Positions 1-64,000 of a stretch of DNA of 64,000 nt are shown here, in pieces; the first letter of the stretch is position 1, and each line of letters starts with the position of its first letter. The DNA comes from Pseudomonas asplenii. GTDB taxonomy: Bacteria; Pseudomonadota; Gammaproteobacteria; Pseudomonadales; Pseudomonadaceae. The translations under genes were made by a program, and so were the position numbers. Under the pieces are notes generated by a model, which was given only the letters and a program-made list of their open reading frames with translations, was not told the origin of the DNA and searched no databases. The DNA lies in NCBI RefSeq assembly GCF_900105475.1, contig NZ_LT629777.1, positions 2,108,001-2,172,000 of the forward strand, in the 5' to 3' direction.

Positions 1-1
1 A

Positions 2-238
2 GTGAAGCTGACACTGGAAGACGAATATGTGGCGCGCTACTACCTCAACAGTGAGCCGCCCGAGGTCCGCGACGCGGTAGAGTTCCTGCCCAAGTCGCTC
101 ATCGAGAATGGTCTGCATATCCTGGTCAGTGAGCGCAACCCGGAGCATGCGCAGATCGTCGCCGGGTTCGACCGTGAGATTGCCGCGATGAAAGCTGACG
201 GCAGCTACCAGCGGCTGCTCAAGCTGCATGGGATGTGA
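2..238 (+). CDS. ABC transporter substrate-binding protein, C-terminal part (partial)
   Basis: Only the last 78 residues are in the window; the frame is open to the left edge, so the true start lies outside. The end of the protein (SERNPEHAQIVAGFDREIAAMKADGSYQRLLKLHGM) has the typical final helix of family-3 solute-binding proteins, where a long 'FN..I..M..DGSY..L' helix packs on lobe 1. It probably binds an amino acid or similar polar solute in the periplasm. No permease or ATPase gene is visible, and the substrate cannot be inferred. It ends 81 bp before the convergent yccS-like gene. Confidence 0.7.
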   Translation: MKLTLEDEYVARYYLNSEPPEVRDAVEFLPKSLIENGLHILVSERNPEHAQIVAGFDREIAAMKADGSYQRLLKLHGM

Positions 239-319
239 TTGCGTGACGGGACACGATGTCCAGCCGCAAGGTTTACGACCGGTTCGGTCATGTTCCTCGC
301 GGTGGCCAGTCTCGCCGGC

Positions 320-2512
320 TCACACCGGCGCCTGTTCTTCCGGTCCCTTGATCAGATGCGCCGCCAGCGTGCGCAGCGGCCCCAACTGACGGCAGATCAG
401 CGCCAGTTGTGTCTGCACCAGACGCTGTATCTCATCGATTTCGTCCGGCATCTGTTCCAGTTCGGTCGCCAGGGCTTCCTCGGCGTCGCTCTGGACCTCG
501 ATGGCGGTCTTGTTCGCCAGTCCCGTGGCGATCTGCTCGATGCTGGCGGCGAGGGTTGCTCCGACACCATTGATCAGGTAGTCGCGGACTTCTGCCGGTA
601 GCTGGTTCTCGCGATGCGCGCCGAGCCCGGAGAGGTAGCTGAGCAAGGTGTGCGACAGCACCAGGAAGCGGAAGCCGACGTCGGCTTCCTTACGGAAATG
701 CCCCGGCTCCATCAACATGTTCGCCAGCGTGGTCGACAGTGCTGCATCGGCGTTGTGGGCGTTGCGGCGGGCCAGGCGGTAGGCGAGGTCGTCACTCTTG
801 CCCTGGCCGTATTGCTGCATCACCTGGCGCAGGTACAGGCTGTTGCAGCTCAGGGTATTGGCCAGCACCTTGTTCAGGCGTCGACCCTGCCAGTCCGGCA
901 GAAACAGGAACACCGCCAGGCCGGCGATCAGGCTGCCCAGCAGGGTGTCCAACAGGCGCGGCAGGAACAGCCCGTAGCCGTCGCCGACCTGGTTGAAGCA
1001 GAACAGCACCATCAGCGTCATGGCGGCGGTCGCCAGGGTATAGCGGGTGGTGCGGTTGATGAAGAACACCAGGCCGGCGGCGATGGTGAAGAGTGCCTGG
1101 ATCAGCGGACTTGGGAACAGGTCGAAGAGCGCCCAGGCCACTGTCAGGCCAATGGCGGTTCCCATGATCCGCTGGCCGAGCTTGCGCCGGGTTGCGCCGT
1201 AGTTCGGCTGGCAGACGAACAGCGTGGTGAGGATGATCCAGTAACCTTGGGACGGGTGCACCAGGTGCACCATGCCGTACCCGATGCTCAAGGCCAGTGG
1301 CAGGCGCAGGGCATGGCGGAACAGCAGCGAAGTAGGCGTCAGTTGGGTGCGCAGGCGTGTCAGCACGTCCTTGAAGTTGCGCGGCGAGCGGTCCAGCAGA
1401 CTGCTGTCGGTGGCATCGGCCAGGCTGTCGGGGTTGCTCGCGGCGCTGAGCAGCCGGTCCAGGGTGCTGAGGTTGGCTGCCAGCGCCCGCAACGAACGCA
1501 GCAGGCCGCGCCAGGCCGGATTGCTCTGGATGCGCAGGTGTTCCATCGAGGCATTCAGATCAGCCAGGGCTTCGGCGAAGCTGGCGTCATAGACGAACGG
1601 CTGGCGCAGTTGGATCGATGCCGCCAGGGATCGACAGGCCTTGCCCTGCTGGCGCAGCAGGCGCTGGCAGCGGAACAGCACGTCGCTGTGGAAGAACGCC
1701 TCTGCCAGGGCGTTGTAGGGGTAGTGCGAGGAACTGGCGCGTTCGTGGATATCCTGGGCGAGAAAGTACAGCTTCAGGTAGCGGCTGACCTTCGAGCCCG
1801 GCCGACCGTTGCCGACCCGGTGCAGGATGATTTCCTTGGCGGTGTTCAGTGCCGCGACCACCCGACCGTTCTGCTGGGCCAGCTCCAGGCGCCGGGCCTC
1901 GACGTCCAGCTGACGGATCGGCTCGAACAGTGACGACTTGAGCTTGAGGTAGTAACCCAGCTCGCGGAACACCTTGGCCAGGCTCTGCTGCACCGGCTGG
2001 TTGGAGAACATCGCCTGCCACAATACCGACAGCACGCCATACCAGCCGGCGCCGGCCACCAGCAGCAGGGGTTCGTGCCAGAGGTTGGAGACTTCGCCGC
2101 CGCGCTGGTCCACGCCGATCATGGTGTAGACCGAGAGAATCAGCGTCGCCGAGGCAATCGCGCCATAACGTTCGCCGAGCGCACCGAGCATGGTCAGGCC
2201 GAAGGCCGCCAGGGCCATGGCGCAGACGAACAGCAGCGGATAGGGGAACAGCAGCTCGACCGAGAAGGCCGCAACGCTGAAACATACCAGGGTCACCGCC
2301 AGCGCATTGAGACGGCCCTGCCAACTGTCGTCGGTTTCGGCCAGCGCACTGGCGATGACTCCGAGGAACAGTGGGATCAGCAGCTTCATCTCGTTCTGGA
2401 ACCAGCACAGGGTCATGATGCCGGTCAGGGCGATGAATACCCGGACGCTATAACTGAATTTATCCAGTGCCCAGAGGCGACGCAGAGAGTGGTTGAACGA
2501 GGTCGATGCCAT
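320..2512 (-). CDS. yccS: YccS-type FUSC-family inner-membrane protein
   Basis: About 730 aa. Two hydrophobic clusters (roughly residues 15-150 and 395-530) flank a long soluble, helical region rich in Arg, Leu and Ala. This is the YccS/FUSC layout, distantly related to the AaeB aromatic-acid efflux proteins. The N-terminal stretch ALDKFSYSVRVFIALTG and the segment ALAETDDSWQGRLNALAVT match what I recall of Pseudomonas YccS proteins. The frame stays open to 2593, but the family start (MASTSF) is at 2512, which is used here; no strong ribosome binding site distinguishes the two. Transport function is presumed from the family and the substrate is unknown. It converges with the upstream binding-protein gene. 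Confidence 0.85.
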   Translation of the reverse strand: MASTSFNHSLRRLWALDKFSYSVRVFIALTGIMTLCWFQNEMKLLIPLFLGVIASALAETDDSWQGRLNALAVTLVCFSVAAFSVELLFPYPLLFVCAMALAAFGLTMLGALGERYGAIASATLILSVYTMIGVDQRGGEVSNLWHEPLLLVAGAGWYGVLSVLWQAMFSNQPVQQSLAKVFRELGYYLKLKSSLFEPIRQLDVEARRLELAQQNGRVVAALNTAKEIILHRVGNGRPGSKVSRYLKLYFLAQDIHERASSSHYPYNALAEAFFHSDVLFRCQRLLRQQGKACRSLAASIQLRQPFVYDASFAEALADLNASMEHLRIQSNPAWRGLLRSLRALAANLSTLDRLLSAASNPDSLADATDSSLLDRSPRNFKDVLTRLRTQLTPTSLLFRHALRLPLALSIGYGMVHLVHPSQGYWIILTTLFVCQPNYGATRRKLGQRIMGTAIGLTVAWALFDLFPSPLIQALFTIAAGLVFFINRTTRYTLATAAMTLMVLFCFNQVGDGYGLFLPRLLDTLLGSLIAGLAVFLFLPDWQGRRLNKVLANTLSCNSLYLRQVMQQYGQGKSDDLAYRLARRNAHNADAALSTTLANMLMEPGHFRKEADVGFRFLVLSHTLLSYLSGLGAHRENQLPAEVRDYLINGVGATLAASIEQIATGLANKTAIEVQSDAEEALATELEQMPDEIDEIQRLVQTQLALICRQLGPLRTLAAHLIKGPEEQAPV

Positions 2513-2638
2513 GAAGGTGTGAGAGCCTGCCGAGCGGTTGATCAGTATGTGCCTATAGACGGGTGACGACGCAATGGCGCCACATGGAAACAAAGCAAAA
2601 TTTGTTCCGGGAGCGTCAGGCAGGCCTACGGAAAAACG

Positions 2639-3817
2639 TCAGACAAACTGCGCGGCCGCATACCCCGACGCCCAGGCCCACTGGAAGTTGAAACCGCCCA
2701 GGTGGCCACTGACATCCAGCACTTCACCGACAAAATACAAGCCCGGGCTCTTCAGCGACTCCAGGGTCTTGGAGGACACCTCGCGGGTATCGACCCCGCC
2801 CAGGGTAACCTCGGCGGTGCGATAACCCTCGGTGCCCGCAGGCACCACCTGCCAGTCGCCGAGCTTGCCGGCGATCTCGGCCAGCTCGGCCGGGGTGTAC
2901 TGCTTCATCGGCTTGGAGACGAACCAGTGTTCGGCCAGCAGGTTGGCCATCTTCTTGGTGAAAACTTCACCCAGCAGGGTCTTCAGTTCGCTGTTGGGGC
3001 GTTCGGCCTGCTGCTGTTGCAGCCATTGCAGTGCATCATGGTCCGGCAGCAGATTGATATGCACCGTGTCGCCAGGCTGCCAGAACGACGAAACCTGCAG
3101 GATCGCCGGGCCGCTGAGACCTCGGTGGGTGAACAGGATATTTTCCCGGAAGCCCTGATCGTTGCAACTCACCAGGCAATCGACCGAGGTACCCGAGAGT
3201 TCCGTGCACAGGGTCTTGAGTTGATCGGTAATGGTGAAGGGCACCAGTCCCGCGCGAGTCGGTAACACCTGGTGGCCGAACTGCCGGGCGACCTGGTAAC
3301 CGAAACCGGTGGCGCCGAGGGTCGGGATCGACAGCCCGCCGGTGGCGATCACCAGCGACTGGCAGGTGATCGGGCCGAGGCTGGTCTGCAGCAGGTAGCC
3401 GTTTTCCAGTTTCTCGATCTGCTGGATCGAGGTGTCCAGGTGCAGGCTGACGCCGGCCTGGTTGCATTCCTCCAGGAGCATCTCGAGGATGTCGCTGGAC
3501 TTGTTGTCGCAGAACAGCTGGCCGAGTTTTTTCTCGTGATAGGGCACGCCATGCTTGGCCACCATCGCGATGAAATCCCACTGGGTGTAGCGGGCCAGTG
3601 CCGATTTGCAGAAATGCGGGTTCTGCGAGAGGAAGTTGCCCGGCTCGGTGTACAGGTTGGTGAAGTTGCAGCGCCCGCCGCCGGACATCAGGATCTTCTT
3701 CCCGGCCTTGTTGGCGTGGTCGAGCAGCAGCACCTGGCGCCCGCGGGCGGCGGCGGTCAGGGCACACATCAGGCCGGCGGCACCGGCGCCGATGATCACA
3801 ACTTCAGTAGAGCGCAC
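2639..3817 (-). CDS. BaiN/RdsA-family NAD(P)/FAD-dependent oxidoreductase (HI0933-like)
   Basis: 392 aa, the usual length of the HI0933/YhiN family. The N-terminus carries the FAD-binding dinucleotide fold (VVIIGAGAAGLMCALTAAARG) followed by the family signature GKKILMSGGGRCNFTN. The C-terminal GLYFVGEVLDVSGHLGGFNFQWAWASGYAA is the second flavin-contact block. It starts with GTG at 3817, preceded by GAGG at a spacing of about 8. It is a cytoplasmic flavoprotein whose physiological substrate is not settled for most members. It is probably transcribed alone; the 178-bp gap to dbpA holds a REP hairpin. Confidence 0.88.
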   Translation of the reverse strand: MRSTEVVIIGAGAAGLMCALTAAARGRQVLLLDHANKAGKKILMSGGGRCNFTNLYTEPGNFLSQNPHFCKSALARYTQWDFIAMVAKHGVPYHEKKLGQLFCDNKSSDILEMLLEECNQAGVSLHLDTSIQQIEKLENGYLLQTSLGPITCQSLVIATGGLSIPTLGATGFGYQVARQFGHQVLPTRAGLVPFTITDQLKTLCTELSGTSVDCLVSCNDQGFRENILFTHRGLSGPAILQVSSFWQPGDTVHINLLPDHDALQWLQQQQAERPNSELKTLLGEVFTKKMANLLAEHWFVSKPMKQYTPAELAEIAGKLGDWQVVPAGTEGYRTAEVTLGGVDTREVSSKTLESLKSPGLYFVGEVLDVSGHLGGFNFQWAWASGYAAAQFV

Positions 3818-3881
3818 AACGCTGTCCTCACTCGGTTTCTGGCGGAAAGGTGTTTTGTGGGTGCAAGCTTGTCTGCTTTTC

Positions 3882-3973
3882 CTGTGGGAGCCGGCTGGCT
3901 GGCGATAGCGTTGTGTCAGCCAATGGAGATGCCGACTGACGGATCGCTATCGCCAGCCAGCCGGCTCCCACAA
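3882..3973. repeat. REP doublet (REPIN), GTGGGAGCCGGC type
   Basis: Two inverted arms of about 29 bp. The left arm at 3882-3910 reads CTGTGGGAGCCGGCTGGCTG and continues GCGATAGCG; its near-perfect reverse complement is at 3945-3973, with a 34-bp loop. It lies between the BaiN-type gene and dbpA, both on the minus strand. This is the common Pseudomonas extragenic palindrome mobilised in trans by RAYT transposases; no RAYT gene is in the window. It may also act as a 3' mRNA hairpin after dbpA. Confidence 0.85.
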
Positions 3974-3995
3974 GGGCGGGAGATTCCGGCGGGGA

Positions 3996-5381
3996 TCAGA
4001 GAATCCGCACGCGCAGCGAGCGGCCCTTGATCTTGCCGCTGTTCAGGCGTTGCAGGGCCTGCTTGGCGACGCCACGTTCCACGGCGACATAGGCCTGGAA
4101 ATCGAAAATCGCGATTTTGCCGACCTGTGCCCCGGGAATCCCGGCATCGCCGGTCAGGGCGCCGAGGATATCGCCTGGACGCACCTTGTCCTTGCGCCCG
4201 GCAGCGATGCACAAGGTGCTCATGGCTGGCAGCAGCGGGCCGCCCTCCTTGGCCTTGAGGCTATCGAGCTGTTCCCAGAGCAGCGGGGCCTTCTGCAATT
4301 CTTCGATCGCCCGCGCGCGATGGGCTTCGGACGGTGCTACCAGACTGATCGCCATGCCTTTCTCGCCCGCCCGGCCGGTACGGCCGACACGGTGAATGTG
4401 GATCTCGGCGTCACGGGCCAGTTCGACGTTGATCACCATGTCCAGCGCATCGATGTCCAGGCCGCGGGCGGCGACGTCGGTGGCCACCAGCACCGAGGTG
4501 CTGCGGTTGGCGAACATCGCCAGGACCTGGTCGCGGTCGCGCTGCTCCAGATCGCCGTGCAGGCCGACGGCGGACATGCCCTTGGCGCTGAGCAGGTCGA
4601 CGGTTTCCTGTACCTGCTGCTTGGTGAAGCAGAACGCCACGCACGATTGCGGGCGATAGTGGTTGAGCACTTTCACCACCGCATCGAGGCGTTCCTCTGG
4701 CGCGACTTCGAAGAAGCGCTGCTCGATCTGGCTGTCGGCGTGCATCGCCTCGGCCTTGACCTGCTGCGGGTCACGCATGAACTTGGCCGACAACTGCTTG
4801 ATGCCGGTCGGGTAGGTGGCCGAGAACAGCAGCGTCTGTCGGCGTTCCGGGGTCTGGGCGATGATCGCCTCGATGGCATCGTAGAAGCCCATGTCGAGCA
4901 TGCGGTCGGCTTCATCGAGCACCAGCGTGTTCAGGCCCTGCAGGACCAGCGTGCCTTTGTCCAGGTGCTGCTGGATTCGTCCGGGCGTGCCGACGATGAT
5001 GTGCGCGCCGTGCTCCAGCGAGGCGATCTGCGGGCCGAAGGGCACGCCGCCGCACAGGGTCAGGACCTTGATGTTGTCCTCGGCACGGGCCAGACGGCGG
5101 ATTTCCTTGGCCACCTGGTCGGCCAGCTCGCGGGTCGGACAGATCACCAATGCCTGGCAACCGAAGAACCGTGGGTTGATCGGGTTCAGCAGGCCGATGC
5201 CGAAGGCGGCGGTCTTGCCACTGCCGGTCTTGGCCTGGGCGATCAGGTCCATGCCCTTGAGGATCACCGGCAGGCTCTGCGCCTGGATCGGCGTCATCTG
5301 GGCATAACCGAGGGACTCCAGGTTAGCCAGCATGGCGGCGGACAGGGGCAGCGAGTTGAAAGCGGTGGCAATGGTGGTCAC
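3996..5381 (-). CDS. dbpA: ATP-dependent RNA helicase DbpA
   Basis: 461 aa DEAD-box helicase. Visible motifs in order: Q-motif region YAQMTPIQAQSLP, motif I AQAKTGSGKT, PTRELADQV, GTPGRIQQHL, DEADRM, motif III SAT, then the second RecA domain with VATDVAARGLDID and HRVGRTGRAGEKG. The C-terminal domain (about 385-461) matches the DbpA RNA-binding domain that recognises hairpin 92 of 23S rRNA, so the role is late 50S subunit assembly. The start is GTG at 5381 (VTTIATAFNSLPLS); a TTG five codons upstream is less likely. It appears monocistronic. Confidence 0.93.
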   Translation of the reverse strand: MTTIATAFNSLPLSAAMLANLESLGYAQMTPIQAQSLPVILKGMDLIAQAKTGSGKTAAFGIGLLNPINPRFFGCQALVICPTRELADQVAKEIRRLARAEDNIKVLTLCGGVPFGPQIASLEHGAHIIVGTPGRIQQHLDKGTLVLQGLNTLVLDEADRMLDMGFYDAIEAIIAQTPERRQTLLFSATYPTGIKQLSAKFMRDPQQVKAEAMHADSQIEQRFFEVAPEERLDAVVKVLNHYRPQSCVAFCFTKQQVQETVDLLSAKGMSAVGLHGDLEQRDRDQVLAMFANRSTSVLVATDVAARGLDIDALDMVINVELARDAEIHIHRVGRTGRAGEKGMAISLVAPSEAHRARAIEELQKAPLLWEQLDSLKAKEGGPLLPAMSTLCIAAGRKDKVRPGDILGALTGDAGIPGAQVGKIAIFDFQAYVAVERGVAKQALQRLNSGKIKGRSLRVRIL

Positions 5382-5519
5382 GAGGCGGGCCTGCAAAACA
5401 AAATGTCGCGCAGTGTATCAGCACCTTCTCGTCAATCCGTAACTTCTGGACGAAAAGTAGCCAAATATCCCGGTGCCTGTCGCAAAACCACCAGGGCCCC
5501 TGTAGGAACCATCGAACTG

Positions 5520-6950
5520 TCAGTGCTCGATATGCTGCTCCTGCACCACCCGAGCCCGGCGACCGTCCTGGGGTGAGAGCTGCAGGAAGATTGTCGCCGC
5601 CAGCATCGCCATGATGCCCACGGTGAGGAAGGTCAGTTGGAAGGCGCCGAGCACCGTCTCCACGCCATCGTTGCCGATGGCCGCAGTAAAGCCGCCGAGC
5701 AGCGCGCCGGCACAGGCCACGCCGAGGCTCAGGGACAACTGCGCCACCACCGACAGCAGGCTGTTGCCGCTACTGGCGGCCTTGTCGTCCAGATCGATCA
5801 GGGTCACGGTGTTCATCGCGGTGAATTGCAGCGAGTTGATCGCCCCGGCAATCGCCAGCATGCCCAGCAGCAGCGGATACGGCGTGTGTTCGGTGACCAG
5901 CCCCAGTGCGGCGAGCATCACCCCCAGGGCCAGAGTATTGCCGGTCAGCACGATGCGATAACCCAGGCGCTCGATCAGCGGCCGCGCTATCGATTTGGCG
6001 AACATCGCCGCCGCCGCCAGGGGCAGCATGCTCATGCCGGCCTGGGACGGCGAGTAGCCCAGCGCCACCTGCAGCAGCAAGGGCACCAGGAACGGCAGGG
6101 CGCCGCTGCCCAGGCGGGCGAACAGGTTGCCGAGGATGCCGACGGCGAACGTCCGGGTCTTGAACAGCGACGGCGCGAACAACGGATTGTCGATATGTCC
6201 GGCACGCAGCCAGTAGGCCGCCAGGCAGGCCAGGCCGGCGAACAGCAGCAACATCACCCGCAAGTGCGGCAGTTGCAGCTCGCCCAGACCCTCCATGGCG
6301 ATAGTGATCAGCAGCATCGCTGCGCCGAACAGCACGAAACCGATGCCGTCGAAACGGGTGCGTTCGCTGCCGCGCAGGTCGGGGATGAATTTCCACACGG
6401 CGTAGCAACCGATCAGCCCCACCGGCAGGTTGATCAGGAAGATCCAGTGCCAGGTCAGAAATTGCACCATCCAGCCGCCCATGGTCGGGCCGATCAGCGG
6501 GCCGAGCAGGCCGGGAATGGTGATGAAACCCATGATCCGCACCAGTTCCGAACGCGGGTAGGCGCGCAGCACCACCAGCCGCCCGACCGGCAGCATCAGC
6601 GAGCCCCCCAGGCCCTGGATCACCCGGGCACCGACCAGCATGTTCAGCGAACTCGACAGTGCGCACAACAACGAGCCGATGCTGAACAGCAGGATGGCAC
6701 TGAAGAACACCCGCCGGGTGCCGAAACGGTCGGAGATCCAGCCCGAGGCCGGGATCAGCAAGGCCACGGTGAGCATGTAGGCGATCACCACGCCCTGCAT
6801 GCGCAAGGGGTTTTCCGCCAGGTCGCGGGCCATGGCGGGCAGGGCGGTGTTGAGGATCGTCCCGTCGAGCGATTGCATGAAGAAGGCAATGGCCACCACC
6901 CAGGGCAGCCAGCGAGCGGTCGTTGCGTCCAGCGGGGCACGGTCGGGCAT
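5520..6950 (-). CDS. mdtD: MFS drug:H+ antiporter, MdtD-like (DHA2 family)
   Basis: 476 aa with about 14 predicted membrane helices. The DHA2 hallmarks are visible: helix 1 QSLDGTILNTALPAMA (motif D1), the A-motif loop GWISDRFGTRRVF after helix 2, and the C-motif GFITIPGLLGPLIGPTMGG in helix 5. It resembles MdtD, but no mdtABC genes are adjacent, so it acts alone or with distant partners. It starts with ATG at 6950. It should export small hydrophobic or amphipathic compounds using the proton gradient. It lies directly downstream of the RhlA-like gene on the same strand (35-bp gap), so co-transcription is possible; a link to HAA export is only a guess. Confidence 0.85.
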   Translation of the reverse strand: MPDRAPLDATTARWLPWVVAIAFFMQSLDGTILNTALPAMARDLAENPLRMQGVVIAYMLTVALLIPASGWISDRFGTRRVFFSAILLFSIGSLLCALSSSLNMLVGARVIQGLGGSLMLPVGRLVVLRAYPRSELVRIMGFITIPGLLGPLIGPTMGGWMVQFLTWHWIFLINLPVGLIGCYAVWKFIPDLRGSERTRFDGIGFVLFGAAMLLITIAMEGLGELQLPHLRVMLLLFAGLACLAAYWLRAGHIDNPLFAPSLFKTRTFAVGILGNLFARLGSGALPFLVPLLLQVALGYSPSQAGMSMLPLAAAAMFAKSIARPLIERLGYRIVLTGNTLALGVMLAALGLVTEHTPYPLLLGMLAIAGAINSLQFTAMNTVTLIDLDDKAASSGNSLLSVVAQLSLSLGVACAGALLGGFTAAIGNDGVETVLGAFQLTFLTVGIMAMLAATIFLQLSPQDGRRARVVQEQHIEH

Positions 6951-6984
6951 GAAACGGCTCTTCGTTAGCAGGCTATGGACCTGA

Positions 6985-7863
6985 TTATGCCTGATCGATT
7001 TGTACTTGGGCGTTACGTTGCTGTTCTATTTGCGCCTTTTGCAGCAGGAAACCGAGTAGTGCCCGGTGCACGTTGTTGGCCGCCACCCGCGACTCCAGGT
7101 CGAGCAGGTGACCGGTGTCCTCGGCGACCGAAAAGCTGCACCGGGGAATGTGTCGCTGGAACAGTCGGGCACCTTCGGCGGGCGTGTAGATGTCCTTGGC
7201 ACCGTTGAGGAAGTGCACCGGAGTGCGGATATCGCAGAGCCTCTTCAGGTAGTTGCCGTCGCCCAGTTGCAGCACCTGGTCGATATGGAAACGTGCCTGA
7301 CGGTATTCGGTGCTGGTCATGTTGGCGAGGTGCTGGTGGTTGGTGGTCTTGAGGCGGGGGGGGAGGAAGTGGCCGACCGTGTCGTTGAGCAGGTGGCCGA
7401 TGGCGGACTTGTCGTCGACCTGGATCAGCTCATGCACCCGCTGCACGTAGGCCAGCATCGGCGGGTTGAGGTTGGGCGCCAGGGCCATGATCACCGAGCT
7501 CTCGATGGTTGGCGGGTTCCTGGCCAGCGCCAGCAGGCTGGAGATGCCGCCCCAGGAGGCCGATACCAGGTGGTTGACCTTGAAGCGTTCGATCAGCGTC
7601 AGCAGTATCTGCACCTCGTCGTTCTTGGTCACCAGGCCGGGATCGGGGTTGTAGGCCAGCGAGCGGCCGGCGAAGGGCAGGTCGAACAACAGCACGTTGA
7701 AATGTTCGGCCAGGCATTTGCTGGTGCGGGTGAAGGAGGAGGTAGTGGACAGGGCGCCATTGACCATCAGCACGGTATTACGCTGTGGATCGTCGCCGAT
7801 GCGCTCGATGTGGAGGTTGAAATGCCTGAACAGGTTGGTGATGACGAAGCTTCCATGATTCAT
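6985..7863 (-). CDS. rhlA: RhlA-like 3-(3-hydroxyalkanoyloxy)alkanoate (HAA) synthase, orphan
   Basis: 292 aa alpha/beta hydrolase-fold acyltransferase. RhlA joins two beta-hydroxyacyl groups from ACP (or CoA) into HAA, the lipid half of rhamnolipids. Long stretches agree with P. aeruginosa RhlA as I recall it: [41 protein letters not shown] and [10 protein letters not shown]. The nucleophile is Ser103 in SASWGG; the Asp of NGAKDIYT and the His of [10 protein letters not shown] complete the triad. Its relative PhaG was considered, but the match is clearly closer to RhlA. The ATG at 7863 is preceded by GGAG at a spacing of 6; a TTG five codons earlier is rejected. No rhlB, rhlC or rhlIR is visible, so the expected product is HAA itself, a swarming surfactant. 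Confidence 0.82.
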
Positions 7864-8118
7864 ATCAAACTCCAGCAAAACACTTTCGAAAGGGGAAAGA
7901 GACGCGGCATTGAGTAACGAAATCGTAGGCGAAGCCTGATGGTTCCATGATCGGAAGACGAACGAGGTGGTGGCTTTTTAATGCCGCTCTATAGGGAAGG
8001 GTATGTATAACGCGCCTGTGTTGGCGGGACAACCGTCTGAACGGATAGGTGCGCGGGTAGCTGGGCCAGCGCGGCGGCGTGGGAGCGGCATTGCGCCAGC
8101 TCCCAGCGGGTCATCGTT

Positions 8119-9441
8119 TTAGAGTGTGAGTGTCAGTTGGCCGATCAGAGCACCGGGCAGCAGGTTGGACGAGGTCTGCCGCTGATCGTAGGTGCTGGCC
8201 GACAGCAGCAGCTCGCGCTCCCGGGTCAGGCCCAGCAATTCGCTACCCAGCAGACTGTAGACGCTGTCATCGAAGCGCATGGTGCTGACCGGCGCCTGGA
8301 TCTCGCCGTTTTCTACCCAGAAGGTGGCGAAGCGGGTCATGCCGGTCATGCGACCCGCCGACTGGTCCGAATAGTTCAGGTACCACAGGTTGCTGATGTA
8401 CAGGCCGGTGCCCAGTTCCTTGAGAATATTCTCTTGTGCCAGATCACCCGCACGCATCTGCAGGGCGCCGGGGTACTCGCCGCTGTCCGCCCCATTGGCA
8501 CTCAGGCCGTATTCGGCGGCGCTGCGGGAGCTGACCATGCGGCCGTTGGCCGAGCCCTTGGCCACCAGCGACAGATCGCTGCGCGGATAACCTTCGCTGG
8601 AGAACGCCGGGCTCAGTGAACCGCTGACCTGCTCGTCCAGCCAGACATCCGGGTGGAACGACGCTTCGCTGGCATACAGCTTCTGCAACGGGCTGTATTT
8701 GCTGGCGATGGCCTGGGCCGAGAAGCCGCCCCAGCAGAGCATGCCCATGATTTCCTCCAGCGCCGCCGGTGCCAGGTAGGCGCGGTACTTGCCCGGAGCC
8801 AGGGTGCGTAGCGGCCGACCGAGGAAGGCCAACTGTTCACGGGCCTGCTGGAAGCGCCGGGCGAAGCGCTCGCTGTTCCAGTGCTCACCGGCATAACTGG
8901 CCTTGACCGCCTGGCCGTTCTGGTGGAACAGGCTCCAGTCGAAGTTGAAACTATTGGCCTGGTGCCAGCCGAAGGCGCCATCCGAGCTGGCGAAACCTCG
9001 ACTGATCGGGCCGGCGGCGTAGAAACCGACGAGGTCCAGGTCACCCGCGGCCTGACGGATTTCCTCAAGTACCTGAGCGCTCTCGGGCAGCGGCTGTTCC
9101 TGCACGCTGCGGCTTTGCCAGGTGTCATGGTTGAGCAACAGGTAAGGATCGGCGGGCAGCAGCGGCAGGGTTTCGCGCAATTGCTGCAGGCCATCGGCAA
9201 GGCGCTGGCGATCCTGTTCCCGTTCGCCACAGAGGGTGATCCGCAGGTCGGCGTGGCGGCCCGTGTCGATCAGCTTGAAGTCCAGGCTGGCCTGCTGCAC
9301 CTGGCCGGCCTGGCGTACCCGGCCATGGTTGAAACGGATGAACTCGGACGACTCGGCGGCATAACCGAGGGTGAAGTGTTCCGAGGTCCGCAGGTTCGCT
9401 TGCAGCCAATCCACCAGCGCCTGGAAATGAGTGTGATCCAT
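8119..9441 (-). CDS. TldE/PmbA-like subunit of a TldD/TldE metallopeptidase, divergent paralogue
   Basis: 440 aa, PmbA/TldE-family length, with the family C-terminal block GDLAQENILKELGTGLYISNLWYLNYSDQSAGRMTGMTRFATFWVENGEI. It lacks the HExxxH zinc motif found in its partner, as expected of the non-catalytic subunit. Its ATG shares one base with the stop codon of the upstream TldD-like gene (TGATG), so the two are translationally coupled. TldD/TldE pairs trim leader peptides or unfolded peptides (for example microcin B17 and CcdA). This pair does not resemble the housekeeping TldD/PmbA sequences, so a different peptide substrate is likely. Confidence 0.82.
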   Translation of the reverse strand: MDHTHFQALVDWLQANLRTSEHFTLGYAAESSEFIRFNHGRVRQAGQVQQASLDFKLIDTGRHADLRITLCGEREQDRQRLADGLQQLRETLPLLPADPYLLLNHDTWQSRSVQEQPLPESAQVLEEIRQAAGDLDLVGFYAAGPISRGFASSDGAFGWHQANSFNFDWSLFHQNGQAVKASYAGEHWNSERFARRFQQAREQLAFLGRPLRTLAPGKYRAYLAPAALEEIMGMLCWGGFSAQAIASKYSPLQKLYASEASFHPDVWLDEQVSGSLSPAFSSEGYPRSDLSLVAKGSANGRMVSSRSAAEYGLSANGADSGEYPGALQMRAGDLAQENILKELGTGLYISNLWYLNYSDQSAGRMTGMTRFATFWVENGEIQAPVSTMRFDDSVYSLLGSELLGLTRERELLLSASTYDQRQTSSNLLPGALIGQLTLTL

Positions 9442-10883
9442 CAGGCATCCCCTCCGAAGACATCGACATGGCTGAACACGCAGGCGGGCGAGGCGTGCCC
9501 GACGCGAATCACCTGGTTGGGTTCGCCCTTGCCGCAGTTCGGCGTACCGAGGACCTTGAAGGTGCCGGCGTCACCGACCGCGCTGAGGTTGCGCCAGAAC
9601 TGTGAGGAAATACCCCGGTAGTTGGGGTTCTTGACCACGCCCTTGAGTTCACCGTTTTCGATCAACTGGCCCCATTCGCAGCCGAACTGGAACTTGTTGC
9701 GGGCATCGTCGATGGACCACGAACGGTTGGTCGACATCAGAATGCCGTGTTCGATACCGCCGACCAGTTGCTCGAACGAGCGGTCGCCCGGCTCAATGTT
9801 CAGGTTCGCCATGCGATCGATCGGCGGTCGATTCCAGCTGCTGGCGCGGCTGTTGGCGACCCCTTGCAGATTCGCCCGGAACTGCGACAGTGCTCCGCCC
9901 AGCGGTCGCAGCAGCAGTCCCTCGCGGATCAGGAACTGCTTGTGGGCGGCGCTGCCGTCGTCGTCATGGGCGTAGCTGGCCAACTGCTCGGGGATCTGTG
10001 GGTCGAAGGTCACGTTGAGCAGGCTGGAGCCATATTGCAGGTGACCGAAATCACTGGCCTGGACGAAGCTGGTACCGGCGTAATTGCGCTCGTCGCCGAG
10101 GATGCGGTCCAGTTCCAGCGGATGGCCGATGGACTCGTGGATCTGCAGGGTCATCTGGTCCGGCATCAGCAGCAGATCGCGCGGCCCCGCTGGGGTATTG
10201 GGCGCCAGCAGCAGTTGCAGGGCCTGGTCGGCGACCAGCGCCCCGGCGCCGATCAGGCCCGAGCGACCGAGCACTTCGGCGCCGCCCTGTTGGCCGAAGT
10301 TCTCCCGACCCAGGGTGCGGGTCTGGCTGTCCGTGCCGTCGAAGGCGGTGACGCTCAGACCCGGGAACACGAAGCGTTGGGCCTGGCGCAGTTCGGCGCC
10401 GGCACTGTTGAGGTAGATCTGCTCGACGTGACTGACACCGAGGCTGACTTCCCAGTTGACCAGGCGTTCGTCCCTGGGCACGGCGGCGGACTCGGCGGCC
10501 AGCAACCCATAGCAGTCACTCAGCGCCGGGAACGGCTGTGCGAGTTGTGGCGAGCAGTAATCGCCCCGCTCAGTGGAAACGGCTTGCTGGCGCAGGTCGA
10601 GCAGGGCGTACGGACCGATCCGCTGTGCCTGTTCCTCGGCCCGTTGCAGCGCGGCCTGCAGGCCTTGGCGCGAGAGGTCGTTGGTGGCGGCATAGGCTTC
10701 GACGCCATTGACCCGCACGGTCAGCATTGCACCTTCGTCGCGGCTCAGGCTGGGTGGCTCCGGGACGTTCTTGCGTACCGACAGGTATTGGCCCGATTGC
10801 CGAACGTAGCGCAGCGAAAAGAATTCGGCCCCGGTGCGCAAGGCAGCGAAGTGCTGCTTGAGCTGGGGGTGGAAGTCGAACAT
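9441..10883 (-). CDS. TldD-like catalytic metallopeptidase subunit, divergent paralogue
   Basis: 480 aa. The zinc motif HESIGH (HExxxH) sits in QMTLQIHESIGHPLELDRILGDERNYAG. The third ligand should be the Cys in the conserved tail (LGTPNCGKGEPNQ). The start is ATG at 10883, behind GGGAGG at a spacing of 8; the frame runs on to 10937 without support. The N-terminus differs from the housekeeping TldD. In TldD/E the peptide is threaded between the subunits. No RiPP precursor or modification gene is recognisable nearby, so the substrate is unknown. Confidence 0.85.
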   Translation of the reverse strand: MFDFHPQLKQHFAALRTGAEFFSLRYVRQSGQYLSVRKNVPEPPSLSRDEGAMLTVRVNGVEAYAATNDLSRQGLQAALQRAEEQAQRIGPYALLDLRQQAVSTERGDYCSPQLAQPFPALSDCYGLLAAESAAVPRDERLVNWEVSLGVSHVEQIYLNSAGAELRQAQRFVFPGLSVTAFDGTDSQTRTLGRENFGQQGGAEVLGRSGLIGAGALVADQALQLLLAPNTPAGPRDLLLMPDQMTLQIHESIGHPLELDRILGDERNYAGTSFVQASDFGHLQYGSSLLNVTFDPQIPEQLASYAHDDDGSAAHKQFLIREGLLLRPLGGALSQFRANLQGVANSRASSWNRPPIDRMANLNIEPGDRSFEQLVGGIEHGILMSTNRSWSIDDARNKFQFGCEWGQLIENGELKGVVKNPNYRGISSQFWRNLSAVGDAGTFKVLGTPNCGKGEPNQVIRVGHASPACVFSHVDVFGGDA

Positions 10884-11100
10884 GAGGAAACCTCCCTGGA
10901 AATATCGGTGAGGGGCGCATCGCGCCAGTTGCCTCATAGTGCGGCGTCAGGCGCGCGCAATCCAGTCGGTGAAACAAAATGCCGGGGGATTTCAGGGTTT
11001 GCGTAGGCCTTGCGGGCCTATGGGCGGGCAGGCGGAGCAACGCCCGGCCCGTTCCCGCAGGATTTGTGTCGTAGGCCAATGCTGCGAACGACACAAAATT

Positions 11101-11166
11101 CTGTGGGAGCCGGCTTGCTGGCGATCCGCCCAAGGCGGCCATCCAGCCCAGCAAGCCCCCACCCGG
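11101..11166. repeat. REP element, GTGGGAGCCGGC type, degenerate partner arm
   Basis: The left arm starts at 11101 (CTGTGGGAGCCGGCTTGCTG followed by GCGATCCG). A decayed inverted arm (CCAGCAAGCCCCC) ends near 11162. It sits just beyond the 3' end of betA and may form its transcript end. Confidence 0.65.
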
Positions 11167-11177
11167 AGGGAAGTGAC

Positions 11178-12881
11178 TTACTGCGCGGTACGGCTCACTT
11201 CACGCAACGGCTTGCCACGCGCTGGCGCATCGCCCGCAACGTGGTAAGGCGCGGTGCTGCGCGGCAACGGTTGGCGGCCACGGATCTTGTCGGCGATTTT
11301 CTCGGCGATCATGATCGTCGGCGCGTTCAGGTTGCCGGTGGTGATGATCGGCATGATCGACGCATCGACCACCCGCAGACCCTGCATGCCATGGACACGG
11401 CCCTGACCATCGACCACCGCCATCTCGTCGGTGCCCATCTTGCACGAGCAGGACGGGTGGAACGCGGTCTCGGCGTGCTCGCGGATGAACTGGTCCAGTT
11501 GCTCGTCGGTCTGCACCTCGATCCCCGGGCTGATCTCGCGACCGCGGTAGGCATCCAGTGCCGGCTGCGCCATGATCTCGCGGGTCAGGCGGATACCGTC
11601 GCGGAACTCCTGCCAGTCCTGCTCGGTGGCCATGTAGTTGAACAGGATGCTCGGGTGCTGGCGTGGGTCCTTGGACTTGAGCTGCACGCGGCCACGGCTC
11701 GGTGAACGCATCGAGCCCATGTGCGCCTGGAAGCCGTGTTCCTTCACACCGTTACTGCCGTTGTAGTTGATGGCCACCGGCAGGAAGTGATACTGGATGT
11801 TCGGCCACTCGAACTCTTCGCGGGTACGGATGAAACCGCCAGCTTCGAACTGGTTGCTGGCGCCGATCCCGGTGCCGTTGAACAGCCATTCGGCGCCGAT
11901 GGCCGGCTGATTCCACCACAGCAGCGAAGGGTACAGCGACACGGGCTGGGTACAGGCGTATTGCAGGTACAGCTCGAGGTGATCCTGCAGGTTCTCACCA
12001 ACGCCCGGCAGGTCATGTACCACCGGGATATCCAGGCTTTCCAGCAGTTTGCGCGGGCCGACGCCGGAGCGCTGCAGCAATTGTGGCGAGGCGATCGCGC
12101 CGCTGCAGACGATGACTTCCTTGCGTGCGCGGGCTTCGACGCGCTCTTCGGCCGAGCCCACCAGGTAACGCACGCCGATTGCACGCTTGCCTTCGAACAG
12201 GACCTTGTCGGTCAGGGCGTGGGTGACGATGGTCAGGGTCGAACGCTTCTTGGCGATGTCCAGGTAGCCACGGGCGGTGCTGGAACGACGGCCGTTCGGC
12301 GTCACGGTACGGTCCATCGGACCGAAACCTTCCTGCTGATAGCCGTTGAGGTCTTCGGTACGCGGGTAGCCGGCCTGCACACCGGCCTCGACCATGGCGT
12401 GGAACAGCGGGTTGTTGCCGGCCTTGGGTGTGGTCACCCGTACCGGGCCTTCGCCGCCGTGGTAGTCGTTGGGGCCGATGTCGCGGGTTTCCGCCTTGCG
12501 AAAGTACGGCAGGCAGTCCAGATAGCTCCAGTCTTCGAGACCCGGCAGCTTGGCCCAGCCGTCGTAGTCCATGGCGTTGCCGCGGATGTAGCACATGCCG
12601 TTGATCAGCGAGGAGCCGCCCAGGCCCTTGCCGCGCCCGCATTCCATGCGGCGACCGTCCATGTGTGGCTCCGGGTCGGTCTCATAGGCCCAGTTGTAGC
12701 GCCGGCCCTGCAGCGGGAAAGCCAGGGCGGCGGGCATCTGGGTGCGGAAGTCGAAGCGGTAGTCGGGGCCGCCGGCTTCGAGCAGCAGAACAGTGACGCC
12801 TTCGTCTTCGGTCAGGCGGGTGGTGATGGTGTTACCGGCCGAACCGGCGCCAACGATGATGTAGTCGTATTCTTGGGACAT
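11178..12881 (-). CDS. betA: Choline dehydrogenase BetA
   Basis: 567 aa GMC oxidoreductase that oxidises choline to betaine aldehyde, and can take it on to glycine betaine, at the inner membrane. The FAD fold [19 protein letters not shown] starts at residue 5. GMC signature 1 lies in [20 protein letters not shown], signature 2 in [16 protein letters not shown], and the catalytic His lies in the tail [10 protein letters not shown]...[20 protein letters not shown]. The ATG at 12881 is preceded by GAGGGAG at a spacing of 8; the GTG three codons upstream is rejected. It is the last gene of betIBA. A REPIN separates it from betB. Confidence 0.95.
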
Positions 12882-12940
12882 GAAATGCACTCCCTCTGTT
12901 GAAGTGGGTCAGGGTGGGCCGTGGCGGGTGTGGTGCACCC

Positions 12941-13034
12941 TTTCGCGGGCAAGACCTGCGCTCCTACAGGACGATGGCGTACATCGATCATGCGTACACC
13001 GCCGTCCCTGTAGGAGCAGGGCTTGCCCGCGAAG
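12941..13034. repeat. REPIN of the GGCTTGCCCGCGAA type inside the bet operon
   Basis: The arm TTTCGCGGGCAAGACCTGCG (continuing CTCCTACAGG) at 12941-12970 is the near reverse complement of CCTGTAGGAGCAGGGCTTGC (continuing CCGCGAA) at 13008-13034. It lies between betB and betA, which are on the same strand and expected to be co-transcribed, so it would form a long hairpin within the mRNA. Confidence 0.85.
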
Positions 13035-13064
13035 ACGGCCTCACGGGCAAGACAGAACTCGGGC

Positions 13065-14534
13065 TTAGAACACCGAGACGTAGTCGCCCAGTTCGACCTG
13101 AACCGATTTGATTCGGGTGAAGTTGTTCAGCGAGCTGATGCCGTTCTCACGGCCCACACCCGACTGCTTGTAGCCGCCGACCGGCATCTTCGCGTCGGAT
13201 TCGCCCCAGGCGTTGATCCAGCAGATACCGGCTTCGAGCTGATGAATCACGCGGTGGGCGCGGTTCAGGTCGCGGGTCACCAGGCCAGCGGCCAGGCCGA
13301 AGTCGGTGTCATTGGCGCGACGGATCACTTCTTCCTCGGTCTCGTAGGTGAGGATGCTCATCACCGGGCCGAATATTTCCTCGCGCACGATGGTCATGTC
13401 ATCGGTGCAGTCGGTGAACACGGTCGGCGCCACGTAGGCACCGTTGGCGAATTCGCCACCCAGGCGCTCGCCGCCACACAGCAGGCGGGCACCTTCTTCC
13501 TTGCCCTTGGCGATGTAGCCCAGCACGCTTTCCATGTGGGCGAAGCTGACCAGCGGACCGAAGTTGGTGTTCTCGTCTTGCGGATTGCCGACGCGAATGC
13601 GTGCCACGCGCTCGACGATCCTGGCTTCGAAGGCGGCTTTCAGGTGGCTCGGTACAAACACACGGGTGCCGTTGGTGCAGACCTGGCCGGAGCTGTAGAA
13701 GTTGGCCATCATCGCGGTGTCGGCGGCGCGATCCAGGTCGGCGTCGTCGAAGATGATCAGCGGCGACTTGCCGCCCAGTTCCATGGTCACGTCCTTGAGC
13801 GACGAACTCGAGGCACTGGCCATGACCTTCTTGCCGGTGTCGGTGCCGCCGGTGAAGGAGACTTTCTCGATGCGCGGATGCTCGGTCAGCCAAGTGCCGA
13901 CTTCACGGCCGCTGCCGGTCAGGACGTTGAACACACCTGCCGGCAGGCCGGCCTCGGTGTAGATCTCGGCCAGTTTCAGGGTGGTCAGCGAAGTGACTTC
14001 GCTCGGCTTGAAGATCATCGCGTTGCCGGCGGCCAGGGCCGGGGCGGATTTCCACAGAGCGATCTGGATCGGGTAGTTCCATGCGCCGATACCGGCGACC
14101 ACGCCCAGCGGCTCGCGGCGGGTGTAGACGAACGAGGTGGTGCGCAGCGGGATCTGCTCGCCTTCGATCGCCGGCACCAGGCCTGCGTAGTATTCGAGCA
14201 CATCGGCACCGGTGACGATGTCGACATAGCGGGTTTCGGAATAGGCTTTGCCGGTGTCCAGGGTTTCCAGCGCGGCCAGTTCGTCGTTGCGCTCACGCAG
14301 GATCTCTACGGCGCGACGCAGGATGCGCGAACGCTCCATGGCGGTCATGGCCGCCCAGATCTTCTGGCCCTTTTCGGCACTGACCACGGCGCGTTCAACG
14401 TCTTCCCTGGTCGCACGCTGCACTTTGGCGAGAACTTCACCGTTAGCCGGGTTGATGGCATCGAACGTGGCATCGCTGCCAGCATCGGTGTAGCCGCCGT
14501 CAATGTAGAGTTTTTGCAGTTCGAAACGGGCCAT
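13065..14534 (-). CDS. betB: Betaine aldehyde dehydrogenase BetB
   Basis: 489 aa, NAD(P)-dependent, converts betaine aldehyde to glycine betaine in the cytoplasm. The ALDH motifs are present: [20 protein letters not shown] (Glu in ELGGKSP) and the catalytic Cys in [16 protein letters not shown]. The start [13 protein letters not shown] at 14534 has GAGG 5-6 bp upstream and gives the normal family length; the frame stays open to 14585. It is the middle gene of betIBA, 107 bp after betI. Confidence 0.96.
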
Positions 14535-14641
14535 AGTGTCCTCGCAAGTGCATGAGTGGTGGGCGTTAACCGCCGGACGCGCCATGAAACTATGGCAACG
14601 CTGATGGGCAGTCGTTCAGGGACCGAGCGGTTCTCTGTGCT

Positions 14642-15235
14642 CTAGTGCTCCTGTTTCGCCAGTTGCAAATCCATGTATTCGTAAGCGATCCGTTGCGCCT
14701 GCGCGGTGTCGAAAGCGTCTCCCGACAATGCGCCGCGCAACCACAAACCGTCGATCAACGCTGCCAGTCCCCTTGCCGCGCTGCGTGCCGTTGAGGCCGG
14801 CAGGACACGACGGAACTGGTAACACAGGTTGGAATACAGACGGTGATCGTTGATCCGCTGCAACCTGTGCAAAGACGGGTGGTGCATGCTGGTGGCCCAG
14901 AAGGCCAGCCAGGTTTTCATTGCAGGGCCATTGACCTGGCTGGCGTCGAAGTTGCCTTCGATGATCACCTGCAGATGCGCCCGTGGGCTGCCATCTGTCA
15001 GCGCCTGGCGGCGCGCGGCGACACTCTCGCTCAGGACATTCATCAGGTACTGCATCGTGGCAGCGATCAGGCCGTTCTTGTCCTGAAAGTAATGACTGAT
15101 GATGCCATTCGAGACACCGGCCAGACGGGCGATCAGCGCAATGCTGGCATCCCCCATTCCGACCTGATCGACTGCCATCAACGTGGCTTCGATCAATTGT
15201 TGGCGGCGTATGGGTTGCATACCGACCTTGGGCAT
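14642..15235 (-). CDS. betI: TetR-family repressor BetI
   Basis: 197 aa. The N-terminal TetR helix-turn-helix occupies about residues 8-55 ([41 protein letters not shown]), followed by the choline-sensing helical domain. It starts with ATG at 15235, behind AAGGAG. BetI represses betIBA and betT and releases in the presence of choline. The matching 20-bp palindromic operator lies 71 bp upstream of the start, in the gap shared with divergent betT. Confidence 0.95.
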
Positions 15236-15656
15236 CGTGCATCTCTCCTTAGGCCCGCCGACAGACGTGAAACGGCTACCGGCCTGCGGACCAGTCTATT
15301 TTGTTTTGATTGAACGTTCAATCAACAAAGAATAAGCTCTGCGACAAATCGTCGCTGCCTACAGGTATTTCCTACAGGCAGCTGACGGAAAAACGACCTC
15401 CGAAAAATACCAGACCTGCGGGGCAGACACTCTGCGCGGGCGAAGACGGATATTGCGGACCGGCACGAAAGATATCTGGCAGCGCGGCGACGTTTCTGCC
15501 CAGAGGTCTTGCGTGCCGGTTCAGGCGCAATCCCCGCAGGATCGGTTTTTTTCGGGGTGTCTTTATATCACCCGCTGGTCGGCTGCCCACTAACCGATTG
15601 GTCGGATCCCGTGTTGCCTTGTGTCTTTCTCTCGCACTGCCTGGAGCATCTGTGCA
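15236..15656. promoter_or_regulatory. Divergent betI-betT control region
   Basis: 421 bp without a gene. It holds the BetI operator (15306-15325) close to betI and a long leader of about 330 bp before betT. I see no convincing small gene or further repeat; a T-run at about 15546-15552 is not preceded by a good hairpin. Confidence 0.6.
15306..15325. promoter_or_regulatory. BetI operator palindrome
   Basis: A perfect 20-bp inverted repeat, TTGATTGAACGTTCAATCAA, centred at 15315/15316. It has the ATTGAACGTTCAAT core expected of a BetI/TetR-family operator. It lies 71 bp upstream of the betI start, where it can repress betIBA and possibly betT. Confidence 0.88.
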
Positions 15657-17666
15657 ATGAGTTCTGCCTCTCTTATAAAAACGCCCGCCGAAAAGGTCCG
15701 GGTCAACGGTTGGGTGTTCTACACCTCGACCGCACTGATACTGCTGCTGACTGCCGTTCTGATCATCGCCCCGCAAGAGGCCGGCAAACTGCTCGGCGTG
15801 GCCCAGGCCTGGCTGTCGCGCAGCTTTGGCTGGTACTACATGGTGGTCATCGCCGCCTACCTGGTGTTCGTCATCGGGCTGGCGTTCTCTTCCTACGGCA
15901 AGCTGAAACTGGGCTCCAGGCAGGACACCCCGGACTTCAGCTACGGCGCCTGGGCGGGCATGCTGTTCTCCTCGGGGATCGGCATCTCGCTGTTGTACTT
16001 CGGTGCTTCCGAGCCGCTGGACCACTTCTTCAACCCACCAGAGGGCACACCCGGCAGCAATGAGGTCGCACGCCAGGCGCTGCAACTGACGTTCCTGCAC
16101 TGGGGCCTGCACGGCTGGGCGATCTACGCCCTGGTCGGCCTGGCGGTGGCCTACTTCGCCTACCGGCACAACCAGCCGCTGGCCCTGCGTTCGGCGCTGT
16201 ACCCACTGGCGGGCGAGCGTTGGGTCAAGGGCGCGGCCGGGCACGCGGTGGACGGCTTCGGCATGTTCGTCACCCTGCTGGGGTTGGTCACCAACCTCGG
16301 TATCGGCGCGATGCAGGTGTCTTCCGGCCTGGAAAGCCTGTTCGGCATGCAGCACAGCAACACCAACCTGCTGATCGTGATCATCGTCATGAGCACCGTG
16401 GCGACCATCGCTGCCGTGTCGGGTGTGGAGAACGGCATTCGTCGGTTGTCCAACCTGAACATCGTGCTGTTCAGCGGCCTGCTGATCTTCGTGCTGCTGT
16501 TCGGCCCGACCCTGCACCTGCTCAACGGTTTCGTGCAGAACATCGGTGACTATCTCAACGGTGCGGTGCTCAAGACCTTCGATCTCTACGTCTATGAAAA
16601 CAACGCCGAGAAGTCCGACCGCTGGCTCGGCCTGTGGACCCTGTTCTACTGGGCCTGGTGGATTTCCTGGGCACCTTTCGTGGGCATGTTCATCGCGCGT
16701 ATTTCCCGTGGCCGTACCGTGCGTGAACTGGTGGCCGGCGTACTGCTGATCCCGTTGGGCTTCACCCTGGCGTGGCTGTCGATCTTCGGCAACTCGGCCC
16801 TGGACCTGGTGATGAACCATGGCGCCGTGGAGTTGGGGAAAACTGCGCTGGAGCAGCCGTCGATGGCGATCTACCAGTTGCTCGACCACTACCCGGCGTC
16901 CAAGGTGGTGATCGGTGTGTCGATCTTCGTCGGCTTCGTGCTGTTCCTGACGCCGGCGGACTCCGGTGCCGTGATGATGGCCAACCTGTCGTGCACCGGG
17001 GGGCAGGTTGACGAGGACGCTCCACACTGGCTGCGGATCTTCTGGTCGGCGGTGATCACCCTGGTGACCATCGGCCTGCTGTTCGCCGGTAACTTCGAGG
17101 CGATGCAGACCATGGTGGTGCTGGCTGGCCTGCCGTTCTCGGTGGTGCTGGTGTTCTTCATGTTCGGCTTGCACAAGGCCATGCGCCAGGACGTACAGAT
17201 CGAAGAAGAACAGGCCGAACTGGCAGCCCGCGGGCGTCGTGGTTTCAGCGAGCGCCTGAGCCTGCTGGACCTGCAACCGACCCAGGCGATCGTCCAGCGC
17301 TACATGGACAAGCAGATCAGCCCGGCGTTGGAAGAGGCGGCGGTGCAACTGCGGCAACTGGGCCTGACGGTACAGACGCAACTGGGCAAGTCCAGGAGCC
17401 TGATCGGCCTGCGGGTGGAAATGGAGGAGGGCAATCCCTTCGTCTATGAAGTGAGTCTGGATGGCTACCTGGCGGCGCCGAGCGAATCGGCGCAGGTCGA
17501 GGGTGGCGAGAGCGAAGTGCGGGCCCGTTACTATCGCGCCGAGGTGTACTTGCACAACGGTAGCCAGGAATACGACCTGATGGGCTTCACACAAGAGCAG
17601 ATCACCCGTGATGTGCTCGATCAGTTCGAAAGCCATCGGCAGCTCCTGGGCCGGGTTTATAGCTGA
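15657..17666 (+). CDS. betT: Choline transporter BetT (BCCT family)
   Basis: 669 aa secondary transporter that imports choline with protons or sodium. The twelve BCCT helices fill residues 15-510. Signature segments are GAWAGMLFSSGIGISLLYFGASEPLDHF (the BCCT G-x-G region) and the Trp-rich helix 8 LFYWAWWISWAPFVGMFIARIS. About 130 residues of cytosolic tail follow; in P. syringae BetT a comparable tail tunes activity with osmolarity. The ATG at 15657 has GGAG about 9 bp upstream; a start 12 codons earlier is not supported. It is divergent from betIBA and convergent with cbcV, with a strong two-way terminator between them. Confidence 0.94.
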   Translation: MSSASLIKTPAEKVRVNGWVFYTSTALILLLTAVLIIAPQEAGKLLGVAQAWLSRSFGWYYMVVIAAYLVFVIGLAFSSYGKLKLGSRQDTPDFSYGAWAGMLFSSGIGISLLYFGASEPLDHFFNPPEGTPGSNEVARQALQLTFLHWGLHGWAIYALVGLAVAYFAYRHNQPLALRSALYPLAGERWVKGAAGHAVDGFGMFVTLLGLVTNLGIGAMQVSSGLESLFGMQHSNTNLLIVIIVMSTVATIAAVSGVENGIRRLSNLNIVLFSGLLIFVLLFGPTLHLLNGFVQNIGDYLNGAVLKTFDLYVYENNAEKSDRWLGLWTLFYWAWWISWAPFVGMFIARISRGRTVRELVAGVLLIPLGFTLAWLSIFGNSALDLVMNHGAVELGKTALEQPSMAIYQLLDHYPASKVVIGVSIFVGFVLFLTPADSGAVMMANLSCTGGQVDEDAPHWLRIFWSAVITLVTIGLLFAGNFEAMQTMVVLAGLPFSVVLVFFMFGLHKAMRQDVQIEEEQAELAARGRRGFSERLSLLDLQPTQAIVQRYMDKQISPALEEAAVQLRQLGLTVQTQLGKSRSLIGLRVEMEEGNPFVYEVSLDGYLAAPSESAQVEGGESEVRARYYRAEVYLHNGSQEYDLMGFTQEQITRDVLDQFESHRQLLGRVYS

Positions 17667-17767
17667 GGTTTGCGCGGTGCACTCGTTGCACCGCCCACTC
17701 CTGCTCATCATCGCCTGACCCCACCCCTCGGCCTGATACCCACATCCCCCGGCCTGTCCCTGAACCC

Positions 17768-17855
17768 TGTAGGCGCCGGACTTGCCCGCGAATAGGCCCG
17801 TAAGCCTTGCGTTGCCCGAAAGTGCGCTTTCGCGGGCAAGCCCGGCTCCTGCAGT
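17768..17855. repeat. REPIN, CTTGCCCGCGAA type
   Basis: The arm CTGTAGGCGCCGGACTTGCC (then CGCGAA) at about 17768-17793 pairs with TTCGCGGGCAAGCCCGGCTC (then CTGCAG) ending near 17855. It lies between convergent betT and cbcV, just before the terminator. Confidence 0.8.
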
Positions 17856-17883
17856 ACGGGGTGGGTCGCTTGGGGTGGCCCAC

Positions 17884-17922
17884 AAACAAGAACGCCGCGA
17901 GATGCTCGCGGCGTTCTTGTTT
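17884..17922. terminator. Bidirectional intrinsic terminator between betT and cbcV
   Basis: A perfect 18-bp stem, 17884-17901 (starts AAACAAGAACG) paired with 17905-17922, closed by the 3-nt loop ATG. It has A/T-rich ends on both sides, so it can stop both the plus-strand betT and minus-strand cbcXWV transcripts. The minus-strand cbcV stop codon begins 8 bp away. Confidence 0.9.
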
Positions 17923-17929
17923 CTGTCTC

Positions 17930-19108
17930 TTAGCCCAGGTTCTTGCCCAGCAAGGCGTGATACAGCTCGCTGTCGCCCAGAATCCCCACCACCTTGTTGT
18001 TCTCGTGCAGCACCAGCTTGTTGCCGGTCTGGTAACGGATCTGCAAGGCATCGCGCATGCCGATGTTGGAGTCCACCAGGGTCGGGGTCCGTGCCAGGCT
18101 TTCTACCGCCTGGCCCTGGACCCAGCTCTGCAGGTTGAGGCTGGCACCGTTCTGGCGGGCACCTTTGATGGTGTTGCCTTCGGCCAGGTCGATCCACGAA
18201 TCGCCACCCGGGTCGATGCACACCGAACCATTGACGCGCTTGCAGTTGTCCAGGCTGCGCATCAGGCTGCGTCCGCAGAGGACGTTGAGCGGGTTGGTGT
18301 GGGCGACGAAGGTCCGTACGTATTCATCCGCCGGATTGAGCACGATTTCCTCGGGCTTGCTGTACTGAATGATCCGGCCGTCCTTCATGATCGCGATGCG
18401 GCTACCCAGTTTGAGCGCTTCATCGAGGTCGTGGCTGACGAACACGATGGTTTTCGCCAGCTTGTTCTGCAGGGTCAGCAGTTCGTCCTGCAGGCCCTGG
18501 CGAATCAGTGGGTCGAGGGCCGAGAACGGTTCGTCCATCAGCAGGATGTCGGCATCCATCGCCAGGGCACGGGCCAGGCCGACCCGCTGCTGCATGCCGC
18601 CGGACAGTTCGTCGGGCTTCTTGTTGCGCCATTGCGTCAGGCCCACCAGCTCCAGCTTCTCGTCCACCAGCTTGCGCCGTTCCTTTTCCGGGCGACCCTG
18701 CATCTCCAGGCCGAAGCTGATGTTTTCACGCACCGTCAGCCAGGGCATCAGGGCGAATTTCTGGAACACCATGGCGATGCGCTTGGTACGCATCATCTTC
18801 AGTTCGGCGGGCGTGCAGGAGGCGATATCGATCTGCCGACCTTCGTGCTCGACGAACAATTGTCCACGGCTGACGGTGTTCAGGCCGTTGATGCAGCGCA
18901 GCAGGCTGGATTTGCCGGAGCCGGAGAGGCCCATCAGCACGCAGATCTCGCCTTTCTCGATTTCCAGGCTGGCATTCTCGACACCGACGATCTGGCCGGT
19001 TTTCTTGAGGATTTCTTCCCGCTTGAGGCCCTGGTCCAGCAACGCCAGCGCCTCACGCGGGTTCTTGGAGAAGATAACGTCTACCTTGTCGAAGCGAATG
19101 ATGCTCAT
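17930..19108 (-). CDS. cbcV: Choline/betaine/carnitine ABC transporter ATPase CbcV
   Basis: 392 aa. Walker A MGLSGSGKSSLLR, signature LSGGMQQRVGLARAL and Walker B ILLMDEPFSALD are all present. A C-terminal CBS-type sensory region (about 270-392, ending NNKVVGILGDSELYHALLGKNLG) is typical of ProV/OpuAA-like ATPases that sense ionic strength. Its ATG overlaps the stop codon of cbcW (ATGA). It energises uptake for CbcX and, in P. aeruginosa, also for orphan binding proteins such as CaiX. Confidence 0.92.
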   Translation of the reverse strand: MSIIRFDKVDVIFSKNPREALALLDQGLKREEILKKTGQIVGVENASLEIEKGEICVLMGLSGSGKSSLLRCINGLNTVSRGQLFVEHEGRQIDIASCTPAELKMMRTKRIAMVFQKFALMPWLTVRENISFGLEMQGRPEKERRKLVDEKLELVGLTQWRNKKPDELSGGMQQRVGLARALAMDADILLMDEPFSALDPLIRQGLQDELLTLQNKLAKTIVFVSHDLDEALKLGSRIAIMKDGRIIQYSKPEEIVLNPADEYVRTFVAHTNPLNVLCGRSLMRSLDNCKRVNGSVCIDPGGDSWIDLAEGNTIKGARQNGASLNLQSWVQGQAVESLARTPTLVDSNIGMRDALQIRYQTGNKLVLHENNKVVGILGDSELYHALLGKNLG

Positions 19109-19950
19109 GCGTCACCCCTTACCTGTGCGTCGGGTTGTTTGCAGATACGGTCGAGCATGATTGCCAGCAGTACGATCGCAAGACCTGCTTCGAAGCCCAG
19201 GGCGATATCGGCGGTGTTCAGTGCGTTGACCACGGGTTTGCCCAGACCGTCGGCACCCACCAGGGCGGCGATGACCACCATCGACAGCGACAGCATGATG
19301 CATTGGGTGATACCGGCAGCGATGCTCGGCATCGCATGGGGCAGTTCGATCCGCGACAGCAACTGGCGGCGCGAGCAGCCGAAGGCCTTGCCGGCGTCCA
19401 GCAGTTCCTGGGGGACATCCTGGATGCCCAGGTAGGTCAGGCGGATCGGCGCGGCGATGGCGAACACCACGGTGGAGATCAGACCGGGGACGACGCCCAG
19501 GCCGAAAAGGGTCAGGGTTGGAATGAGGTACACGAAGGTCGGTACGGTCTGCATCAGGTCGAGGACCGGACGCATCACGGTATAGAACATCGGCTTATGT
19601 GCGGCGACGATGCCCAGCGGCACACCGATAATCACGCAGACCAGGGTGGCGAACATCACCTGGGCGAGGGTTTCCATGGTTTCCTGCCAGTACCCCAGGT
19701 TGAGGATCAGCAGGAAGGAGGCGATCACGAAGGCGGTCAGGCCCCACTTGCGCTGGATCAGGTGGGCGATCAGTGCGATCAGCGCGATCAATGCCAGCGG
19801 ATTGAACCAGGCCAGCGCAAACGTCACGCCGTGGATCATCGTTTCCAGTGTCGAAGCGATCGCATCGAAGTAGTTGGCACCATGTTTGGTCAACCATTCG
19901 ACGAAGGCGGCGATGTACTGGCCCAGGGGAATCTTGTGTTCAGTCAGCAT
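19105..19950 (-). CDS. cbcW: Choline/betaine/carnitine ABC transporter permease CbcW
   Basis: About 281 aa integral membrane protein with the BPD_transp_1 EAA-like loop DVPQELLDAGKAFGCSRRQLLSRIELPHAMPSI. The N-terminal segment MLTEHKIPLGQYIAAFVEWLTKHG is the usual Pseudomonas start and is used here (19950). An in-frame ATG six codons earlier (19968) cannot be excluded because neither has a clear Shine-Dalgarno. It forms the membrane channel with CbcV, and the two overlap by 4 bp. Confidence 0.9.
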   Translation of the reverse strand: MLTEHKIPLGQYIAAFVEWLTKHGANYFDAIASTLETMIHGVTFALAWFNPLALIALIALIAHLIQRKWGLTAFVIASFLLILNLGYWQETMETLAQVMFATLVCVIIGVPLGIVAAHKPMFYTVMRPVLDLMQTVPTFVYLIPTLTLFGLGVVPGLISTVVFAIAAPIRLTYLGIQDVPQELLDAGKAFGCSRRQLLSRIELPHAMPSIAAGITQCIMLSLSMVVIAALVGADGLGKPVVNALNTADIALGFEAGLAIVLLAIMLDRICKQPDAQVRGDA

Positions 19951-20019
19951 GGTATCGAACGTCCACATGCAGGGAAATAAATGCCTTTCCGGGCGGGCGG
20001 ACCCGCCCGGAGTCGGCGG

Positions 20020-20967
20020 TTATTGCGCGAGCTTGGCTTTCACGGCTTCCAGGCCGGGTTTACCGTCAATGGTGGTCACGCCAGCCAGCCAGGTATCGAG
20101 TACCTGTGGGTTTTTCTGCAGCCAGGCCTTGGCTGCGGCTTCCGGTTTCATCTTGTCGTCGAGAATGTTGCCCATCAGCGAGCTTTCCATATCGACGGTG
20201 AATTCCAGGTTCTTCAGCAACTGGCCGACGTTGCTGCATTCCTGGACGTAGCCCTTGCGGGTGTTGGTCAAGACGGTGGCGGCACCGAAGTCCGGGCCGA
20301 AGAAGTCGTCGCCGCCGGTCAGGTACTGGATCTTGAAGCGCTTGTTCATCGGATGCGGCGCCCAACCGAGGAAGACCACGGCGGTGTCGCGTTTCTGGGC
20401 GCGGTCGACCTGCGAGAGCATACCCGCCTCGCTGGATTCGACCACCTTGAAGCCGGCGTCCTTGAGGCCGAAGGCGTTCTTGTCGATCATGCTCTGGATC
20501 AGGCGGTTGCCGTCGTTGCCCGGCTCGATGCCGTAGATCTTGCCGTCCAGCTCCTTCTTGAACTTGGCGATGTCGGCGAAGTCGTGCAGGCCCTTGTCAT
20601 ACAGCGCCTGGGGAACGGCGAGGGTGTACTTGGCGCCTTTGAGGTTGGTGCGCACGGTTTCCACGGTGCCGGCATCGCGGTAGGCCTTGATGTCGTTTTC
20701 CATGGTCGGCATCCAGTTGCCGAGGAACACGTCCATGTTCTTGCCGTCGGCCAGGGACTTGTAGGTCACGGGCACGGAAATCATCGTGGTCTTGGTCTTG
20801 TAGCCAAGGGCGTTGAGGACCACGCTGGTGGTCGCGGTGGTCGCGGTAATGTCGGTCCAGCCGACGTCGGAGAAGTTCACGGTACTGCACTGTGCCGGTT
20901 CGGCGGCCTGGGCCAGCATCGGGAGACTCAGCATGGCGGCCAACAACAACGAGGGGGAACCTTTCAT
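20020..20967 (-). CDS. cbcX: Choline-binding periplasmic protein CbcX
   Basis: 315 aa OpuAC-type binding protein with a Sec signal peptide (MKGSPSLLLAAMLSLPMLAQA, cut near residue 21). Trp residues of the quaternary-ammonium cage are likely among VGWTDI, LGNWMPTM and LGWAPHPMN, as in ChoX/ProX proteins. It is the first gene of cbcXWV, 69 bp before cbcW. The start at 20967 has TAGGAG about 10 bp upstream. It is divergent from sdaB; phased GTCGC elements lie in the shared upstream region. Confidence 0.93.
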   Translation of the reverse strand: MKGSPSLLLAAMLSLPMLAQAAEPAQCSTVNFSDVGWTDITATTATTSVVLNALGYKTKTTMISVPVTYKSLADGKNMDVFLGNWMPTMENDIKAYRDAGTVETVRTNLKGAKYTLAVPQALYDKGLHDFADIAKFKKELDGKIYGIEPGNDGNRLIQSMIDKNAFGLKDAGFKVVESSEAGMLSQVDRAQKRDTAVVFLGWAPHPMNKRFKIQYLTGGDDFFGPDFGAATVLTNTRKGYVQECSNVGQLLKNLEFTVDMESSLMGNILDDKMKPEAAAKAWLQKNPQVLDTWLAGVTTIDGKPGLEAVKAKLAQ

Positions 20968-21406
20968 CGGGGTGGACTCCTATCGGTTTCTTTTTGGCAG
21001 TGTCCAAGGGGACGATTGCACTTAATTGTTCTGTTGCGGTTGGAGGCGTCGAGGACAGCTCTACCCCGGTGCCTTGCAATCGAGTCGGGTTTGATCATGT
21101 ACCAGCCTGAAAATGTCGCCTACGGGGTGCGTCGTATCCAGTACAGGGGGGGTCGCATCCAGTGTCGATGAGGTCGCTTACAGACTTTTCAGCGGTTTTT
21201 TCTGTCACGTGAACGCAAAAAAGTGCTGAAAAAAGCCTGTCGGCGGCGTCTGGCGTTGTTGGACAAGATTGCGTCGGTGCGAGACGTCGAGGGCGGTTTC
21301 AAAAGGCTGATGATGTTTTCATTCCGACAGATCGCGCAGTCAGCGTAGCATCTGCGCCACCGGGCGCCTGGCCACCCGGAACCCGTATTCAGAGGACCTC
21401 GCAGTC
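20968..21406. promoter_or_regulatory. Divergent cbcX-sdaB control region
   Basis: 439 bp without a gene between cbcX (minus) and sdaB (plus). The only clear structure is the set of GTCGC direct repeats at 21115-21185. No terminator, REP or small ORF is convincing. Confidence 0.6.
21115..21185 (+). promoter_or_regulatory. Phased GTCGC direct repeats, candidate GbdR sites
   Basis: GTCGTATCCAGTA (21131), GTCGCATCCAGTG (21152) and GTCGCTTACAGAC (21173) are spaced exactly 21 bp apart, two DNA turns. A fourth copy, GTCGCCTACG, starts at 21115. Same-face direct half-sites are how AraC-family dimers bind. GbdR is encoded 2 kb away and is known in P. aeruginosa to activate cbcXWV and sdaB, so it is the obvious candidate; the assignment is inference. 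Confidence 0.5.
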
Positions 21407-22783
21407 ATGGCAATCAGTGTGTTTGACCTGTTCAAGATCGGCATCGGCCCTTCCAGCTCCCATACCGTGGGACCCATGCGGGCAGCGGCGTTGTTCGTAC
21501 AGGGGCTGCGCGAGCGTGGCCTGCTGGAGCAGGTCCGGCGGGTCGAGGTGCGGCTGTACGGCTCGCTGTCGGCCACCGGCATCGGCCACGGTAGCGACAC
21601 CGCCGTGATCATGGGGCTGATGGGCGAATGGCCGGACGCGATTGACCCGTCGCAGATCGGCTTGCGCATCGCCACCCTGCGTGAAACCGACACGCTGCTG
21701 CTCGACAATCGCCTGCCGGTGCCTTTTATCTGGTCGCGGGACATGCTGCTGCTCGAGGAGAACCTGCCATTCCACCCCAACGCCATGAGCCTGGTGGTCT
21801 TCGGTGATCACGGCGAGCTGCATCGCGACACCTACTATTCAGTGGGTGGCGGTTTTGTCGTCGACGAAGCGCAGGCGGCCAGTGGTGTCGCGGACATGGA
21901 CCGCACCGTGCTGCCTTATGAGTTCTCCAGTGCGGTCGAGCTGCTGGACTTGTGCCGCAAGCACAACCTGCGGGTGGCCGAGCTGATGATGGCCAACGAG
22001 CGAGTATGGCGTTCGGAGGACGAGATCCGCAGCGGGCTGATGAAACTCTGGCGGGCCATGCAGTCATGTGTCGAACAGGGCCTGCAGCACGAAGGCATCC
22101 TGCCTGGCGGGCTGAACGTACGGCGGCGGGCAGCCAAGCTGCACCGCAGCCTGCAGGAACTGAACAAGCCGAACGTGATCGGCTCGACCCTGAGCGCGAT
22201 GGAGTGGGTCAACCTGTTCGCCCTGGCCGTCAACGAAGAGAACGCCGCCGGCGGGCGGATGGTCACGGCACCGACCAATGGCGCGGCGGGGATCATTCCG
22301 GCGGTGCTGCACTACTTCATGAAATTCAGCGAGGCGGTGACCGACGCCAATGTCGTCGACTTCTTCCTCGGGGCGGCCTCGGTCGGCATCCTGTGCAAGA
22401 AGAATGCGTCGATCTCCGGTGCCGAAGTCGGCTGCCAGGGCGAGGTCGGCTCGGCTTGCGCGATGGCTGCTGCCGGTCTGGCCGAGATTCTTGGGGCGAC
22501 CCCCGAGCAATTGTGCAACGCCGCCGAAATCGGCCTTGAGCACAACCTCGGGCTGACCTGCGATCCGGTTGGCGGCCTGGTGCAGGTGCCGTGCATCGAG
22601 CGCAACGCGATTGCCGCGGTGAAGGCGATCAACGCGGCGCAGATGGCCCTGCGTGGCGACGGCCAGCATTTCATCTCCCTCGACCGGGTGATCCGCACCA
22701 TGCGTGATACGGGCGCCGACATGCATGACAAGTACAAGGAAACTTCGCGGGGTGGGTTGGCGGTCAGCACGGTGGAGTGCTGA
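21407..22783 (+). CDS. sdaB: L-serine ammonia-lyase SdaB (4Fe-4S)
   Basis: 458 aa single-chain L-serine dehydratase converting serine to pyruvate and ammonia. The N-terminal beta domain begins [21 protein letters not shown]. The C-terminal alpha domain carries the [4Fe-4S] Cys residues in [18 protein letters not shown] and [18 protein letters not shown]. It starts with ATG at 21407, with an AGAGG motif about 11 bp upstream. In this locus it disposes of serine made from glycine and C1 units released by betaine demethylation. It is divergent from cbcXWV. Confidence 0.94.
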
Positions 22784-23207
22784 GAACCTCAAATACTGTG
22801 CACTAATCGCCCACACACCCTCCCATGCGCCACCTTTTGGCGCGTCGCAAACAGATAACCGAGCGTTGCCGCCCACTTCGTCGGCAACACCTCTCAAACC
22901 TCTTCTTCCGTACCTGCGGTGACACTCCCCCACGGCGCTCTCCAGCCCCGAAACACAAGTGCTACCGATCTGCTCAACTCCCGGGTGCAAGCCGTCTGCC
23001 GAAGATTTCCATGCGGATAACCCGTACTCCCTGCAAGGGCTATTCAGACACGCTGTCATGTCGTTTTCAGGAGTTATTGAATGCATATTCAAATTTAGGC
23101 ATGGCAATTGCTCTGTCAAAGCAAAGCGCCTTTTCCCACTTGGACAAGGGCAATAACAAGAGCCTCCGCCTGAGGCCATCACCCGCTTTGTGTGAGGAGA
23201 TATCGCG
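22784..23207. promoter_or_regulatory. sdaB-gbdR intergenic region
   Basis: 424 bp without a gene. It includes a short hairpin after sdaB (GCGCCA at 22827-22832 pairing with TGGCGC at 22838-22843, no U-tract) and an AT-richer stretch at about 23060-23110 that may hold the gbdR promoter. I see no clear operator. Confidence 0.4.
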
Positions 23208-24311
23208 ATGACGTCGTTCAACTCCGGGGCTCAGCCTCAGAACCGTGCGCCTCAGTCCATCGGCTTCCTGCTGTTGGATAATTTCACTCTCATTTCCCTG
23301 GCCTCCGCAGTCGAACCGCTGCGAATGGCCAACCAGTTGTCCGGTCGAGAGCTGTATCGCTGGACTACCCTGAGTGTCGACGGTGGACAGGTCTGGGCCA
23401 GCGACGGTCTGCAGATCACCCCTGACGCGGCGATGCACAAGGCCCCGGCGATGGACACCGTGATCGTCTGTGGCGGCATCGGTATCCAACGCACCGTCAC
23501 CCGCGAACACGTCTCCTGGTTACAGAGCCAGGCCCGCCAGTCCCGCCGCCTGGGTGCAGTGTGCACCGGCAGTTGGGCCCTGGCCTGCGCCGGTCTGCTC
23601 GACGGTTTCGATTGCAGCGTGCACTGGGAATGTCTGGCGGCGATGCAGGAAGCCTTCCCCCGGGTGGCCATGAGCACCCGGCTGTTCACCCTCGACCGCA
23701 ACCGCTTCACCAGTTCTGGCGGTACTGCGCCGCTGGACATGATGCTGCACCTGATCAGCCGTGATCACGGGCGTGAACTGTCGGCAGCGATCTCCGAGAT
23801 GTTCGTCTATGAGCGCATCCGCAACGAGCAGGATCACCAGCGTGTGCCGCTCAAGCACATGCTCGGCACCAACCAGCCGAAACTGCAGGAAATCGTCGCG
23901 CTGATGGAGGCCAACCTGGAAGAGCCGATCGACCTCGACGAGCTGGCGGTCTATGTTGCCGTATCCCGCCGGCAGCTGGAGCGACTGTTCCAGAAATACC
24001 TGCACTGCTCGCCGTCGCGCTACTACCTCAAGCTGCGGCTGATCCGTGCACGGCAACTGCTCAAGCAGACGCCGATGTCGATCATCGAGGTGGCCTCGGT
24101 CTGTGGCTTCGTCTCCACGCCGCACTTCTCCAAGTGCTACCGCGAGTACTTCGGCATTCCGCCGCGTGACGAGCGCGTCGGCTCCAACACCGCCCAGCAG
24201 GTGGCGATGATGCCGATCCCGCAGGCGCTGGTGCTGGCGCCGCTGTCCGGGCCGATGTCGGCACTGAGCCAGGCACGCAACGAGTCGACCTTTGCCAGTG
24301 TGCGTCTCTAA
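23208..24311 (+). CDS. gbdR: Transcriptional activator GbdR (GlxA/AraC family)
   Basis: 367 aa. An N-terminal DJ-1/PfpI-like domain (about 17-185, with the nucleophile-elbow-like Cys of GAVCTGSWALACAG) is followed by an AraC double helix-turn-helix (about 225-325, LDELAVYVAVSRRQLERLF...IIEVASVCGFVSTPHFSKCYREYFG). It starts with ATG behind GAGGAG at a spacing of 8. In P. aeruginosa GbdR senses glycine betaine and dimethylglycine and activates gbcAB, dgcAB, cbcXWV and sdaB, all of which have counterparts in this window. Confidence 0.93.
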   Translation: MTSFNSGAQPQNRAPQSIGFLLLDNFTLISLASAVEPLRMANQLSGRELYRWTTLSVDGGQVWASDGLQITPDAAMHKAPAMDTVIVCGGIGIQRTVTREHVSWLQSQARQSRRLGAVCTGSWALACAGLLDGFDCSVHWECLAAMQEAFPRVAMSTRLFTLDRNRFTSSGGTAPLDMMLHLISRDHGRELSAAISEMFVYERIRNEQDHQRVPLKHMLGTNQPKLQEIVALMEANLEEPIDLDELAVYVAVSRRQLERLFQKYLHCSPSRYYLKLRLIRARQLLKQTPMSIIEVASVCGFVSTPHFSKCYREYFGIPPRDERVGSNTAQQVAMMPIPQALVLAPLSGPMSALSQARNESTFASVRL

Positions 24312-24330
24312 CGATGGCGCGGCGTGCCCT

Positions 24331-24463
24331 CTGTGGCGAGCGAGCTTGCTCGTGCCCGGTCGCTTGGCGGGCGTAACCCGGAAAACGCCTGGTCCCTGAC
24401 AGGACGTGTTCTGCGGGGTTGGGACTGCCGTGCAGTCCAGCGTGGGCCACCCCCTCGCCACAA
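24331..24463. repeat. Degenerate REP-like doublet downstream of gbdR
   Basis: CTGTGGCGAGCGAGCTTGCT (then CG) at 24331-24352 has a shortened inverted partner, CTCGCCACAA, at 24454-24463. This is a third REP arm type (GCGAGCGAGCTTGCTCG) and it is partly decayed. Confidence 0.5.
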
Positions 24464-24604
24464 GGCGTCTTTAGAGAGGCTTTCCTGGGAGACGCTGTCT
24501 TAACTGCACCACACCCTCGGTTTCCTCGAAGCCGAAGGCGTTGTGGCAGTCATGCCTACTGGCCTGTGCCAGATTGGCCATGTTCTCATCAGAAGCAGGA
24601 CGGG

Positions 24605-24868
24605 TCAGGCGCGTCTTTGCTGCTGGTATTCGGCCAGGGCCGGCAGCAGTTGCTTGTCGATGGCCTGGCGCACGGCCGGCAGGATCGTCGCGCTGCTGGT
24701 GTACATGTCCTTGACCATCTTGCGCAGCGCATAGGCACGGGCATCGTCCAGGCCCCGTACCGCATGTTCGCACGCCTGTTCGGCGGTGACGCCGCCGGGT
24801 ACTTGCAGGCCGAGGGACTTGAGCTGGCCCAACAGGTCTTCCTGGTCAATCAGATCTGCGTACATCAT
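24605..24868 (-). CDS. Conserved-looking hypothetical protein, 87 aa
   Basis: Not assigned to a characterised family. The start is a double ATG at 24868/24865 (MMYADLIDQEDLLGQLKSLG) with AGGA about 8 bp upstream; the frame extends to 24931 without support. The protein is soluble, Ala/Gln/Leu-rich and probably all helical. It has no signal peptide, no membrane segment, and a single Cys (EQACEHAV). It sits between gbdR and the gamma-butyrobetaine dioxygenase gene, so a link to carnitine/betaine metabolism is possible but not shown. Confidence 0.6.
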   Translation of the reverse strand: MMYADLIDQEDLLGQLKSLGLQVPGGVTAEQACEHAVRGLDDARAYALRKMVKDMYTSSATILPAVRQAIDKQLLPALAEYQQQRRA

Positions 24869-25182
24869 GGCGCTTTTCCTATTCAGGGCTGTTCGTGTCT
24901 CGATTCTGGTAGGCCATGGGAGTGTCGGCAAGGACAGATTGTCACGATGTCATGGATGCCTATGAACATGTCGTTTTCGGCAAAGTCGGGGCCCGGATGA
25001 ACCGGCAGACTGGCTTCCAGCTAGGTCAGTCGACGGTTTGGTCACCTTCTCGAAGCCACTGCTGAAGACACTCTCTCACCTCGATCCTGTCACGGCTTGA
25101 TCGGGGTTTTTTTTGCCTGTTTTTCTGCGGTGTATTCGGGTGGTTCCGCGTTATCGTTCTTCGTCGCATCGCCGTGAATGCG
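24869..25182. other. Intergenic stretch upstream of the 87-aa gene
   Basis: 314 bp without a convincing gene. A T-run on the plus strand at about 25107-25114 follows a poor 5-bp inverted repeat (CGATC...GATCG); I do not call it a terminator. Nothing else is visible. Confidence 0.4.
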
Positions 25183-26355
25183 TCAGGCCGGCCCGCGCTG
25201 CAACACCAGGATGCGCGACAGCAGTTCATCCCGGTCGACATAGCAGCCCTGGAAGTGTCGCGCGCCGCTGGCCGGGTCGAAGGCATTGCGCGCGTGCAGC
25301 GTGCGGCGGTTGTCGAAGCACCATAACTGGCCCGGATCGAGTCGCCGCACCACGCGAAAGCGCGCCTCGCGGGTCATGGCGATAAAGCGCCGGTAAGCGC
25401 CATACAACACCGGCATCTGCGCCTCGGGCGCATCGAACGGCCCACGCAGGAAGTTCGCCATGCGCACCTCGCTGACCTGGCCGAGTCTATCCAGCGCAAT
25501 CACCGGCGCCAGGCAGCGGTAGTCACTGTGGCGGTCCTTGTTGCGAAACTCCACGGGAATCTCACTCAGTGCCCGGAAGGCTGGCGGATCTTCCCGGCGC
25601 AGCGCCTCGGCGATCGCGAAACCGTCGACAAAGATGCTTTCGCCACCCACGGCATCGTTGACCAGGCAATGCAGGAACTGCAGCCCCGGTTGCAGTTCGC
25701 GGGTCGGCAGGTCGGTGTGCAGCGGCAGGTTGAAGGCGGTGTAGGCGTTGCTGTCGGCGTCGGCCTTGGACTGCACGTTGAACAGTACGCCGAAGTTGGT
25801 CTGGCGGATGAACGAGATGAGCTTGGCCACCTCCGCCAGTGCACCGGGTTCGGTGGGTACGCCACGCACCTGGGTCAAGCCGACGTCGCGCAGGGCCAGC
25901 AGCCATTGCAGCAGTACTTGCGGGTCAGCCTTGAGGTCGGCGTAATCGAATGTCGGCAGTTCCAGGGCACTGTCCCACACGCGGCTTTTCGGCCTGCCGG
26001 CCTGGCGTTCGGCACGTGAGGCGCCATCGTAGGCGTGGGCCCGCAGCCAGCCCGGATCGAAGCGGCTGGCATGGCCATCCTGCCAATCGATGCACAGGCA
26101 GCCTGATTCGTCGATACGCGCGGCCGTCGGTGCCAGGTCCTCGGACACATCGACGATCTCCAGCAACTGCTCGCGGGTCACCGTATACACGCACTGCGGA
26201 CACGGGCAGTTGTCCCGCAGCCAGGGGTGATGAAATGGACTGATCCGGCCATCGGCCCAGCTCACCCGAACCTGGTCCGCCAGCAGTTGCACGGTTGTCA
26301 GGGCGCTGATCAGGGGATAATGGCGGAAGTCGGCAAACGCGGCGACGGTGTTCAC
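25183..26355 (-). CDS. gamma-Butyrobetaine dioxygenase (Fe(II)/2-oxoglutarate)
   Basis: 390 aa, BBOX1/GBBH family. It hydroxylates gamma-butyrobetaine at C3 to L-carnitine using 2-oxoglutarate and O2. The N-terminal DUF971-like zinc domain (about 20-105) has the CxCxxC group in RDNCPCPQCVYT. The TauD-like domain has the HxD iron ligands in LPLHTDLP and the distal His in RRTLHARNAF or the following GARHFQG. It starts with GTG at 26355 behind AAGGGG at a spacing of 8. It lies 23 bp after cdhB on the same strand, linking butyrobetaine to the carnitine genes. Confidence 0.9.
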   Translation of the reverse strand: MNTVAAFADFRHYPLISALTTVQLLADQVRVSWADGRISPFHHPWLRDNCPCPQCVYTVTREQLLEIVDVSEDLAPTAARIDESGCLCIDWQDGHASRFDPGWLRAHAYDGASRAERQAGRPKSRVWDSALELPTFDYADLKADPQVLLQWLLALRDVGLTQVRGVPTEPGALAEVAKLISFIRQTNFGVLFNVQSKADADSNAYTAFNLPLHTDLPTRELQPGLQFLHCLVNDAVGGESIFVDGFAIAEALRREDPPAFRALSEIPVEFRNKDRHSDYRCLAPVIALDRLGQVSEVRMANFLRGPFDAPEAQMPVLYGAYRRFIAMTREARFRVVRRLDPGQLWCFDNRRTLHARNAFDPASGARHFQGCYVDRDELLSRILVLQRGPA

Positions 26356-26378
26356 GGTGAGCCCCTTTTCGGTTGTGG

Positions 26379-26855
26379 TTATTTTTTTTCCTGTAGCCCG
26401 ATCACCCGGCCGATGTACTCCGGGGGTGGCAGTTCGCGCTGTTCATCGAGCAGGCTCTGCAGGCGTTCCAGCACGGCCTCGCTGAACGGTGCCGAGCGTG
26501 GTCCGGCAAGGTCGACGTGGAGCAGCATCTGCTCGTTGCCGGCCAGTTCCTTGTCGCCGCCGACCAGGTGCAGGCTGTGGTAGAGGTGCAGGCGCTTGGC
26601 GTCGTGGGCGATGATCCGGGTGTGCACCTCGACCTGGGCGCCGAGCTTCACCTCGTGCAGGTAGTTCAGGTGCAGTTCCAGGGTGAACAGCGAACTGCCG
26701 GTGGCTTCGCGGTTGTCGCTGTCGAGGCCCAGGCGGTCCATCAGCGCGTCGGTGGCGTAGCTGAAGATCAGCAGGTAGAAGGCGTCGCGCAAGTGGCCGT
26801 TGTAGTCGACCCAGTCCGGGAGGACGGGGGTCGTGTAGGTGGTGAGGTGGGACAT
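26379..26855 (-). CDS. cdhB: Betainyl-CoA thioesterase CdhB (hotdog fold)
   Basis: 158 aa hotdog thioesterase of the 4-hydroxybenzoyl-CoA thioesterase type, with the catalytic block LPDWVDYNGHLRDAFY (Asp in DYNGH). In Pseudomonas carnitine degradation it releases glycine betaine from the betainyl-CoA made by CdhC. It starts with ATG at 26855 (GGGAG upstream). It lies between cdhA and the dioxygenase gene on the same strand. Confidence 0.85.
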   Translation of the reverse strand: MSHLTTYTTPVLPDWVDYNGHLRDAFYLLIFSYATDALMDRLGLDSDNREATGSSLFTLELHLNYLHEVKLGAQVEVHTRIIAHDAKRLHLYHSLHLVGGDKELAGNEQMLLHVDLAGPRSAPFSEAVLERLQSLLDEQRELPPPEYIGRVIGLQEKK

Positions 26856-26908
26856 CAGGAAGGCTCCCGAGGGTGGTTGGATCGAAGAGGGAGTGTGTCA
26901 GGGCGGTA

Positions 26909-26934
26909 CTCTTCGCGGGCTCGCCCGCGAAGAG
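26909..26934. other. Short perfect hairpin between cdhA and cdhB
   Basis: An 11-bp stem, CTCTTCGCGGG (26909-26919) with CCCGCGAAGAG (26924-26934), loop CTCG. It is built from the core of the GGCTTGCCCGCGAA REP arm and may be a collapsed REP. It is located inside the presumed cdh operon. Confidence 0.5.
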
Positions 26935-26956
26935 GGCCTCCTGAGCGCAACTGAAC

Positions 26957-27922
26957 TTACTCGCTGAAACTCATGCCATGTTTGGCCTTGGTGTTCTTCA
27001 CCGCCTCCAGTACCGCCAGCAGACAATCATCACGATAGCGCTCCAGCGCCGAAATGCTGTGGCTGCCCAACTGCTCTTGGGTGCCCTCGACCACATCGTC
27101 GATCAGCTTGTCGGTCAGCTCCGGCGCCGGCAGGTAGGTCCACGGCAGTTGTAGCGCCGGGCCGAACTGAGCCATGAAGTGGCGCATGCCGGCGTCACCA
27201 CCGGCCAGGGTGTAGGTGAGAAAGGTGCCCATGAAGGACCAGCGCAGCCCGGCGCCGAAACGGATCGCATCGTCGATTTCGCCGGTGCTGGCGACACCGT
27301 CGTTGACCAGGTGTAGCGCCTCGCGCCACAGCGCTTCGAGCAGGCGGTCGGCGATGAAACCCGGGACTTCCTTGCGTACGTGCAATGGACGCATGCCCAG
27401 CGATTCATAGACCTTGATCGCCGCCTGCACGGCTTCGGGGGCGGTCTGCTTGCCGCCGACCACTTCCACCAGCGGCAGCAGGTACACCGGGTTGAACGGA
27501 TGGCCGACCACGCAGCGTTCCGGGTGGGTGGCACCTTCGTAGAACTCGCTGGGCAGCAGACCCGAGGTGCTGGAGCCGATCAGCGCGTCAGGCTTGGCCG
27601 CAGCACTGATCCTGGCATGCAGTTCGAGTTTCAGTTCCAGGCGTTCCGGGGCGCTTTCCTGGATGAAGTCGGCGTCTTTCACGCACGCCTCGATGGTATC
27701 GACGAAGCGCAGTCGGTCCTGCGAGGCTCCGGGGGCCAGGCCCTGTTTTTCCAGGGCGCCCCAGGCGTTGGCGATGCGCTTGCGCAGGGCAGCCTCGGCA
27801 CCGGGCGCCGGGTCCCAGGCGATCACGTCGAGTCCGTGGGCGAGGGCGCGGGCGACCCAGCCGCTGCCGATGACACCGCTGCCGAGGGCGGCGAAGGTTT
27901 TGATGTCGGTGATAAAGCTCAT
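26957..27922 (-). CDS. cdhA: L-carnitine dehydrogenase CdhA
   Basis: 321 aa, 3-hydroxyacyl-CoA-dehydrogenase-like. It oxidises carnitine to 3-dehydrocarnitine with NAD+. The Rossmann motif [21 protein letters not shown] starts at about residue 9; the C-terminal helical domain contains [22 protein letters not shown]. The start [10 protein letters not shown] at 27922 has AGGAA at a spacing of 7; the open frame to 28003 runs into a REPIN and is rejected. It is the first enzyme of carnitine breakdown, followed by cdhB. Confidence 0.92.
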
Positions 27923-27954
27923 GACGAATTCCTGAAGAAGTACGCGGTTACTCA

Positions 27955-28049
27955 TGGGGAGCCGGCTTGCTGGCGATCCGCAGAAGGCGGCCATCCCATA
28001 CATCGAGGGTGTTCATGTGGCCGCTATCGTCAGCAAGCCGGCTCCCACG
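27955..28049. repeat. REPIN, GGGAGCCGGCTTGCTGGCGAT type
   Basis: The left arm at about 27956-27980 (GGGGAGCCGGCTTGCTGGCG) pairs with a right arm at 28021-28049 that ends GTCAGCAAGCCGGCTCCCAC. It lies between cdhC and cdhA, which share a strand and are probably co-transcribed. Confidence 0.8.
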
Positions 28050-28070
28050 GTTACAGTTGAATTCGGTGGC

Positions 28071-28958
28071 TCAGCCGCGCCGGGTCAGCCCCATCTTTGC
28101 CCGCCCTTCGGCTGGAGTCAGAACGCGGGCGCCCAGGCGACTGAGAATTTCCGTAGCCCGCTCGACCAGTTGGCCGTTGGTTGCCAGCACACCCTTGTCC
28201 AACCACAGGTTGTCTTCCAGGCCAACCCGCACGTTGCCGCCCAGCAGCACTGCTTGTGCGGCCATCGGCATCTGCATGCGACCGATACCGAAGCCGGCCC
28301 ACACCGCGTCCGCTGGCAGGTTGTCGACCATGGCCTTCATGGTGGTGGTATCGGCCGGGGCGCCCCATGGGATGCCCAGGCACAGCTGGAACAGCGGGTT
28401 ATCGAGCAGGCCTTCCTTCATCATCTGCTTGGCGAACCACAGGTGGCCGGTGTCGAAAATTTCCAGCTCGGCCTTCACCCCCAACTCCTGGATGCGCTTG
28501 GCACCGGCACGCAGTTGCGCCGGGGTGGAGACATAAATGGTGTTGCCGTCGCCGAAATTGAGGGTGCCGCAATCCAGGGTGCAGATTTCCGGCAGCAGTT
28601 CCTCGACATGGGCCAGGCGGGTCAGCGGACCGACCAGGTCGGTGTTGGGACCGAACTCCATGGGGTTCTCGCCAGCGCCGATCTCCAGGTCGCCGCCCAT
28701 GCCGGCGGTGAGGTTGACGATGATGTCGACGTCGGCCTCACGGATGCGCTCCATCACTTCGCGGTACAGCGCCACGTCGCGGCTGAACTGACCGGTCTCG
28801 GGGTTGCGCACATGGCAGTGCACCACCGTGGCACCGGCCTTGGCCGCTTCGACGGCCGCAGCGGCGATCTGTTTGGGCGTGACCGGGACATGCGGGCTCT
28901 TGGCGCTGGTGTCGCCCGCACCGGTGAGTGCGCAGGTGATGATGACGTCGTGGTTCAT
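28071..28958 (-). CDS. cdhC: 3-Dehydrocarnitine:acetyl-CoA cleavage enzyme CdhC (BKACE family)
   Basis: 295 aa beta-keto acid cleavage enzyme (DUF849). The zinc-binding HxH lies in [14 protein letters not shown] (about residues 46-52), and the family segment [16 protein letters not shown] is near residue 230-250. It condenses dehydrocarnitine with acetyl-CoA, giving acetoacetate and betainyl-CoA for CdhB. It starts with ATG at 28958 behind AAGGAA. It sits in the caiX-cdhC-cdhA-cdhB series on the minus strand. Confidence 0.9.
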
Positions 28959-29030
28959 GATGCGGGTTCCTTACAGGCGTGGTGGTTCACACCGCAGCCG
29001 GTCAAGGCTGCGGGGAGTTATAGCGCGGGG

Positions 29031-29975
29031 TTACTGGCTGGTCAGTTGCAGGTTCTCGGCGGCCGGGCGGCCATCGAAGGTGGTCACGCCCTGCAGCCAG
29101 CGCGCCTTGTCCTGCGGGTGGTCCTTGAGCCACTGGCGGGCCGAGTCGAGGGGATCCTTGTGATCGAGCAGCGGTTGCATCATCCGGCTTTCGTCGGCGG
29201 CGCTGAAGGTCAGGTTGGTCAGCAACCGGTTGATATTCGGGCACTGCTCGGCGTAGTTCGGCGAGGTCACGGTCCAGACTGTCGCCATGCCTTCGTCCGG
29301 CCCCAGGGCGCCTTCGCTGCCACTGAGGTAGGTCATCTGCACGTTGACGTTCATCGGGTGCGGTGCCCAGCCGAAGAACACCACGGCTTCCTTGCGTCGT
29401 ACGGCGCGGTCGACGGCGGCGAGCATGCCGGCCTCGCTGGACTCCACCAACTGGAACTTGCCGAGGCCGAACTGGTTCTTGGCGATCATTGCCTTGATCT
29501 GCGTGTTGGCCCCCGAGCCCGGTTCGATGCCGTAGATCTTGCCGCCCAGTTCCTTCTGGAATTTGGCGATATCGGCGAAGGTCTTGAGGCCCTTGTCGGC
29601 CAGGTAGGTGGGCACGGCCAGAGTCGCGCGGGCGTCCTTGAGGCTCGGCTCGGCCAGCACCTTGACCTGTTTGGCGTCGACGAACGGGGTGATGGTCTGG
29701 GTCATCAGCGGGTTCCAGTAGCCGAGGAACAGGTCCAGGCGCTGGTCGCGGATGCCGGCGAAGATGATCTGCTGGGAGGCGCTGGTCTGTTTTACCTGGT
29801 AGCCGAGTCCGTCGAGCAGCACCTGGGTCATGGCGCTGGTGGCGATCACGTCGGTCCAGTTGACCACACCGAGGCGGACGTTCTGACAGGAGGCCTGGTC
29901 GGCGGCCATCACGCTGGTACTCAAGAGTGCGGCGCCGGTGAGTGCGAGAGCACAGCGGCTGATCAGTCGTTTCAT
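29031..29975 (-). CDS. caiX: Carnitine-binding periplasmic protein CaiX
   Basis: 314 aa OpuAC-type binding protein with a signal peptide ending near residue 24 (STSVMAADQ). It is clearly paralogous to CbcX in this window (shared VxWTDVIATSA, YGIEPGSGAN, ESSEAGML, GWAPHPMN). No permease or ATPase is adjacent; in P. aeruginosa CaiX delivers carnitine to CbcWV, whose homologues lie 10 kb away. The start at 29975 has GAGGAA at a spacing of 8. It is divergent from cdhR. Confidence 0.9.
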   Translation of the reverse strand: MKRLISRCALALTGAALLSTSVMAADQASCQNVRLGVVNWTDVIATSAMTQVLLDGLGYQVKQTSASQQIIFAGIRDQRLDLFLGYWNPLMTQTITPFVDAKQVKVLAEPSLKDARATLAVPTYLADKGLKTFADIAKFQKELGGKIYGIEPGSGANTQIKAMIAKNQFGLGKFQLVESSEAGMLAAVDRAVRRKEAVVFFGWAPHPMNVNVQMTYLSGSEGALGPDEGMATVWTVTSPNYAEQCPNINRLLTNLTFSAADESRMMQPLLDHKDPLDSARQWLKDHPQDKARWLQGVTTFDGRPAAENLQLTSQ

Positions 29976-30072
29976 GCGGGTTTCCTCGGCAGATTGTTGT
30001 TGTCGGTTCCGGCGTCTGATGCGCCGTTGATGCTCAAGTTACTCAGCTTGGCATGCCTGAAAACGCACTGTG

Positions 30073-30098
30073 GCGACCGACTCTTGCACAGCGGCGAC
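30073..30098 (-). promoter_or_regulatory. Two GCGAC elements 21 bp apart, candidate CdhR sites
   Basis: GCGAC at 30073-30077 and at 30094-30098 (GTCGC on the minus strand, facing caiX) are in phase at 21 bp. They lie about 100 bp upstream of caiX in the caiX-cdhR gap. The sequence and spacing match the GTCGC repeats near cbcX and gbcA, so a GlxA-type regulator (CdhR or GbdR) is a plausible binder. Confidence 0.4.
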
Positions 30099-30169
30099 CC
30101 GTCCTCTTGTCGCCATCGACGAACTGGCGTATCACAGCGACAACGCTGCCCGTCTTGCGAGTGCGCTCC

Positions 30170-31114
30170 ATGTCCCAGGATCTCTATTTCTTGCTGATGC
30201 CGGGTTTCTCGGCGATGGGTTTCATCTCGGCGGTCGAACCGCTGCGCGTGGCCAATCGCTTTCGTGGCGAGTTGTATCGCTGGCATGTGTTGAGCGCCGA
30301 CGGCGGTGCGGTACTGGCGAGCAACGGCATGTCGGTCAACGCCGATGCCGCGCTGGAGTCATTGAAGAAGGGCGCGACCCTGCTGGTGGTCGCCGGCTTC
30401 GAGCCGCTGAAATTCGTTACCCCGACGCTGCAGCACTGGTTGCGCCGCCTGGATGCCGAGGGTGTCACTCTCGGTGGGATCGACACCGGCAGCGTGGTAC
30501 TGGCCGAGGCCGGCCTGCTCGAAGGTCACCGGGTGACGTTGCACTGGGAAGCCCTGGAGGCGTTCAAGGAATCTTATCCCCAACTGACAGTGACGCAGGA
30601 ACTGTTCGAGATCGACCGTCGGCGTATCACCTGCGCGGGCGGTACGGCGTCGATCGACATGATGCTCGACCTGATCGGCCAGGCCCACGGCCCGGAACTG
30701 GCGATCCAGGTCTCGGAGCAGTTCGTGCTCGGGCGTATTCGACCGCGCAAGGATCACCAGCGCATGCAGATCGCCACGCGCTACGGCATCAGCAACAAAA
30801 AGCTGGTGCAGGTGATCGGCGAGATGGAACAGCACATGGAGCCGCCGTTGAGCACCCTGGAGCTGGCGCAGTCGATCAAGGTCACGCGGCGGCAATTGGA
30901 GCGGTTGTTCCGCCTCTATCTCAAGGACACCCCGAGCAACTTCTACCTGGGCCTGCGCCTGGAGAAAGCCCGACAACTGCTGCGCCAGACCGACATGAGC
31001 GTGCTGGAAGTGAGCATCGCCAGCGGGTTCGAATCGCCGTCGTATTTCACCCGTAGCTACCGGGCCCGGTTTGCCCAGTGCCCGCGCGAGGACCGTCGGA
31101 CGCTCAAGGCCTAG
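30170..31114 (+). CDS. cdhR: Carnitine-responsive activator CdhR (GlxA/AraC family)
   Basis: 314 aa, paralogous to GbdR: a DJ-1/PfpI-like sensor (about 1-170) and an AraC helix-turn-helix (about 215-310, TLELAQSIKVTRRQLERLFRLYLKDTPSNFYLGLRL). At the elbow position where GbdR has Cys, this protein has Asp (GGIDTGSVVLAEAG). The start MSQDLYFLLMPGFS at 30170 gives the family length; the frame is open back to 30053. In P. aeruginosa CdhR activates the carnitine operon; here it is divergent from caiX-cdhCAB. Confidence 0.9.
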   Translation: MSQDLYFLLMPGFSAMGFISAVEPLRVANRFRGELYRWHVLSADGGAVLASNGMSVNADAALESLKKGATLLVVAGFEPLKFVTPTLQHWLRRLDAEGVTLGGIDTGSVVLAEAGLLEGHRVTLHWEALEAFKESYPQLTVTQELFEIDRRRITCAGGTASIDMMLDLIGQAHGPELAIQVSEQFVLGRIRPRKDHQRMQIATRYGISNKKLVQVIGEMEQHMEPPLSTLELAQSIKVTRRQLERLFRLYLKDTPSNFYLGLRLEKARQLLRQTDMSVLEVSIASGFESPSYFTRSYRARFAQCPREDRRTLKA

Positions 31115-31132
31115 CGGTGTCCCTGTCGGGGG

Positions 31133-31549
31133 TTACTGCTTCAAAAGCGCCGCACAGGCCGTCTTGTAGGCTTCGTGCTGATACTTGTTCAGCGTCCCCG
31201 GCAATTCGAAGCCGTGCTTCTTGTGCTGGGCGTTGACGGTCTGCGGCGACAGCAGCGTCACCTCGCAGTGATCCAGCAACTGCAGGATCCCTTCGATCTT
31301 GAAGGTGATCGGCCCACCGGCGAATTCGCCTTTCTTGCTGCGTTTCTTGATCACGATCCGCGTGATGCCATTGGCCTCGACAAACGCCCGCAATTGCGCC
31401 GCAAACGCCTTGACGCCCGCCGCGTCCTCATCGTCATCCAGGCCGAGCTTCTTGATGGCGACAGCTACATGTTCCGGGTTTGCGCCTTGCAGGCCGGCGA
31501 GGGCGAAGATGGCTTCGCTGCCCTTGATTTCAATACCGCAGATAGTCAT
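31133..31549 (-). CDS. DUF3010 family protein
   Basis: 138 aa soluble protein. The opening TICGIEIKGSEAIFALA and VKKRSKKGEFAGG-like central block (here VIKKRSKKGEFAGGPITFKIEGI) match the DUF3010 family, which has an RNase H-like look but no proven activity. ATG at 31549 behind AAGGA. It converges with cdhR (18-bp gap). No functional link to the carnitine genes is evident. Confidence 0.75.
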   Translation of the reverse strand: MTICGIEIKGSEAIFALAGLQGANPEHVAVAIKKLGLDDDEDAAGVKAFAAQLRAFVEANGITRIVIKKRSKKGEFAGGPITFKIEGILQLLDHCEVTLLSPQTVNAQHKKHGFELPGTLNKYQHEAYKTACAALLKQ

Positions 31550-31601
31550 TTGAGTCCTTGGGGGGGAGTTGGCAAGGTTGAAGCAAGCCCTCTATAGAAG
31601 G

Positions 31602-32378
31602 TCAATGCATGCTGTTACGCAAGTCCAGCATGATCTTGTCGAAGTGGTCGACCCGGATGATGCCCAGCCTGGGGAACTCGAAGTCGAGAATCACGTAGAG
31701 CACACAGACCATCACCAGTGCATAACCGAAGATATGCAGCCAGTTGTGTCGGACGCTGCCGGCCATGCCGTAGCCGATGAACAGTGCGCTGACCTGGGTC
31801 AGGGCGATCAGCATCAGGTAGATGATCAGCGGCGGGTGGGTTTCCAGGGCGACGCTGCGGGTGGTGGTGATGTCGATCATCGCGTTGAGCGCCTGCAAGA
31901 GGCTGACGCCCAGGGTCGGTGTCGGCATTTGCTGCAAACCGGTAATCGCCTGTTTCCAGATATCCAGTTGCAGGGCGTTGGCCTGGGCGCTTTCCTGGCT
32001 GGCCAGGTCGATTTCGCTCAGGTCGCGGTAGTAGGCGATGCGCGCGTCGAGGTAGTCGCGAAAGGCCTGGCGCAGGACCGGCTGGCTGGCCGCCGGCAGC
32101 AGGTCCAGGCGTAGCCAGGCGGTGCCTATGGCATTGGTTTCCTCGACGATCAGTGTGCGCCGGGTGTCCATGCGCGTGGCCGCGCCGGAGAAGGTGAAGG
32201 CGATCAGCAGCGCCAGCAGGCCGAACACCGCGCCTTCGATGGCGCCGATGCCGGTGCGTGCGCCCTCGGGATCAGCGGCCAGATGGCGCGCGCCGACCCG
32301 CCGACCGATCTCGATGAACAGCACGATGGCGATGAAAATGAGGCAGGCATACAGCGGAATGGCTGAAAGTGAGCGCAT
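31602..32378 (-). CDS. DUF4239-type (bestrophin-like) membrane protein
   Basis: 258 aa with two N-terminal helices (about 5-25 and 45-70) and two C-terminal helices (about 183-230). Between them is a helical cytosolic or periplasmic region beginning DTRRTLIVEETNAIGTAWLRLDLLP, the recognisable DUF4239 signature. Channel activity is only suggested by the remote bestrophin resemblance. ATG at 32378 behind GAGGA. It appears to stand alone. Confidence 0.75.
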   Translation of the reverse strand: MRSLSAIPLYACLIFIAIVLFIEIGRRVGARHLAADPEGARTGIGAIEGAVFGLLALLIAFTFSGAATRMDTRRTLIVEETNAIGTAWLRLDLLPAASQPVLRQAFRDYLDARIAYYRDLSEIDLASQESAQANALQLDIWKQAITGLQQMPTPTLGVSLLQALNAMIDITTTRSVALETHPPLIIYLMLIALTQVSALFIGYGMAGSVRHNWLHIFGYALVMVCVLYVILDFEFPRLGIIRVDHFDKIMLDLRNSMH

Positions 32379-32535
32379 ACGAAAATCCTCTGATTATCGT
32401 GATCGACTCGCCTGTACAGCCAGTTCAGGGCGTGAGTTGCTGCCTATCAGTTAAGTTTCGTCGTGGGGCTTGTCAAGGCGCTGGCCGCAAACGGCCAGGC
32501 CGGATCGGGCAGCGACCTGTCGTTACCCATGCGCG

Positions 32536-32937
32536 TCATTCCTGCAGCAGCGATTCGAGAAACTCCGAGCGCTCGTCGCTCTTGCTCGCCAGGCAGTCGT
32601 TCAGGTCGATGTTGTACGGCTTGCTGCCGATCTTGGCCGGCAGCGGCGCGATGGCACAGTCGGCGTCGCGCGACTGGGTCCAGAGCTGCTGGGCTTTTTG
32701 CAGGCGGGCGGTGATATCGGCCTGCTCGGCTTTCTTGCTCGCGTATTGCGACGTCACCCGATCCAGCAAGGCCTGGAAGTTTTCCTTGAGCAACTGATCG
32801 GCGGTGTTTTTGTTGTAGGTGGCGCATTCCAGGGTCTGCTGGTCGTCCGCAACCGCGTCGCACGGCGAGGTGTCGGTGTCTTCGGCCGCATGAACACCCA
32901 CGCTGACAAGGGCCAAGGCCAGGAAAATCGATTTCAT
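32536..32937 (-). CDS. LprI-like (DUF1311) secreted protein
   Basis: 133 aa with a signal peptide (MKSIFLALALVSVGVHA). The mature part has paired Cys residues (SPCDAV, LECATYN, DADCAIAP, LNDCLASK) and the DUF1311 pattern AQQLWTQSRDADC. LprI-type proteins inhibit lysozyme in Mycobacterium; in Pseudomonas the function is not established. It starts with ATG at 32937 behind AGGA. It is divergent from the dgc operon. Confidence 0.75.
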   Translation of the reverse strand: MKSIFLALALVSVGVHAAEDTDTSPCDAVADDQQTLECATYNKNTADQLLKENFQALLDRVTSQYASKKAEQADITARLQKAQQLWTQSRDADCAIAPLPAKIGSKPYNIDLNDCLASKSDERSEFLESLLQE

Positions 32938-33182
32938 TACGGCGTCCTGAAGCTGATAGGGGAACGGTCAACGGCAATTCTGTCTCAAGCCGAATGCAAA
33001 GAATAGTCGTACAACGATAAGTGCTTGAGCCTACTGTCTTGATGCCCTTTGTCGCGGATTGACGCTTTCGGCAATTCCCCTGTCGTTTTTGCACCCGGCT
33101 CCGACATGGCCTGGGCATATGCTGGGTCCAAAGCGCCGGCAGACGATTCGGCGCATGAATCGCCTAAAAAGGGGACAGCCTG

Positions 33183-34160
33183 ATGAGCCCAGCCGAGTTA
33201 CACGCCGACAGCATCGTTATCGACGGGCTGATCATTGCCAAATGGAACCGCGAACTGTTCGAAGACATGCGCAAGGGTGGGCTGACCGCCGCCAACTGCA
33301 CCGTGTCGGTCTGGGAAGGCTTCCAGGCCACCGTCAACAGCATCGCTGCCAGCCAGAAGCTGATTCGCGAGAACAGCGACCTGGTGATGCCGGTACGCAC
33401 CACCGCCGACATCCGCAAGGCCAAGGAACTGGGCAAGACCGGCATCCTCTTCGGCTTCCAGAACGCCCATGCGTTCGAGGATCAGATCGGCTACGTGGAG
33501 ATCTTCAAGCAGCTCGGCGTGGGCATCGTGCAGATGTGCTACAACACCCAGAACCTGGTCGGCACCGGCTGCTACGAGCGTGACGGCGGTCTGTCGGGCT
33601 TCGGTCGCGAGATCGTCGCCGAGATGAACCGTGTCGGTATCATGTGCGACCTGTCCCACGTCGGTTCCAAGACCAGCGAGGAAGTCATCCTCGAATCGAA
33701 GAAGCCGGTGACCTACTCGCACTGCCTGCCTTCGGGCCTGAAAGAGCACCCGCGCAACAAGTCCGACGCGGAACTGAAATTCATCGCCGACCATGGCGGT
33801 TTCGTCGGCGTGACCATGTTCGCGCCGTTCCTGGCCAAGGGCATCGAATCGACCATCGACGATTACGCCGAAGCCATCGAGTACGTGATGAATATCGTCG
33901 GCGAAGACGCCATCGGCATTGGCACCGACTTCACCCAGGGCCATGGCCAGGAGTTCTTCGAGTACCTGACCCATGACAAGGGCTACGCCCGCCGTCTGAC
34001 CAGCTTCGGCAAGATCATCAACCCGCTGGGTATCCGCACCGTGGGCGAGTTCCCCAACCTCACCGAGACCCTGCTCAAGCGCGGTCACAGCGAGCGCGTG
34101 GTGCGCAAGATCATGGGCGAGAACTGGGTCAACGTGCTCAAGGACGTCTGGGGCGAGTAA
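33183..34160 (+). CDS. Membrane-dipeptidase (M19) homologue with altered metal site, dgc operon
   Basis: 325 aa, peptidase M19 fold. The later active-site blocks are present (CDLSHVGSKTSEEV, YSHCLPSG, GIGTDFTQGHGQEF). The first zinc motif HxD (normally DGHND near the N-terminus) reads IDGLIIAKWN here, and the bridging Glu of IEG is Gln (FGFQNAHAF), so ordinary binuclear dipeptidase chemistry is doubtful. It starts the operon at ATG 33183 (AAGGGG upstream) and corresponds to PA5396 in P. aeruginosa, upstream of dgcA. It probably acts on a betaine-pathway metabolite; the substrate is unknown. Confidence 0.85.
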   Translation: MSPAELHADSIVIDGLIIAKWNRELFEDMRKGGLTAANCTVSVWEGFQATVNSIAASQKLIRENSDLVMPVRTTADIRKAKELGKTGILFGFQNAHAFEDQIGYVEIFKQLGVGIVQMCYNTQNLVGTGCYERDGGLSGFGREIVAEMNRVGIMCDLSHVGSKTSEEVILESKKPVTYSHCLPSGLKEHPRNKSDAELKFIADHGGFVGVTMFAPFLAKGIESTIDDYAEAIEYVMNIVGEDAIGIGTDFTQGHGQEFFEYLTHDKGYARRLTSFGKIINPLGIRTVGEFPNLTETLLKRGHSERVVRKIMGENWVNVLKDVWGE

Positions 34161-34190
34161 GTCCCGCCCCCATCCGCTTTCGATATTTCC

Positions 34191-34213
34191 CCCTGCGCGC
34201 CGGTCGCGCAGGG
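34191..34213 (+). other. Hairpin between the M19 homologue and the DUF5943 gene
   Basis: A perfect 9-bp stem, CCCTGCGCG (34191-34199) with CGCGCAGGG (34205-34213), no U-tract. It is inside the operon and could be a partial terminator or an RNA-processing/stability element. Confidence 0.45.
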
Positions 34214-34256
34214 CGTACGCGGCCTGCCGCAAACAATGAATTCTGGAGTGTTTCCC

Positions 34257-34787
34257 ATGGCTAAAATCGCCCCGCAACTGCCCATCGAAGTCGACAGCGA
34301 AACCGGTGTCTGGACCAGCGATGCGTTGCCGATGCTCTACGTGCCACGCCATTTCTTCGTCAACAACCACATGGGCATCGAAGAAGTGCTGGGCGCCGAA
34401 GCCTATGCCGAAATTCTCTACAAGGCTGGCTACAAGTCCGCCTGGCACTGGTGTGAAAAGGAAGCCGAATGCCACGGCCTCGAAGGCGTCGCGGTGTTCG
34501 AGCACTACATGAAGCGCCTGTCGCAGCGCGGCTGGGGCCTGTTCAAGATCCAGGACATCGACCTCGACAAGGGCACGGCCAGCGTCAAGCTCGAGCACTC
34601 GGCGTTCGTCTACGTCTACGGCAAGGTCGGGCGCAAGGTCGACTACATGTTTACCGGCTGGTTCGCCGGTGCCATGGACCAGATCCTCGCCGCCCGTGGC
34701 AGCCAGATCCGCACCGTGGCCGAGCAGGTCTATGGCGGTTCCGAAGAGGGCCACGATGATGGCCTGTTCACCGTCAAGCCGCTGTAA
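34257..34787 (+). CDS. DUF5943 protein of the dimethylglycine operon
   Basis: 176 aa, soluble. It has a DUF5943 region with a faint 4-vinyl-reductase (V4R)-like look: N-terminal YVPRHFFVNNHMGIEEVLG, Trp/Cys-rich AWHWCEKEAECHG, and a tail VGRKVDYMFTGWFAGAMDQIL. The ATG at 34257 has GGAG at a spacing of 8. It is between the M19 homologue and dgcA with only 15 bp to dgcA, the same place as PA5397. V4R domains bind small ligands, so a metabolite-binding or chaperone role for DgcA is conceivable; I do not assign one. Confidence 0.75.
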   Translation: MAKIAPQLPIEVDSETGVWTSDALPMLYVPRHFFVNNHMGIEEVLGAEAYAEILYKAGYKSAWHWCEKEAECHGLEGVAVFEHYMKRLSQRGWGLFKIQDIDLDKGTASVKLEHSAFVYVYGKVGRKVDYMFTGWFAGAMDQILAARGSQIRTVAEQVYGGSEEGHDDGLFTVKPL

Positions 34788-34802
34788 GTCGAGGATCGAA
34801 CC

Positions 34803-36863
34803 ATGGCTTTCGAAGCAATGTTCCAGCCGATCCAGATCGGCAAGCTGACCATCCGCAACCGTGTGCTCAGTACCGCCCACGCCGAGGTGTATGCCACCGA
34901 CGGCGGGATGACCACTGACCGTTACGTGAAGTACTACGAGGAAAAGGCCAAGGGCGGTATCGGCCTGGCGATCTGCGGCGGTTCGTCGGTGGTCGCCATC
35001 GACAGCCCGCAGCAGTGGTGGAGTTCGGTGAACCTGTCCACCGACCGCATCATCCCGCACTTCCAGAACCTGGCCGATGCCATGCACAAGCATGGCGCCA
35101 AGATCATGATCCAGATTACCCACATGGGCCGTCGCTCGCGTTGGGACGGCTATCACTGGCCGACCCTGATGTCGCCCTCGGGCGTGCGTGAGCCGGTGCA
35201 CCGTGCCACCTGCAAGACCATCGAGCCTGAAGAGATCTGGCGGGTGATCGGCAACTACGCCCAGGCTGCACGCCGGGCGAAGGAAGGCGGCCTGGATGGC
35301 GTCGAGCTGTCCGCCGTGCACCAGCACATGATCGACCAGTTCTGGAGCCCGCGGGTCAACAAGCGTACCGACGAATGGGGCGGCAGCTTCGAGGGCCGGA
35401 TGAAGTTCGGCCTGGAAGTGCTCAAGGCCGTGCGCAAGGAAGTCGGTGACGATTTCTGCGTCGGCATGCGTATCTGCGGTGACGAGTTCCACCCGGACGG
35501 CCTGTCCCACGAGGACATGAAGCAGATCGCCAAGTACTACGACGACACCGGCATGCTCGACTTCATCGGCGTGGTCGGCTCGGGTTGCGACACCCACAAC
35601 ACCCTGGCCAACGTCATCCCGAACATGAGCTTCCCGCCGGAGCCGTTCCTGCACCTGGCTGCCGGCATCAAGGAAGTGGTCAAGGTCCCGGTGCTGCACG
35701 CGCAGAACATCAAGGACCCGAACCAGGCCACCCGTATCCTCGAAGGCGGCTACGTGGACATGGTCGGTATGACCCGTGCGCACATCGCCGACCCGCACCT
35801 GATCGCCAAGATCAAGATGGGCCAGGTCGACCAGATCAAGCAGTGTGTCGGCGCCAACTACTGCATCGACCGCCAGTATCAAGGGCTGGATGTGCTGTGC
35901 ATCCAGAACGCCGCGACCTCCCGTGAATACATGGGCGTGCCGCATATCATCGAGAAAACCACGGGTGCCAAGCGCAAGGTGGTCATCGTCGGCGCCGGCC
36001 CTGCCGGTATGGAAGCCGCCCGGGTCGCTGCCGAGCGTGGTCACGAGGTGACCCTGTTCGAGAAGAAGGACAGCATCGGCGGGCAGATCACCACGGCGTC
36101 CAAGGCGCCGCAGCGTGACCAGATCGCCGGGATCACCCGCTGGTTCCAGCTGGAGTTGGCGCGGCTGAAGGTCGACCTGCGTCTGGGCACTGCCGCCGAC
36201 GCGGCAACCATCCTCGACCTGCGTCCGGACATCGTCGTGCTGGCCGTCGGCGGCCATCCGAACCTGGAGCAGAACGAACACTGGGGCGCTGCCGAAGGGC
36301 TGGTGGTCAGCAGTTGGGACGTGCTCGACGGCAAGGTCGCACCGGGCAAGAACGTGCTGGTCTACGACACCATCTGCGAATTCACCGGCATGTCGGTGGC
36401 CGACTTCCTGGCCGACAAGGGCAGCCAGGTCGAAATCGTCACCGATGACATCAAGCCGGGCGTGGCGATTGGTGGTACGTCGTTCCCGACCTACTACCGC
36501 AGCATGTACCCGAAAGAAGTGATCATGACCGGCGACATGATGCTGGAGAAGGTCTATCGCGAGGGCGACAAGCTGGTGGCGGTGCTGGAGAACGAATACA
36601 CCGGTGCCAAGGAAGAGCGAGTGGTCGACCAGGTGGTGGTGGAGAACGGTGTGCGGCCGGACGAAGCGCTCTACTACGGGCTCAAGGACGGTTCGCGCAA
36701 CAAGGGCCAGATTGATGTCGAGGCGTTGTTCGCGATCCAGCCGCAGCCATGCCTGAGCCAGCCTGGCGACGGTTATCTGCTGTTCCGTATCGGCGACTGC
36801 GTGGCTCAGCGCAACACGCATGCGGCGATCTACGATGCCCTGCGCCTGTGCAAGGATTTCTAA
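34803..36863 (+). CDS. dgcA: Dimethylglycine demethylase subunit DgcA
   Basis: 686 aa, built like trimethylamine dehydrogenase and 2,4-dienoyl-CoA reductase: an N-terminal FMN TIM barrel (about 1-340), an Fe-S cysteine stretch, then an FAD/NAD(P) domain beginning KRKVVIVGAGPAGMEAARVAAERG (about 397). It oxidises dimethylglycine to sarcosine with release of a C1 unit. The Fe-S ligands are C348, C354 and C366; the usual second Cys is Ala351. ATG at 34803 behind GAGGA. Third gene of the dgc operon; a REPIN separates it from dgcB. Confidence 0.92.
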   Translation: MAFEAMFQPIQIGKLTIRNRVLSTAHAEVYATDGGMTTDRYVKYYEEKAKGGIGLAICGGSSVVAIDSPQQWWSSVNLSTDRIIPHFQNLADAMHKHGAKIMIQITHMGRRSRWDGYHWPTLMSPSGVREPVHRATCKTIEPEEIWRVIGNYAQAARRAKEGGLDGVELSAVHQHMIDQFWSPRVNKRTDEWGGSFEGRMKFGLEVLKAVRKEVGDDFCVGMRICGDEFHPDGLSHEDMKQIAKYYDDTGMLDFIGVVGSGCDTHNTLANVIPNMSFPPEPFLHLAAGIKEVVKVPVLHAQNIKDPNQATRILEGGYVDMVGMTRAHIADPHLIAKIKMGQVDQIKQCVGANYCIDRQYQGLDVLCIQNAATSREYMGVPHIIEKTTGAKRKVVIVGAGPAGMEAARVAAERGHEVTLFEKKDSIGGQITTASKAPQRDQIAGITRWFQLELARLKVDLRLGTAADAATILDLRPDIVVLAVGGHPNLEQNEHWGAAEGLVVSSWDVLDGKVAPGKNVLVYDTICEFTGMSVADFLADKGSQVEIVTDDIKPGVAIGGTSFPTYYRSMYPKEVIMTGDMMLEKVYREGDKLVAVLENEYTGAKEERVVDQVVVENGVRPDEALYYGLKDGSRNKGQIDVEALFAIQPQPCLSQPGDGYLLFRIGDCVAQRNTHAAIYDALRLCKDF

Positions 36864-36879
36864 CGGCTTGCACATAACC

Positions 36880-36972
36880 CTGTAGGAGCGAGGCTTGCCC
36901 GCGAAGGCGGACCGACATTCAACACCAGTGTCGGCTGACCTATCGCTTTCGCGGGCAAGCCCGCTCCCACGG
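36880..36972. repeat. REPIN inside the dgc operon (between dgcA and dgcB)
   Basis: The arm CTGTAGGAGCGAGGCTTGCC (then CGCGAA) at 36880-36905 is inverted to TTTCGCGGGCAAGCCCGCTC (then CCACGGG) at 36948-36973. dgcB starts 54 bp later. Confidence 0.88.
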
Positions 36973-37026
36973 GAACCGAGTCAGGCATCTCGACCTGCAA
37001 GACCCTAGGTCTTTGGGAGCTTCACC

Positions 37027-38970
37027 ATGTTGAACACCCTTCTGCCCATCCTGCTGTTCGCCGCCCTGGGCCTCGCCGTCCTCGGCGCGCTGCGGCGGGT
37101 CGCCATGTGGCGCCGCGGCCGACCGTCGAAGGTCGATCTGCTCGGCGGCCTGTTCGCCATGCCCAAGCGCTACATGGTCGATCTGCACCATGTGGTGGCG
37201 CGCGACAAATACATCGCCAACACCCACGTCGCCACGGCCGGTGGCGCGGTGGCGTCGATTGTCCTGGCGCTGCTGGTGCACGGTTTCGGCCTGCACAACC
37301 GTATCCTCGGCTATGCCTTGCTGCTGATGTCGGCGGTGATGTTCGTCGGCGCGATCTTCGTCTACCGGCGTCGACGCAACCCGCCGTCGCGGCTGTCGAA
37401 AGGCCCGTGGATGCGCCTGCCGAAAAGCCTGCTGGCGTTCTCGGCGTCGTTCTTTCTGGTGACCCTGCCGGTGGCCGGGATCCTGCCGGAAGATTTCGGC
37501 GGCTGGGTACTGGCGCTGATCCTCGGCCTTGGCGTGCTGTGGGGCGTGTCCGAGCTGTTTTTCGGCATGACCTGGGGCGGGCCGATGAAGCACGCTTTCG
37601 CCGGTGCTCTGCACCTGGCCTGGCACCGCCGCGCCGAACGTTTCGGCGGCGGCCGCTCCACCGGCCTCAAGCCGCTGGACCTGAGTGATCCGCAGGCACC
37701 GCTGGGGGTGGAAAAACCCAAGGACTTCACCTGGAACCAACTGCTCGGCTTCGACGCCTGCGTGCAGTGCGGCAAATGCGAGGCGGCCTGCCCGGCGTTC
37801 GCCGCCGGCCAGCCGCTGAACCCGAAAAAACTCATCCAGGACATGGTCGTCGGCCTGGCCGGCGGTACCGATGCGAAGTTCGCCGGCAGCCCGTATCCGG
37901 GCAAACCGATCGGCGAGCATGCGGGTAATCCGCATCAACCGATCGTCAACGGCCTGGTGGACGCCGAGACCCTGTGGTCCTGCACCACCTGCCGCGCCTG
38001 CGTCGAGGAATGCCCGATGATGATCGAGCACGTCGATGCCATCGTCGACATGCGCCGGCACCTGACCCTGGAAAAGGGCGCGACGCCGAACAAGGGCGCC
38101 GAGGTCCTGGAAAACCTGATCGCCACCGACAACCCGGGCGGTTTCGCCCCTGGCGGTCGGCTGAACTGGGCGGCGGACCTGAACCTCGACCTGCTGGCCG
38201 AGAAGCAGAGCACCGACGTGCTGTTCTGGGTCGGCGACGGCGCCTTCGACATGCGTAACCAGCGCACCCTGCGCGCTTTCGTCAAGGTCCTGAAAGCCGC
38301 CAAGGTCGACTTCGCCGTCCTTGGCCTGGAAGAACGCGACAGCGGTGACGTGGCCCGTCGCCTGGGTGACGAGGCGACCTTCCAACTGTTGGCCAAACGC
38401 AATATCCAGACCCTGGCCAAGTACAGCTTCAAGCGCATCGTCACCTGCGACCCGCACAGCTTCCATGTATTGAAGAACGAGTACGGCGCCTTCGGCGGCA
38501 ACTACCAGGTGCAGCACCACAGCACCTACCTGGCCGAGCTGATTGGCGCCGGTGCCCTGAACATCGGCCAGCACAAGGGTAACAGCGTGACCTATCACGA
38601 CCCGTGCTACCTGGGCCGCTACAACGGCGAGTACGAGGCACCGCGCGAAGTCCTGCGGGCTCTGGGGATCGAGGTCAAGGAAATGCAGCGCTCCGGTTTC
38701 CGTTCCCGTTGCTGCGGCGGCGGTGGCGGCGCGCCGATCACCGACATTCCCGGCAAGCAGCGGATTCCCGACATGCGCATGGAAGATATCCGCGAAACCG
38801 GCGCCGAAGTGGTGGCGGTCGGTTGTCCACAATGCACGGCGATGCTCGAAGGTGTGGTCGAACCTCGCCCGATGATCAAGGACCTGGCCGAACTGGTGGC
38901 CGATGCCCTGCTGGAAGAGGCGCCAGCGAGCAAGCCGGCATCCCGGCGTGAACCTGCGGAGGTGCACTGA
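37027..38970 (+). CDS. dgcB: Dimethylglycine demethylase Fe-S subunit DgcB
   Basis: 647 aa membrane-associated iron-sulfur protein. Helices lie in about residues 3-22, 68-112 and 136-180. Two ferredoxin motifs follow: CVQCGKCEAACP and CTTCRACVEECP. Two CCG-type cysteine blocks lie at the C-terminus (DPCYLGRYNGEYE...CCGGGGG and VGCPQCTAML), as in heterodisulfide-reductase-like subunits. It takes electrons from DgcA towards the ETF pair or quinone. ATG at 37027 (GGGAG upstream); its stop overlaps the etfA start by one base. Confidence 0.92.
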   Translation: MLNTLLPILLFAALGLAVLGALRRVAMWRRGRPSKVDLLGGLFAMPKRYMVDLHHVVARDKYIANTHVATAGGAVASIVLALLVHGFGLHNRILGYALLLMSAVMFVGAIFVYRRRRNPPSRLSKGPWMRLPKSLLAFSASFFLVTLPVAGILPEDFGGWVLALILGLGVLWGVSELFFGMTWGGPMKHAFAGALHLAWHRRAERFGGGRSTGLKPLDLSDPQAPLGVEKPKDFTWNQLLGFDACVQCGKCEAACPAFAAGQPLNPKKLIQDMVVGLAGGTDAKFAGSPYPGKPIGEHAGNPHQPIVNGLVDAETLWSCTTCRACVEECPMMIEHVDAIVDMRRHLTLEKGATPNKGAEVLENLIATDNPGGFAPGGRLNWAADLNLDLLAEKQSTDVLFWVGDGAFDMRNQRTLRAFVKVLKAAKVDFAVLGLEERDSGDVARRLGDEATFQLLAKRNIQTLAKYSFKRIVTCDPHSFHVLKNEYGAFGGNYQVQHHSTYLAELIGAGALNIGQHKGNSVTYHDPCYLGRYNGEYEAPREVLRALGIEVKEMQRSGFRSRCCGGGGGAPITDIPGKQRIPDMRMEDIRETGAEVVAVGCPQCTAMLEGVVEPRPMIKDLAELVADALLEEAPASKPASRREPAEVH

Positions 38971-40190
38971 TGAGCGATATTATCCGGCGCGACCCGCGCG
39001 CCGAGCGGATCGCCCGCAACCGGCTGCATCCGCTGCACGCGGCGATGCAGCCGGTACAACACAGCTGGATGGGGCCTAACGGGATCATCCGCAAGAATCT
39101 CCATGGCGTCGGTTTCATCGGCCCCAACGGCATCAAGCGTATCGACCGCAGCGGCGCCCAGCAGGGCGGCGCGACCAAGCGTTCGGCCAGCGTCGAGGTG
39201 CAATTGCCGCTGCATCAGGTGGTGCAGCCGGCGTTCCACATCTGTGTGGTGCCGGACATGGTCGGTGGCCGCTTGAGCAGCCACGACCGCGATCTGCTCG
39301 GCCTGGCCCATCAGTTGGCGGGCAAGGACGGTGCGGTACTGGCCGTGGTCTTTGGCGAACACAAGGAAAGCACTTTCGAGACCGCTGGCGTCGATCGCCT
39401 GCTGGTGCTTGAAGGCGACGAGTTCAGTGGTTATTCACCGGAGCAAAGGGTCCAGGGCCTGCGGGCTGTGGATAACCAGTTCAGTCCGCGCCACTGGTTG
39501 CTGCCGGACAGCCGCAGCGGCGGTGGGGAACTGGGCCGGCGCTTTGCCGCGAGCCTGGGTGAACGGCCGGCCACGCGGGTCTGGCAGGTCAAGGACGGCG
39601 AGTGCATCGGCCGTGCCGGCGCCGGCCTGCAGGATTTGGCGCGGCCGTTGGCGAGGCTGATCCTGGCGGCTGCCGAATGTGCCGAATCGGTCAGCGAAAC
39701 CCGTCACGAAGCCTTGCCCGTGGAGTTATCCACAAGTGTCGTGCGCAGTCTGCCACGCATCGAGGATCTTGGCGCGGTGGCGGTCGACCCGGCGGCGATT
39801 CCCATGGCCGAGGCCGAGTTCATTTTCTCCGGCGGCAACGGCGTTCAGGACTGGTCGCTGTTCCACGAGACGGCGGCGGCCCTGGGCGCCACCGAAGGCG
39901 CGTCGCGGGTGGCGGTGGACGATGGCTTCATGAGCCGCGATCGGCAGGTCGGGGCCAGCGGTACCTGGGTCACGGCGCGGGTCTATGTCGCCGTGGGGAT
40001 TTCCGGGGCGATCCAGCACCTGCAAGGCATCGGTGCCTGCGACAAGGTAGTGGCGATCAACCTTGATCCGGGTTGCGACATGATCAAGCGTGCCGACCTG
40101 TCGGTGATTGGCGACAGCAACGAGATCTGCCGTGCACTGATCGCCGCAGTGACGGCATATCGCAATGGCGCCAAGCGCGATGCGGCCTAA
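38970..40190 (+). CDS. Electron transfer flavoprotein alpha subunit (betaine cluster)
   Basis: 406 aa, ETF-alpha family. The C-terminal FAD-binding block reads RQVGASGTWVTARVYVAVGISGAIQHLQGIGACDKVVAINLDPGCDMIKRADLSVIGD. The N-terminal about 75 residues are an extra basic stretch not seen in housekeeping EtfA. It is coupled to dgcB (TGATG). It corresponds to PA5400 and most likely accepts electrons from dimethylglycine/sarcosine oxidation. Confidence 0.9.
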   Translation: MSDIIRRDPRAERIARNRLHPLHAAMQPVQHSWMGPNGIIRKNLHGVGFIGPNGIKRIDRSGAQQGGATKRSASVEVQLPLHQVVQPAFHICVVPDMVGGRLSSHDRDLLGLAHQLAGKDGAVLAVVFGEHKESTFETAGVDRLLVLEGDEFSGYSPEQRVQGLRAVDNQFSPRHWLLPDSRSGGGELGRRFAASLGERPATRVWQVKDGECIGRAGAGLQDLARPLARLILAAAECAESVSETRHEALPVELSTSVVRSLPRIEDLGAVAVDPAAIPMAEAEFIFSGGNGVQDWSLFHETAAALGATEGASRVAVDDGFMSRDRQVGASGTWVTARVYVAVGISGAIQHLQGIGACDKVVAINLDPGCDMIKRADLSVIGDSNEICRALIAAVTAYRNGAKRDAA

Positions 40191-40205
40191 GGTGGGAACG
40201 AATTC

Positions 40206-40976
40206 ATGAACACGAATGTAATCAGCCTGGTGTCGATCGGAGCCCACCCGACTTCCGGCCGCGCCCGCCGCGCCGAGCAGGATGCGCGGGCGGTGGAGTT
40301 GGGGCTGCAACTGGCTGGGGATAACTTGCAGGTGGTGCATGCCGGCGATGTCGCCGAGCCGGCGCTGCGCGCTTACCTGGGCATGGGCCTGGACGAATTG
40401 CGGGTGCTCGAACAGCCGGCCGGAGCCGATGCGCTGCCGGTGCTGACCGACTACCTGCGCGATGTCGGGGCTCAGGTGGTGCTCACCGGCAGCCAGGCGG
40501 AAACCGGCGAAGGTTCGGGGATGTTGCCCTTTCTGTTGGCGGAGAACCTTGGTTGGCCGTTGGTGGTGGGGCTGGCCCAGGTCGAGTCGATCAATGACGG
40601 CGTGGCCCAGGTGTTGCAAGCCTTGCCGCGCGGTCAGCGGCGGCGGCTGAAGGTGCGCCTGCCGTTTCTCGCCACGGTGGATAACGCTGCGCCCAAGCCA
40701 CGTCAGAGTGCCTATGGCCCTGCGCAACGGGGTGTGTTGCAGGCCGAAGAAGTGCAAGTGCTTGAGGATGAGCTGTTCACCGGTGCGCAACTGCAACCGG
40801 CCAAGCCCCGGCCCAAGCGCCTCAAGGTGATCAAGGCGAAGAGCGGTGCCGACCGGATGAAAGCCGCCACGGCCAAGGCCAGCGGCGGCGGGGGGCAGGT
40901 GCTCAAGGGCGTCAGTGCCGAAGCCGGGGCCGAGGCGATCCTCAAGCTGCTGGTCGAGGAAGGCGTGGTGCGCTGA
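40206..40976 (+). CDS. Electron transfer flavoprotein beta subunit (betaine cluster)
   Basis: 256 aa, ETF-beta family, divergent from the housekeeping copy. Family landmarks include ISLVSIGAHPTSGRARRAEQDARAVELGLQLAG near the start and VLTGSQAETGEGSGMLPFLLAENLGWP (the AMP/nucleotide region). It lies 15 bp after the alpha subunit and ends the dgc operon. It converges with the secretin gene, with only 38 bp between stops and no visible terminator. Confidence 0.9.
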   Translation: MNTNVISLVSIGAHPTSGRARRAEQDARAVELGLQLAGDNLQVVHAGDVAEPALRAYLGMGLDELRVLEQPAGADALPVLTDYLRDVGAQVVLTGSQAETGEGSGMLPFLLAENLGWPLVVGLAQVESINDGVAQVLQALPRGQRRRLKVRLPFLATVDNAAPKPRQSAYGPAQRGVLQAEEVQVLEDELFTGAQLQPAKPRPKRLKVIKAKSGADRMKAATAKASGGGGQVLKGVSAEAGAEAILKLLVEEGVVR

Positions 40977-41014
40977 TCCCTCGTCTGCGGTATTCCCGCT
41001 CGCCACACTGCCTG

Positions 41015-42946
41015 TCACTGTTGGTCTGAGGGAGCGGCTGCCGGCGCCGGTGCAGCCGGTGGCTCAACCGGCTTGGGCAGCGGCGATTCCATCACCGGCT
41101 GCTCCACCGGCGCTGGCAGTGGCTGCCAGTTTTCATTCGCGCGCGGCACCGCCAATGGCGGTGGGATGGCGCTGCCGCCGGCGCCGCCGCTGGTCTGCAT
41201 GTTCAGGTTCTGGCTGTTGTGCAGGACCATGCCCTCGGTCGAACTGCGCGCCTCGGTACCACTGCTGAAGGTACTGACCTGGGACGCCGGCAGGTCGAGG
41301 TTACGCTCGATCCGTGGGGTGATCAGCAGGATGATTTCGCTCTTGCCCTGCTCACTCTTGTTGGTGCCGAAAATCGCCTGGCCCAAGCCTGGAAGACGGC
41401 TGAGCCCCGGCAAACCGCTGCCCTCGTCGATGTCGGCGGTGCGGATCAGGCCAGCGACCACCTGGGTTTCATTGTTCCGCGCGGTCAGCGTGGTGCGGGT
41501 CGAGCGCGACCCCAGCTCGAAGGTCGGCGGGATATTGTCGGTCCCTTCGTTGCGCTTGGTGATGTGCGTCATGTCGATCACCATCTGCAGGTTGATCTCG
41601 TCGTTCAGGCTGATATTGGGCTGGACCTCGATGCTCAGGCCGACATCCTGGTAGGAGACCGACGCGGTGGTCGTCAGGTTGGCCGTGGTCGAGGTGACCA
41701 CCGGAATCTTGTCGCCGATCTTGATCTCGGCCTTTTCCCGGTTCTTCACGCGGATTCGCGGATTGGCCAGGGTGACGGTATTGCCGCTGCGCTGCAGCAG
41801 GTTGATCTTGGCCTCCAGGCTGCCGACTTCGAGTTGGCGCCCCAGGCTGGTGGTGGACGAAGCCGTGCCGGGCAGCGAGAGGCCGATGGAACCGGGGTAA
41901 TTGATCCCCAGGTTGAGTTCGTCCACCAGGGTGACCTCCATCACCTGGATGTCGATGGTCACTTCCGAATCGGCCAGGTCGATGGCTTGCACCAGTTTCT
42001 CCACGGCGCTCAGGGTCTCCAGGCCGTCACGGACGATCACCGCGCTGAGCCGTTCATCCACCAGCACTTCCTTGGGCTTGAGCAACTGCTTGATCTCGGC
42101 CGCCGCCAGTTTCGGGTCGGCATGGCTGAGATAGAAGGTGCGCACCGCCAGTTCGCGGTACTCGCGCTCCTTGTCCGGGCGTGCGGGGTAGATCAGTACG
42201 GTGTCGGCATTGAGCACCTTCATCTGTAGCTGGTGGGTCGACAACAGCAGGTTCAGCGCATCTTCGGCGGTGGTACGCGACGCGGAGATGCTGGCGGCCG
42301 CGTTCGGATTGACGTCCTTGTCGATCACGAAGTTGATGCCCGAGAGCTTGGCGATGGTCTCGAAGATGGTGGTCAGGCTCTGGGAACTGAAGTGCAGGCT
42401 GACCGGCTTTTTCATCGCCTCGCCCAGCTTCGGCTTGAGGCTGTCGACGCTGACCAGGGTGCGCGTCAGGCTGTCGCGCAGGTCCAGGGCCTCACGGTAG
42501 TTGGGTTGCTGCGCGATGATCTGGCGGACCTGGGCCAATGCCTCCCGTGGCTTGCGTTCGCTCAGGGCCTGCGCCCGGGCCAGTTCCGGGCGCAGCCGGG
42601 CGAGGTTGCGGATGGTGCGGATGGCCTGGCTGGCGCCGAGGTTGCCGGGGTCGTACTTGAGGATCTGCTGCATGGCGGCAATGGCCCCGGCATCGTCGTT
42701 GCGTCCCAGTGCCTCGGCCGATTGACGGCTGTACTGGTCGACCAGTTGTTCGGTCCTGCCGAACAGCGCGGCACGCAACTGGATGTCGTCCGGATGCTCG
42801 CGCACGGCAGCGCGCAGCACATCGACCGAGCGGGTGAGATCACCGTCCTGGCGCAACTGTTCACTCTCGTTGAGCGGTCCGCGGGACTGGCAGGCGGTCA
42901 GGGCGATCAGCAGCAGGGCCAGCCATGGCCGGATAGATTTTGACAT
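41015..42946 (-). CDS. Secretin of a T2SS/T4P-like system (GspD/MshL-like)
   Basis: 643 aa outer-membrane secretin. The lipobox LLLIALTAC gives a lipidated N-terminus. A TPR-like helical region (about 25-160) precedes N-domains (about 175-330, LHFSSQSLTTIFETIAKLSGINFVIDKDV) and the secretin core (about 350-545, ending GLSRLPGLGQAIFGTNKSEQGKSEIILLITPRI). The tail is Pro-rich. The start MSKSIRPW at 42946 is chosen for its signal peptide; an ATG eight codons earlier is possible. It is the last gene of the cluster and forms the exit pore. TPR plus secretin resembles MshL/PilQ-like more than XcpQ. Confidence 0.9.
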   Translation of the reverse strand: MSKSIRPWLALLLIALTACQSRGPLNESEQLRQDGDLTRSVDVLRAAVREHPDDIQLRAALFGRTEQLVDQYSRQSAEALGRNDDAGAIAAMQQILKYDPGNLGASQAIRTIRNLARLRPELARAQALSERKPREALAQVRQIIAQQPNYREALDLRDSLTRTLVSVDSLKPKLGEAMKKPVSLHFSSQSLTTIFETIAKLSGINFVIDKDVNPNAAASISASRTTAEDALNLLLSTHQLQMKVLNADTVLIYPARPDKEREYRELAVRTFYLSHADPKLAAAEIKQLLKPKEVLVDERLSAVIVRDGLETLSAVEKLVQAIDLADSEVTIDIQVMEVTLVDELNLGINYPGSIGLSLPGTASSTTSLGRQLEVGSLEAKINLLQRSGNTVTLANPRIRVKNREKAEIKIGDKIPVVTSTTANLTTTASVSYQDVGLSIEVQPNISLNDEINLQMVIDMTHITKRNEGTDNIPPTFELGSRSTRTTLTARNNETQVVAGLIRTADIDEGSGLPGLSRLPGLGQAIFGTNKSEQGKSEIILLITPRIERNLDLPASQVSTFSSGTEARSSTEGMVLHNSQNLNMQTSGGAGGSAIPPPLAVPRANENWQPLPAPVEQPVMESPLPKPVEPPAAPAPAAAPSDQQ

Positions 42947-42976
42947 GATCGTTCTCTTCGCTAGAGCCATCCGTGC

Positions 42977-43483
42977 TCATGGAGTATCCAGGCGCAACGT
43001 GGTCACCTGGCGCAGTGGCAAGTACGTCAGCACCACGCGGGATTCGGTCAGTTTGTCCAGCCGGTAATCCTTGCCGAAGGTCGCGCCCGGCCGGATGTGG
43101 CCCTCCACTGAGCAACTTGTGCACAGGGTGTAGCGCACGCCCTGGCCCTGGAGCACGACGATCTTCGACTGGCCCTGATAGCGCCACTGCGCACTAACCG
43201 TGAACGGCATCGGCGGCGCCTGCGGGGCGCTCGGTTTCGTTGCGGCCACGGGCGGTGGTGGGGGCAGCCAGCTCTGGCTGGGAAACAGATCGACCGGGCG
43301 AGTGGCCTGCTCGGGCATGTTGGCCTCGGCGGAGGCGGATGGCGTGGCGACCGGCTCGCGTGAGTCGGCAGTGGGCGTGGCGGCGGTCGGCGCTGTCGGG
43401 GTGTTCAGGTCCTGCCAGAACAGCCAGCCACAGCCGAGCAGTACGCCTGCGAGCAGTACGCGCAGGTACACCGGCAGTGTCAC
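42977..43483 (-). CDS. PilP/GspC-like periplasmic coupling protein
   Basis: 168 aa: one N-terminal helix (about 5-24), a Pro/Ala/Thr-rich periplasmic linker (about 28-90), and a C-terminal beta domain of HR/PilP type (VSAQWRYQGQSKIVVLQGQGVRYTLCTSCSVEGHIRPGATFGKDYRLDKLT). A CTSC pair may form a disulphide. It starts with GTG at 43483, overlapping the upstream PilO-like stop by 4 bp. It is placed to link the inner-membrane platform to the secretin. Confidence 0.75.
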   Translation of the reverse strand: MTLPVYLRVLLAGVLLGCGWLFWQDLNTPTAPTAATPTADSREPVATPSASAEANMPEQATRPVDLFPSQSWLPPPPPVAATKPSAPQAPPMPFTVSAQWRYQGQSKIVVLQGQGVRYTLCTSCSVEGHIRPGATFGKDYRLDKLTESRVVLTYLPLRQVTTLRLDTP

Positions 43484-44037
43484 TTGAGCACCGCCAGCAG
43501 GCTGAGGCGCAGGCGGATGTCCAGTTGCGCGCTGGCGATGTCCTTGCGTTGCAGGCTCAGGTTTTCTATGCGTACTGCCGGTTGGCGCGCGACGTCGTCG
43601 AGCGCCTTGCGCAAGGTCGGGTAGGTGCCGCTCAGCGGAATATCCAGCTCCAGGCGTTGGGTCTGGTCATCTGCCACGGACGAATACTGGAAGTCGGTTT
43701 GCAAGACCGCGAAACCGTTCTGCTGCAAGGCCGTCAACAGGCTTTGCAGGCGCGCCTCGAAACTGCCGGTGTCGGGCAGGCGCCTGACTGCCTGGGGCTC
43801 GTCGGCATGCAGGTCCAGTGGCTGTTCGGCGATACCTGCCCGGGCTTCGTGCAGGCGCAGGGCGCTGTCGTCGAGGCCAGGGACGATCACGCCCTGGCGG
43901 ATCACCAGCGCGGCAACGATCAGCAGCAACGCCAGGCTACCTCCCACACCCAGCAAGCGTTGTAATTGGGCCAGATACCAGCGCAACCGGGCCTGCAGTT
44001 GGCTGGCGTCGTGCCATGGACGGGGTGTCGGCTGCAT
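43480..44037 (-). CDS. PilO/GspM-like inner-membrane platform protein
   Basis: 185 aa: one transmembrane helix (about 30-52, GVGGSLALLLIVAALVIRQGVIVPG) and a coiled-coil plus ferredoxin-like periplasmic domain (TYPTLRKALDDVARQPAVRIENLSLQRK), the PilO plan. The true start is ATG at 44037 (MQPTPRPWHD) behind AGAGG; the longer frame to 44523 is the neighbour's shadow. Confidence 0.75.
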   Translation of the reverse strand: MQPTPRPWHDASQLQARLRWYLAQLQRLLGVGGSLALLLIVAALVIRQGVIVPGLDDSALRLHEARAGIAEQPLDLHADEPQAVRRLPDTGSFEARLQSLLTALQQNGFAVLQTDFQYSSVADDQTQRLELDIPLSGTYPTLRKALDDVARQPAVRIENLSLQRKDIASAQLDIRLRLSLLAVLK

Positions 44038-44051
44038 GACCTCTTCGCTCC

Positions 44052-44597
44052 CTATGGCTGGGCGCCGAGTTTGAATTTGACGCTCATCGGCAGCATGGGA
44101 TCGCGGGTATTGCGCGCGCTCTGTTGCAGGCTGACGGTGAGGCCGGTGTCGGCCTTGAGTTGCTCGATGAAGTGCAGGCTGCCTTCCAGACGTTGGCTCT
44201 CCAGTTCCAGGCTGAGTTCGCGGGCCGTGGTGTTGACCTCCAGGCGCAACAGTGCGACGTCCGCTGACCAGGCCCGGCCGAGGGCATCGAGCAGGGCGAA
44301 GGGCGTGGCGCCCTGCCGGGCAAAGGCCTCCAGCTGTTTTTTCTGTTGGGGCGAGGTGCGCAATGCGGCTTGCATCTGCTGCTCCTGCTGAATCGCCAGG
44401 GCGGTGAATTGCCGTTCCACCTGTTCGGCTTCGGCCTCCTGGATCTGCAGGGCCTGCCAGTCCGACCAGAGCAGCAGCCACACACCGAGGGCGACCGCAC
44501 CCAGCAGCACCCACAGCCAACACCGGGGCCGCTCACCGCGCAGGTCGATCGACGGTGCCCGTGGCTGCCGCCAGCGGCGAAGCCGCACCAGGTTCAT
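44052..44597 (-). CDS. PilN/GspL-C-like inner-membrane platform protein
   Basis: 181 aa, opening MNLVRLRRW as PilN proteins often do, with a short cytosolic tail, one transmembrane helix (about 29-48), a coiled coil (about 50-95) and a small periplasmic domain. The start ATG at 44597 shares a base with the stop of the PilM-like gene (TGATG). The longer frame to 45029 is antisense-like noise. Confidence 0.75.
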   Translation of the reverse strand: MNLVRLRRWRQPRAPSIDLRGERPRCWLWVLLGAVALGVWLLLWSDWQALQIQEAEAEQVERQFTALAIQQEQQMQAALRTSPQQKKQLEAFARQGATPFALLDALGRAWSADVALLRLEVNTTARELSLELESQRLEGSLHFIEQLKADTGLTVSLQQSARNTRDPMLPMSVKFKLGAQP

Positions 44598-45343
44598 CAG
44601 GCCTGCTCCGCCAGCCAGGGGTGCAGCGGCCCAAGCCAGTGCCAGGGCAGTATTGTCGACGCTTCGAGCGCCGGCTCGGCGGCCACCACCAGGGTCGGCT
44701 GTTCCGGTTCGTCGCACAGCACATCGGCCATCAGCAGGGCATCGGCCAGGGAGGTCTGCCGGTTCAGTGGCAATACGCAGACTTGCGCCGGCCAGCCCTG
44801 GTGCGCGAAGACGCAACCGAGGGCCGTGGGTTCGCGGACGGCGAAGCGACAGTCGCGGGGTAACTGGCGCCAATGGCGTTGCAGGGCATCGAGCAGCAAC
44901 GGCGCGCAATGCTTGATGGGCAGGTGCCGTGCGCGGAACAGGCTCTCGAGCGAGGCCATCAGGGCCTTGTCGACCGCTGCCGCCAGGCGCTCGCGGCCGA
45001 ACGGCGCGGGATCGATCGAGACCTGCCATTGCTCGGGATCGAGATCGTGGTGCTGACGCAACAGCGCCAGCGCGAAGTCTTGCCAGTCGCGAGTCCTGTA
45101 GAGCCCCTCCTGCCAGGGCAGAATCAGGTAATGCACATGGGGGAAACCGAGTAGCAGCGTGACCCGCTCCAGATAGCCCAGGCGGCCATGGGGCGCCCGC
45201 TCCAGCAGCGTGGCGCAGGCCTCCAGCGGATCGCCACGTTCATGGCCTTGCCAGAGCGGGCCCCTGGGCCAGCATGGACGCGCGGCCCAGTGCACCTCGT
45301 CCTGGGCCAGCAGCACCACATGGTCAATAAAGGGAGAGGACAC
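44597..45343 (-). CDS. PilM/GspL-N-like cytoplasmic platform protein (weak similarity)
   Basis: 248 aa soluble protein in the exact operon position of PilM (directly before PilN-like). The sequence is only weakly recognisable: a central HYLILPWQEGLYRTRDWQDFALALLRQHHDLD and an alternating alpha/beta second half fit an actin-like PilM/MshI/GspL-N fold. Start GTG at 45343 with a strong AGGAGG at a spacing of about 6; it overlaps gspE by 20 bp. Assignment rests mainly on context. Confidence 0.6.
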   Translation of the reverse strand: MSSPFIDHVVLLAQDEVHWAARPCWPRGPLWQGHERGDPLEACATLLERAPHGRLGYLERVTLLLGFPHVHYLILPWQEGLYRTRDWQDFALALLRQHHDLDPEQWQVSIDPAPFGRERLAAAVDKALMASLESLFRARHLPIKHCAPLLLDALQRHWRQLPRDCRFAVREPTALGCVFAHQGWPAQVCVLPLNRQTSLADALLMADVLCDEPEQPTLVVAAEPALEASTILPWHWLGPLHPWLAEQA

Positions 45344-46958
45344 GATGGACCTCCTGCAAGGTGGTCTGGCCGGCGGCAGCGCTCGCCAGGGCAATATCGC
45401 GCATGAAGCGGTGGCCCGATTCGCGCGCCAGTTCGCGCAGGGCGGCGGCCGAGCGGCGTTGCAGCAGGCCCTCCTTGAGCGTGTCGGTGACGCTCAGCAC
45501 CTCGGCCAGCGCCAACCGGCCGCGATAGCCGGTCTGGCGGCAGGCCTCGCAGCCCCGGCCGACCCGGTAGTGGCTGTCGGGTGCGTCGGCCGGCAGGTGG
45601 GCCAGTCGCAGCAGCTGCGCGTCCGGCTCGCAGGGTTCGGCACATTCGCTGCACACCCGGCGCAGCAGTCGTTGCGCGACCACGCCGTTGAGCGCCTCGA
45701 CGAAGCTGGCCGGCTCCACCTTCAGGTAATTGAAACGCTCCAGTACGCTGAAGGCGCTGTTGGCGTGTACCGAGGACAGCACCAGGTGGCCGGTGAGGGC
45801 AGCCTGCACGGCGATCCCGGCGGTTTCGCCGTCGCGGATCTCGCCCACCAGGATGGTGTCCGGGTCGTGCCGCAGGATCGAGCGCAGGCCTCGGGCGAAG
45901 GTCAGGCCCTTCTTGTCGTTGACCGGGATCTGCAGCACGCCGGGCAGTTCGTACTCCACCGGGTCTTCGATGGTGATGATTTTCTTCTCGCCGGTATTGG
46001 TCTCCGACAGGGCGGCATAGAGTGTCGTCGACTTGCCGCTGCCGGTGGGCCCGGTGACCAGCAGCATGCCGTAGGGCTCGCTGGCCAGCAGGCGGATACG
46101 GCCGATCGCGTCCGCGTCCAGGCCCAGGCTGTCGAGGCTCAGGGACTCGCCGCGCTGGGATTTGTCCAACACCCGCAACACCGCATCCTCGCCGTGGATG
46201 CTGGGCATGATCGAAACCCGGAAGTCGACGTCGCGTTGCTGGATACGCGCCTTGAAGCGACCGTCCTGGGGTACCCGGCGTTCGCCGATGTCCAGGCCGG
46301 AGAGCACCTTGAGCCGTGACAGCGCCTGTTCGGCGGTGTCGAGCCCGGCGCTCTGACCGATCTGCTGCAGCACACCATCGATCCGGTACTTGATCACCAG
46401 ACCTTCGGGGGTGCTCTCGACGTGGATATCGCTGGCCCGGCTCTGCAGGGCATCGAAGAGCATCGAGTTGACCAGCCGCACCACCGGATTGTCATCGCGG
46501 GCGATGCTGCTCAGGGAGATTTCCTCGACGGCCTCGGCCACCCGTGCGTCTTCGTCGTCGCGGGCGAATGGGTCCATCACCCGCTGGCTGGCCTCGGCCT
46601 TTTTCAACTGCGCCTCGACTACCCCCGGCAGGCTCATCGCCAGGGTCATCGGCGCCAGTTCGGCATGGGCCTGCAGCCATTGGCGGGCACTCAGGGAGAA
46701 GGGTGCGCCGAGCACCAGGTAGCCCTGGCCGTCGATCTCCACCGGCAGGGTCTGGCGCGCCAGGGCCTGGGGCAGGGAGAGCGTGGTGAAAGATTCGCGA
46801 CCCTCGAGCTGGGCCTCGGTAAGGGGCATCAGGCCAAGCAGGGCGGCGACGTCGGCCAGATGTTCCGGCGACTGCGCCAGCACCTGTTGCAGGTGTTCCG
46901 ACAACGGTCGGTTGTCCTGCCGTGCCTGCTGCTGCCATTGCTGTCTGAGTGTATCCAT
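45324..46958 (-). CDS. gspE: GspE-type assembly ATPase
   Basis: 544 aa. N1 domain about 1-150, then an N2E region, Walker A TGPTGSGKSTTLYAAL (about 300), Asp box TIEDPVEYELPGVLQIPV, Walker B LRHDPDTILVGEIRD, His box TGHLVLSSVHANSA, and the C2 zinc tetracysteine as CSEC...CEAC (about 440-485). It powers pseudopilus growth. ATG at 46958 with AGGGG upstream, 4 bp after gspF. Confidence 0.92.
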   Translation of the reverse strand: MDTLRQQWQQQARQDNRPLSEHLQQVLAQSPEHLADVAALLGLMPLTEAQLEGRESFTTLSLPQALARQTLPVEIDGQGYLVLGAPFSLSARQWLQAHAELAPMTLAMSLPGVVEAQLKKAEASQRVMDPFARDDEDARVAEAVEEISLSSIARDDNPVVRLVNSMLFDALQSRASDIHVESTPEGLVIKYRIDGVLQQIGQSAGLDTAEQALSRLKVLSGLDIGERRVPQDGRFKARIQQRDVDFRVSIMPSIHGEDAVLRVLDKSQRGESLSLDSLGLDADAIGRIRLLASEPYGMLLVTGPTGSGKSTTLYAALSETNTGEKKIITIEDPVEYELPGVLQIPVNDKKGLTFARGLRSILRHDPDTILVGEIRDGETAGIAVQAALTGHLVLSSVHANSAFSVLERFNYLKVEPASFVEALNGVVAQRLLRRVCSECAEPCEPDAQLLRLAHLPADAPDSHYRVGRGCEACRQTGYRGRLALAEVLSVTDTLKEGLLQRRSAAALRELARESGHRFMRDIALASAAAGQTTLQEVHRVLSLY

Positions 46959-46962
46959 CGTG

Positions 46963-48141
46963 CTACCCCTGGATGGATCCGGCCAGTTCGAAGATCGGCA
47001 TGTACAGCAGGAACACGATCAGCCCGATCAAGCCGCCGACCACCAGCATCAGCAGCGGCTCGAAGACCTTGCTGAACAGCTCGATGGCACGCTCCAGCGC
47101 TTCGTCGTGAAACTGCGCGATACGCTCGCACATGGCCGCCAGTTCGCCGCTCTGCTCGCCCACACGCAGCAGGCGCTCGGCCACCGGGGTGGTGAGCCGG
47201 TGCCGGGTGAGGGTGGCCGACAGCGGCTGGCCGGCGCGAATATCGCTGAGGCTGCGGTTCAGGTCGCCCTGGCGTTCGGCCGGTAGCAGGGCCCCGGCCA
47301 TTTCCACCGCCGACACCGCCGGCATCCCGCCCATCAGCAGCATGCCGGCGGTGCGGTAGAAGCGCGCGAGAATGAACAGTGTGCGCTGGGCACCGAGGCT
47401 GGGGATTTTCCACAGCAGGGCCGCCAACTGTTGCCTGACCGTCGCGGTGCGTACCAGCAGCACCAGCGCGGCGACCACTCCCGCCAGGGCGCCCATCAGC
47501 AGGCCGCCGTGGCGTTCCACCAATTCGCCCCACCAGACCATGAAACGCGCAGTCGCCGGCAGGTCGCTCATCGCGTCGAAGACCGAGGCGAAGCGCGGGA
47601 TCACGAAGAACAACAGGAACAGCAGGATCACCGCGCCCACGCCGAGCACCACCAGCGGATACATCAATGCGCTGCTGACGCGCTTCTTCACGGTTTCCAG
47701 ATGGGCTTCGAAATGATGGTAACGGCGCAGCGCCACCGATAGCTGCCCGCTGTGTTCGGAGGAAGCGGCGGTCGCCACCAGCAGGTTGGGAAAGATCGCT
47801 GGCCTGGCCTGCATCGCCCGGGAAAAGGCGTGGCCCTGGTACATCGACTCCAGCAGCTCGCTCAACACCTGCCGGTTGATCCCCGGCGCAGCCTTGTCGC
47901 GCAGGGTTTCCACCGATTCCACCAGCACCAGCCCGGCGTCGAGCAGCACCACCAATTCCTGAATGAACAGGCCGAGGGCGAAACGTGCTCCACGACCCGG
48001 CCAGGTGAGCGAGGCGCGTGGGCGCAGCGAGACCACCTGGGCGTCCTGCAACTGGCGCCGGGCATCATCGAGGTCGACGGCCTGCAGGCGCAGGTGGCGA
48101 AACTGGCCGTGGCTGACGATACGGGCATCGAACGTCTTCAT
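46963..48141 (-). CDS. gspF: GspF-type inner-membrane platform protein
   Basis: 392 aa with two T2SSF domains (about 75-190 and 270-385) and three transmembrane helices (about 170-192, 225-245 and 360-385). The segments GLFIQELVVLLDAGL and ARFYRTAGMLLMGGMPAVSAVEMAG are the paired F-domain starts. The start is ATG at 48141, overlapping the transglycosylase stop by 4 bp (ATGA). Confidence 0.9.
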   Translation of the reverse strand: MKTFDARIVSHGQFRHLRLQAVDLDDARRQLQDAQVVSLRPRASLTWPGRGARFALGLFIQELVVLLDAGLVLVESVETLRDKAAPGINRQVLSELLESMYQGHAFSRAMQARPAIFPNLLVATAASSEHSGQLSVALRRYHHFEAHLETVKKRVSSALMYPLVVLGVGAVILLFLLFFVIPRFASVFDAMSDLPATARFMVWWGELVERHGGLLMGALAGVVAALVLLVRTATVRQQLAALLWKIPSLGAQRTLFILARFYRTAGMLLMGGMPAVSAVEMAGALLPAERQGDLNRSLSDIRAGQPLSATLTRHRLTTPVAERLLRVGEQSGELAAMCERIAQFHDEALERAIELFSKVFEPLLMLVVGGLIGLIVFLLYMPIFELAGSIQG

Positions 48142-48632
48142 GGCCGCGCACCGTTGCCCGAGGCCAATGCGCGCGCGCCGCGTTGGCGCAGTTGCAGCAG
48201 GCTGGCGTAGTAGCCCCATACCCGCCTTGCGTAGCGGTCGCGGTTGGCGTCGCGCTCGGCACGGGCCCCGGCGTTGTAGGCGCCCACGGCTTGCCAGCCG
48301 TAACCCAGTTGCTGGACGAACTGGGCGAGAATCCAGGCCCCGGCCATGACACTGGTGCACGGTTCGTCGAGCAGGTTCTGTTCGCCAATGCCAAAGGCGG
48401 CCAGGCGTCCCAGGTGACGGCTGTTGATCTGCATCAGGCCGATGTCGTGACTGCCATCACGGTTGGTGTTGCGGGCCCGGGGATCGAGCCCGGACTCGAC
48501 CTGAGCGATGGCGTAGAGCAGCAGGGGATCGATACGGTAGCGCTCGCCGGCGTCCTGGAAACAGTTGGCGGCGCTGGCTCCCGCCGTGAGGAGGGCGCCA
48601 AGGACGACCGGCAGTGCGAATGAGTGGCGCAT
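48138..48632 (-). CDS. Lytic transglycosylase, SLT domain, within secretion operon
   Basis: 164 aa with signal peptide (MRHSFALPVVLGALLTAGASA) and a single SLT domain: CFQDAGERYRIDPLLLYAIAQVESGLDPRA (catalytic Glu in VESG), IGLMQINSRHL, and GYGWQAVGAYNAG. This is the IagB/VirB1/PilT-type specialised family that opens peptidoglycan for machinery assembly. ATG at 48632 behind GGAGG. It lies between gspG and gspF, coupled to gspF. Confidence 0.9.
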   Translation of the reverse strand: MRHSFALPVVLGALLTAGASAANCFQDAGERYRIDPLLLYAIAQVESGLDPRARNTNRDGSHDIGLMQINSRHLGRLAAFGIGEQNLLDEPCTSVMAGAWILAQFVQQLGYGWQAVGAYNAGARAERDANRDRYARRVWGYYASLLQLRQRGARALASGNGARP

Positions 48633-48649
48633 GGGCAGGGCCTCCGGGC

Positions 48650-49096
48650 TCAGAAGCCATACACGATGTCGGCGTTGGTGCCGTCACCTGCGGCCTTGCC
48701 ATCGCGGCCCAGCGAGATGATCTCGACCTCATGACCGGCGCCGGGGTTCTTGAACAGATAGGGATTGTTCCAGGGGTCGGGCGGCACGCCCTTGGACAGG
48801 TACGGTCCATGCCAGGCGGGTTCGCTGGCGGGCCGTTCGATCAGCACGTTGAGGCCCTGGGCCTCGCTGGGGTAGTGACCATTGTCCAGGCGGTACTGGT
48901 TCAGGGCATCGGCCAGGGATTTCATCTGGCCCTTGGCGGTCTGGACTTTCGCCAGTTCCAGGCGGTCGAACATCTTCGGCCCGACGTAGCCGGCCAGCAG
49001 AGCGATGATCAGCAGGACCACCAGCAATTCGAGCAGGGTGAAGCCGCTGGCGCAGGGGCGGATGTGGGGATGCCGACGTGACGAGAATGCCTTCAT
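48650..49096 (-). CDS. gspG: Major pseudopilin GspG
   Basis: 148 aa. The prepilin site lies in CASGFTLLELLVVLLIIALLAG (cleavage G/F, Glu5). It has the T2SG C-terminal domain with YRLDNGHYPSEAQGLNVLIERP, DPWNNPYLF, and the calcium-site-like end GKAAGDGTNADIVYGF. It is the main pseudopilus subunit and needs a PilD/GspO peptidase from elsewhere. It lies 17 bp upstream of the transglycosylase gene and 269 bp after the LPMO stop. Confidence 0.92.
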   Translation of the reverse strand: MKAFSSRRHPHIRPCASGFTLLELLVVLLIIALLAGYVGPKMFDRLELAKVQTAKGQMKSLADALNQYRLDNGHYPSEAQGLNVLIERPASEPAWHGPYLSKGVPPDPWNNPYLFKNPGAGHEVEIISLGRDGKAAGDGTNADIVYGF

Positions 49097-49324
49097 GGGT
49101 GCGGCCCATTGCTGGGGACAAGGAACGTGGTTACTTCATAACCCATTCCGGCCCGACATCAGGTGGGCACCACCGGCAGGTACACGTTGAACATGTCTCG
49201 GGGTGAATGACTGACTGTAACTCTAGTTCAATACCCCCGAGGGCAAGGAGCGCAGGGTTATATCTCTTTACTATTAGGTCGCGTGTTTCCTGCAAGGGAG
49301 ACGCATAACCGAGAGCACCGGCGG

Positions 49325-49355
49325 GATAACGCCGCACAGCCTGTGCGGCGTTATC
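49325..49355 (-). terminator. Hairpin after the LPMO gene
   Basis: A perfect 14-bp stem, GATAACGCCGCACA (49325-49338) with TGTGCGGCGTTATC (49342-49355), loop of 3. It begins 10 bp past the LPMO stop. The U-tract is poor, so it may only attenuate and let some transcription continue into gspG. Confidence 0.55.
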
Positions 49356-49365
49356 ACTCACTGCC

Positions 49366-50931
49366 CTAGAGCTTGTCCCAGGCCTCCTGCCAATGCACGC
49401 CGGTGCCAGGGGCATAGGCCCAGGCCGCGCCCTTGCACCAGCCGGTGGCCGGCCAGGGTTTGCATTTGTAGTTGGCGCCGGCATTGGTGACGATCTCGCC
49501 GGCCCCGTACTCGGTGCCTTCCACGTACTGCGGATAATCGCCACCGCCGGACTCCGGCCTGGCGGTCAGTGTCACCTGTGCCTCGTGGCGTTTCTTGTTG
49601 GTGTCATCGTAGACATTGAGCCGCAGCGTCGCCGTCGAGAGCTTGTCGCTGGGCGCTGTGGTAATGGTGAAGGTCGGGTCGGTGCTCGATCCGTAGGTCC
49701 AGTCGCCTCCGCCCTGGAACGACCAGGCATAGAGCAGTGGCGTGTTGTTGTAGGACACGGATTTCCTGCCATCCAGGACGAAACGCTCACCAGCCTTGAT
49801 CTCGGTGCGCCCTTCGATCACCGCCACGGGCGGACGTTCATCCACCGGACCTGGGTTCTCGCCACCGCCTCCAGAGTCGACGGACATCTGCGTGGAGTCC
49901 CTGGCATCGAGCAGGTAGTTGTAGTTGCTGTAGATGTTGGTGGGATCGAACGTGATGGTTTCGTTCTTTTTGACGCCGACACGAATGATGTGCTGGCTAT
50001 TGCTCAGTTGGTTTACCAACTGCGCCCCCCACACCCTGGGATTCTGGTTGCTGGCGGTGATGGGCAGTTTCAGGTCGACCAGTTCACTGACCGCGCGGTC
50101 ATGTCCGAATACGCGAAAGTGCACCGTATCACCGGGTTCCGGATTGATCCCGTTGCCGTCGATAAACACCTTTTCCTTGGTCCAGGGGGAGGGTTGGGTC
50201 TTGTCGTCGAAGACGATATCGCTGCAGCCGTAGAAACCTTCACCGACCGGATCCCGACGTTGCCAGCGGGTGACGAGTACGGCATTCCCATGGCGACCAG
50301 GAGGGATCTGCACCTTGAGCAGAAAGAAACTGTTGGGGTCCGAGATGATCGGGGCGGGGGCCCAATCCTTGCGGACATCGGTCAGTTCCTCGGTGTGAAT
50401 CAGTTCCAGGTCCTCCCACTTCAGTTGACGGGTCGCGCTGTCATAGTCGGGCTTGCTGAGGTAGATCTTGATGAAACTGGGTATATGGGGCTGGGTGGTG
50501 GCCAGGCGCACAGTGATCTTGCCCGCAGTATCGGGCGTGACCTTGGTCTTGGTCCACTGCGGCATGACCTTGTTGAACACATCCATCCCCGGGCGGTTTG
50601 CCGAGCAGATCTTGCCGTTGGGCACGACCTCCCTGACGGCAGCGTCGCCGTTGTCCGGATCCGCATAGCGACCACCGATGTTCGCGCTGACCTCATGCCA
50701 TTGATTGATCCCGTGCACCAATTGTCCAGGTTGTTCGGTCTTGGCTTGGCGGCAACCCTCGTCCTTCATCTGTTCGGCAGAGCCGTTGAAGTCCTGGAAA
50801 CTTCGGCACATGACCTGGCGTGTCGGGGGCGTTTCCACCGCCCCATGACCCCAGCCCAGCACGGGTATTGCCATTAGCGTCGCCAGAGCACAGCGGATGA
50901 TCGGGTGTGCGCAGAAATGTAAGCTGTTCAT
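49366..50931 (-). CDS. AA10 lytic polysaccharide monooxygenase with chitin-binding modules
   Basis: 521 aa. Signal peptide to residue 28, so the mature protein begins with His29 (HGAVETPP), the copper histidine-brace residue; the second brace His is probably His149 (ATTQPHIPSF) and axial Phe233 lies in EGFYGCSDIVF. Then come a GbpA-like module (about 255-350), a Gly/Pro linker, a PKD-like domain (about 375-450) and a C-terminal CBM5/12 (YGAGEIVTNAGANYKCKPWPATGWCKGAAW). It oxidatively cuts chitin (or cellulose) outside the cell. P. aeruginosa's LPMO CbpD leaves by a T2SS; this gene is embedded in a T2SS-like cluster. ATG at 50931, weak ribosome site. Confidence 0.92.
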   Translation of the reverse strand: MNSLHFCAHPIIRCALATLMAIPVLGWGHGAVETPPTRQVMCRSFQDFNGSAEQMKDEGCRQAKTEQPGQLVHGINQWHEVSANIGGRYADPDNGDAAVREVVPNGKICSANRPGMDVFNKVMPQWTKTKVTPDTAGKITVRLATTQPHIPSFIKIYLSKPDYDSATRQLKWEDLELIHTEELTDVRKDWAPAPIISDPNSFFLLKVQIPPGRHGNAVLVTRWQRRDPVGEGFYGCSDIVFDDKTQPSPWTKEKVFIDGNGINPEPGDTVHFRVFGHDRAVSELVDLKLPITASNQNPRVWGAQLVNQLSNSQHIIRVGVKKNETITFDPTNIYSNYNYLLDARDSTQMSVDSGGGGENPGPVDERPPVAVIEGRTEIKAGERFVLDGRKSVSYNNTPLLYAWSFQGGGDWTYGSSTDPTFTITTAPSDKLSTATLRLNVYDDTNKKRHEAQVTLTARPESGGGDYPQYVEGTEYGAGEIVTNAGANYKCKPWPATGWCKGAAWAYAPGTGVHWQEAWDKL

Positions 50932-51040
50932 TGTTCAACCCACGTTCAAGTTGGAAGAAACGTTCCGAACCGTTCGGAACCTTGGCTTTTCACTTAACGA
51001 CTGGCTTGATCACCAGACATGCCCACCTCCCACGTAGCCT

Positions 51041-51538
51041 CTACGTTCTTTTTGGAGGGTTACTCTGTCCAGGCCGGTACAGAAACTGCCAACCCTGATA
51101 ACTGCCTTGCCCGGTGAAACTCTCCTGGTGCTGACGAAAGTTGCCTTGCTTGAGGGGTTGTCCCGCAGCCTGGCTGAACACGCCCATGATGGTTTCGCCG
51201 GGACCGGGGATGATTCCCCAATTGGCCGATCCGCTCAGCGGGTCGGGGTAGACCCGGCGCAAATAGCGCTTGAGCGTCGGTTGGCGGCGATCCAGCAGCA
51301 GGTCCTCGAGCGTCTTGGGGTACTGTCGAGACTGTGACTCGTAGTACAGGCCGATGGCCCGACGGATTTCCTCGCCCTGGGCCAGCAGTTGCGCTTCGCG
51401 CTCGCGGCGCAGCCGGGTCGACCAGAGCACGCCGACCTCCATCAGCAGCACGGCAACGATGGCCACCGAGACCAGCAGGCCCATGAACACCGAGCCGCGC
51501 TGCGCTGTTCGTCGGCACCGACGGTTACCAGCTGCCAT
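51041..51538 (-). CDS. Atypical small pseudopilin lacking Glu5
   Basis: 165 aa. An N-terminal basic stretch (MAAGNRRCRRTAQRG) precedes SVFMGLLVSVAIVAVLLMEVGVLW, a pilin-like helix whose +5 residue after the putative Gly cleavage point is Gly, not Glu. The C-terminal part has pseudopilin-like features (YPKTLEDLLLDRR, RRVYPDPLSGSANWGIIP). Missing Glu5 is also a GspK trait, suggesting a tip role. The start ATG at 51538 overlaps the upstream pilin gene by 14 bp. Confidence 0.72.
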   Translation of the reverse strand: MAAGNRRCRRTAQRGSVFMGLLVSVAIVAVLLMEVGVLWSTRLRREREAQLLAQGEEIRRAIGLYYESQSRQYPKTLEDLLLDRRQPTLKRYLRRVYPDPLSGSANWGIIPGPGETIMGVFSQAAGQPLKQGNFRQHQESFTGQGSYQGWQFLYRPGQSNPPKRT

Positions 51539-51908
51539 AGTCGCTGCCATCCACCGCGCGGCCGGGAGCGCCGCTGTGTACATCGCCGAACCCGCTGTCC
51601 TCGCTGCGCTGCAACTGCCAGGTATCGCGCCGGCCGGTGATCGGGTCGCGGGGGATCTCGCGCAGATAGTGGCCGTTGACCAGCTCTTCCAGGGTCTCGG
51701 GGTTGTTGCCCTTGTCTTCGCGGTAGTGATCCAGTGCCTGACGGATCGACACCAGGTTATGGCGCAACACGGTTTCCTGGGCCTTGGTGTGCTGGCGAAA
51801 ATACTGCGGCATGACCAGGGTCATCAGCGTCGCGATAATGGCCATCACCACCAGCAGCTCGATCAGGGTAAAACCGCCGGCCTTACCATTGGTTGTATGG
51901 AATGCCAT
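51525..51908 (-). CDS. Small GspG-like pseudopilin (second in set)
   Basis: 127 aa. The prepilin site is NGKAGGFTLIELLVVMAIIATLMTLVMPQYF (Glu5 present), then GspG-type HYREDKGNNPETLEELVNGHYLREIPRDPITGRRDTW. ATG at 51908; the first 26 bp overlap the gene upstream and the last 14 bp overlap the gene downstream, so translation of the three is coupled. Confidence 0.82.
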   Translation of the reverse strand: MAFHTTNGKAGGFTLIELLVVMAIIATLMTLVMPQYFRQHTKAQETVLRHNLVSIRQALDHYREDKGNNPETLEELVNGHYLREIPRDPITGRRDTWQLQRSEDSGFGDVHSGAPGRAVDGSDYGSW

Positions 51909-52389
51909 TGAGGCCCTCCCGCTGGCTGCTGGAGCGGATATCGAAGACGTCTTCGCCTTCGGCCGGGTCCTCGGCGCTGCTCTTGTAGCTGCGCAGGCGC
52001 CAGGTTGCTTCGGCGGAGAGGTTCGGGCATTCGCAGACCGGATCGCGTGGAATACGCCGCAGGAAGAAGATCTTCCGGCCGCCCGGGTCGCTGCGGTCGA
52101 CCACACCTTCGACCAGGCTTTGCAGAGTGGGCGGATAACCGTTGGTGATTCCCTTGTCGATCCGGCCGTCGTCGGTGGCTTCCTTGTAGGCATCGATGGC
52201 ACGGCGGATTTCCCGCAACGAGCGTTGCAGGTCGAGTTCACGTTCGCGTTTGCCCACCAGGGCGGTCAGCGGATAGGCCACCGTTGCCAGGGTTGCCAGC
52301 AAGGCCAGGGTCAGCAGCAACTCGATCAGGGTGAAGCCGGCTGCGGATGGGCGGCGAAGCGCTAGGGAAAATAGCGGGAGCGGCCACAT
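51883..52389 (-). CDS. GspG-like pseudopilin, first gene of the secretion cluster
   Basis: 168 aa. The prepilin site is RPSAAGFTLIELLLTLALLATLATVAYPL (Glu5 present), followed by IRRAIDAYKEATDDGRIDKGITNGYPPTLQSLVEGVVDRSDPGGRKIFFLRRIPRDPVCECPN. The start is taken as ATG at 52389 (MWPLPLFSLALRR); the ribosome site is weak and the frame runs on to 52551 through unlikely sequence. The promoter should lie in the array region upstream. Confidence 0.82.
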   Translation of the reverse strand: MWPLPLFSLALRRPSAAGFTLIELLLTLALLATLATVAYPLTALVGKRERELDLQRSLREIRRAIDAYKEATDDGRIDKGITNGYPPTLQSLVEGVVDRSDPGGRKIFFLRRIPRDPVCECPNLSAEATWRLRSYKSSAEDPAEGEDVFDIRSSSQREGLNGIPYNQW

Positions 52390-52556
52390 GGAGATCGCAC
52401 CATCGGGAGGTCCTCGGGTAAATGCGTCAGGCCAAGACACCTTTACTGCAAGAACATGGCGCGCTGTGGGAGAAGTGTAGTTGATAGTTCGAGGATGCCA
52501 GGCGAGCCGCTTGTAATCGTCAGGTCTGGTTGTTCGCGGATACATGTCCACAGAGA

Positions 52557-53185
52557 CTGTTGGTGGCTCTGTGGATAAGTTGTTCGTGCATTGCTGAATC
52601 CCTTGCAGATTAACGGCTGTAGCCCGCAGTATGAAAAGTGATCAAGCTAACTGACGGTTTTTTCTGAGGTTTTAATGTGGATAAGCCTCAGTCAGAGGAC
52701 GGCGTGGTGCTCGACTTGTCAACAAACTCTGTTGGCGATTATGTGGATAAGTTGTTTGCTATCCGCTACAGGCCTTATTTTACAGGGTCTGCAAGTGATT
52801 GATCAAAAAACACCCAATTGTGCCTTTTTCTTCCATGCATGCGCCTGAACGCTTCAGGGAGCGCGCTTTTCGCGGGTTTTCCACAGATTCCCAGAAAAGG
52901 CTGCGAGTTGCACACAAAGTCTGTTGGCGTTTCTGTGGATAAGGTGTTCGCGTTCCTCTAGGGCCCTTTATTTACCTGGTCTACAAGGTTTAGATCAAAA
53001 AACGATCAATCCTTGCTGAAACTGGCCTTTCTGAATAAGTCACGGATTTTATTCAGTTTCTTTGGGCGTCGAAGGGGCTGAATCGTTAGTTGCCCACATT
53101 TGCTGTGGGTGGCTCTGTGGATAAAGTGTTCGCTAAGTGCCGAGAGCCCCGATTTCTAAAGTGCAGGGAGCTATAGATCAAATTT
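52557..53185 (+). repeat. Four-unit DnaA-box repeat array (origin-like or DnaA-titration locus)
   Basis: Imperfect units start with CTGTTGGYG or CTGTGGGTG at 52557, 52729, 52921 and 53103 (periods 172, 192 and 182 bp). Each has the perfect DnaA box TGTGGATAA exactly 13 bp after its start: 52570-52578, 52742-52750, 52934-52942 and 53116-53124, all in one orientation. An AT-rich GATCAAA element lies 59, 59 and 60 bp from the start of boxes 2-4 (52801, 52993, 53176); unit 1 has GATCAAG at +70. A fifth box is at 52676-52684 and an opposite-strand near-match (TTTTCCACA) at 52877-52885. The region from 52390 to 53566 holds no convincing gene. No dnaA, rpmH, parAB or gidA is adjacent. Confidence 0.85.
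53031..53056. other. Inverted repeat within the DnaA-box array
   Basis: CTGAATAA (53031-53038) and TTATTCAG (53049-53056) form a perfect 8-bp inverted repeat with a 10-nt spacer, between the third GATCAAA element and unit 4. It could be a protein-binding site or a hairpin. Confidence 0.45.
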
Positions 53186-53566
53186 CGTACAGTTCTAAAG
53201 TCCTTTATTGACACACTCTGGGCTGCGGTCTTCACTCAGGACACAAGGACAGAACGTCGTCGGCATCCATGCCAGGTTCAGGGAGAGCGCTTTATGGATC
53301 CCCATTTGCCTTACCGCTTGTTGCAAACCCCCATCCCCCATTCCCTGACCAGGCGACTGAGCCTGATGCACGGGCGTGTTTATCGTGATACCTCCCACCC
53401 GCGTGTTCGCCTGTAGCGCCTGAATCGTTCTGCACGCCATTGCGCCCCTGTTCCGCATGCCCGGATTGTCTGGAGAACCTGTGTGCGCGTTTGCCTGTAG
53501 CACCACCGTCTGCCCCGTAGAGGCAACCGCAGAGTTGTCCGACTTAGCCCGATAGAGGAAATAACC

Positions 53567-56500
53567 ATGACACGGATTTCGACACCCATCAGTGAGATCA
53601 AGGAACGCTACGACGTCATTGTCATCGGTTCCGGTTATGGCGGCGGTATCGCCGCCTCGCGACTGTCCCGCGCCGGAAGAAGCGTCTGCCTGCTGGAGCG
53701 CGGTCGGGAGATCCAGCCGGGGGAATATCCCAATACCCTGGTGGCGGCCACCGAGCAGTTGCAGGTCCATGACCCGGATGGGCATATCGGTTCGCGCACC
53801 GGCCTCTACGACCTGCACGTCAATGCGCAGCAGAACGTGGTGGTCGGTTGCGGCCTGGGCGGTACCTCGTTGATCAATGCCAACGTGTCCCTGGAGCCGG
53901 AGCCCGAAGTGTTCGATGACCCGCGCTGGCCCCAGGCGGTGCGTGAACATCGCGACACGCTGCTCGCCCAGGGGTATGCACGGGCCCGCGAGATGCTCAA
54001 GCCCAACCCCTATCCCTCTTCCGCGCCGCGATTGGACAAGCTGGAAGCCAATCGCAAGTCGGCGGATTACCTGCAGGAAAAAGCGCATTTCTATACGCCG
54101 CCGATCAATGTCACTTTCGATCCGCTGCCCGCCAATCTCAACCACGTCGGTGTCGAGCAACTGCCGTGCAACCACTGCGGTGACTGCGTTTCGGGCTGTA
54201 ACAACAAGGCCAAGAACACCACGCTGATGAACTACCTGCCGGATGCCTGGAACCATGGTGCGGAAATTTTCTGCCAGGCCGAGGTCCGTCACCTGGAACG
54301 CGATGGCGATGGCTGGATCGTGCACTTCCAGTACCTGGACAGTGGTCGCGAGAAATTCTCGGCGCCGACCCTGTTCGTCCGGGCCGAGATCGTCGTGTTG
54401 TCCGCCGGCACCCTGGGCTCGACGGAGATCCTGCTGCGTTCGCGCAACAAGGGCCTGACCCTGTCTGACCAGTTGGGCGAACACATGAGCGGCAATGGCG
54501 ACATTCTCGGTTTCGGCCATAACTGCGGGCAGACCATCAACGGCATCGGCTTCGGTACTCACTCGGCCAAGGACCTGCAGCCGGTCGGTCCCTGTATCAC
54601 CTCGATCATCGACTTGCGCACCAGCGGCGACTGGCGCAGCCGCATGGTGATCGAAGAGGGCTCGATCCCGGGCGCGCTGGGGCGGGCCATGGTGCCAGCG
54701 ATGGCCGGCTTCGCCGAACTGATCGGCGAGGCGAGCGAGAAGGGCGTCAGCGCCGAACTGCACTACAAGGCCCGCGAGGCCGAGAGTTTCCTGCGTGGCC
54801 CGTACTATGGCGCGCTGCACAACATGCAAACCTACCTGATCATGAGCCATGACAACGGCAAGGGGCGCATGGTGCTTGATGCCCAGGACCAGTTGCGCAT
54901 CGACTGGCCGGGTGTTGGCGAGCAGGAGAACGTCAAGCTGGGCAATGAGCGCCTGCACCAGTCGACCAAGGCTCTGGGCGGCGTCTGGGTGCCGAACCCG
55001 ATCTGGACCAGGCTGCTCAAGCACAGCATCGTCTCGGTGCATCCGCTGGGTGGCTGTGTGATGGGCGAGGACGCCGGGCAGGGCGTGGTCAACCACAAGG
55101 GGCAGGTGTTCAGTGGGGCCAGTGGCAGCGAGGTGTACCCTGGTTTGTACGTGGCCGATGGCGCGGTGATCCCGACGTCGCTGGCGGTCAATCCGTTGCT
55201 GACCATTTCCGCAGTCAGCGAGCGCAACATGAGTCTGCTGGCGGCCGATCGCGGTTGGCTCATCGACTACAGCCTGCCTTCGGCGCCGCGCAAACCGGTA
55301 CCGGCACCGACCCTCGGCGTGCAGTTCACCGAGACCATGAAGGGCTATTTTTCCCGGGATTTCACCCAGCCCCAGGGCACCGACCTCAAGGTCTACGAGG
55401 CTGCGGCGAAAAGCGGCGAGGCGCAGAACTCACCCATCGAGTTCACCCTGACCATCACGGCGGGTGATCTCGACCGGTTGATCAACCAGCCCGGCCACGC
55501 CGCAACCCTGGTCGGCACCGTCGATGCTCCGGCGCTGTCGCCGCATCCGCTGACCGCCAGCAATGGGGTGTTCAACCTGTTCGAGCAGTATGAGCAGCAG
55601 GTTGGCGTACGGCACATGAACTACGACATGAAGCTGACCGCCGAGGATGGCCGCGACTATTACTTCAGCGCCTTCAAGAGTGTTCCCGAGGATCATGGCC
55701 TGCTCAATATCTGGCCGGATACCAGCACCCTCTATGTCACCCTCTTCCAGGGCACGGACAAGACCGGCCCGGTGATCGGTTCGGGCGTCATGCACATCGA
55801 GCCCGCCGACTTCGCCAAACAGATGACCACCATGAAGGTGCTCAACGCGCGCAACGAGCGCGAGCGGATTGACGCACTGGCGCGTTTCGGCAAGTTCTTC
55901 GCCGGGATACTCTGGGAAAGTTACGGCGGGGTCTTTGCCGGCGATATCTACTTCAACCCGGATGCGCCGCCACGGCACAAGCGCCCGCTGGATGCACCGG
56001 TGCCAACCGTGCATTTCTTCGAAACCGAAGACCAGGTGCAATTACGCCTCACCCGCTACCAGGCTGGCCGCAAGGGCCCGGTGATGCTGGTACACGGCCT
56101 GGGGGTGGGGTCGAACATTTTCTCCACCGATACCATCCAGACCAACCTGCTGGAGTATCTGTGCAAGCATGACTATGACGTCTGGCTGCTGGATTTCCGT
56201 GTCAGCATCCTGCTGCCGGCGAGCAAGCAGGAATGCAACGGCGACCAGATCGCCCAGTACGATTTCAAGGCGGCCATCGCACAGATCCGCGAGGCCACCG
56301 GGGCCCTCGATGTGCAATGCGTGGTGCACTGCTACGGCGCCACGACCTTCTTCATGTCCCTGCTGGCGGGGCTGCAGGGTGTGCGCTCGGTGGTCTGCTC
56401 GCAGATCGCCGCTGACACGGTGGTGGCCACGGCGACCGGAATCAAGGCCGGCCTGCACCTGCCGGGTGTGCTCGATACGGTGGGGATCAAGTCGCTGACC

Positions 56501-57019
56501 GCCTATGCAGACAGCAAGGAAAGCTGGTTCAACAAACTGTATGACAAGGCCCTGGATGTCTATGCGCGGGTCGAGGCCCAGGGCTACTGCACCAACCCGG
56601 TCTGTCACCGGATCACCTTCATGTATGCCTCGCTGTATCGGCACGACACCCTCAACGAAACCCTGCACGACAACCTGCACGAACTGTTCGGCGAGTCGAA
56701 TATCCAGACCTTCGAGCACCTGGCGCTGATCTGCCGCAAGGGGCACTTGGTGGACTTCAAGGGCCACGATGTCTACATGCCGCATTTCGACCGCCTGGAT
56801 CTGCCGATCTGCTTCATCAGCGGTGCCGACAATCAGTGCTACCTGCCAGAGAGCACCGAGAAGACCTACGAGCGCCTGGTGCAGATGCACGGACCGCAGT
56901 TGTACAGCCGGCACGTGGTGCCCGGGTACGGCCATATCGATTGCATGTTCGGCAAGGACGCGGTGGTCGATGTGTATCCGTTGATACTCGCGCACCTGGA
57001 GAAAACCGCGCTGGGCTGA
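53567..57019 (+). CDS. GMC oxidoreductase fused to an alpha/beta hydrolase (1150 aa)
   Basis: The N-terminal half (about 1-570) is a cholesterol-oxidase-like GMC enzyme: FAD fold YDVIVIGSGYGGGIAASRL, GCGLGGTSLINANV, and tail SIVSVHPLGGCVMG...GLYVADGAVIPTSLAVNPLLTISAVSERN. It carries a C201-x2-C204-x2-C207-x3-C211 cluster of ferredoxin type. A beta-rich linker domain (about 590-790) resembles nothing I can name. The C-terminal alpha/beta hydrolase (about 820-1150) has Cys922 at the nucleophile elbow (VVHCYGATT), with candidate acid Asp in SGADNQ and His in PGYGHIDCM. There is no signal peptide. It heads a plus-strand three-gene set. The substrate is unknown, possibly a lipid or sterol-like alcohol/ester. 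Confidence 0.85.
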   Translation: MTRISTPISEIKERYDVIVIGSGYGGGIAASRLSRAGRSVCLLERGREIQPGEYPNTLVAATEQLQVHDPDGHIGSRTGLYDLHVNAQQNVVVGCGLGGTSLINANVSLEPEPEVFDDPRWPQAVREHRDTLLAQGYARAREMLKPNPYPSSAPRLDKLEANRKSADYLQEKAHFYTPPINVTFDPLPANLNHVGVEQLPCNHCGDCVSGCNNKAKNTTLMNYLPDAWNHGAEIFCQAEVRHLERDGDGWIVHFQYLDSGREKFSAPTLFVRAEIVVLSAGTLGSTEILLRSRNKGLTLSDQLGEHMSGNGDILGFGHNCGQTINGIGFGTHSAKDLQPVGPCITSIIDLRTSGDWRSRMVIEEGSIPGALGRAMVPAMAGFAELIGEASEKGVSAELHYKAREAESFLRGPYYGALHNMQTYLIMSHDNGKGRMVLDAQDQLRIDWPGVGEQENVKLGNERLHQSTKALGGVWVPNPIWTRLLKHSIVSVHPLGGCVMGEDAGQGVVNHKGQVFSGASGSEVYPGLYVADGAVIPTSLAVNPLLTISAVSERNMSLLAADRGWLIDYSLPSAPRKPVPAPTLGVQFTETMKGYFSRDFTQPQGTDLKVYEAAAKSGEAQNSPIEFTLTITAGDLDRLINQPGHAATLVGTVDAPALSPHPLTASNGVFNLFEQYEQQVGVRHMNYDMKLTAEDGRDYYFSAFKSVPEDHGLLNIWPDTSTLYVTLFQGTDKTGPVIGSGVMHIEPADFAKQMTTMKVLNARNERERIDALARFGKFFAGILWESYGGVFAGDIYFNPDAPPRHKRPLDAPVPTVHFFETEDQVQLRLTRYQAGRKGPVMLVHGLGVGSNIFSTDTIQTNLLEYLCKHDYDVWLLDFRVSILLPASKQECNGDQIAQYDFKAAIAQIREATGALDVQCVVHCYGATTFFMSLLAGLQGVRSVVCSQIAADTVVATATGIKAGLHLPGVLDTVGIKSLTAYADSKESWFNKLYDKALDVYARVEAQGYCTNPVCHRITFMYASLYRHDTLNETLHDNLHELFGESNIQTFEHLALICRKGHLVDFKGHDVYMPHFDRLDLPICFISGADNQCYLPESTEKTYERLVQMHGPQLYSRHVVPGYGHIDCMFGKDAVVDVYPLILAHLEKTALG

Positions 57020-57109
57020 TCAGCCCTTTCTGAATACGCCATCGAACCTGCAGGAGCAGGATGGGGCTGCGGTGCCTCGATAGAAATGGATTTGCAGTTA
57101 GAGGGTGAT

Positions 57110-58978
57110 ATGGACAATTACATTCGCTGGTACCAACGCTTCATCTGGCTGGGCATCGTGATGAACATGCTGTTCGCACTGCCGGCCCTGTTCGCTCCGG
57201 CCATGCTGACCTCGGTGGTCGGCCTGCCGCCGGTGCTGTCGGACCCCTGGCTGGAAAACGCCGGCATGCTGCTGGTGGGCATCAGCCTGTTCTACATGCC
57301 GTCGGGCTTCAACGCCCGGCGCTTTCCGATCAACTCCTGGCTCTGTGTCCTGAGCCGGTTGATCGCCGTGGCGTTCTGGATCTACCTGATCCAGACCAGC
57401 ACCACACCGTCGGTGTTCGTGCCAATGCTCTATGGCGACCTGAGCATGTTCCTGCTGCTGGGCATCACGCTGTACCTGGGCAGCCCGCCAGCCACTCGGC
57501 CGTGGGCGCTGCTGGTCGATGGCTGGCACGCCTGGTGTCACGGCTGGTCGGTGCGCTGGCAGCGCCACAGCTTCCGGGTCGGCTTGCTGATCACTGTGCT
57601 GGTCGTGGGTTTCATCGGCTACCAGAGCTGGTACAACATGTTGCGGGTGGTGCCCGAGGAAAAATTCGCCGCCGACGAGGATCACTTCAAGTACGCCGCC
57701 ATTGGCTTGGGGATCGAGGCGCGAATTCCCTACTACCTGTTTTCCGTACTGCCACAGATGTGCCCGGAAAAAATGCCCAGGCCAGGTGGCTGGGAAGCCT
57801 TCGGTTTTCTCTATGAGAACGGCCGTGACCTGCCCATCGGCATGGCCAGGCGGCAGATCGGCTATCCGACCGTCGAGCCCAACTGCGCCCTGTGTCACAC
57901 CGGTTCCTATCGCGCCTCGGCCAGCGACGTTGCCCGACCACTCGTCACGGCGCCGGCCAACACCCTGCAGTTACAGGCCTTCCAGTGGTTCGCCTACGAC
58001 TGTGCCAGCGATCCGAAATTCACCACCGATGCGGTGATGGCGGCGATCAATGCCAAGTTTCAGCTGGGCTTTTTCGAGAAGTTGTACAACCGCTATCTGA
58101 TCATGCCGATGGCCCGAAATGCGCTGCTCAAGCAGAAGCAGGCGTACGCCTGGCAGAAACTGCGGCCGGCCCAAGGCCCGGGGCGTACCGACACCTTCAA
58201 CCCGACCAAGATGGTGGTGTTCGGCTTCCCGGACGACTCGACCATCGGCACCGTCGATCTGCCGCAGATCTGGAACCAGAAACCGCGCGAGTCGCTGTAC
58301 CTGCACTGGGACGGCAATAACAACAATATCCACGAGCGCAACTACGCGGCGGCCATGGCCGTAGGGGCGACGCCACAGTCGGTGTTGCCGCAGAGTTTCA
58401 ACCGGGTCACCAATTGGCTGCTCGGCACCCAGCCACCGGCCTGGCCATTCCCCCTCGATCAGGCGCGGGTGGCCCAGGGCAAGCCGCTCTGGGATAAGAA
58501 TTGCGCCGGTTGCCATGCGTTCGGCAAGGCCGACACCGGCCAGGTCACGGTACCTATCGACACCCTGGGTACCGACCCGCATCGCTTGAACTCGTTCACC
58601 ACCGGCCTGGTCCAGGCGTTCCACGACTTCAAGAAACCGCCGTTCGATTTCAGTGCCTATCGCAAGACCCAGAGCTACAGCAATACCCCCACCGACGGCA
58701 TCTGGATGCGCGCGCCGTACCTGCACAACGGTTCGGTACCGAGCCTGTGGGACCTGCTGCAGACCCCGGCCAAGCGCCCGCAGACCTTCAGCACCGGCTC
58801 GGATGTCTACGATCCGATCAAGGTCGGCTTCGTCACCAGCGGAGCGCCGGTCCAGGCGCCGAGCTACTTCAAGTACGACACCCGCCTGGAGGGCAACCAC
58901 AACGGTGGTCACCTGTACGGGACACAACTGAGCGACGCCGAGAAATGGGCGTTGATCGAATTCATGAAGACGTTATAG
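57110..58978 (+). CDS. Membrane-anchored di-haem cytochrome c
   Basis: 622 aa. Four or five hydrophobic helices fill about residues 8-130 and one more lies at about 155-180. A periplasmic part follows with two haem c motifs, C259-x2-C262-H263 (CALCH) and C465-x2-C468-H469 (CAGCH), and the family phrase RAPYLHNGSVPSLWDLL near the end, as in di-haem cytochrome c peroxidase/RoxA-like proteins. ATG at 57110 directly behind GAGGGTGAT; eight earlier codons are rejected. It lies 90 bp after the GMC fusion gene, so it is the likely electron acceptor or a partner oxidase. Confidence 0.82.
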   Translation: MDNYIRWYQRFIWLGIVMNMLFALPALFAPAMLTSVVGLPPVLSDPWLENAGMLLVGISLFYMPSGFNARRFPINSWLCVLSRLIAVAFWIYLIQTSTTPSVFVPMLYGDLSMFLLLGITLYLGSPPATRPWALLVDGWHAWCHGWSVRWQRHSFRVGLLITVLVVGFIGYQSWYNMLRVVPEEKFAADEDHFKYAAIGLGIEARIPYYLFSVLPQMCPEKMPRPGGWEAFGFLYENGRDLPIGMARRQIGYPTVEPNCALCHTGSYRASASDVARPLVTAPANTLQLQAFQWFAYDCASDPKFTTDAVMAAINAKFQLGFFEKLYNRYLIMPMARNALLKQKQAYAWQKLRPAQGPGRTDTFNPTKMVVFGFPDDSTIGTVDLPQIWNQKPRESLYLHWDGNNNNIHERNYAAAMAVGATPQSVLPQSFNRVTNWLLGTQPPAWPFPLDQARVAQGKPLWDKNCAGCHAFGKADTGQVTVPIDTLGTDPHRLNSFTTGLVQAFHDFKKPPFDFSAYRKTQSYSNTPTDGIWMRAPYLHNGSVPSLWDLLQTPAKRPQTFSTGSDVYDPIKVGFVTSGAPVQAPSYFKYDTRLEGNHNGGHLYGTQLSDAEKWALIEFMKTL

Positions 58979-58988
58979 GAAGAACGCC

Positions 58989-60233
58989 ATGAGCCTGTCC
59001 CATCTGGAACACGAACTTGCGAAAATCCGCGTCCGGCTCAGTGGCCTCAAGGCCCGGCTGGAGCTGTCCTGGAAGAAACTCGTCAACGATATTGAACCCG
59101 AGGAATTCCAGGCCATCCAGCAACTGTTGCAGCGCGGGCACGACCAGGCCCAGTACGTGCTGGAGCACGGCGAGTTGCCGAGCGACGAGCCAGTGGTACC
59201 GTGGGAGCTGTCCCATGGCCTGTCGATCCTGCACCTGGGCAGCGCCCAGGCCCTGCCGACTTCTGAGGCGCAGTTGCCGACCCGCGTGCTCAAGGACGGC
59301 ACGCTGCTGGGCTGTCGCAAATGGGAACTGCTGGACCTGCTGTGGAGCGAGGCGCTGATCAAGTGGATCGAGAATCTGCGGCGCCATGCGACGTTTGTCA
59401 CCACGCCGACGGTGATCCGTATCGACCACGACGTGATCCTGGCGATTGCCGGCGACTGGGGCACCGGGCCGTTCGACAGCCATGCGCCGGCGGTCAGTGT
59501 GGCCAACCAGATGAGTCTGGTGCAGGCCGATTTCAGCATTCACCTGGGCGATGTTTACTACGCTGGCACCGGCTCCGAGGAGGGGGTCGACATGGCCGGC
59601 TGGCCGATGGGCAAGCACGGCGCGTTCACGCTCAATTCCAACCATGAGATGTACAGCGGCGCCCATGGCTATTTCGCCGAACTCAATGCACGTTTCCCGG
59701 TACAACAGGGCACCAGCTACTTTGCCCTTTATAACGATGACTGGCTGATCATCGGCCTGGATTCGGCCTATGCCGCCGCACCGCTGAACCTATACATGGA
59801 CGGCACCCTGAACCCGCAGCAGATCGACTGGATGAAGACCCTGCCCAAGCGCAGCAGGCTGATGGTGCTCAGTCACCACCAGGGGTTCGACATCTCCGGG
59901 CACAACCCGAACGGCTTGTACACGCAGGTCTGCGATGCCCTGGGGCGGGTGCCGGACTACTGGTACTGGGGGCATTTGCACAATGGCATCGTCTATGCCG
60001 AGCAAGGTGGTCTGAAAGCCCGTTGTGCCGGGCACGGGGCGATTCCCTATGGCGTGACCAGCGAATTGGACGGTAATGACCGGGTGCTGTTTTCCGAGAC
60101 GTGCAATGCCGGCGACCCGGATTATCCGGAGCGGGTGCTCAATGGCTTCGTGAAGATCCGGCTGAATGGGCCGAACATCATCGAGGAGTTCATTGGCGAG
60201 GATGGTTCGGTGAGGTGGGCGTCACACGGATAG
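58989..60233 (+). CDS. Metallophosphoesterase (calcineurin-like)
   Basis: 414 aa. Domain core at about 145-370: AIAGDWGTG (first Asp), HLGDVYYAG (GD), SNHEMYSG (GNH-like, here SNHE), VLSHHQGFD (His) and WGHLHNG (GHxH). About 140 residues of helical N-terminal extension precede it, with no signal peptide. ATG 10 bp after the cytochrome gene, so the two are co-transcribed. It hydrolyses a phosphoester; the substrate is unknown. Confidence 0.85.
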   Translation: MSLSHLEHELAKIRVRLSGLKARLELSWKKLVNDIEPEEFQAIQQLLQRGHDQAQYVLEHGELPSDEPVVPWELSHGLSILHLGSAQALPTSEAQLPTRVLKDGTLLGCRKWELLDLLWSEALIKWIENLRRHATFVTTPTVIRIDHDVILAIAGDWGTGPFDSHAPAVSVANQMSLVQADFSIHLGDVYYAGTGSEEGVDMAGWPMGKHGAFTLNSNHEMYSGAHGYFAELNARFPVQQGTSYFALYNDDWLIIGLDSAYAAAPLNLYMDGTLNPQQIDWMKTLPKRSRLMVLSHHQGFDISGHNPNGLYTQVCDALGRVPDYWYWGHLHNGIVYAEQGGLKARCAGHGAIPYGVTSELDGNDRVLFSETCNAGDPDYPERVLNGFVKIRLNGPNIIEEFIGEDGSVRWASHG

Positions 60234-60362
60234 GGTATTGCAGGGCGATGTCGGAATCGGCTTGCTGGCGACTAGGGCCAGCAAGTCTTGTGGTGTTGTT
60301 GTGGGTGGGGGAGGCCGGTCTGGCGCTTTCGCGGCAGTTCGGCGCCCCGACAAGCCCTGCTC

Positions 60363-61658
60363 TTAGCCGTTGACCGGCACGCCCTTCAGGTACGGCGCAG
60401 GCTCTGCCCCGAGGTTGCTCAGCATGCGCTCGCTGTACCAGTCGATGAAGTTGACCACGCCGAACTCATAGGTCTTGGAGTACGGACCCGGCTGGTAGGC
60501 CGTGGAGTTGATGCCACGCTGGTTTTCCTCGGCCAGGCGGCGGTCCTGGTCGTTGGTCGCGTCCCATACCTGGCGCATGCGGGTCACGTCGTAGTCGACA
60601 CCTTCGACCGCGTCCTTGTGCACCAGCCACTTGGTGGTGACCATGGTTTCCTGGGCGCTGATCGGCCATACGGTGAAGACGATGATGTGGTCGCCCATGC
60701 AGTGGTTCCACGAGTGCGGCAGGTGCAGGATGCGCATCGAGCCCAGGTCCGGGTTCTTGATCCGGCCCATCAGTTTCTTGCAGCCCGGCTGGCCGTCCAT
60801 GGTCATCGACACGGTGCCCTTGAGCAGCGGCATGCGCACGATGCGGTTACGCAGACCGAAGCTGGCGTGGGCGTAGGGGATCTTCTCGGCGTCCCAGGCG
60901 GCGGCGGAGGCGGCCACGTGGTCCTTGAATGCCTGGTCGGCGCGCGGATCGGTGACGTCGTCCCACTCCAGCAGGGTTTTCAGCAGTTCCGGGTGAGAGC
61001 CGTTGCAGTGGTAGCACTCACGGTTGTTCTCGATCACCAGTTTCCAGTTGGCCTTTTCCATCAAGGTGGTCTGTACCGCCACCTTGGTGTTCTCCATGTC
61101 GTAGGGTTCCATGTAGTGGCTCAGGGTGTTGAGGAACTCGTCGATCGGTGGTGGGTTCTCGGCCAGGCTGATGAAGATGTAGCCGCCAGCGGTCTTCACA
61201 TTGACCGGCTTGAGGCCGTACTGCTTCATGTCGAAGTCGGCGCCCATCTCGGTGCCGGCGAACAGCAGGCGGCCATCGAGCTCGTAGGTCCACTGGTGAT
61301 AGGGGCAGACCAGCTTGGCGACCTTGCCCTTTTCGCCGGTGCACAGGCGCGAGCCACGGTGCCGGCAGACGTTGTGGAAGGCGTGGACCACGCCATCGGC
61401 ACCACGGATGACGATGATCGGGTTCTTGCCGATCTGCAGCGTCAGGTAGTTGCCTTTGGTCGGGATCTCGCTGGTCATGCCGGCGATCAGCCATTCCTTG
61501 TGGAAGATCTCCTGCATGTCGATGTCGAACAGGCGGTCGTCCGAATAGAATGGTTGCGGCAGGGAAAAGGTTCGCTCGCGCTCCTGCAGCATCTGTGCGG
61601 TGGCCTTGCGTGCGGGCTCCAGTGGGTCGCCCAGGCTCAGTGTGGTGGTGGTGTCCAT
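60363..61658 (-). CDS. gbcA: Glycine betaine monooxygenase oxygenase subunit GbcA
   Basis: 431 aa Rieske oxygenase that, with GbcB, demethylates glycine betaine to dimethylglycine and formaldehyde. The Rieske ligands lie in NVCRHRGSRLC and CPYHQWTY (CxH...CxxH). The mononuclear iron site lies in ENNRECYHCNGSHPELL (HxxxxH). The start MDTTTTLSLGDPLEPARKAT at 61658 is preceded by GAGG at a spacing of 9; an ATG seven codons upstream is possible and the frame runs far beyond as noise. It is divergent from gbcB. Confidence 0.95.
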   Translation of the reverse strand: MDTTTTLSLGDPLEPARKATAQMLQERERTFSLPQPFYSDDRLFDIDMQEIFHKEWLIAGMTSEIPTKGNYLTLQIGKNPIIVIRGADGVVHAFHNVCRHRGSRLCTGEKGKVAKLVCPYHQWTYELDGRLLFAGTEMGADFDMKQYGLKPVNVKTAGGYIFISLAENPPPIDEFLNTLSHYMEPYDMENTKVAVQTTLMEKANWKLVIENNRECYHCNGSHPELLKTLLEWDDVTDPRADQAFKDHVAASAAAWDAEKIPYAHASFGLRNRIVRMPLLKGTVSMTMDGQPGCKKLMGRIKNPDLGSMRILHLPHSWNHCMGDHIIVFTVWPISAQETMVTTKWLVHKDAVEGVDYDVTRMRQVWDATNDQDRRLAEENQRGINSTAYQPGPYSKTYEFGVVNFIDWYSERMLSNLGAEPAPYLKGVPVNG

Positions 61659-61967
61659 CGATTGTGTCCTCATGGCCATACGGTGTGGCCGACGAATATT
61701 GGCTAAGTGGTCGATGCTGCGGGCTCGTACCACACGGTTGCGACGCAAGACGAAATACAGCGGGTCATTTGCGACGGAGTGTGGGGCTGGCAGCGACGCG
61801 GACCTTATCCATGGGCGACATGGCCGAATCCGTTCCCGACGCGCAAGCCCCGGTCGTTGGGGGCTGGTCGCGATAAGTATGCCAATGTCGCGAATAGGTA
61901 AACGAAGCCTTCGGGCCTTGCGCAGAATCGCCTCCATAAGAGCCGACAGTCGGCGGTGGAGAACAAC
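61659..61967. promoter_or_regulatory. Divergent gbcA-gbcB control region
   Basis: 309 bp without a gene. GCGAC elements at 61740, 61771, 61793 and 61815 are its only clear structure. Confidence 0.6.
61740..61819 (-). promoter_or_regulatory. Phased GTCGC repeats upstream of gbcA, candidate GbdR sites
   Basis: GCGAC (GTCGC on the minus strand, facing gbcA) occurs at 61740-61744, 61771-61775, 61793-61797 and 61815-61819. The last three are 22 bp apart, the first 31 bp away (about two and three helical turns). They match the GTCGC series upstream of cbcX/sdaB. In P. aeruginosa GbdR activates gbcA and gbcB; binding here is inferred. Confidence 0.45.
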
Positions 61968-63068
61968 ATGTCGAACAATTTCCTGAATCCGGTAACGACC
62001 CAGACCTGGGCCAATGGTCGGCATATCGTGCGTTGCGTGAAGGTCATCCAGGAAACCTGGGATGTGCGTACCTTCTGTTTCATGGCCGATCAGCCAATCA
62101 TGTTCTTCTTCAAGCCGGGGCAGTTCGTCACGCTGGAGCTGGAAATCGAGGGGCAGCCGATCATGCGCTCCTACACCATCTCCAGTTCGCCGTCGGTGCC
62201 CTACAGTTTTTCGGTGACCATCAAGCGCGTACCGGGCGGCAAGGTTTCCAACTGGCTGCATGACACCCTGCACGAAGGCCAGGAGCTGGCGGTGCACGGT
62301 CCGGTGGGGCTGTTCAACGCAATCGACTTCCCCAGCCCCAAGGCCCTCTACCTCAGCGGCGGTGTCGGCATCACCCCGGTGATGTCCATGGCTCGCTGGT
62401 TCTACGACACCAATGCCAACGTCGACATGGTGTTCATCCACAGCGCCCGTTCGCCCAAGGACATCATCTATCACCGCGAGCTGGAACACATGGCGTCGCG
62501 GATCGATAACTTCAGCCTGCACCTGATCTGCGAGAAGCACGGCCTGGGCGAGCCTTGGGCTGGCTATCGCGGTTATCTGAACCACAAGATGCTGGAGCTG
62601 ATGGCGCCGGACTTCCTCGAACGTGAAGTGTTCTGCTGCGGCCCGACGCCGTACATGAACGCGGTCAAGCGTCTGCTGGAGGCGGCGGGCTTCGACATGA
62701 GTCGTTATCACGAGGAATCCTTTGGCGCGACGCCACCGGAGGCCCGTGCCGATGCGGTGGAGCAGGCCGAGCAGGCCGCCGATGCGCCACAGCCGGACGC
62801 CGCGGACCTGCATCAGGTGGAGTTCACCGCCACCGGCAAGAGCATTCGCGTGGCACCTGGGGAAACCGTGCACGCGGCGGCGGCCAAGCTTGGCCTGATG
62901 ATTCCCAAGGCTTGCGGCATGGGGATCTGCGGGACCTGCAAGGTGCTCAAGCTGGGTGGGGAAGTGGAGATGGAGCACAACGGCGGGATCACCGACGAAG
63001 ACGTGGCCGAGGGTTACATCCTGTCGTGTTGCAGCGTGCCGAAAGGCGATGTGCGGGTCGAGTATTGA
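61968..63068 (+). CDS. gbcB: Glycine betaine monooxygenase reductase subunit GbcB
   Basis: 366 aa. An FAD domain (RSYTISSSP), an NAD(P) domain (YLSGGVGITPVMSMARWFYD, FCCGPTPYM) and a C-terminal plant-type [2Fe-2S] ferredoxin (PKACGMGICGTCKVLKLGG...SCCSV). It feeds NAD(P)H electrons to GbcA. The ATG at 61968 has GGAG at a spacing of 6; four earlier codons are rejected. A REPIN follows the gene. Confidence 0.95.
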   Translation: MSNNFLNPVTTQTWANGRHIVRCVKVIQETWDVRTFCFMADQPIMFFFKPGQFVTLELEIEGQPIMRSYTISSSPSVPYSFSVTIKRVPGGKVSNWLHDTLHEGQELAVHGPVGLFNAIDFPSPKALYLSGGVGITPVMSMARWFYDTNANVDMVFIHSARSPKDIIYHRELEHMASRIDNFSLHLICEKHGLGEPWAGYRGYLNHKMLELMAPDFLEREVFCCGPTPYMNAVKRLLEAAGFDMSRYHEESFGATPPEARADAVEQAEQAADAPQPDAADLHQVEFTATGKSIRVAPGETVHAAAAKLGLMIPKACGMGICGTCKVLKLGGEVEMEHNGGITDEDVAEGYILSCCSVPKGDVRVEY

Positions 63069-63086
63069 TTGAGAATGGTGTGAGCC

Positions 63087-63178
63087 TGTTCGCGGGCAGG
63101 CCCGGCGCCTACAGGTCCGTATCGTACAAAGATCTTGTGCACGACACGCTCCTGTAGGCGCGTGGCTTGCCCGCGAAG
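63087..63178. repeat. REPIN downstream of gbcB
   Basis: The arm TGTTCGCGGGCAGGCCCGGC (then GCCTACAGG) at 63087-63115 is inverted to CCTGTAGGCGCGTGGCTTGC (then CCGCGAA) at 63151-63177. It lies between convergent gbcB and the chemoreceptor gene. Confidence 0.85.
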
Positions 63179-63191
63179 GGCGCACCACGGT

Positions 63192-64000
63192 CTAGAGCTG
63201 GAACCGCGCCACCAACCCGTTGAGGTCCACCGCCAGGCGTGCCAGCTCGTTGCTGGCTGTGCTGGTCTGACTGGCGCCGGTGGCCGACTGCACCGACAGG
63301 TCGCGGATGTTCACCAGGTTGTGATCGACCTCGCGGGCCACCTGGGCCTGCTCTTCGGCGGCGCTGGCGATCACCAGGTTGCGCTCGTTGATCTCGATGA
63401 CCGCCGTGTTGATGGTATCCAGCGCCAGGCCTGCGCCCTTGGCGATATTCAAGGTCGACTCGGCCCGTTCGGTGCTGTTGCGCATCGAGTCCACTGCCTG
63501 CTCGGTACCGCCCTGGATACTGCCGATCATCCGTTCGATTTCGCTGGTCGACTGCTGGGTGCGATGAGCCAGTGCGCGCACCTCATCGGCGACCACCGCA
63601 AAACCACGCCCGGCTTCGCCGGCCCGTGCCGCTTCGATCGCCGCGTTCAGCGCAAGCAGGTTGGTCTGGTCGGCCAGGCCACGGATCACGTCCAGGACCT
63701 TGCCAATGTCCCGTGACTCTTCGGCGAGGTTGCCGATCAGCGTCGCGGTGCTCTGGACGTCGCTGCTCATGCGTTCGATGGCACTGACGGTCTCCTGCAC
63801 CAGGTCGCGACCATCGCTGGCCGAGGCGGTGGCGCTTTTCGAGGCTTCTGAAGTGCTCACGGCATTGCGTGCGACTTCTTCCACGGCGCTGGTCATTTCA
63901 TTGACTGCGGTGGCCGCCTGTTCGATTTCATTGTTCTGCTGTTGCAGCCCGCGCGCACTTTCGTCGGTGACGCTGTTCAACTCTTCGGCGGCGGACGCCA
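63192..64000 (-). CDS. Methyl-accepting chemotaxis protein, C-terminal part (partial)
   Basis: About 269 residues of cytoplasmic signalling domain; the frame runs off the right edge, so the sensory domain and true start are outside. The hairpin tip [47 protein letters not shown] is intact, flanked by methylation helices with Ala/Glu/Gln pairs. It ends [15 protein letters not shown], without a CheB/CheR-binding pentapeptide. The ligand is unknown; a betaine or choline chemoreceptor is possible only from proximity. Confidence 0.92.

What the first reader, a model, noticed from the sequence alone, without database searches (positions are those of the whole stretch)
52557..53185. Tandem array of DnaA boxes with phased GATCAAA elements: cryptic origin or datA-like sink
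Four degenerate repeats each put a perfect DnaA box exactly 13 bp after a CTGTTGGYG-type start. Three also carry GATCAAA(A) 59-60 bp beyond the box; GATC-initiated AT-rich elements recall oriC 13-mers. A fifth box has the same orientation. The recurring geometry argues against chance. Origin-linked genes (dnaA, rpmH, parAB, gidA) are absent, so this may be a DnaA-titration/reactivation site, a second origin, or a remnant of an integrated replicon in the accessory island.
Basis: seen in the sequence. Interest (0 to 1): 0.75.

Follow-up and report, generated by a model that had tools for sequence, protein, structure and literature searches.

The report
Tandem DnaA-reactivation (DARS-like) array, Pseudomonas
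A stretch of non-coding DNA about half a million bases from the replication origin of a Pseudomonas holds four evenly phased copies of a landing site for DnaA, the protein that starts chromosome copying, each paired with a likely site for the DNA-bending protein Fis; it is shared by most of the genus and looks like a multi-copy version of the E. coli sites that recharge DnaA.

Summary
52544-53190 holds four tandem units, each with one perfect TTATCCACA box, plus two more DnaA boxes between units. GATCAAA is not an oriC 13-mer but half of a 15-bp Fis-type core lying 59/60 bp after the box, in 596 of 610 unit-like boxes. Upstream lie two degenerate DnaA boxes, one opposed, at 14- and 12-bp spacing: the box I-II-III layout of E. 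coli DARS cores. L290, from another family, has it with three perfect boxes.

155 of 199 genus genomes have a match. The array lies 357-662 kb from dnaA in 38 of 39 genomes, always with one polarity to the fork. In 50 dereplicated four-unit arrays all 150 spacings fit a 10.67-bp helical grid. Separate DARS-core loci carry the Fis-type core at the same offset (19 of 20) and lie mid-replichore in 12 of 13 genomes.

Best reading: an IHF-free, Fis-dependent, four-copy DARS-type locus that reloads DnaA. Main rival: a datA-like sink, because the position is datA-like. A cryptic origin or plasmid remnant is not supported. All function is inferred.

The parts
52544..52552 (+). unit 1 box I (ATGTCCACA), degenerate, opposed
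   Evidence: 26 bp before the strong box; box-I similarity peaks at -26 in 151 representatives, mostly of the genus (5.83/8, background 2.21)
52558..52566 (-). unit 1 box II (TGTTGGTGG), very degenerate
   Evidence: 12 bp before the strong box; this position is a perfect box in L290
52570..52578 (-). unit 1 box III, perfect TTATCCACA
52629..52643 (.). unit 1 Fis-type core GTATGAAAAGTGATC
   Evidence: +59 from box III
52676..52684 (-). extra perfect DnaA box with no box I/II or Fis core; a box at +106 from box 1 recurs in many relatives
52716..52724 (+). unit 2 box I (TTGTCAACA)
52730..52738 (-). unit 2 box II (TGTTGGCGA)
52742..52750 (-). unit 2 box III, perfect TTATCCACA
52801..52815 (.). unit 2 Fis-type core GATCAAAAAACACCC
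   Evidence: +59
52877..52885 (+). extra opposed DnaA box TTTTCCACA between units 2 and 3
52908..52916 (+). unit 3 box I (TTGCACACA)
52922..52930 (-). unit 3 box II (TGTTGGCGT)
52934..52942 (-). unit 3 box III, perfect TTATCCACA
52993..53007 (.). unit 3 Fis-type core GATCAAAAAACGATC
   Evidence: +59
53090..53098 (+). unit 4 box I (TTGCCCACA)
53104..53112 (-). unit 4 box II (TGTGGGTGG)
53116..53124 (-). unit 4 box III, perfect TTATCCACA
53176..53190 (.). unit 4 Fis-type core GATCAAATTTCGTAC
   Evidence: +60

Best explanation
The locus is a non-coding DnaA-control site made of four tandem DARS-type units. Each unit is an opposed box I, box II 14 bp on, a strong box III 12 bp further on, and a Fis-type site about 50 bp after box III. 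Inferred mechanism: ADP-DnaA assembles on each I-II-III core, with a head-to-head contact between I and II. Fis bound at +59 bends the DNA so that the core can release ADP; no IHF bend is needed because the Fis site is close. The cores sit on one face of the helix over about 550 bp, so four assemblies can act together. Apo-DnaA is released, binds ATP and helps the next initiation, most strongly in fast growth when Fis is abundant. Shown: the anatomy, its phasing in the genus, conservation, position and polarity, and a Fis ortholog in the genome. Inferred: DnaA and Fis binding, nucleotide exchange, direction of effect.
For: Box I-like sequence peaks at -26 in both sets, and box II-like at -12 in other genera. 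Mean identity to the E. coli DARS1 core is 20.3/35 (151 representatives, mostly of the genus) and 20.7/35 (41 from other genera) in this register, against backgrounds of 8.8 and 8.5, sd 1.9; the best unit has 28/35. The window units have 20, 21, 18 and 23 of 35. L290, from another family, has three perfect boxes at 14/12 spacing and a Fis-type core at +60 from box III. The Fis-type core is at +59/60 in 596 of 610 selected boxes, against a mean of 1.5 at other offsets. Separate DARS-core loci carry it at +72 from II, which is +60 from III, in 19 of 20 loci; such cores lie at 0.47-0.63 of the replichore in 12 of 13 genomes. Helical grid. Fis ortholog, 59% identity over 76 residues. The 14/12 spacing with box I opposed: the review PMC5742627 (passages) states that DARS1 and DARS2 share one spacing with box I opposed; the numbers are read from MG1655. 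Fis and helical phase matter at E. coli DARS2 (PMC4245941, passages).
Against: Position is datA-like: median 0.164 of the replichore. E. coli datA lies near oriC and the DARS sites further out, and a DARS1 moved beside oriC raises origin number (PMC5010248, passages). Box II is very degenerate in this genus and not among the five best offsets there. For DARS2 the alternative register (-14) scores the same (16.4 against 16.4; 18.0 against 17.6). IHF, required at E. coli DARS2, has no site shared by the units: 33 near-matches in 150 spacers against 19.8 +/- 4.8 shuffled, at most 10 of 150 at one offset (+50, overlapping the Fis-type core). Neither E. coli DARS1 nor DARS2 has a Fis-type core near +60 from box III. 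The second DARS core in L290 has its Fis-type core at +87, not +60. Outside the genus several spacings, such as 112, 124, 168 and 188 bp, leave the grid. No binding or activity data.
Confidence: 0.55

Rival explanations
1. datA-like sink: several strong, directly repeated boxes near oriC, brought together by a bending protein (Fis in place of IHF), titrate DnaA or stimulate hydrolysis of DnaA-bound ATP soon after the array is duplicated, preventing re-initiation.
For: Near-origin position, 357-662 kb in 38 of 39 genomes. In E. coli datA two strong boxes are 162 bp apart in the same orientation with an IHF consensus 65 bp after the first, close to the 161-bp class here with Fis at +59. datA too has an opposed box pair (TTATTCACA and TGTGGATGA, 12 bp apart). 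High density of consensus boxes. The genome already has a separate DARS core mid-replichore.
Against: The 14/12 triple is a DARS feature and was not seen in datA; the same triple plus Fis at +60 is found at separate DARS-core loci (19 of 20). No IHF site shared by the units. One matching spacing in one E. coli locus is weak evidence.
Confidence: 0.28
2. Passive titration or nucleoid-architecture site: DnaA and Fis fold the region but do not change DnaA's nucleotide state.
For: Helical phasing and regular bends fit an architectural complex. Boxes are dense around dnaA in this genome: 38 of 136 TTATCCACA lie in 73 kb.
Against: Simple titration needs no fixed +59 Fis site, no 14/12 triple and no polarity relative to the fork.
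Confidence: 0.12
3. Cryptic second origin or remnant of an integrated replicon.
Against: The GATC elements fit Fis-type cores; a box cluster lies next to dnaA; no clear skew switch; orthologous position in most of the genus; no replication gene among the 9 proteins scanned with Pfam (not every window gene was scanned).
Confidence: 0.03
4. Promoter or leader region controlled by DnaA for the neighbouring genes.
For: Intergenic position upstream of a GMC oxidoreductase gene.
Against: Flanking genes differ between genomes on both sides (ORFs by eye; one example of each type confirmed by Pfam) while the array stays. One promoter-like match, as in shuffles (1 against a mean of 1.0).
Confidence: 0.02

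Closest known systems
DARS2 (DnaA-reactivating sequence 2) of E. coli
   Same: Core of three DnaA boxes, I opposed to II and III, 14/12 bp; one perfect and two degenerate boxes; Fis involved; intergenic
   Different: Four tandem copies here; strong box is III, not II; Fis-type core about 50 bp from the core; no shared IHF site; much nearer oriC. The side on which E. coli's required Fis sites lie was not worked out here
DARS1 of E. coli
   Same: Core layout; 18-23 of 35 identities for the window units, up to 28/35 in relatives
   Different: DARS1 is single, and no Fis-type core lies near +60 of its box III
datA of E. coli
   Same: Near oriC; strong direct boxes about 160 bp apart with a bending-protein site between them; an opposed box pair
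   Different: IHF rather than Fis; no 14/12 triple; no set of four like units
Separate DARS-core loci of the same genus and order (G000:C1:3160210; L270-L289)
   Same: I-14-II-12-III plus Fis-type core at +60 from III in 19 of 20
   Different: Single copy, strong I and II with weaker III, upstream of a DUF1232 gene in L272, about half-way to the terminus in 12 of 13 genomes
DnaA-box clusters of Bacillus subtilis (mentioned in PMC5010248, passage)
   Same: Chromosomal clusters that restrain initiation
   Different: Not compared here; no Fis in that lineage (recalled)

Membership tests
DARS | Three DnaA boxes, I opposed to II and III, spacing 14 and 12 | tested here: met
   All four window units by position; boxes I and II degenerate; similarity scan peaks at -26 (both sets) and -12 (other genera only)
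DARS | Core sequence similarity to E. coli DARS1/DARS2 | tested here: met
   DARS1: 20.3/35 and 20.7/35 against backgrounds of 8.8 and 8.5. DARS2: register ambiguous
DARS | Stimulates ADP release from ADP-DnaA | not testable with these tools
   needs biochemistry
DARS2 | Fis site required for activity | tested here: inconclusive
   Fis-type core present in all four units; binding and need untested
DARS2 | IHF site required for activity | tested here: not met
   No IHF consensus shared by the units; at most 10 of 150 spacers have one at the same offset. So not filed as a DARS2 homologue, only as DARS-type
DARS | Mid-replichore position | tested here: not met
   0.123-0.341 of the replichore, median 0.164, 39 genomes
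datA | Near oriC | tested here: met
datA | IHF site between essential DnaA boxes | tested here: not met
datA | Stimulates DnaA-ATP hydrolysis | not testable with these tools
   needs biochemistry
oriC | Adjacent to dnaA/rpmH with skew switch and unwinding element | tested here: not met
   dnaA is 549 kb away; no clear skew switch in 36-64 kb; rpmH and unwinding element not tested

The most novel reading that the evidence does not exclude
Pseudomonadaceae control DnaA with a multi-copy, helically phased, IHF-independent DARS array near the origin, in addition to a single DARS half-way to the terminus. Fis alone would set its activity, linking growth rate to DnaA reloading just after the origin region is copied, or switching the same cores between reloading and hydrolysis as the locus is duplicated.
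Probability: 0.4. Interest if true: 0.8.

Novelty: new variant of a known kind. Interest (0 to 1): 0.66.

Why it matters
Control of replication initiation by sites outside oriC is worked out mainly in E. coli. A locus kept through most of a large genus, with nearly fixed position, polarity, helical phase and Fis offset, gives a directly testable second model. It could separate what is essential to a DARS (the I-II-III core) from what varies (IHF, copy number, position), show that E. coli's IHF requirement need not be general, and test whether the position of such sites is selected.

Tried and rejected
RNA hairpin: the stretch +24 to +52 after the box looks like an inverted repeat (CTRCARGCC/GGCYTGYAG), but no pair on that axis covaries beyond shuffles and Rfam gives no match. 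Rejected as RNA; its conservation is unexplained. The same call's scan of other axes had its largest excess at sum 110, which I did not examine. oriC 13-mers: rejected, see Fis. IHF sites: a modest overall excess, no site shared by the units. Leader or promoter: rejected by changing neighbours. A first class-wide pattern was faulty: its gap range left out the commonest spacings and the own genome gave no match, so its 0 of 369 is void. The corrected pattern matched 2 of 274 genomes, own and G718. The consensus pattern had no match in the window within 3 mismatches; even the window's own units differ too much from it.

Selection to bear in mind: one search chose units by TGTT after the box, so that TGTT's conservation is circular. 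One search chose by Fis at +59/60, so only the upstream boxes are tested there; its larger set also holds the named records and other loci outside the genus. One search kept only four-unit arrays with spacings of 120-210 bp (127 found, 50 after dereplication). One search used 39 genomes; of the 50 handles searched for dnaA, 12 were dropped because one search listed no array place for them, and its list of DARS-core positions left out two usable genomes, added. The relaxed Fis core is wider than the printed consensus GnnYAnnnnnTRnnC, which 239 of 610 units meet. Against strict phasing, 22 of the 463 spacings lie more than 1.5 bp off the grid, and with each length counted once the periodicity test is weaker (resultant 0.476 at 10.80 bp, p 0.0015).

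Full report
Observation. Five perfect TTATCCACA boxes lie on the minus strand at 52570, 52676, 52742, 52934 and 53116, and one TTTTCCACA on the plus strand at 52877. In the 64-kb window TTWTNCACA has 9 matches against a shuffled mean of 1.35, and 6 of the 9 lie here. In the whole chromosome (one contig of 6,529,536 bases; window at 2,108,001-2,172,000) direct box pairs 159-189 bp apart occur only in this array (2 matches, reversed-pattern control 0).

Conservation. The 701-bp region finds relatives in 155 of 199 genomes drawn from the genus, own included. Identity is 74-78% in the nearest and 64-70% in many others, yet the boxes stay. In L001-L008 the distances are 106-107, 66, 192-193 and 182-183 bp. 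Of the 20 non-matching genomes that one search lists (24 more are not listed), 15 are of 5.3 Mb or less. One search looked at 13 strings printed, picked because their units looked diverged; 10 of the 13 carry the Fis-type core at +59, among them G008, G113, G118 and G147, which have no match. So some non-matches are diverged units rather than losses; three strings (G346, G146, G382) lack the motif. The contig of L008 has the length of Pseudomonas agarici LMG 2112 NZ_FOAR01000021.1. The species of the window was not determined.

The Fis-type core. GATCAAA is one half of a 15-bp motif GNNYRN5YRNNC. Among 1441 distinct box contexts in the 236 loci then held, 610 have TGTT just after the box. Of these, 596 carry the motif at exactly +59 (461) or +60 (135), with a mean of 1.5 at other offsets (maximum 41, at -35). 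The stricter consensus GnnYAnnnnnTRnnC, as printed in PMC10380432 and PMC8682772 (passages), is met by 200 plus 39. In other genera of the family the motif is again at +59 or +60 in most array units; the 30 genomes were chosen because they had a box pair, and the pairs in g5, g6 and g10 lack the motif. The genome has a Fis ortholog (59% identity over 76 residues, E 1e-24). That Fis binds here is inferred.

The core. Two further conserved stretches lie upstream: TTRCCCMCA at -26 and TGTTGGCG/TGTGGGTGG at -12. Scanning all offsets, DnaA-box likeness on the plus strand peaks at -26 both in 151 representatives, mostly of the genus (5.83 of 8, background 2.21, sd 0.79), and in 41 representatives of other genera (5.90, background 2.07). 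On the minus strand -12 is the second-best offset in the other genera (5.02) but not among the best five in the genus. Thus I (opposed), II and III sit 14 and 12 bp apart. E. coli DARS1, read from MG1655, is TTATCCACT-TGTGGATAA-TGTGTATTA at 14/12. The review PMC5742627 (passages) states that DARS1 and DARS2 share one spacing, with box I opposed to II and III. Identity to the DARS1 core in this register averages 20.3/35 and 20.7/35 against 8.8 and 8.5; the best unit has 28/35. For DARS2 the register with the strong box as box II scores equally.

Two kinds of locus settle the register for me. L290, from a genome of another family in the class, has TTATCCACA, TGTGGATAA and TGTGGATAA at 14/12, with the Fis-type core at +60 from the third box; a second 14/12 core in the same contig has it at +87 instead. 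And separate cores matching TTATCC-N8-TGTGGATAAC, found in 38 of 57 relatives (35 of 36 in the genus), carry the Fis-type core at +72 from II, that is +60 from III, in 19 of the 20 loci held (box I is imperfect in one, L280). They lie at 0.47-0.63 of the replichore in 12 of 13 genomes with known dnaA; G029 is the exception. E. coli DARS1 and DARS2 themselves show no Fis-type core near +60, so this offset is a feature of this lineage, not of DARS in general.

Helical phase. Over 180 distinct arrays and 463 spacings the lengths have a period of 10.65 bp (resultant 0.89; maximum over 2000 uniform draws 0.17); with each length counted once the result is weaker (0.476 at 10.80 bp, p 0.0015). In 50 dereplicated four-unit arrays, from loci mostly of the genus, every one of 150 spacings lies within 1.34 bp of a 10.67-bp grid, and none of 300 random sets of distinct lengths was as tight. 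Related genomes are not independent, but the steps themselves (128, 139, 150, 161, 172, 182, 193) suggest that spacers change length by whole turns. Across all 463 spacings 22 lie more than 1.5 bp off this grid, and off-grid lengths are seen in other genera (168 in g9, 124 in g12, 187-188 in g15, 112 in g18), so strict phasing is shown for the genus only. The four units are orthologous between species (0.63-0.69 identity for the same unit, 0.47-0.65 between different units), with no sign of homogenisation within a genome.

Position and polarity. The dnaA domain is at 1,611,709-1,612,191 in this genome, so the array is 549 kb away. In 39 genomes the distance is 357-662 kb in 38 (G029: 1116 kb), median 530 kb or 0.164 of the replichore. 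33 are on one arm and 6 on the other, and in all 39 the units read in the direction of fork movement. Much of this is inherited gene order and not independent evidence. Neighbours change: an ETF gene or pseudopilin-like genes on one side, a GMC oxidoreductase or a Rieske oxygenase gene on the other (ORFs by eye; one example of each by Pfam). In the window the ETF genes end at 40976 and the array starts at 52544. The genes seen in between (46.4-52.5 kb) include type II secretion proteins and an LPMO-like protein; 41-46 kb was not examined. In L030 the ETF frame ends about 50 bp before the first box, and in L002 about 640 bp before it.

Function. Sequence says DARS; position says datA. E. coli datA, read from MG1655, has two strong direct boxes 162 bp apart with an IHF consensus 65 bp after the first, and an opposed box 12 bp after the second; one loop of this array resembles that, with Fis for IHF. 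At E. coli DARS2, Fis and IHF are required, and 5-bp shifts hurt more than 10-bp shifts (PMC4245941, passages). No IHF site shared by the units was found here: 33 near-matches in 150 spacers against 19.8 +/- 4.8 in shuffles, at most 10 at one offset. I commit to a Fis-dependent DARS-type array at 0.55, a datA-type sink at 0.28 and an architectural or titration site at 0.12. These are judgements, not computed probabilities; the checks made for this final version did not change them.

Literature. Searches of the held open-access library listed no paper that by title or start of abstract concerns DARS or datA sites in Pseudomonas; most listed papers were not opened. Seven papers, seen as passages only, were searched for the word Pseudomonas without a hit. 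Most subscription papers are not held, and the founding DARS paper could not be opened, so absence from print is not claimed.

Noticed in passing
G000:C1:3160210-3160234 (L272) and relatives L273-L289: A separate near-palindromic DARS-type core (perfect boxes I and II 14 bp apart, TGTGAACAG at +12, Fis-type core at +60 from it) about half-way to the terminus, upstream of a DUF1232 gene in L272.
   Followed up: partly
G000:C1:1577218-1650486: 38 of the chromosome's 136 TTATCCACA boxes lie in 73 kb around dnaA; box accumulation toward the origin is described for E. coli and Salmonella in PMC12371093 (passages).
   Followed up: no
L290 (genome G718, another family): Two 14/12 triples of DnaA boxes 380 bp apart, one with three perfect boxes, in an AT-rich gammaproteobacterial contig.
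   Followed up: partly
unit positions +24 to +52 after each strong box: A conserved inverted repeat (CTRCARGCC / GGCYTGYAG) without covariation; purpose unknown.
   Followed up: partly
window 39467 and 39726: Two opposed perfect DnaA boxes 259 bp apart inside the frame 38970-40190 next to the ETF gene; a pair with the same spacing recurs near the array in many relatives.
   Followed up: partly
window 46400-52551: Type II secretion genes and an LPMO/GbpA-like gene lie between the ETF genes and the array in this species.
   Followed up: partly
window 53567-57019: A 1150-aa fusion of a GMC oxidoreductase with an alpha/beta hydrolase, followed by a RoxA-like cytochrome c protein gene (57086-58978).
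   Followed up: no
G029: The one genome with the array far from dnaA (1116 kb) also has its DARS core close to it (178 kb), suggesting a large rearrangement; a natural test of position effects.
   Followed up: no
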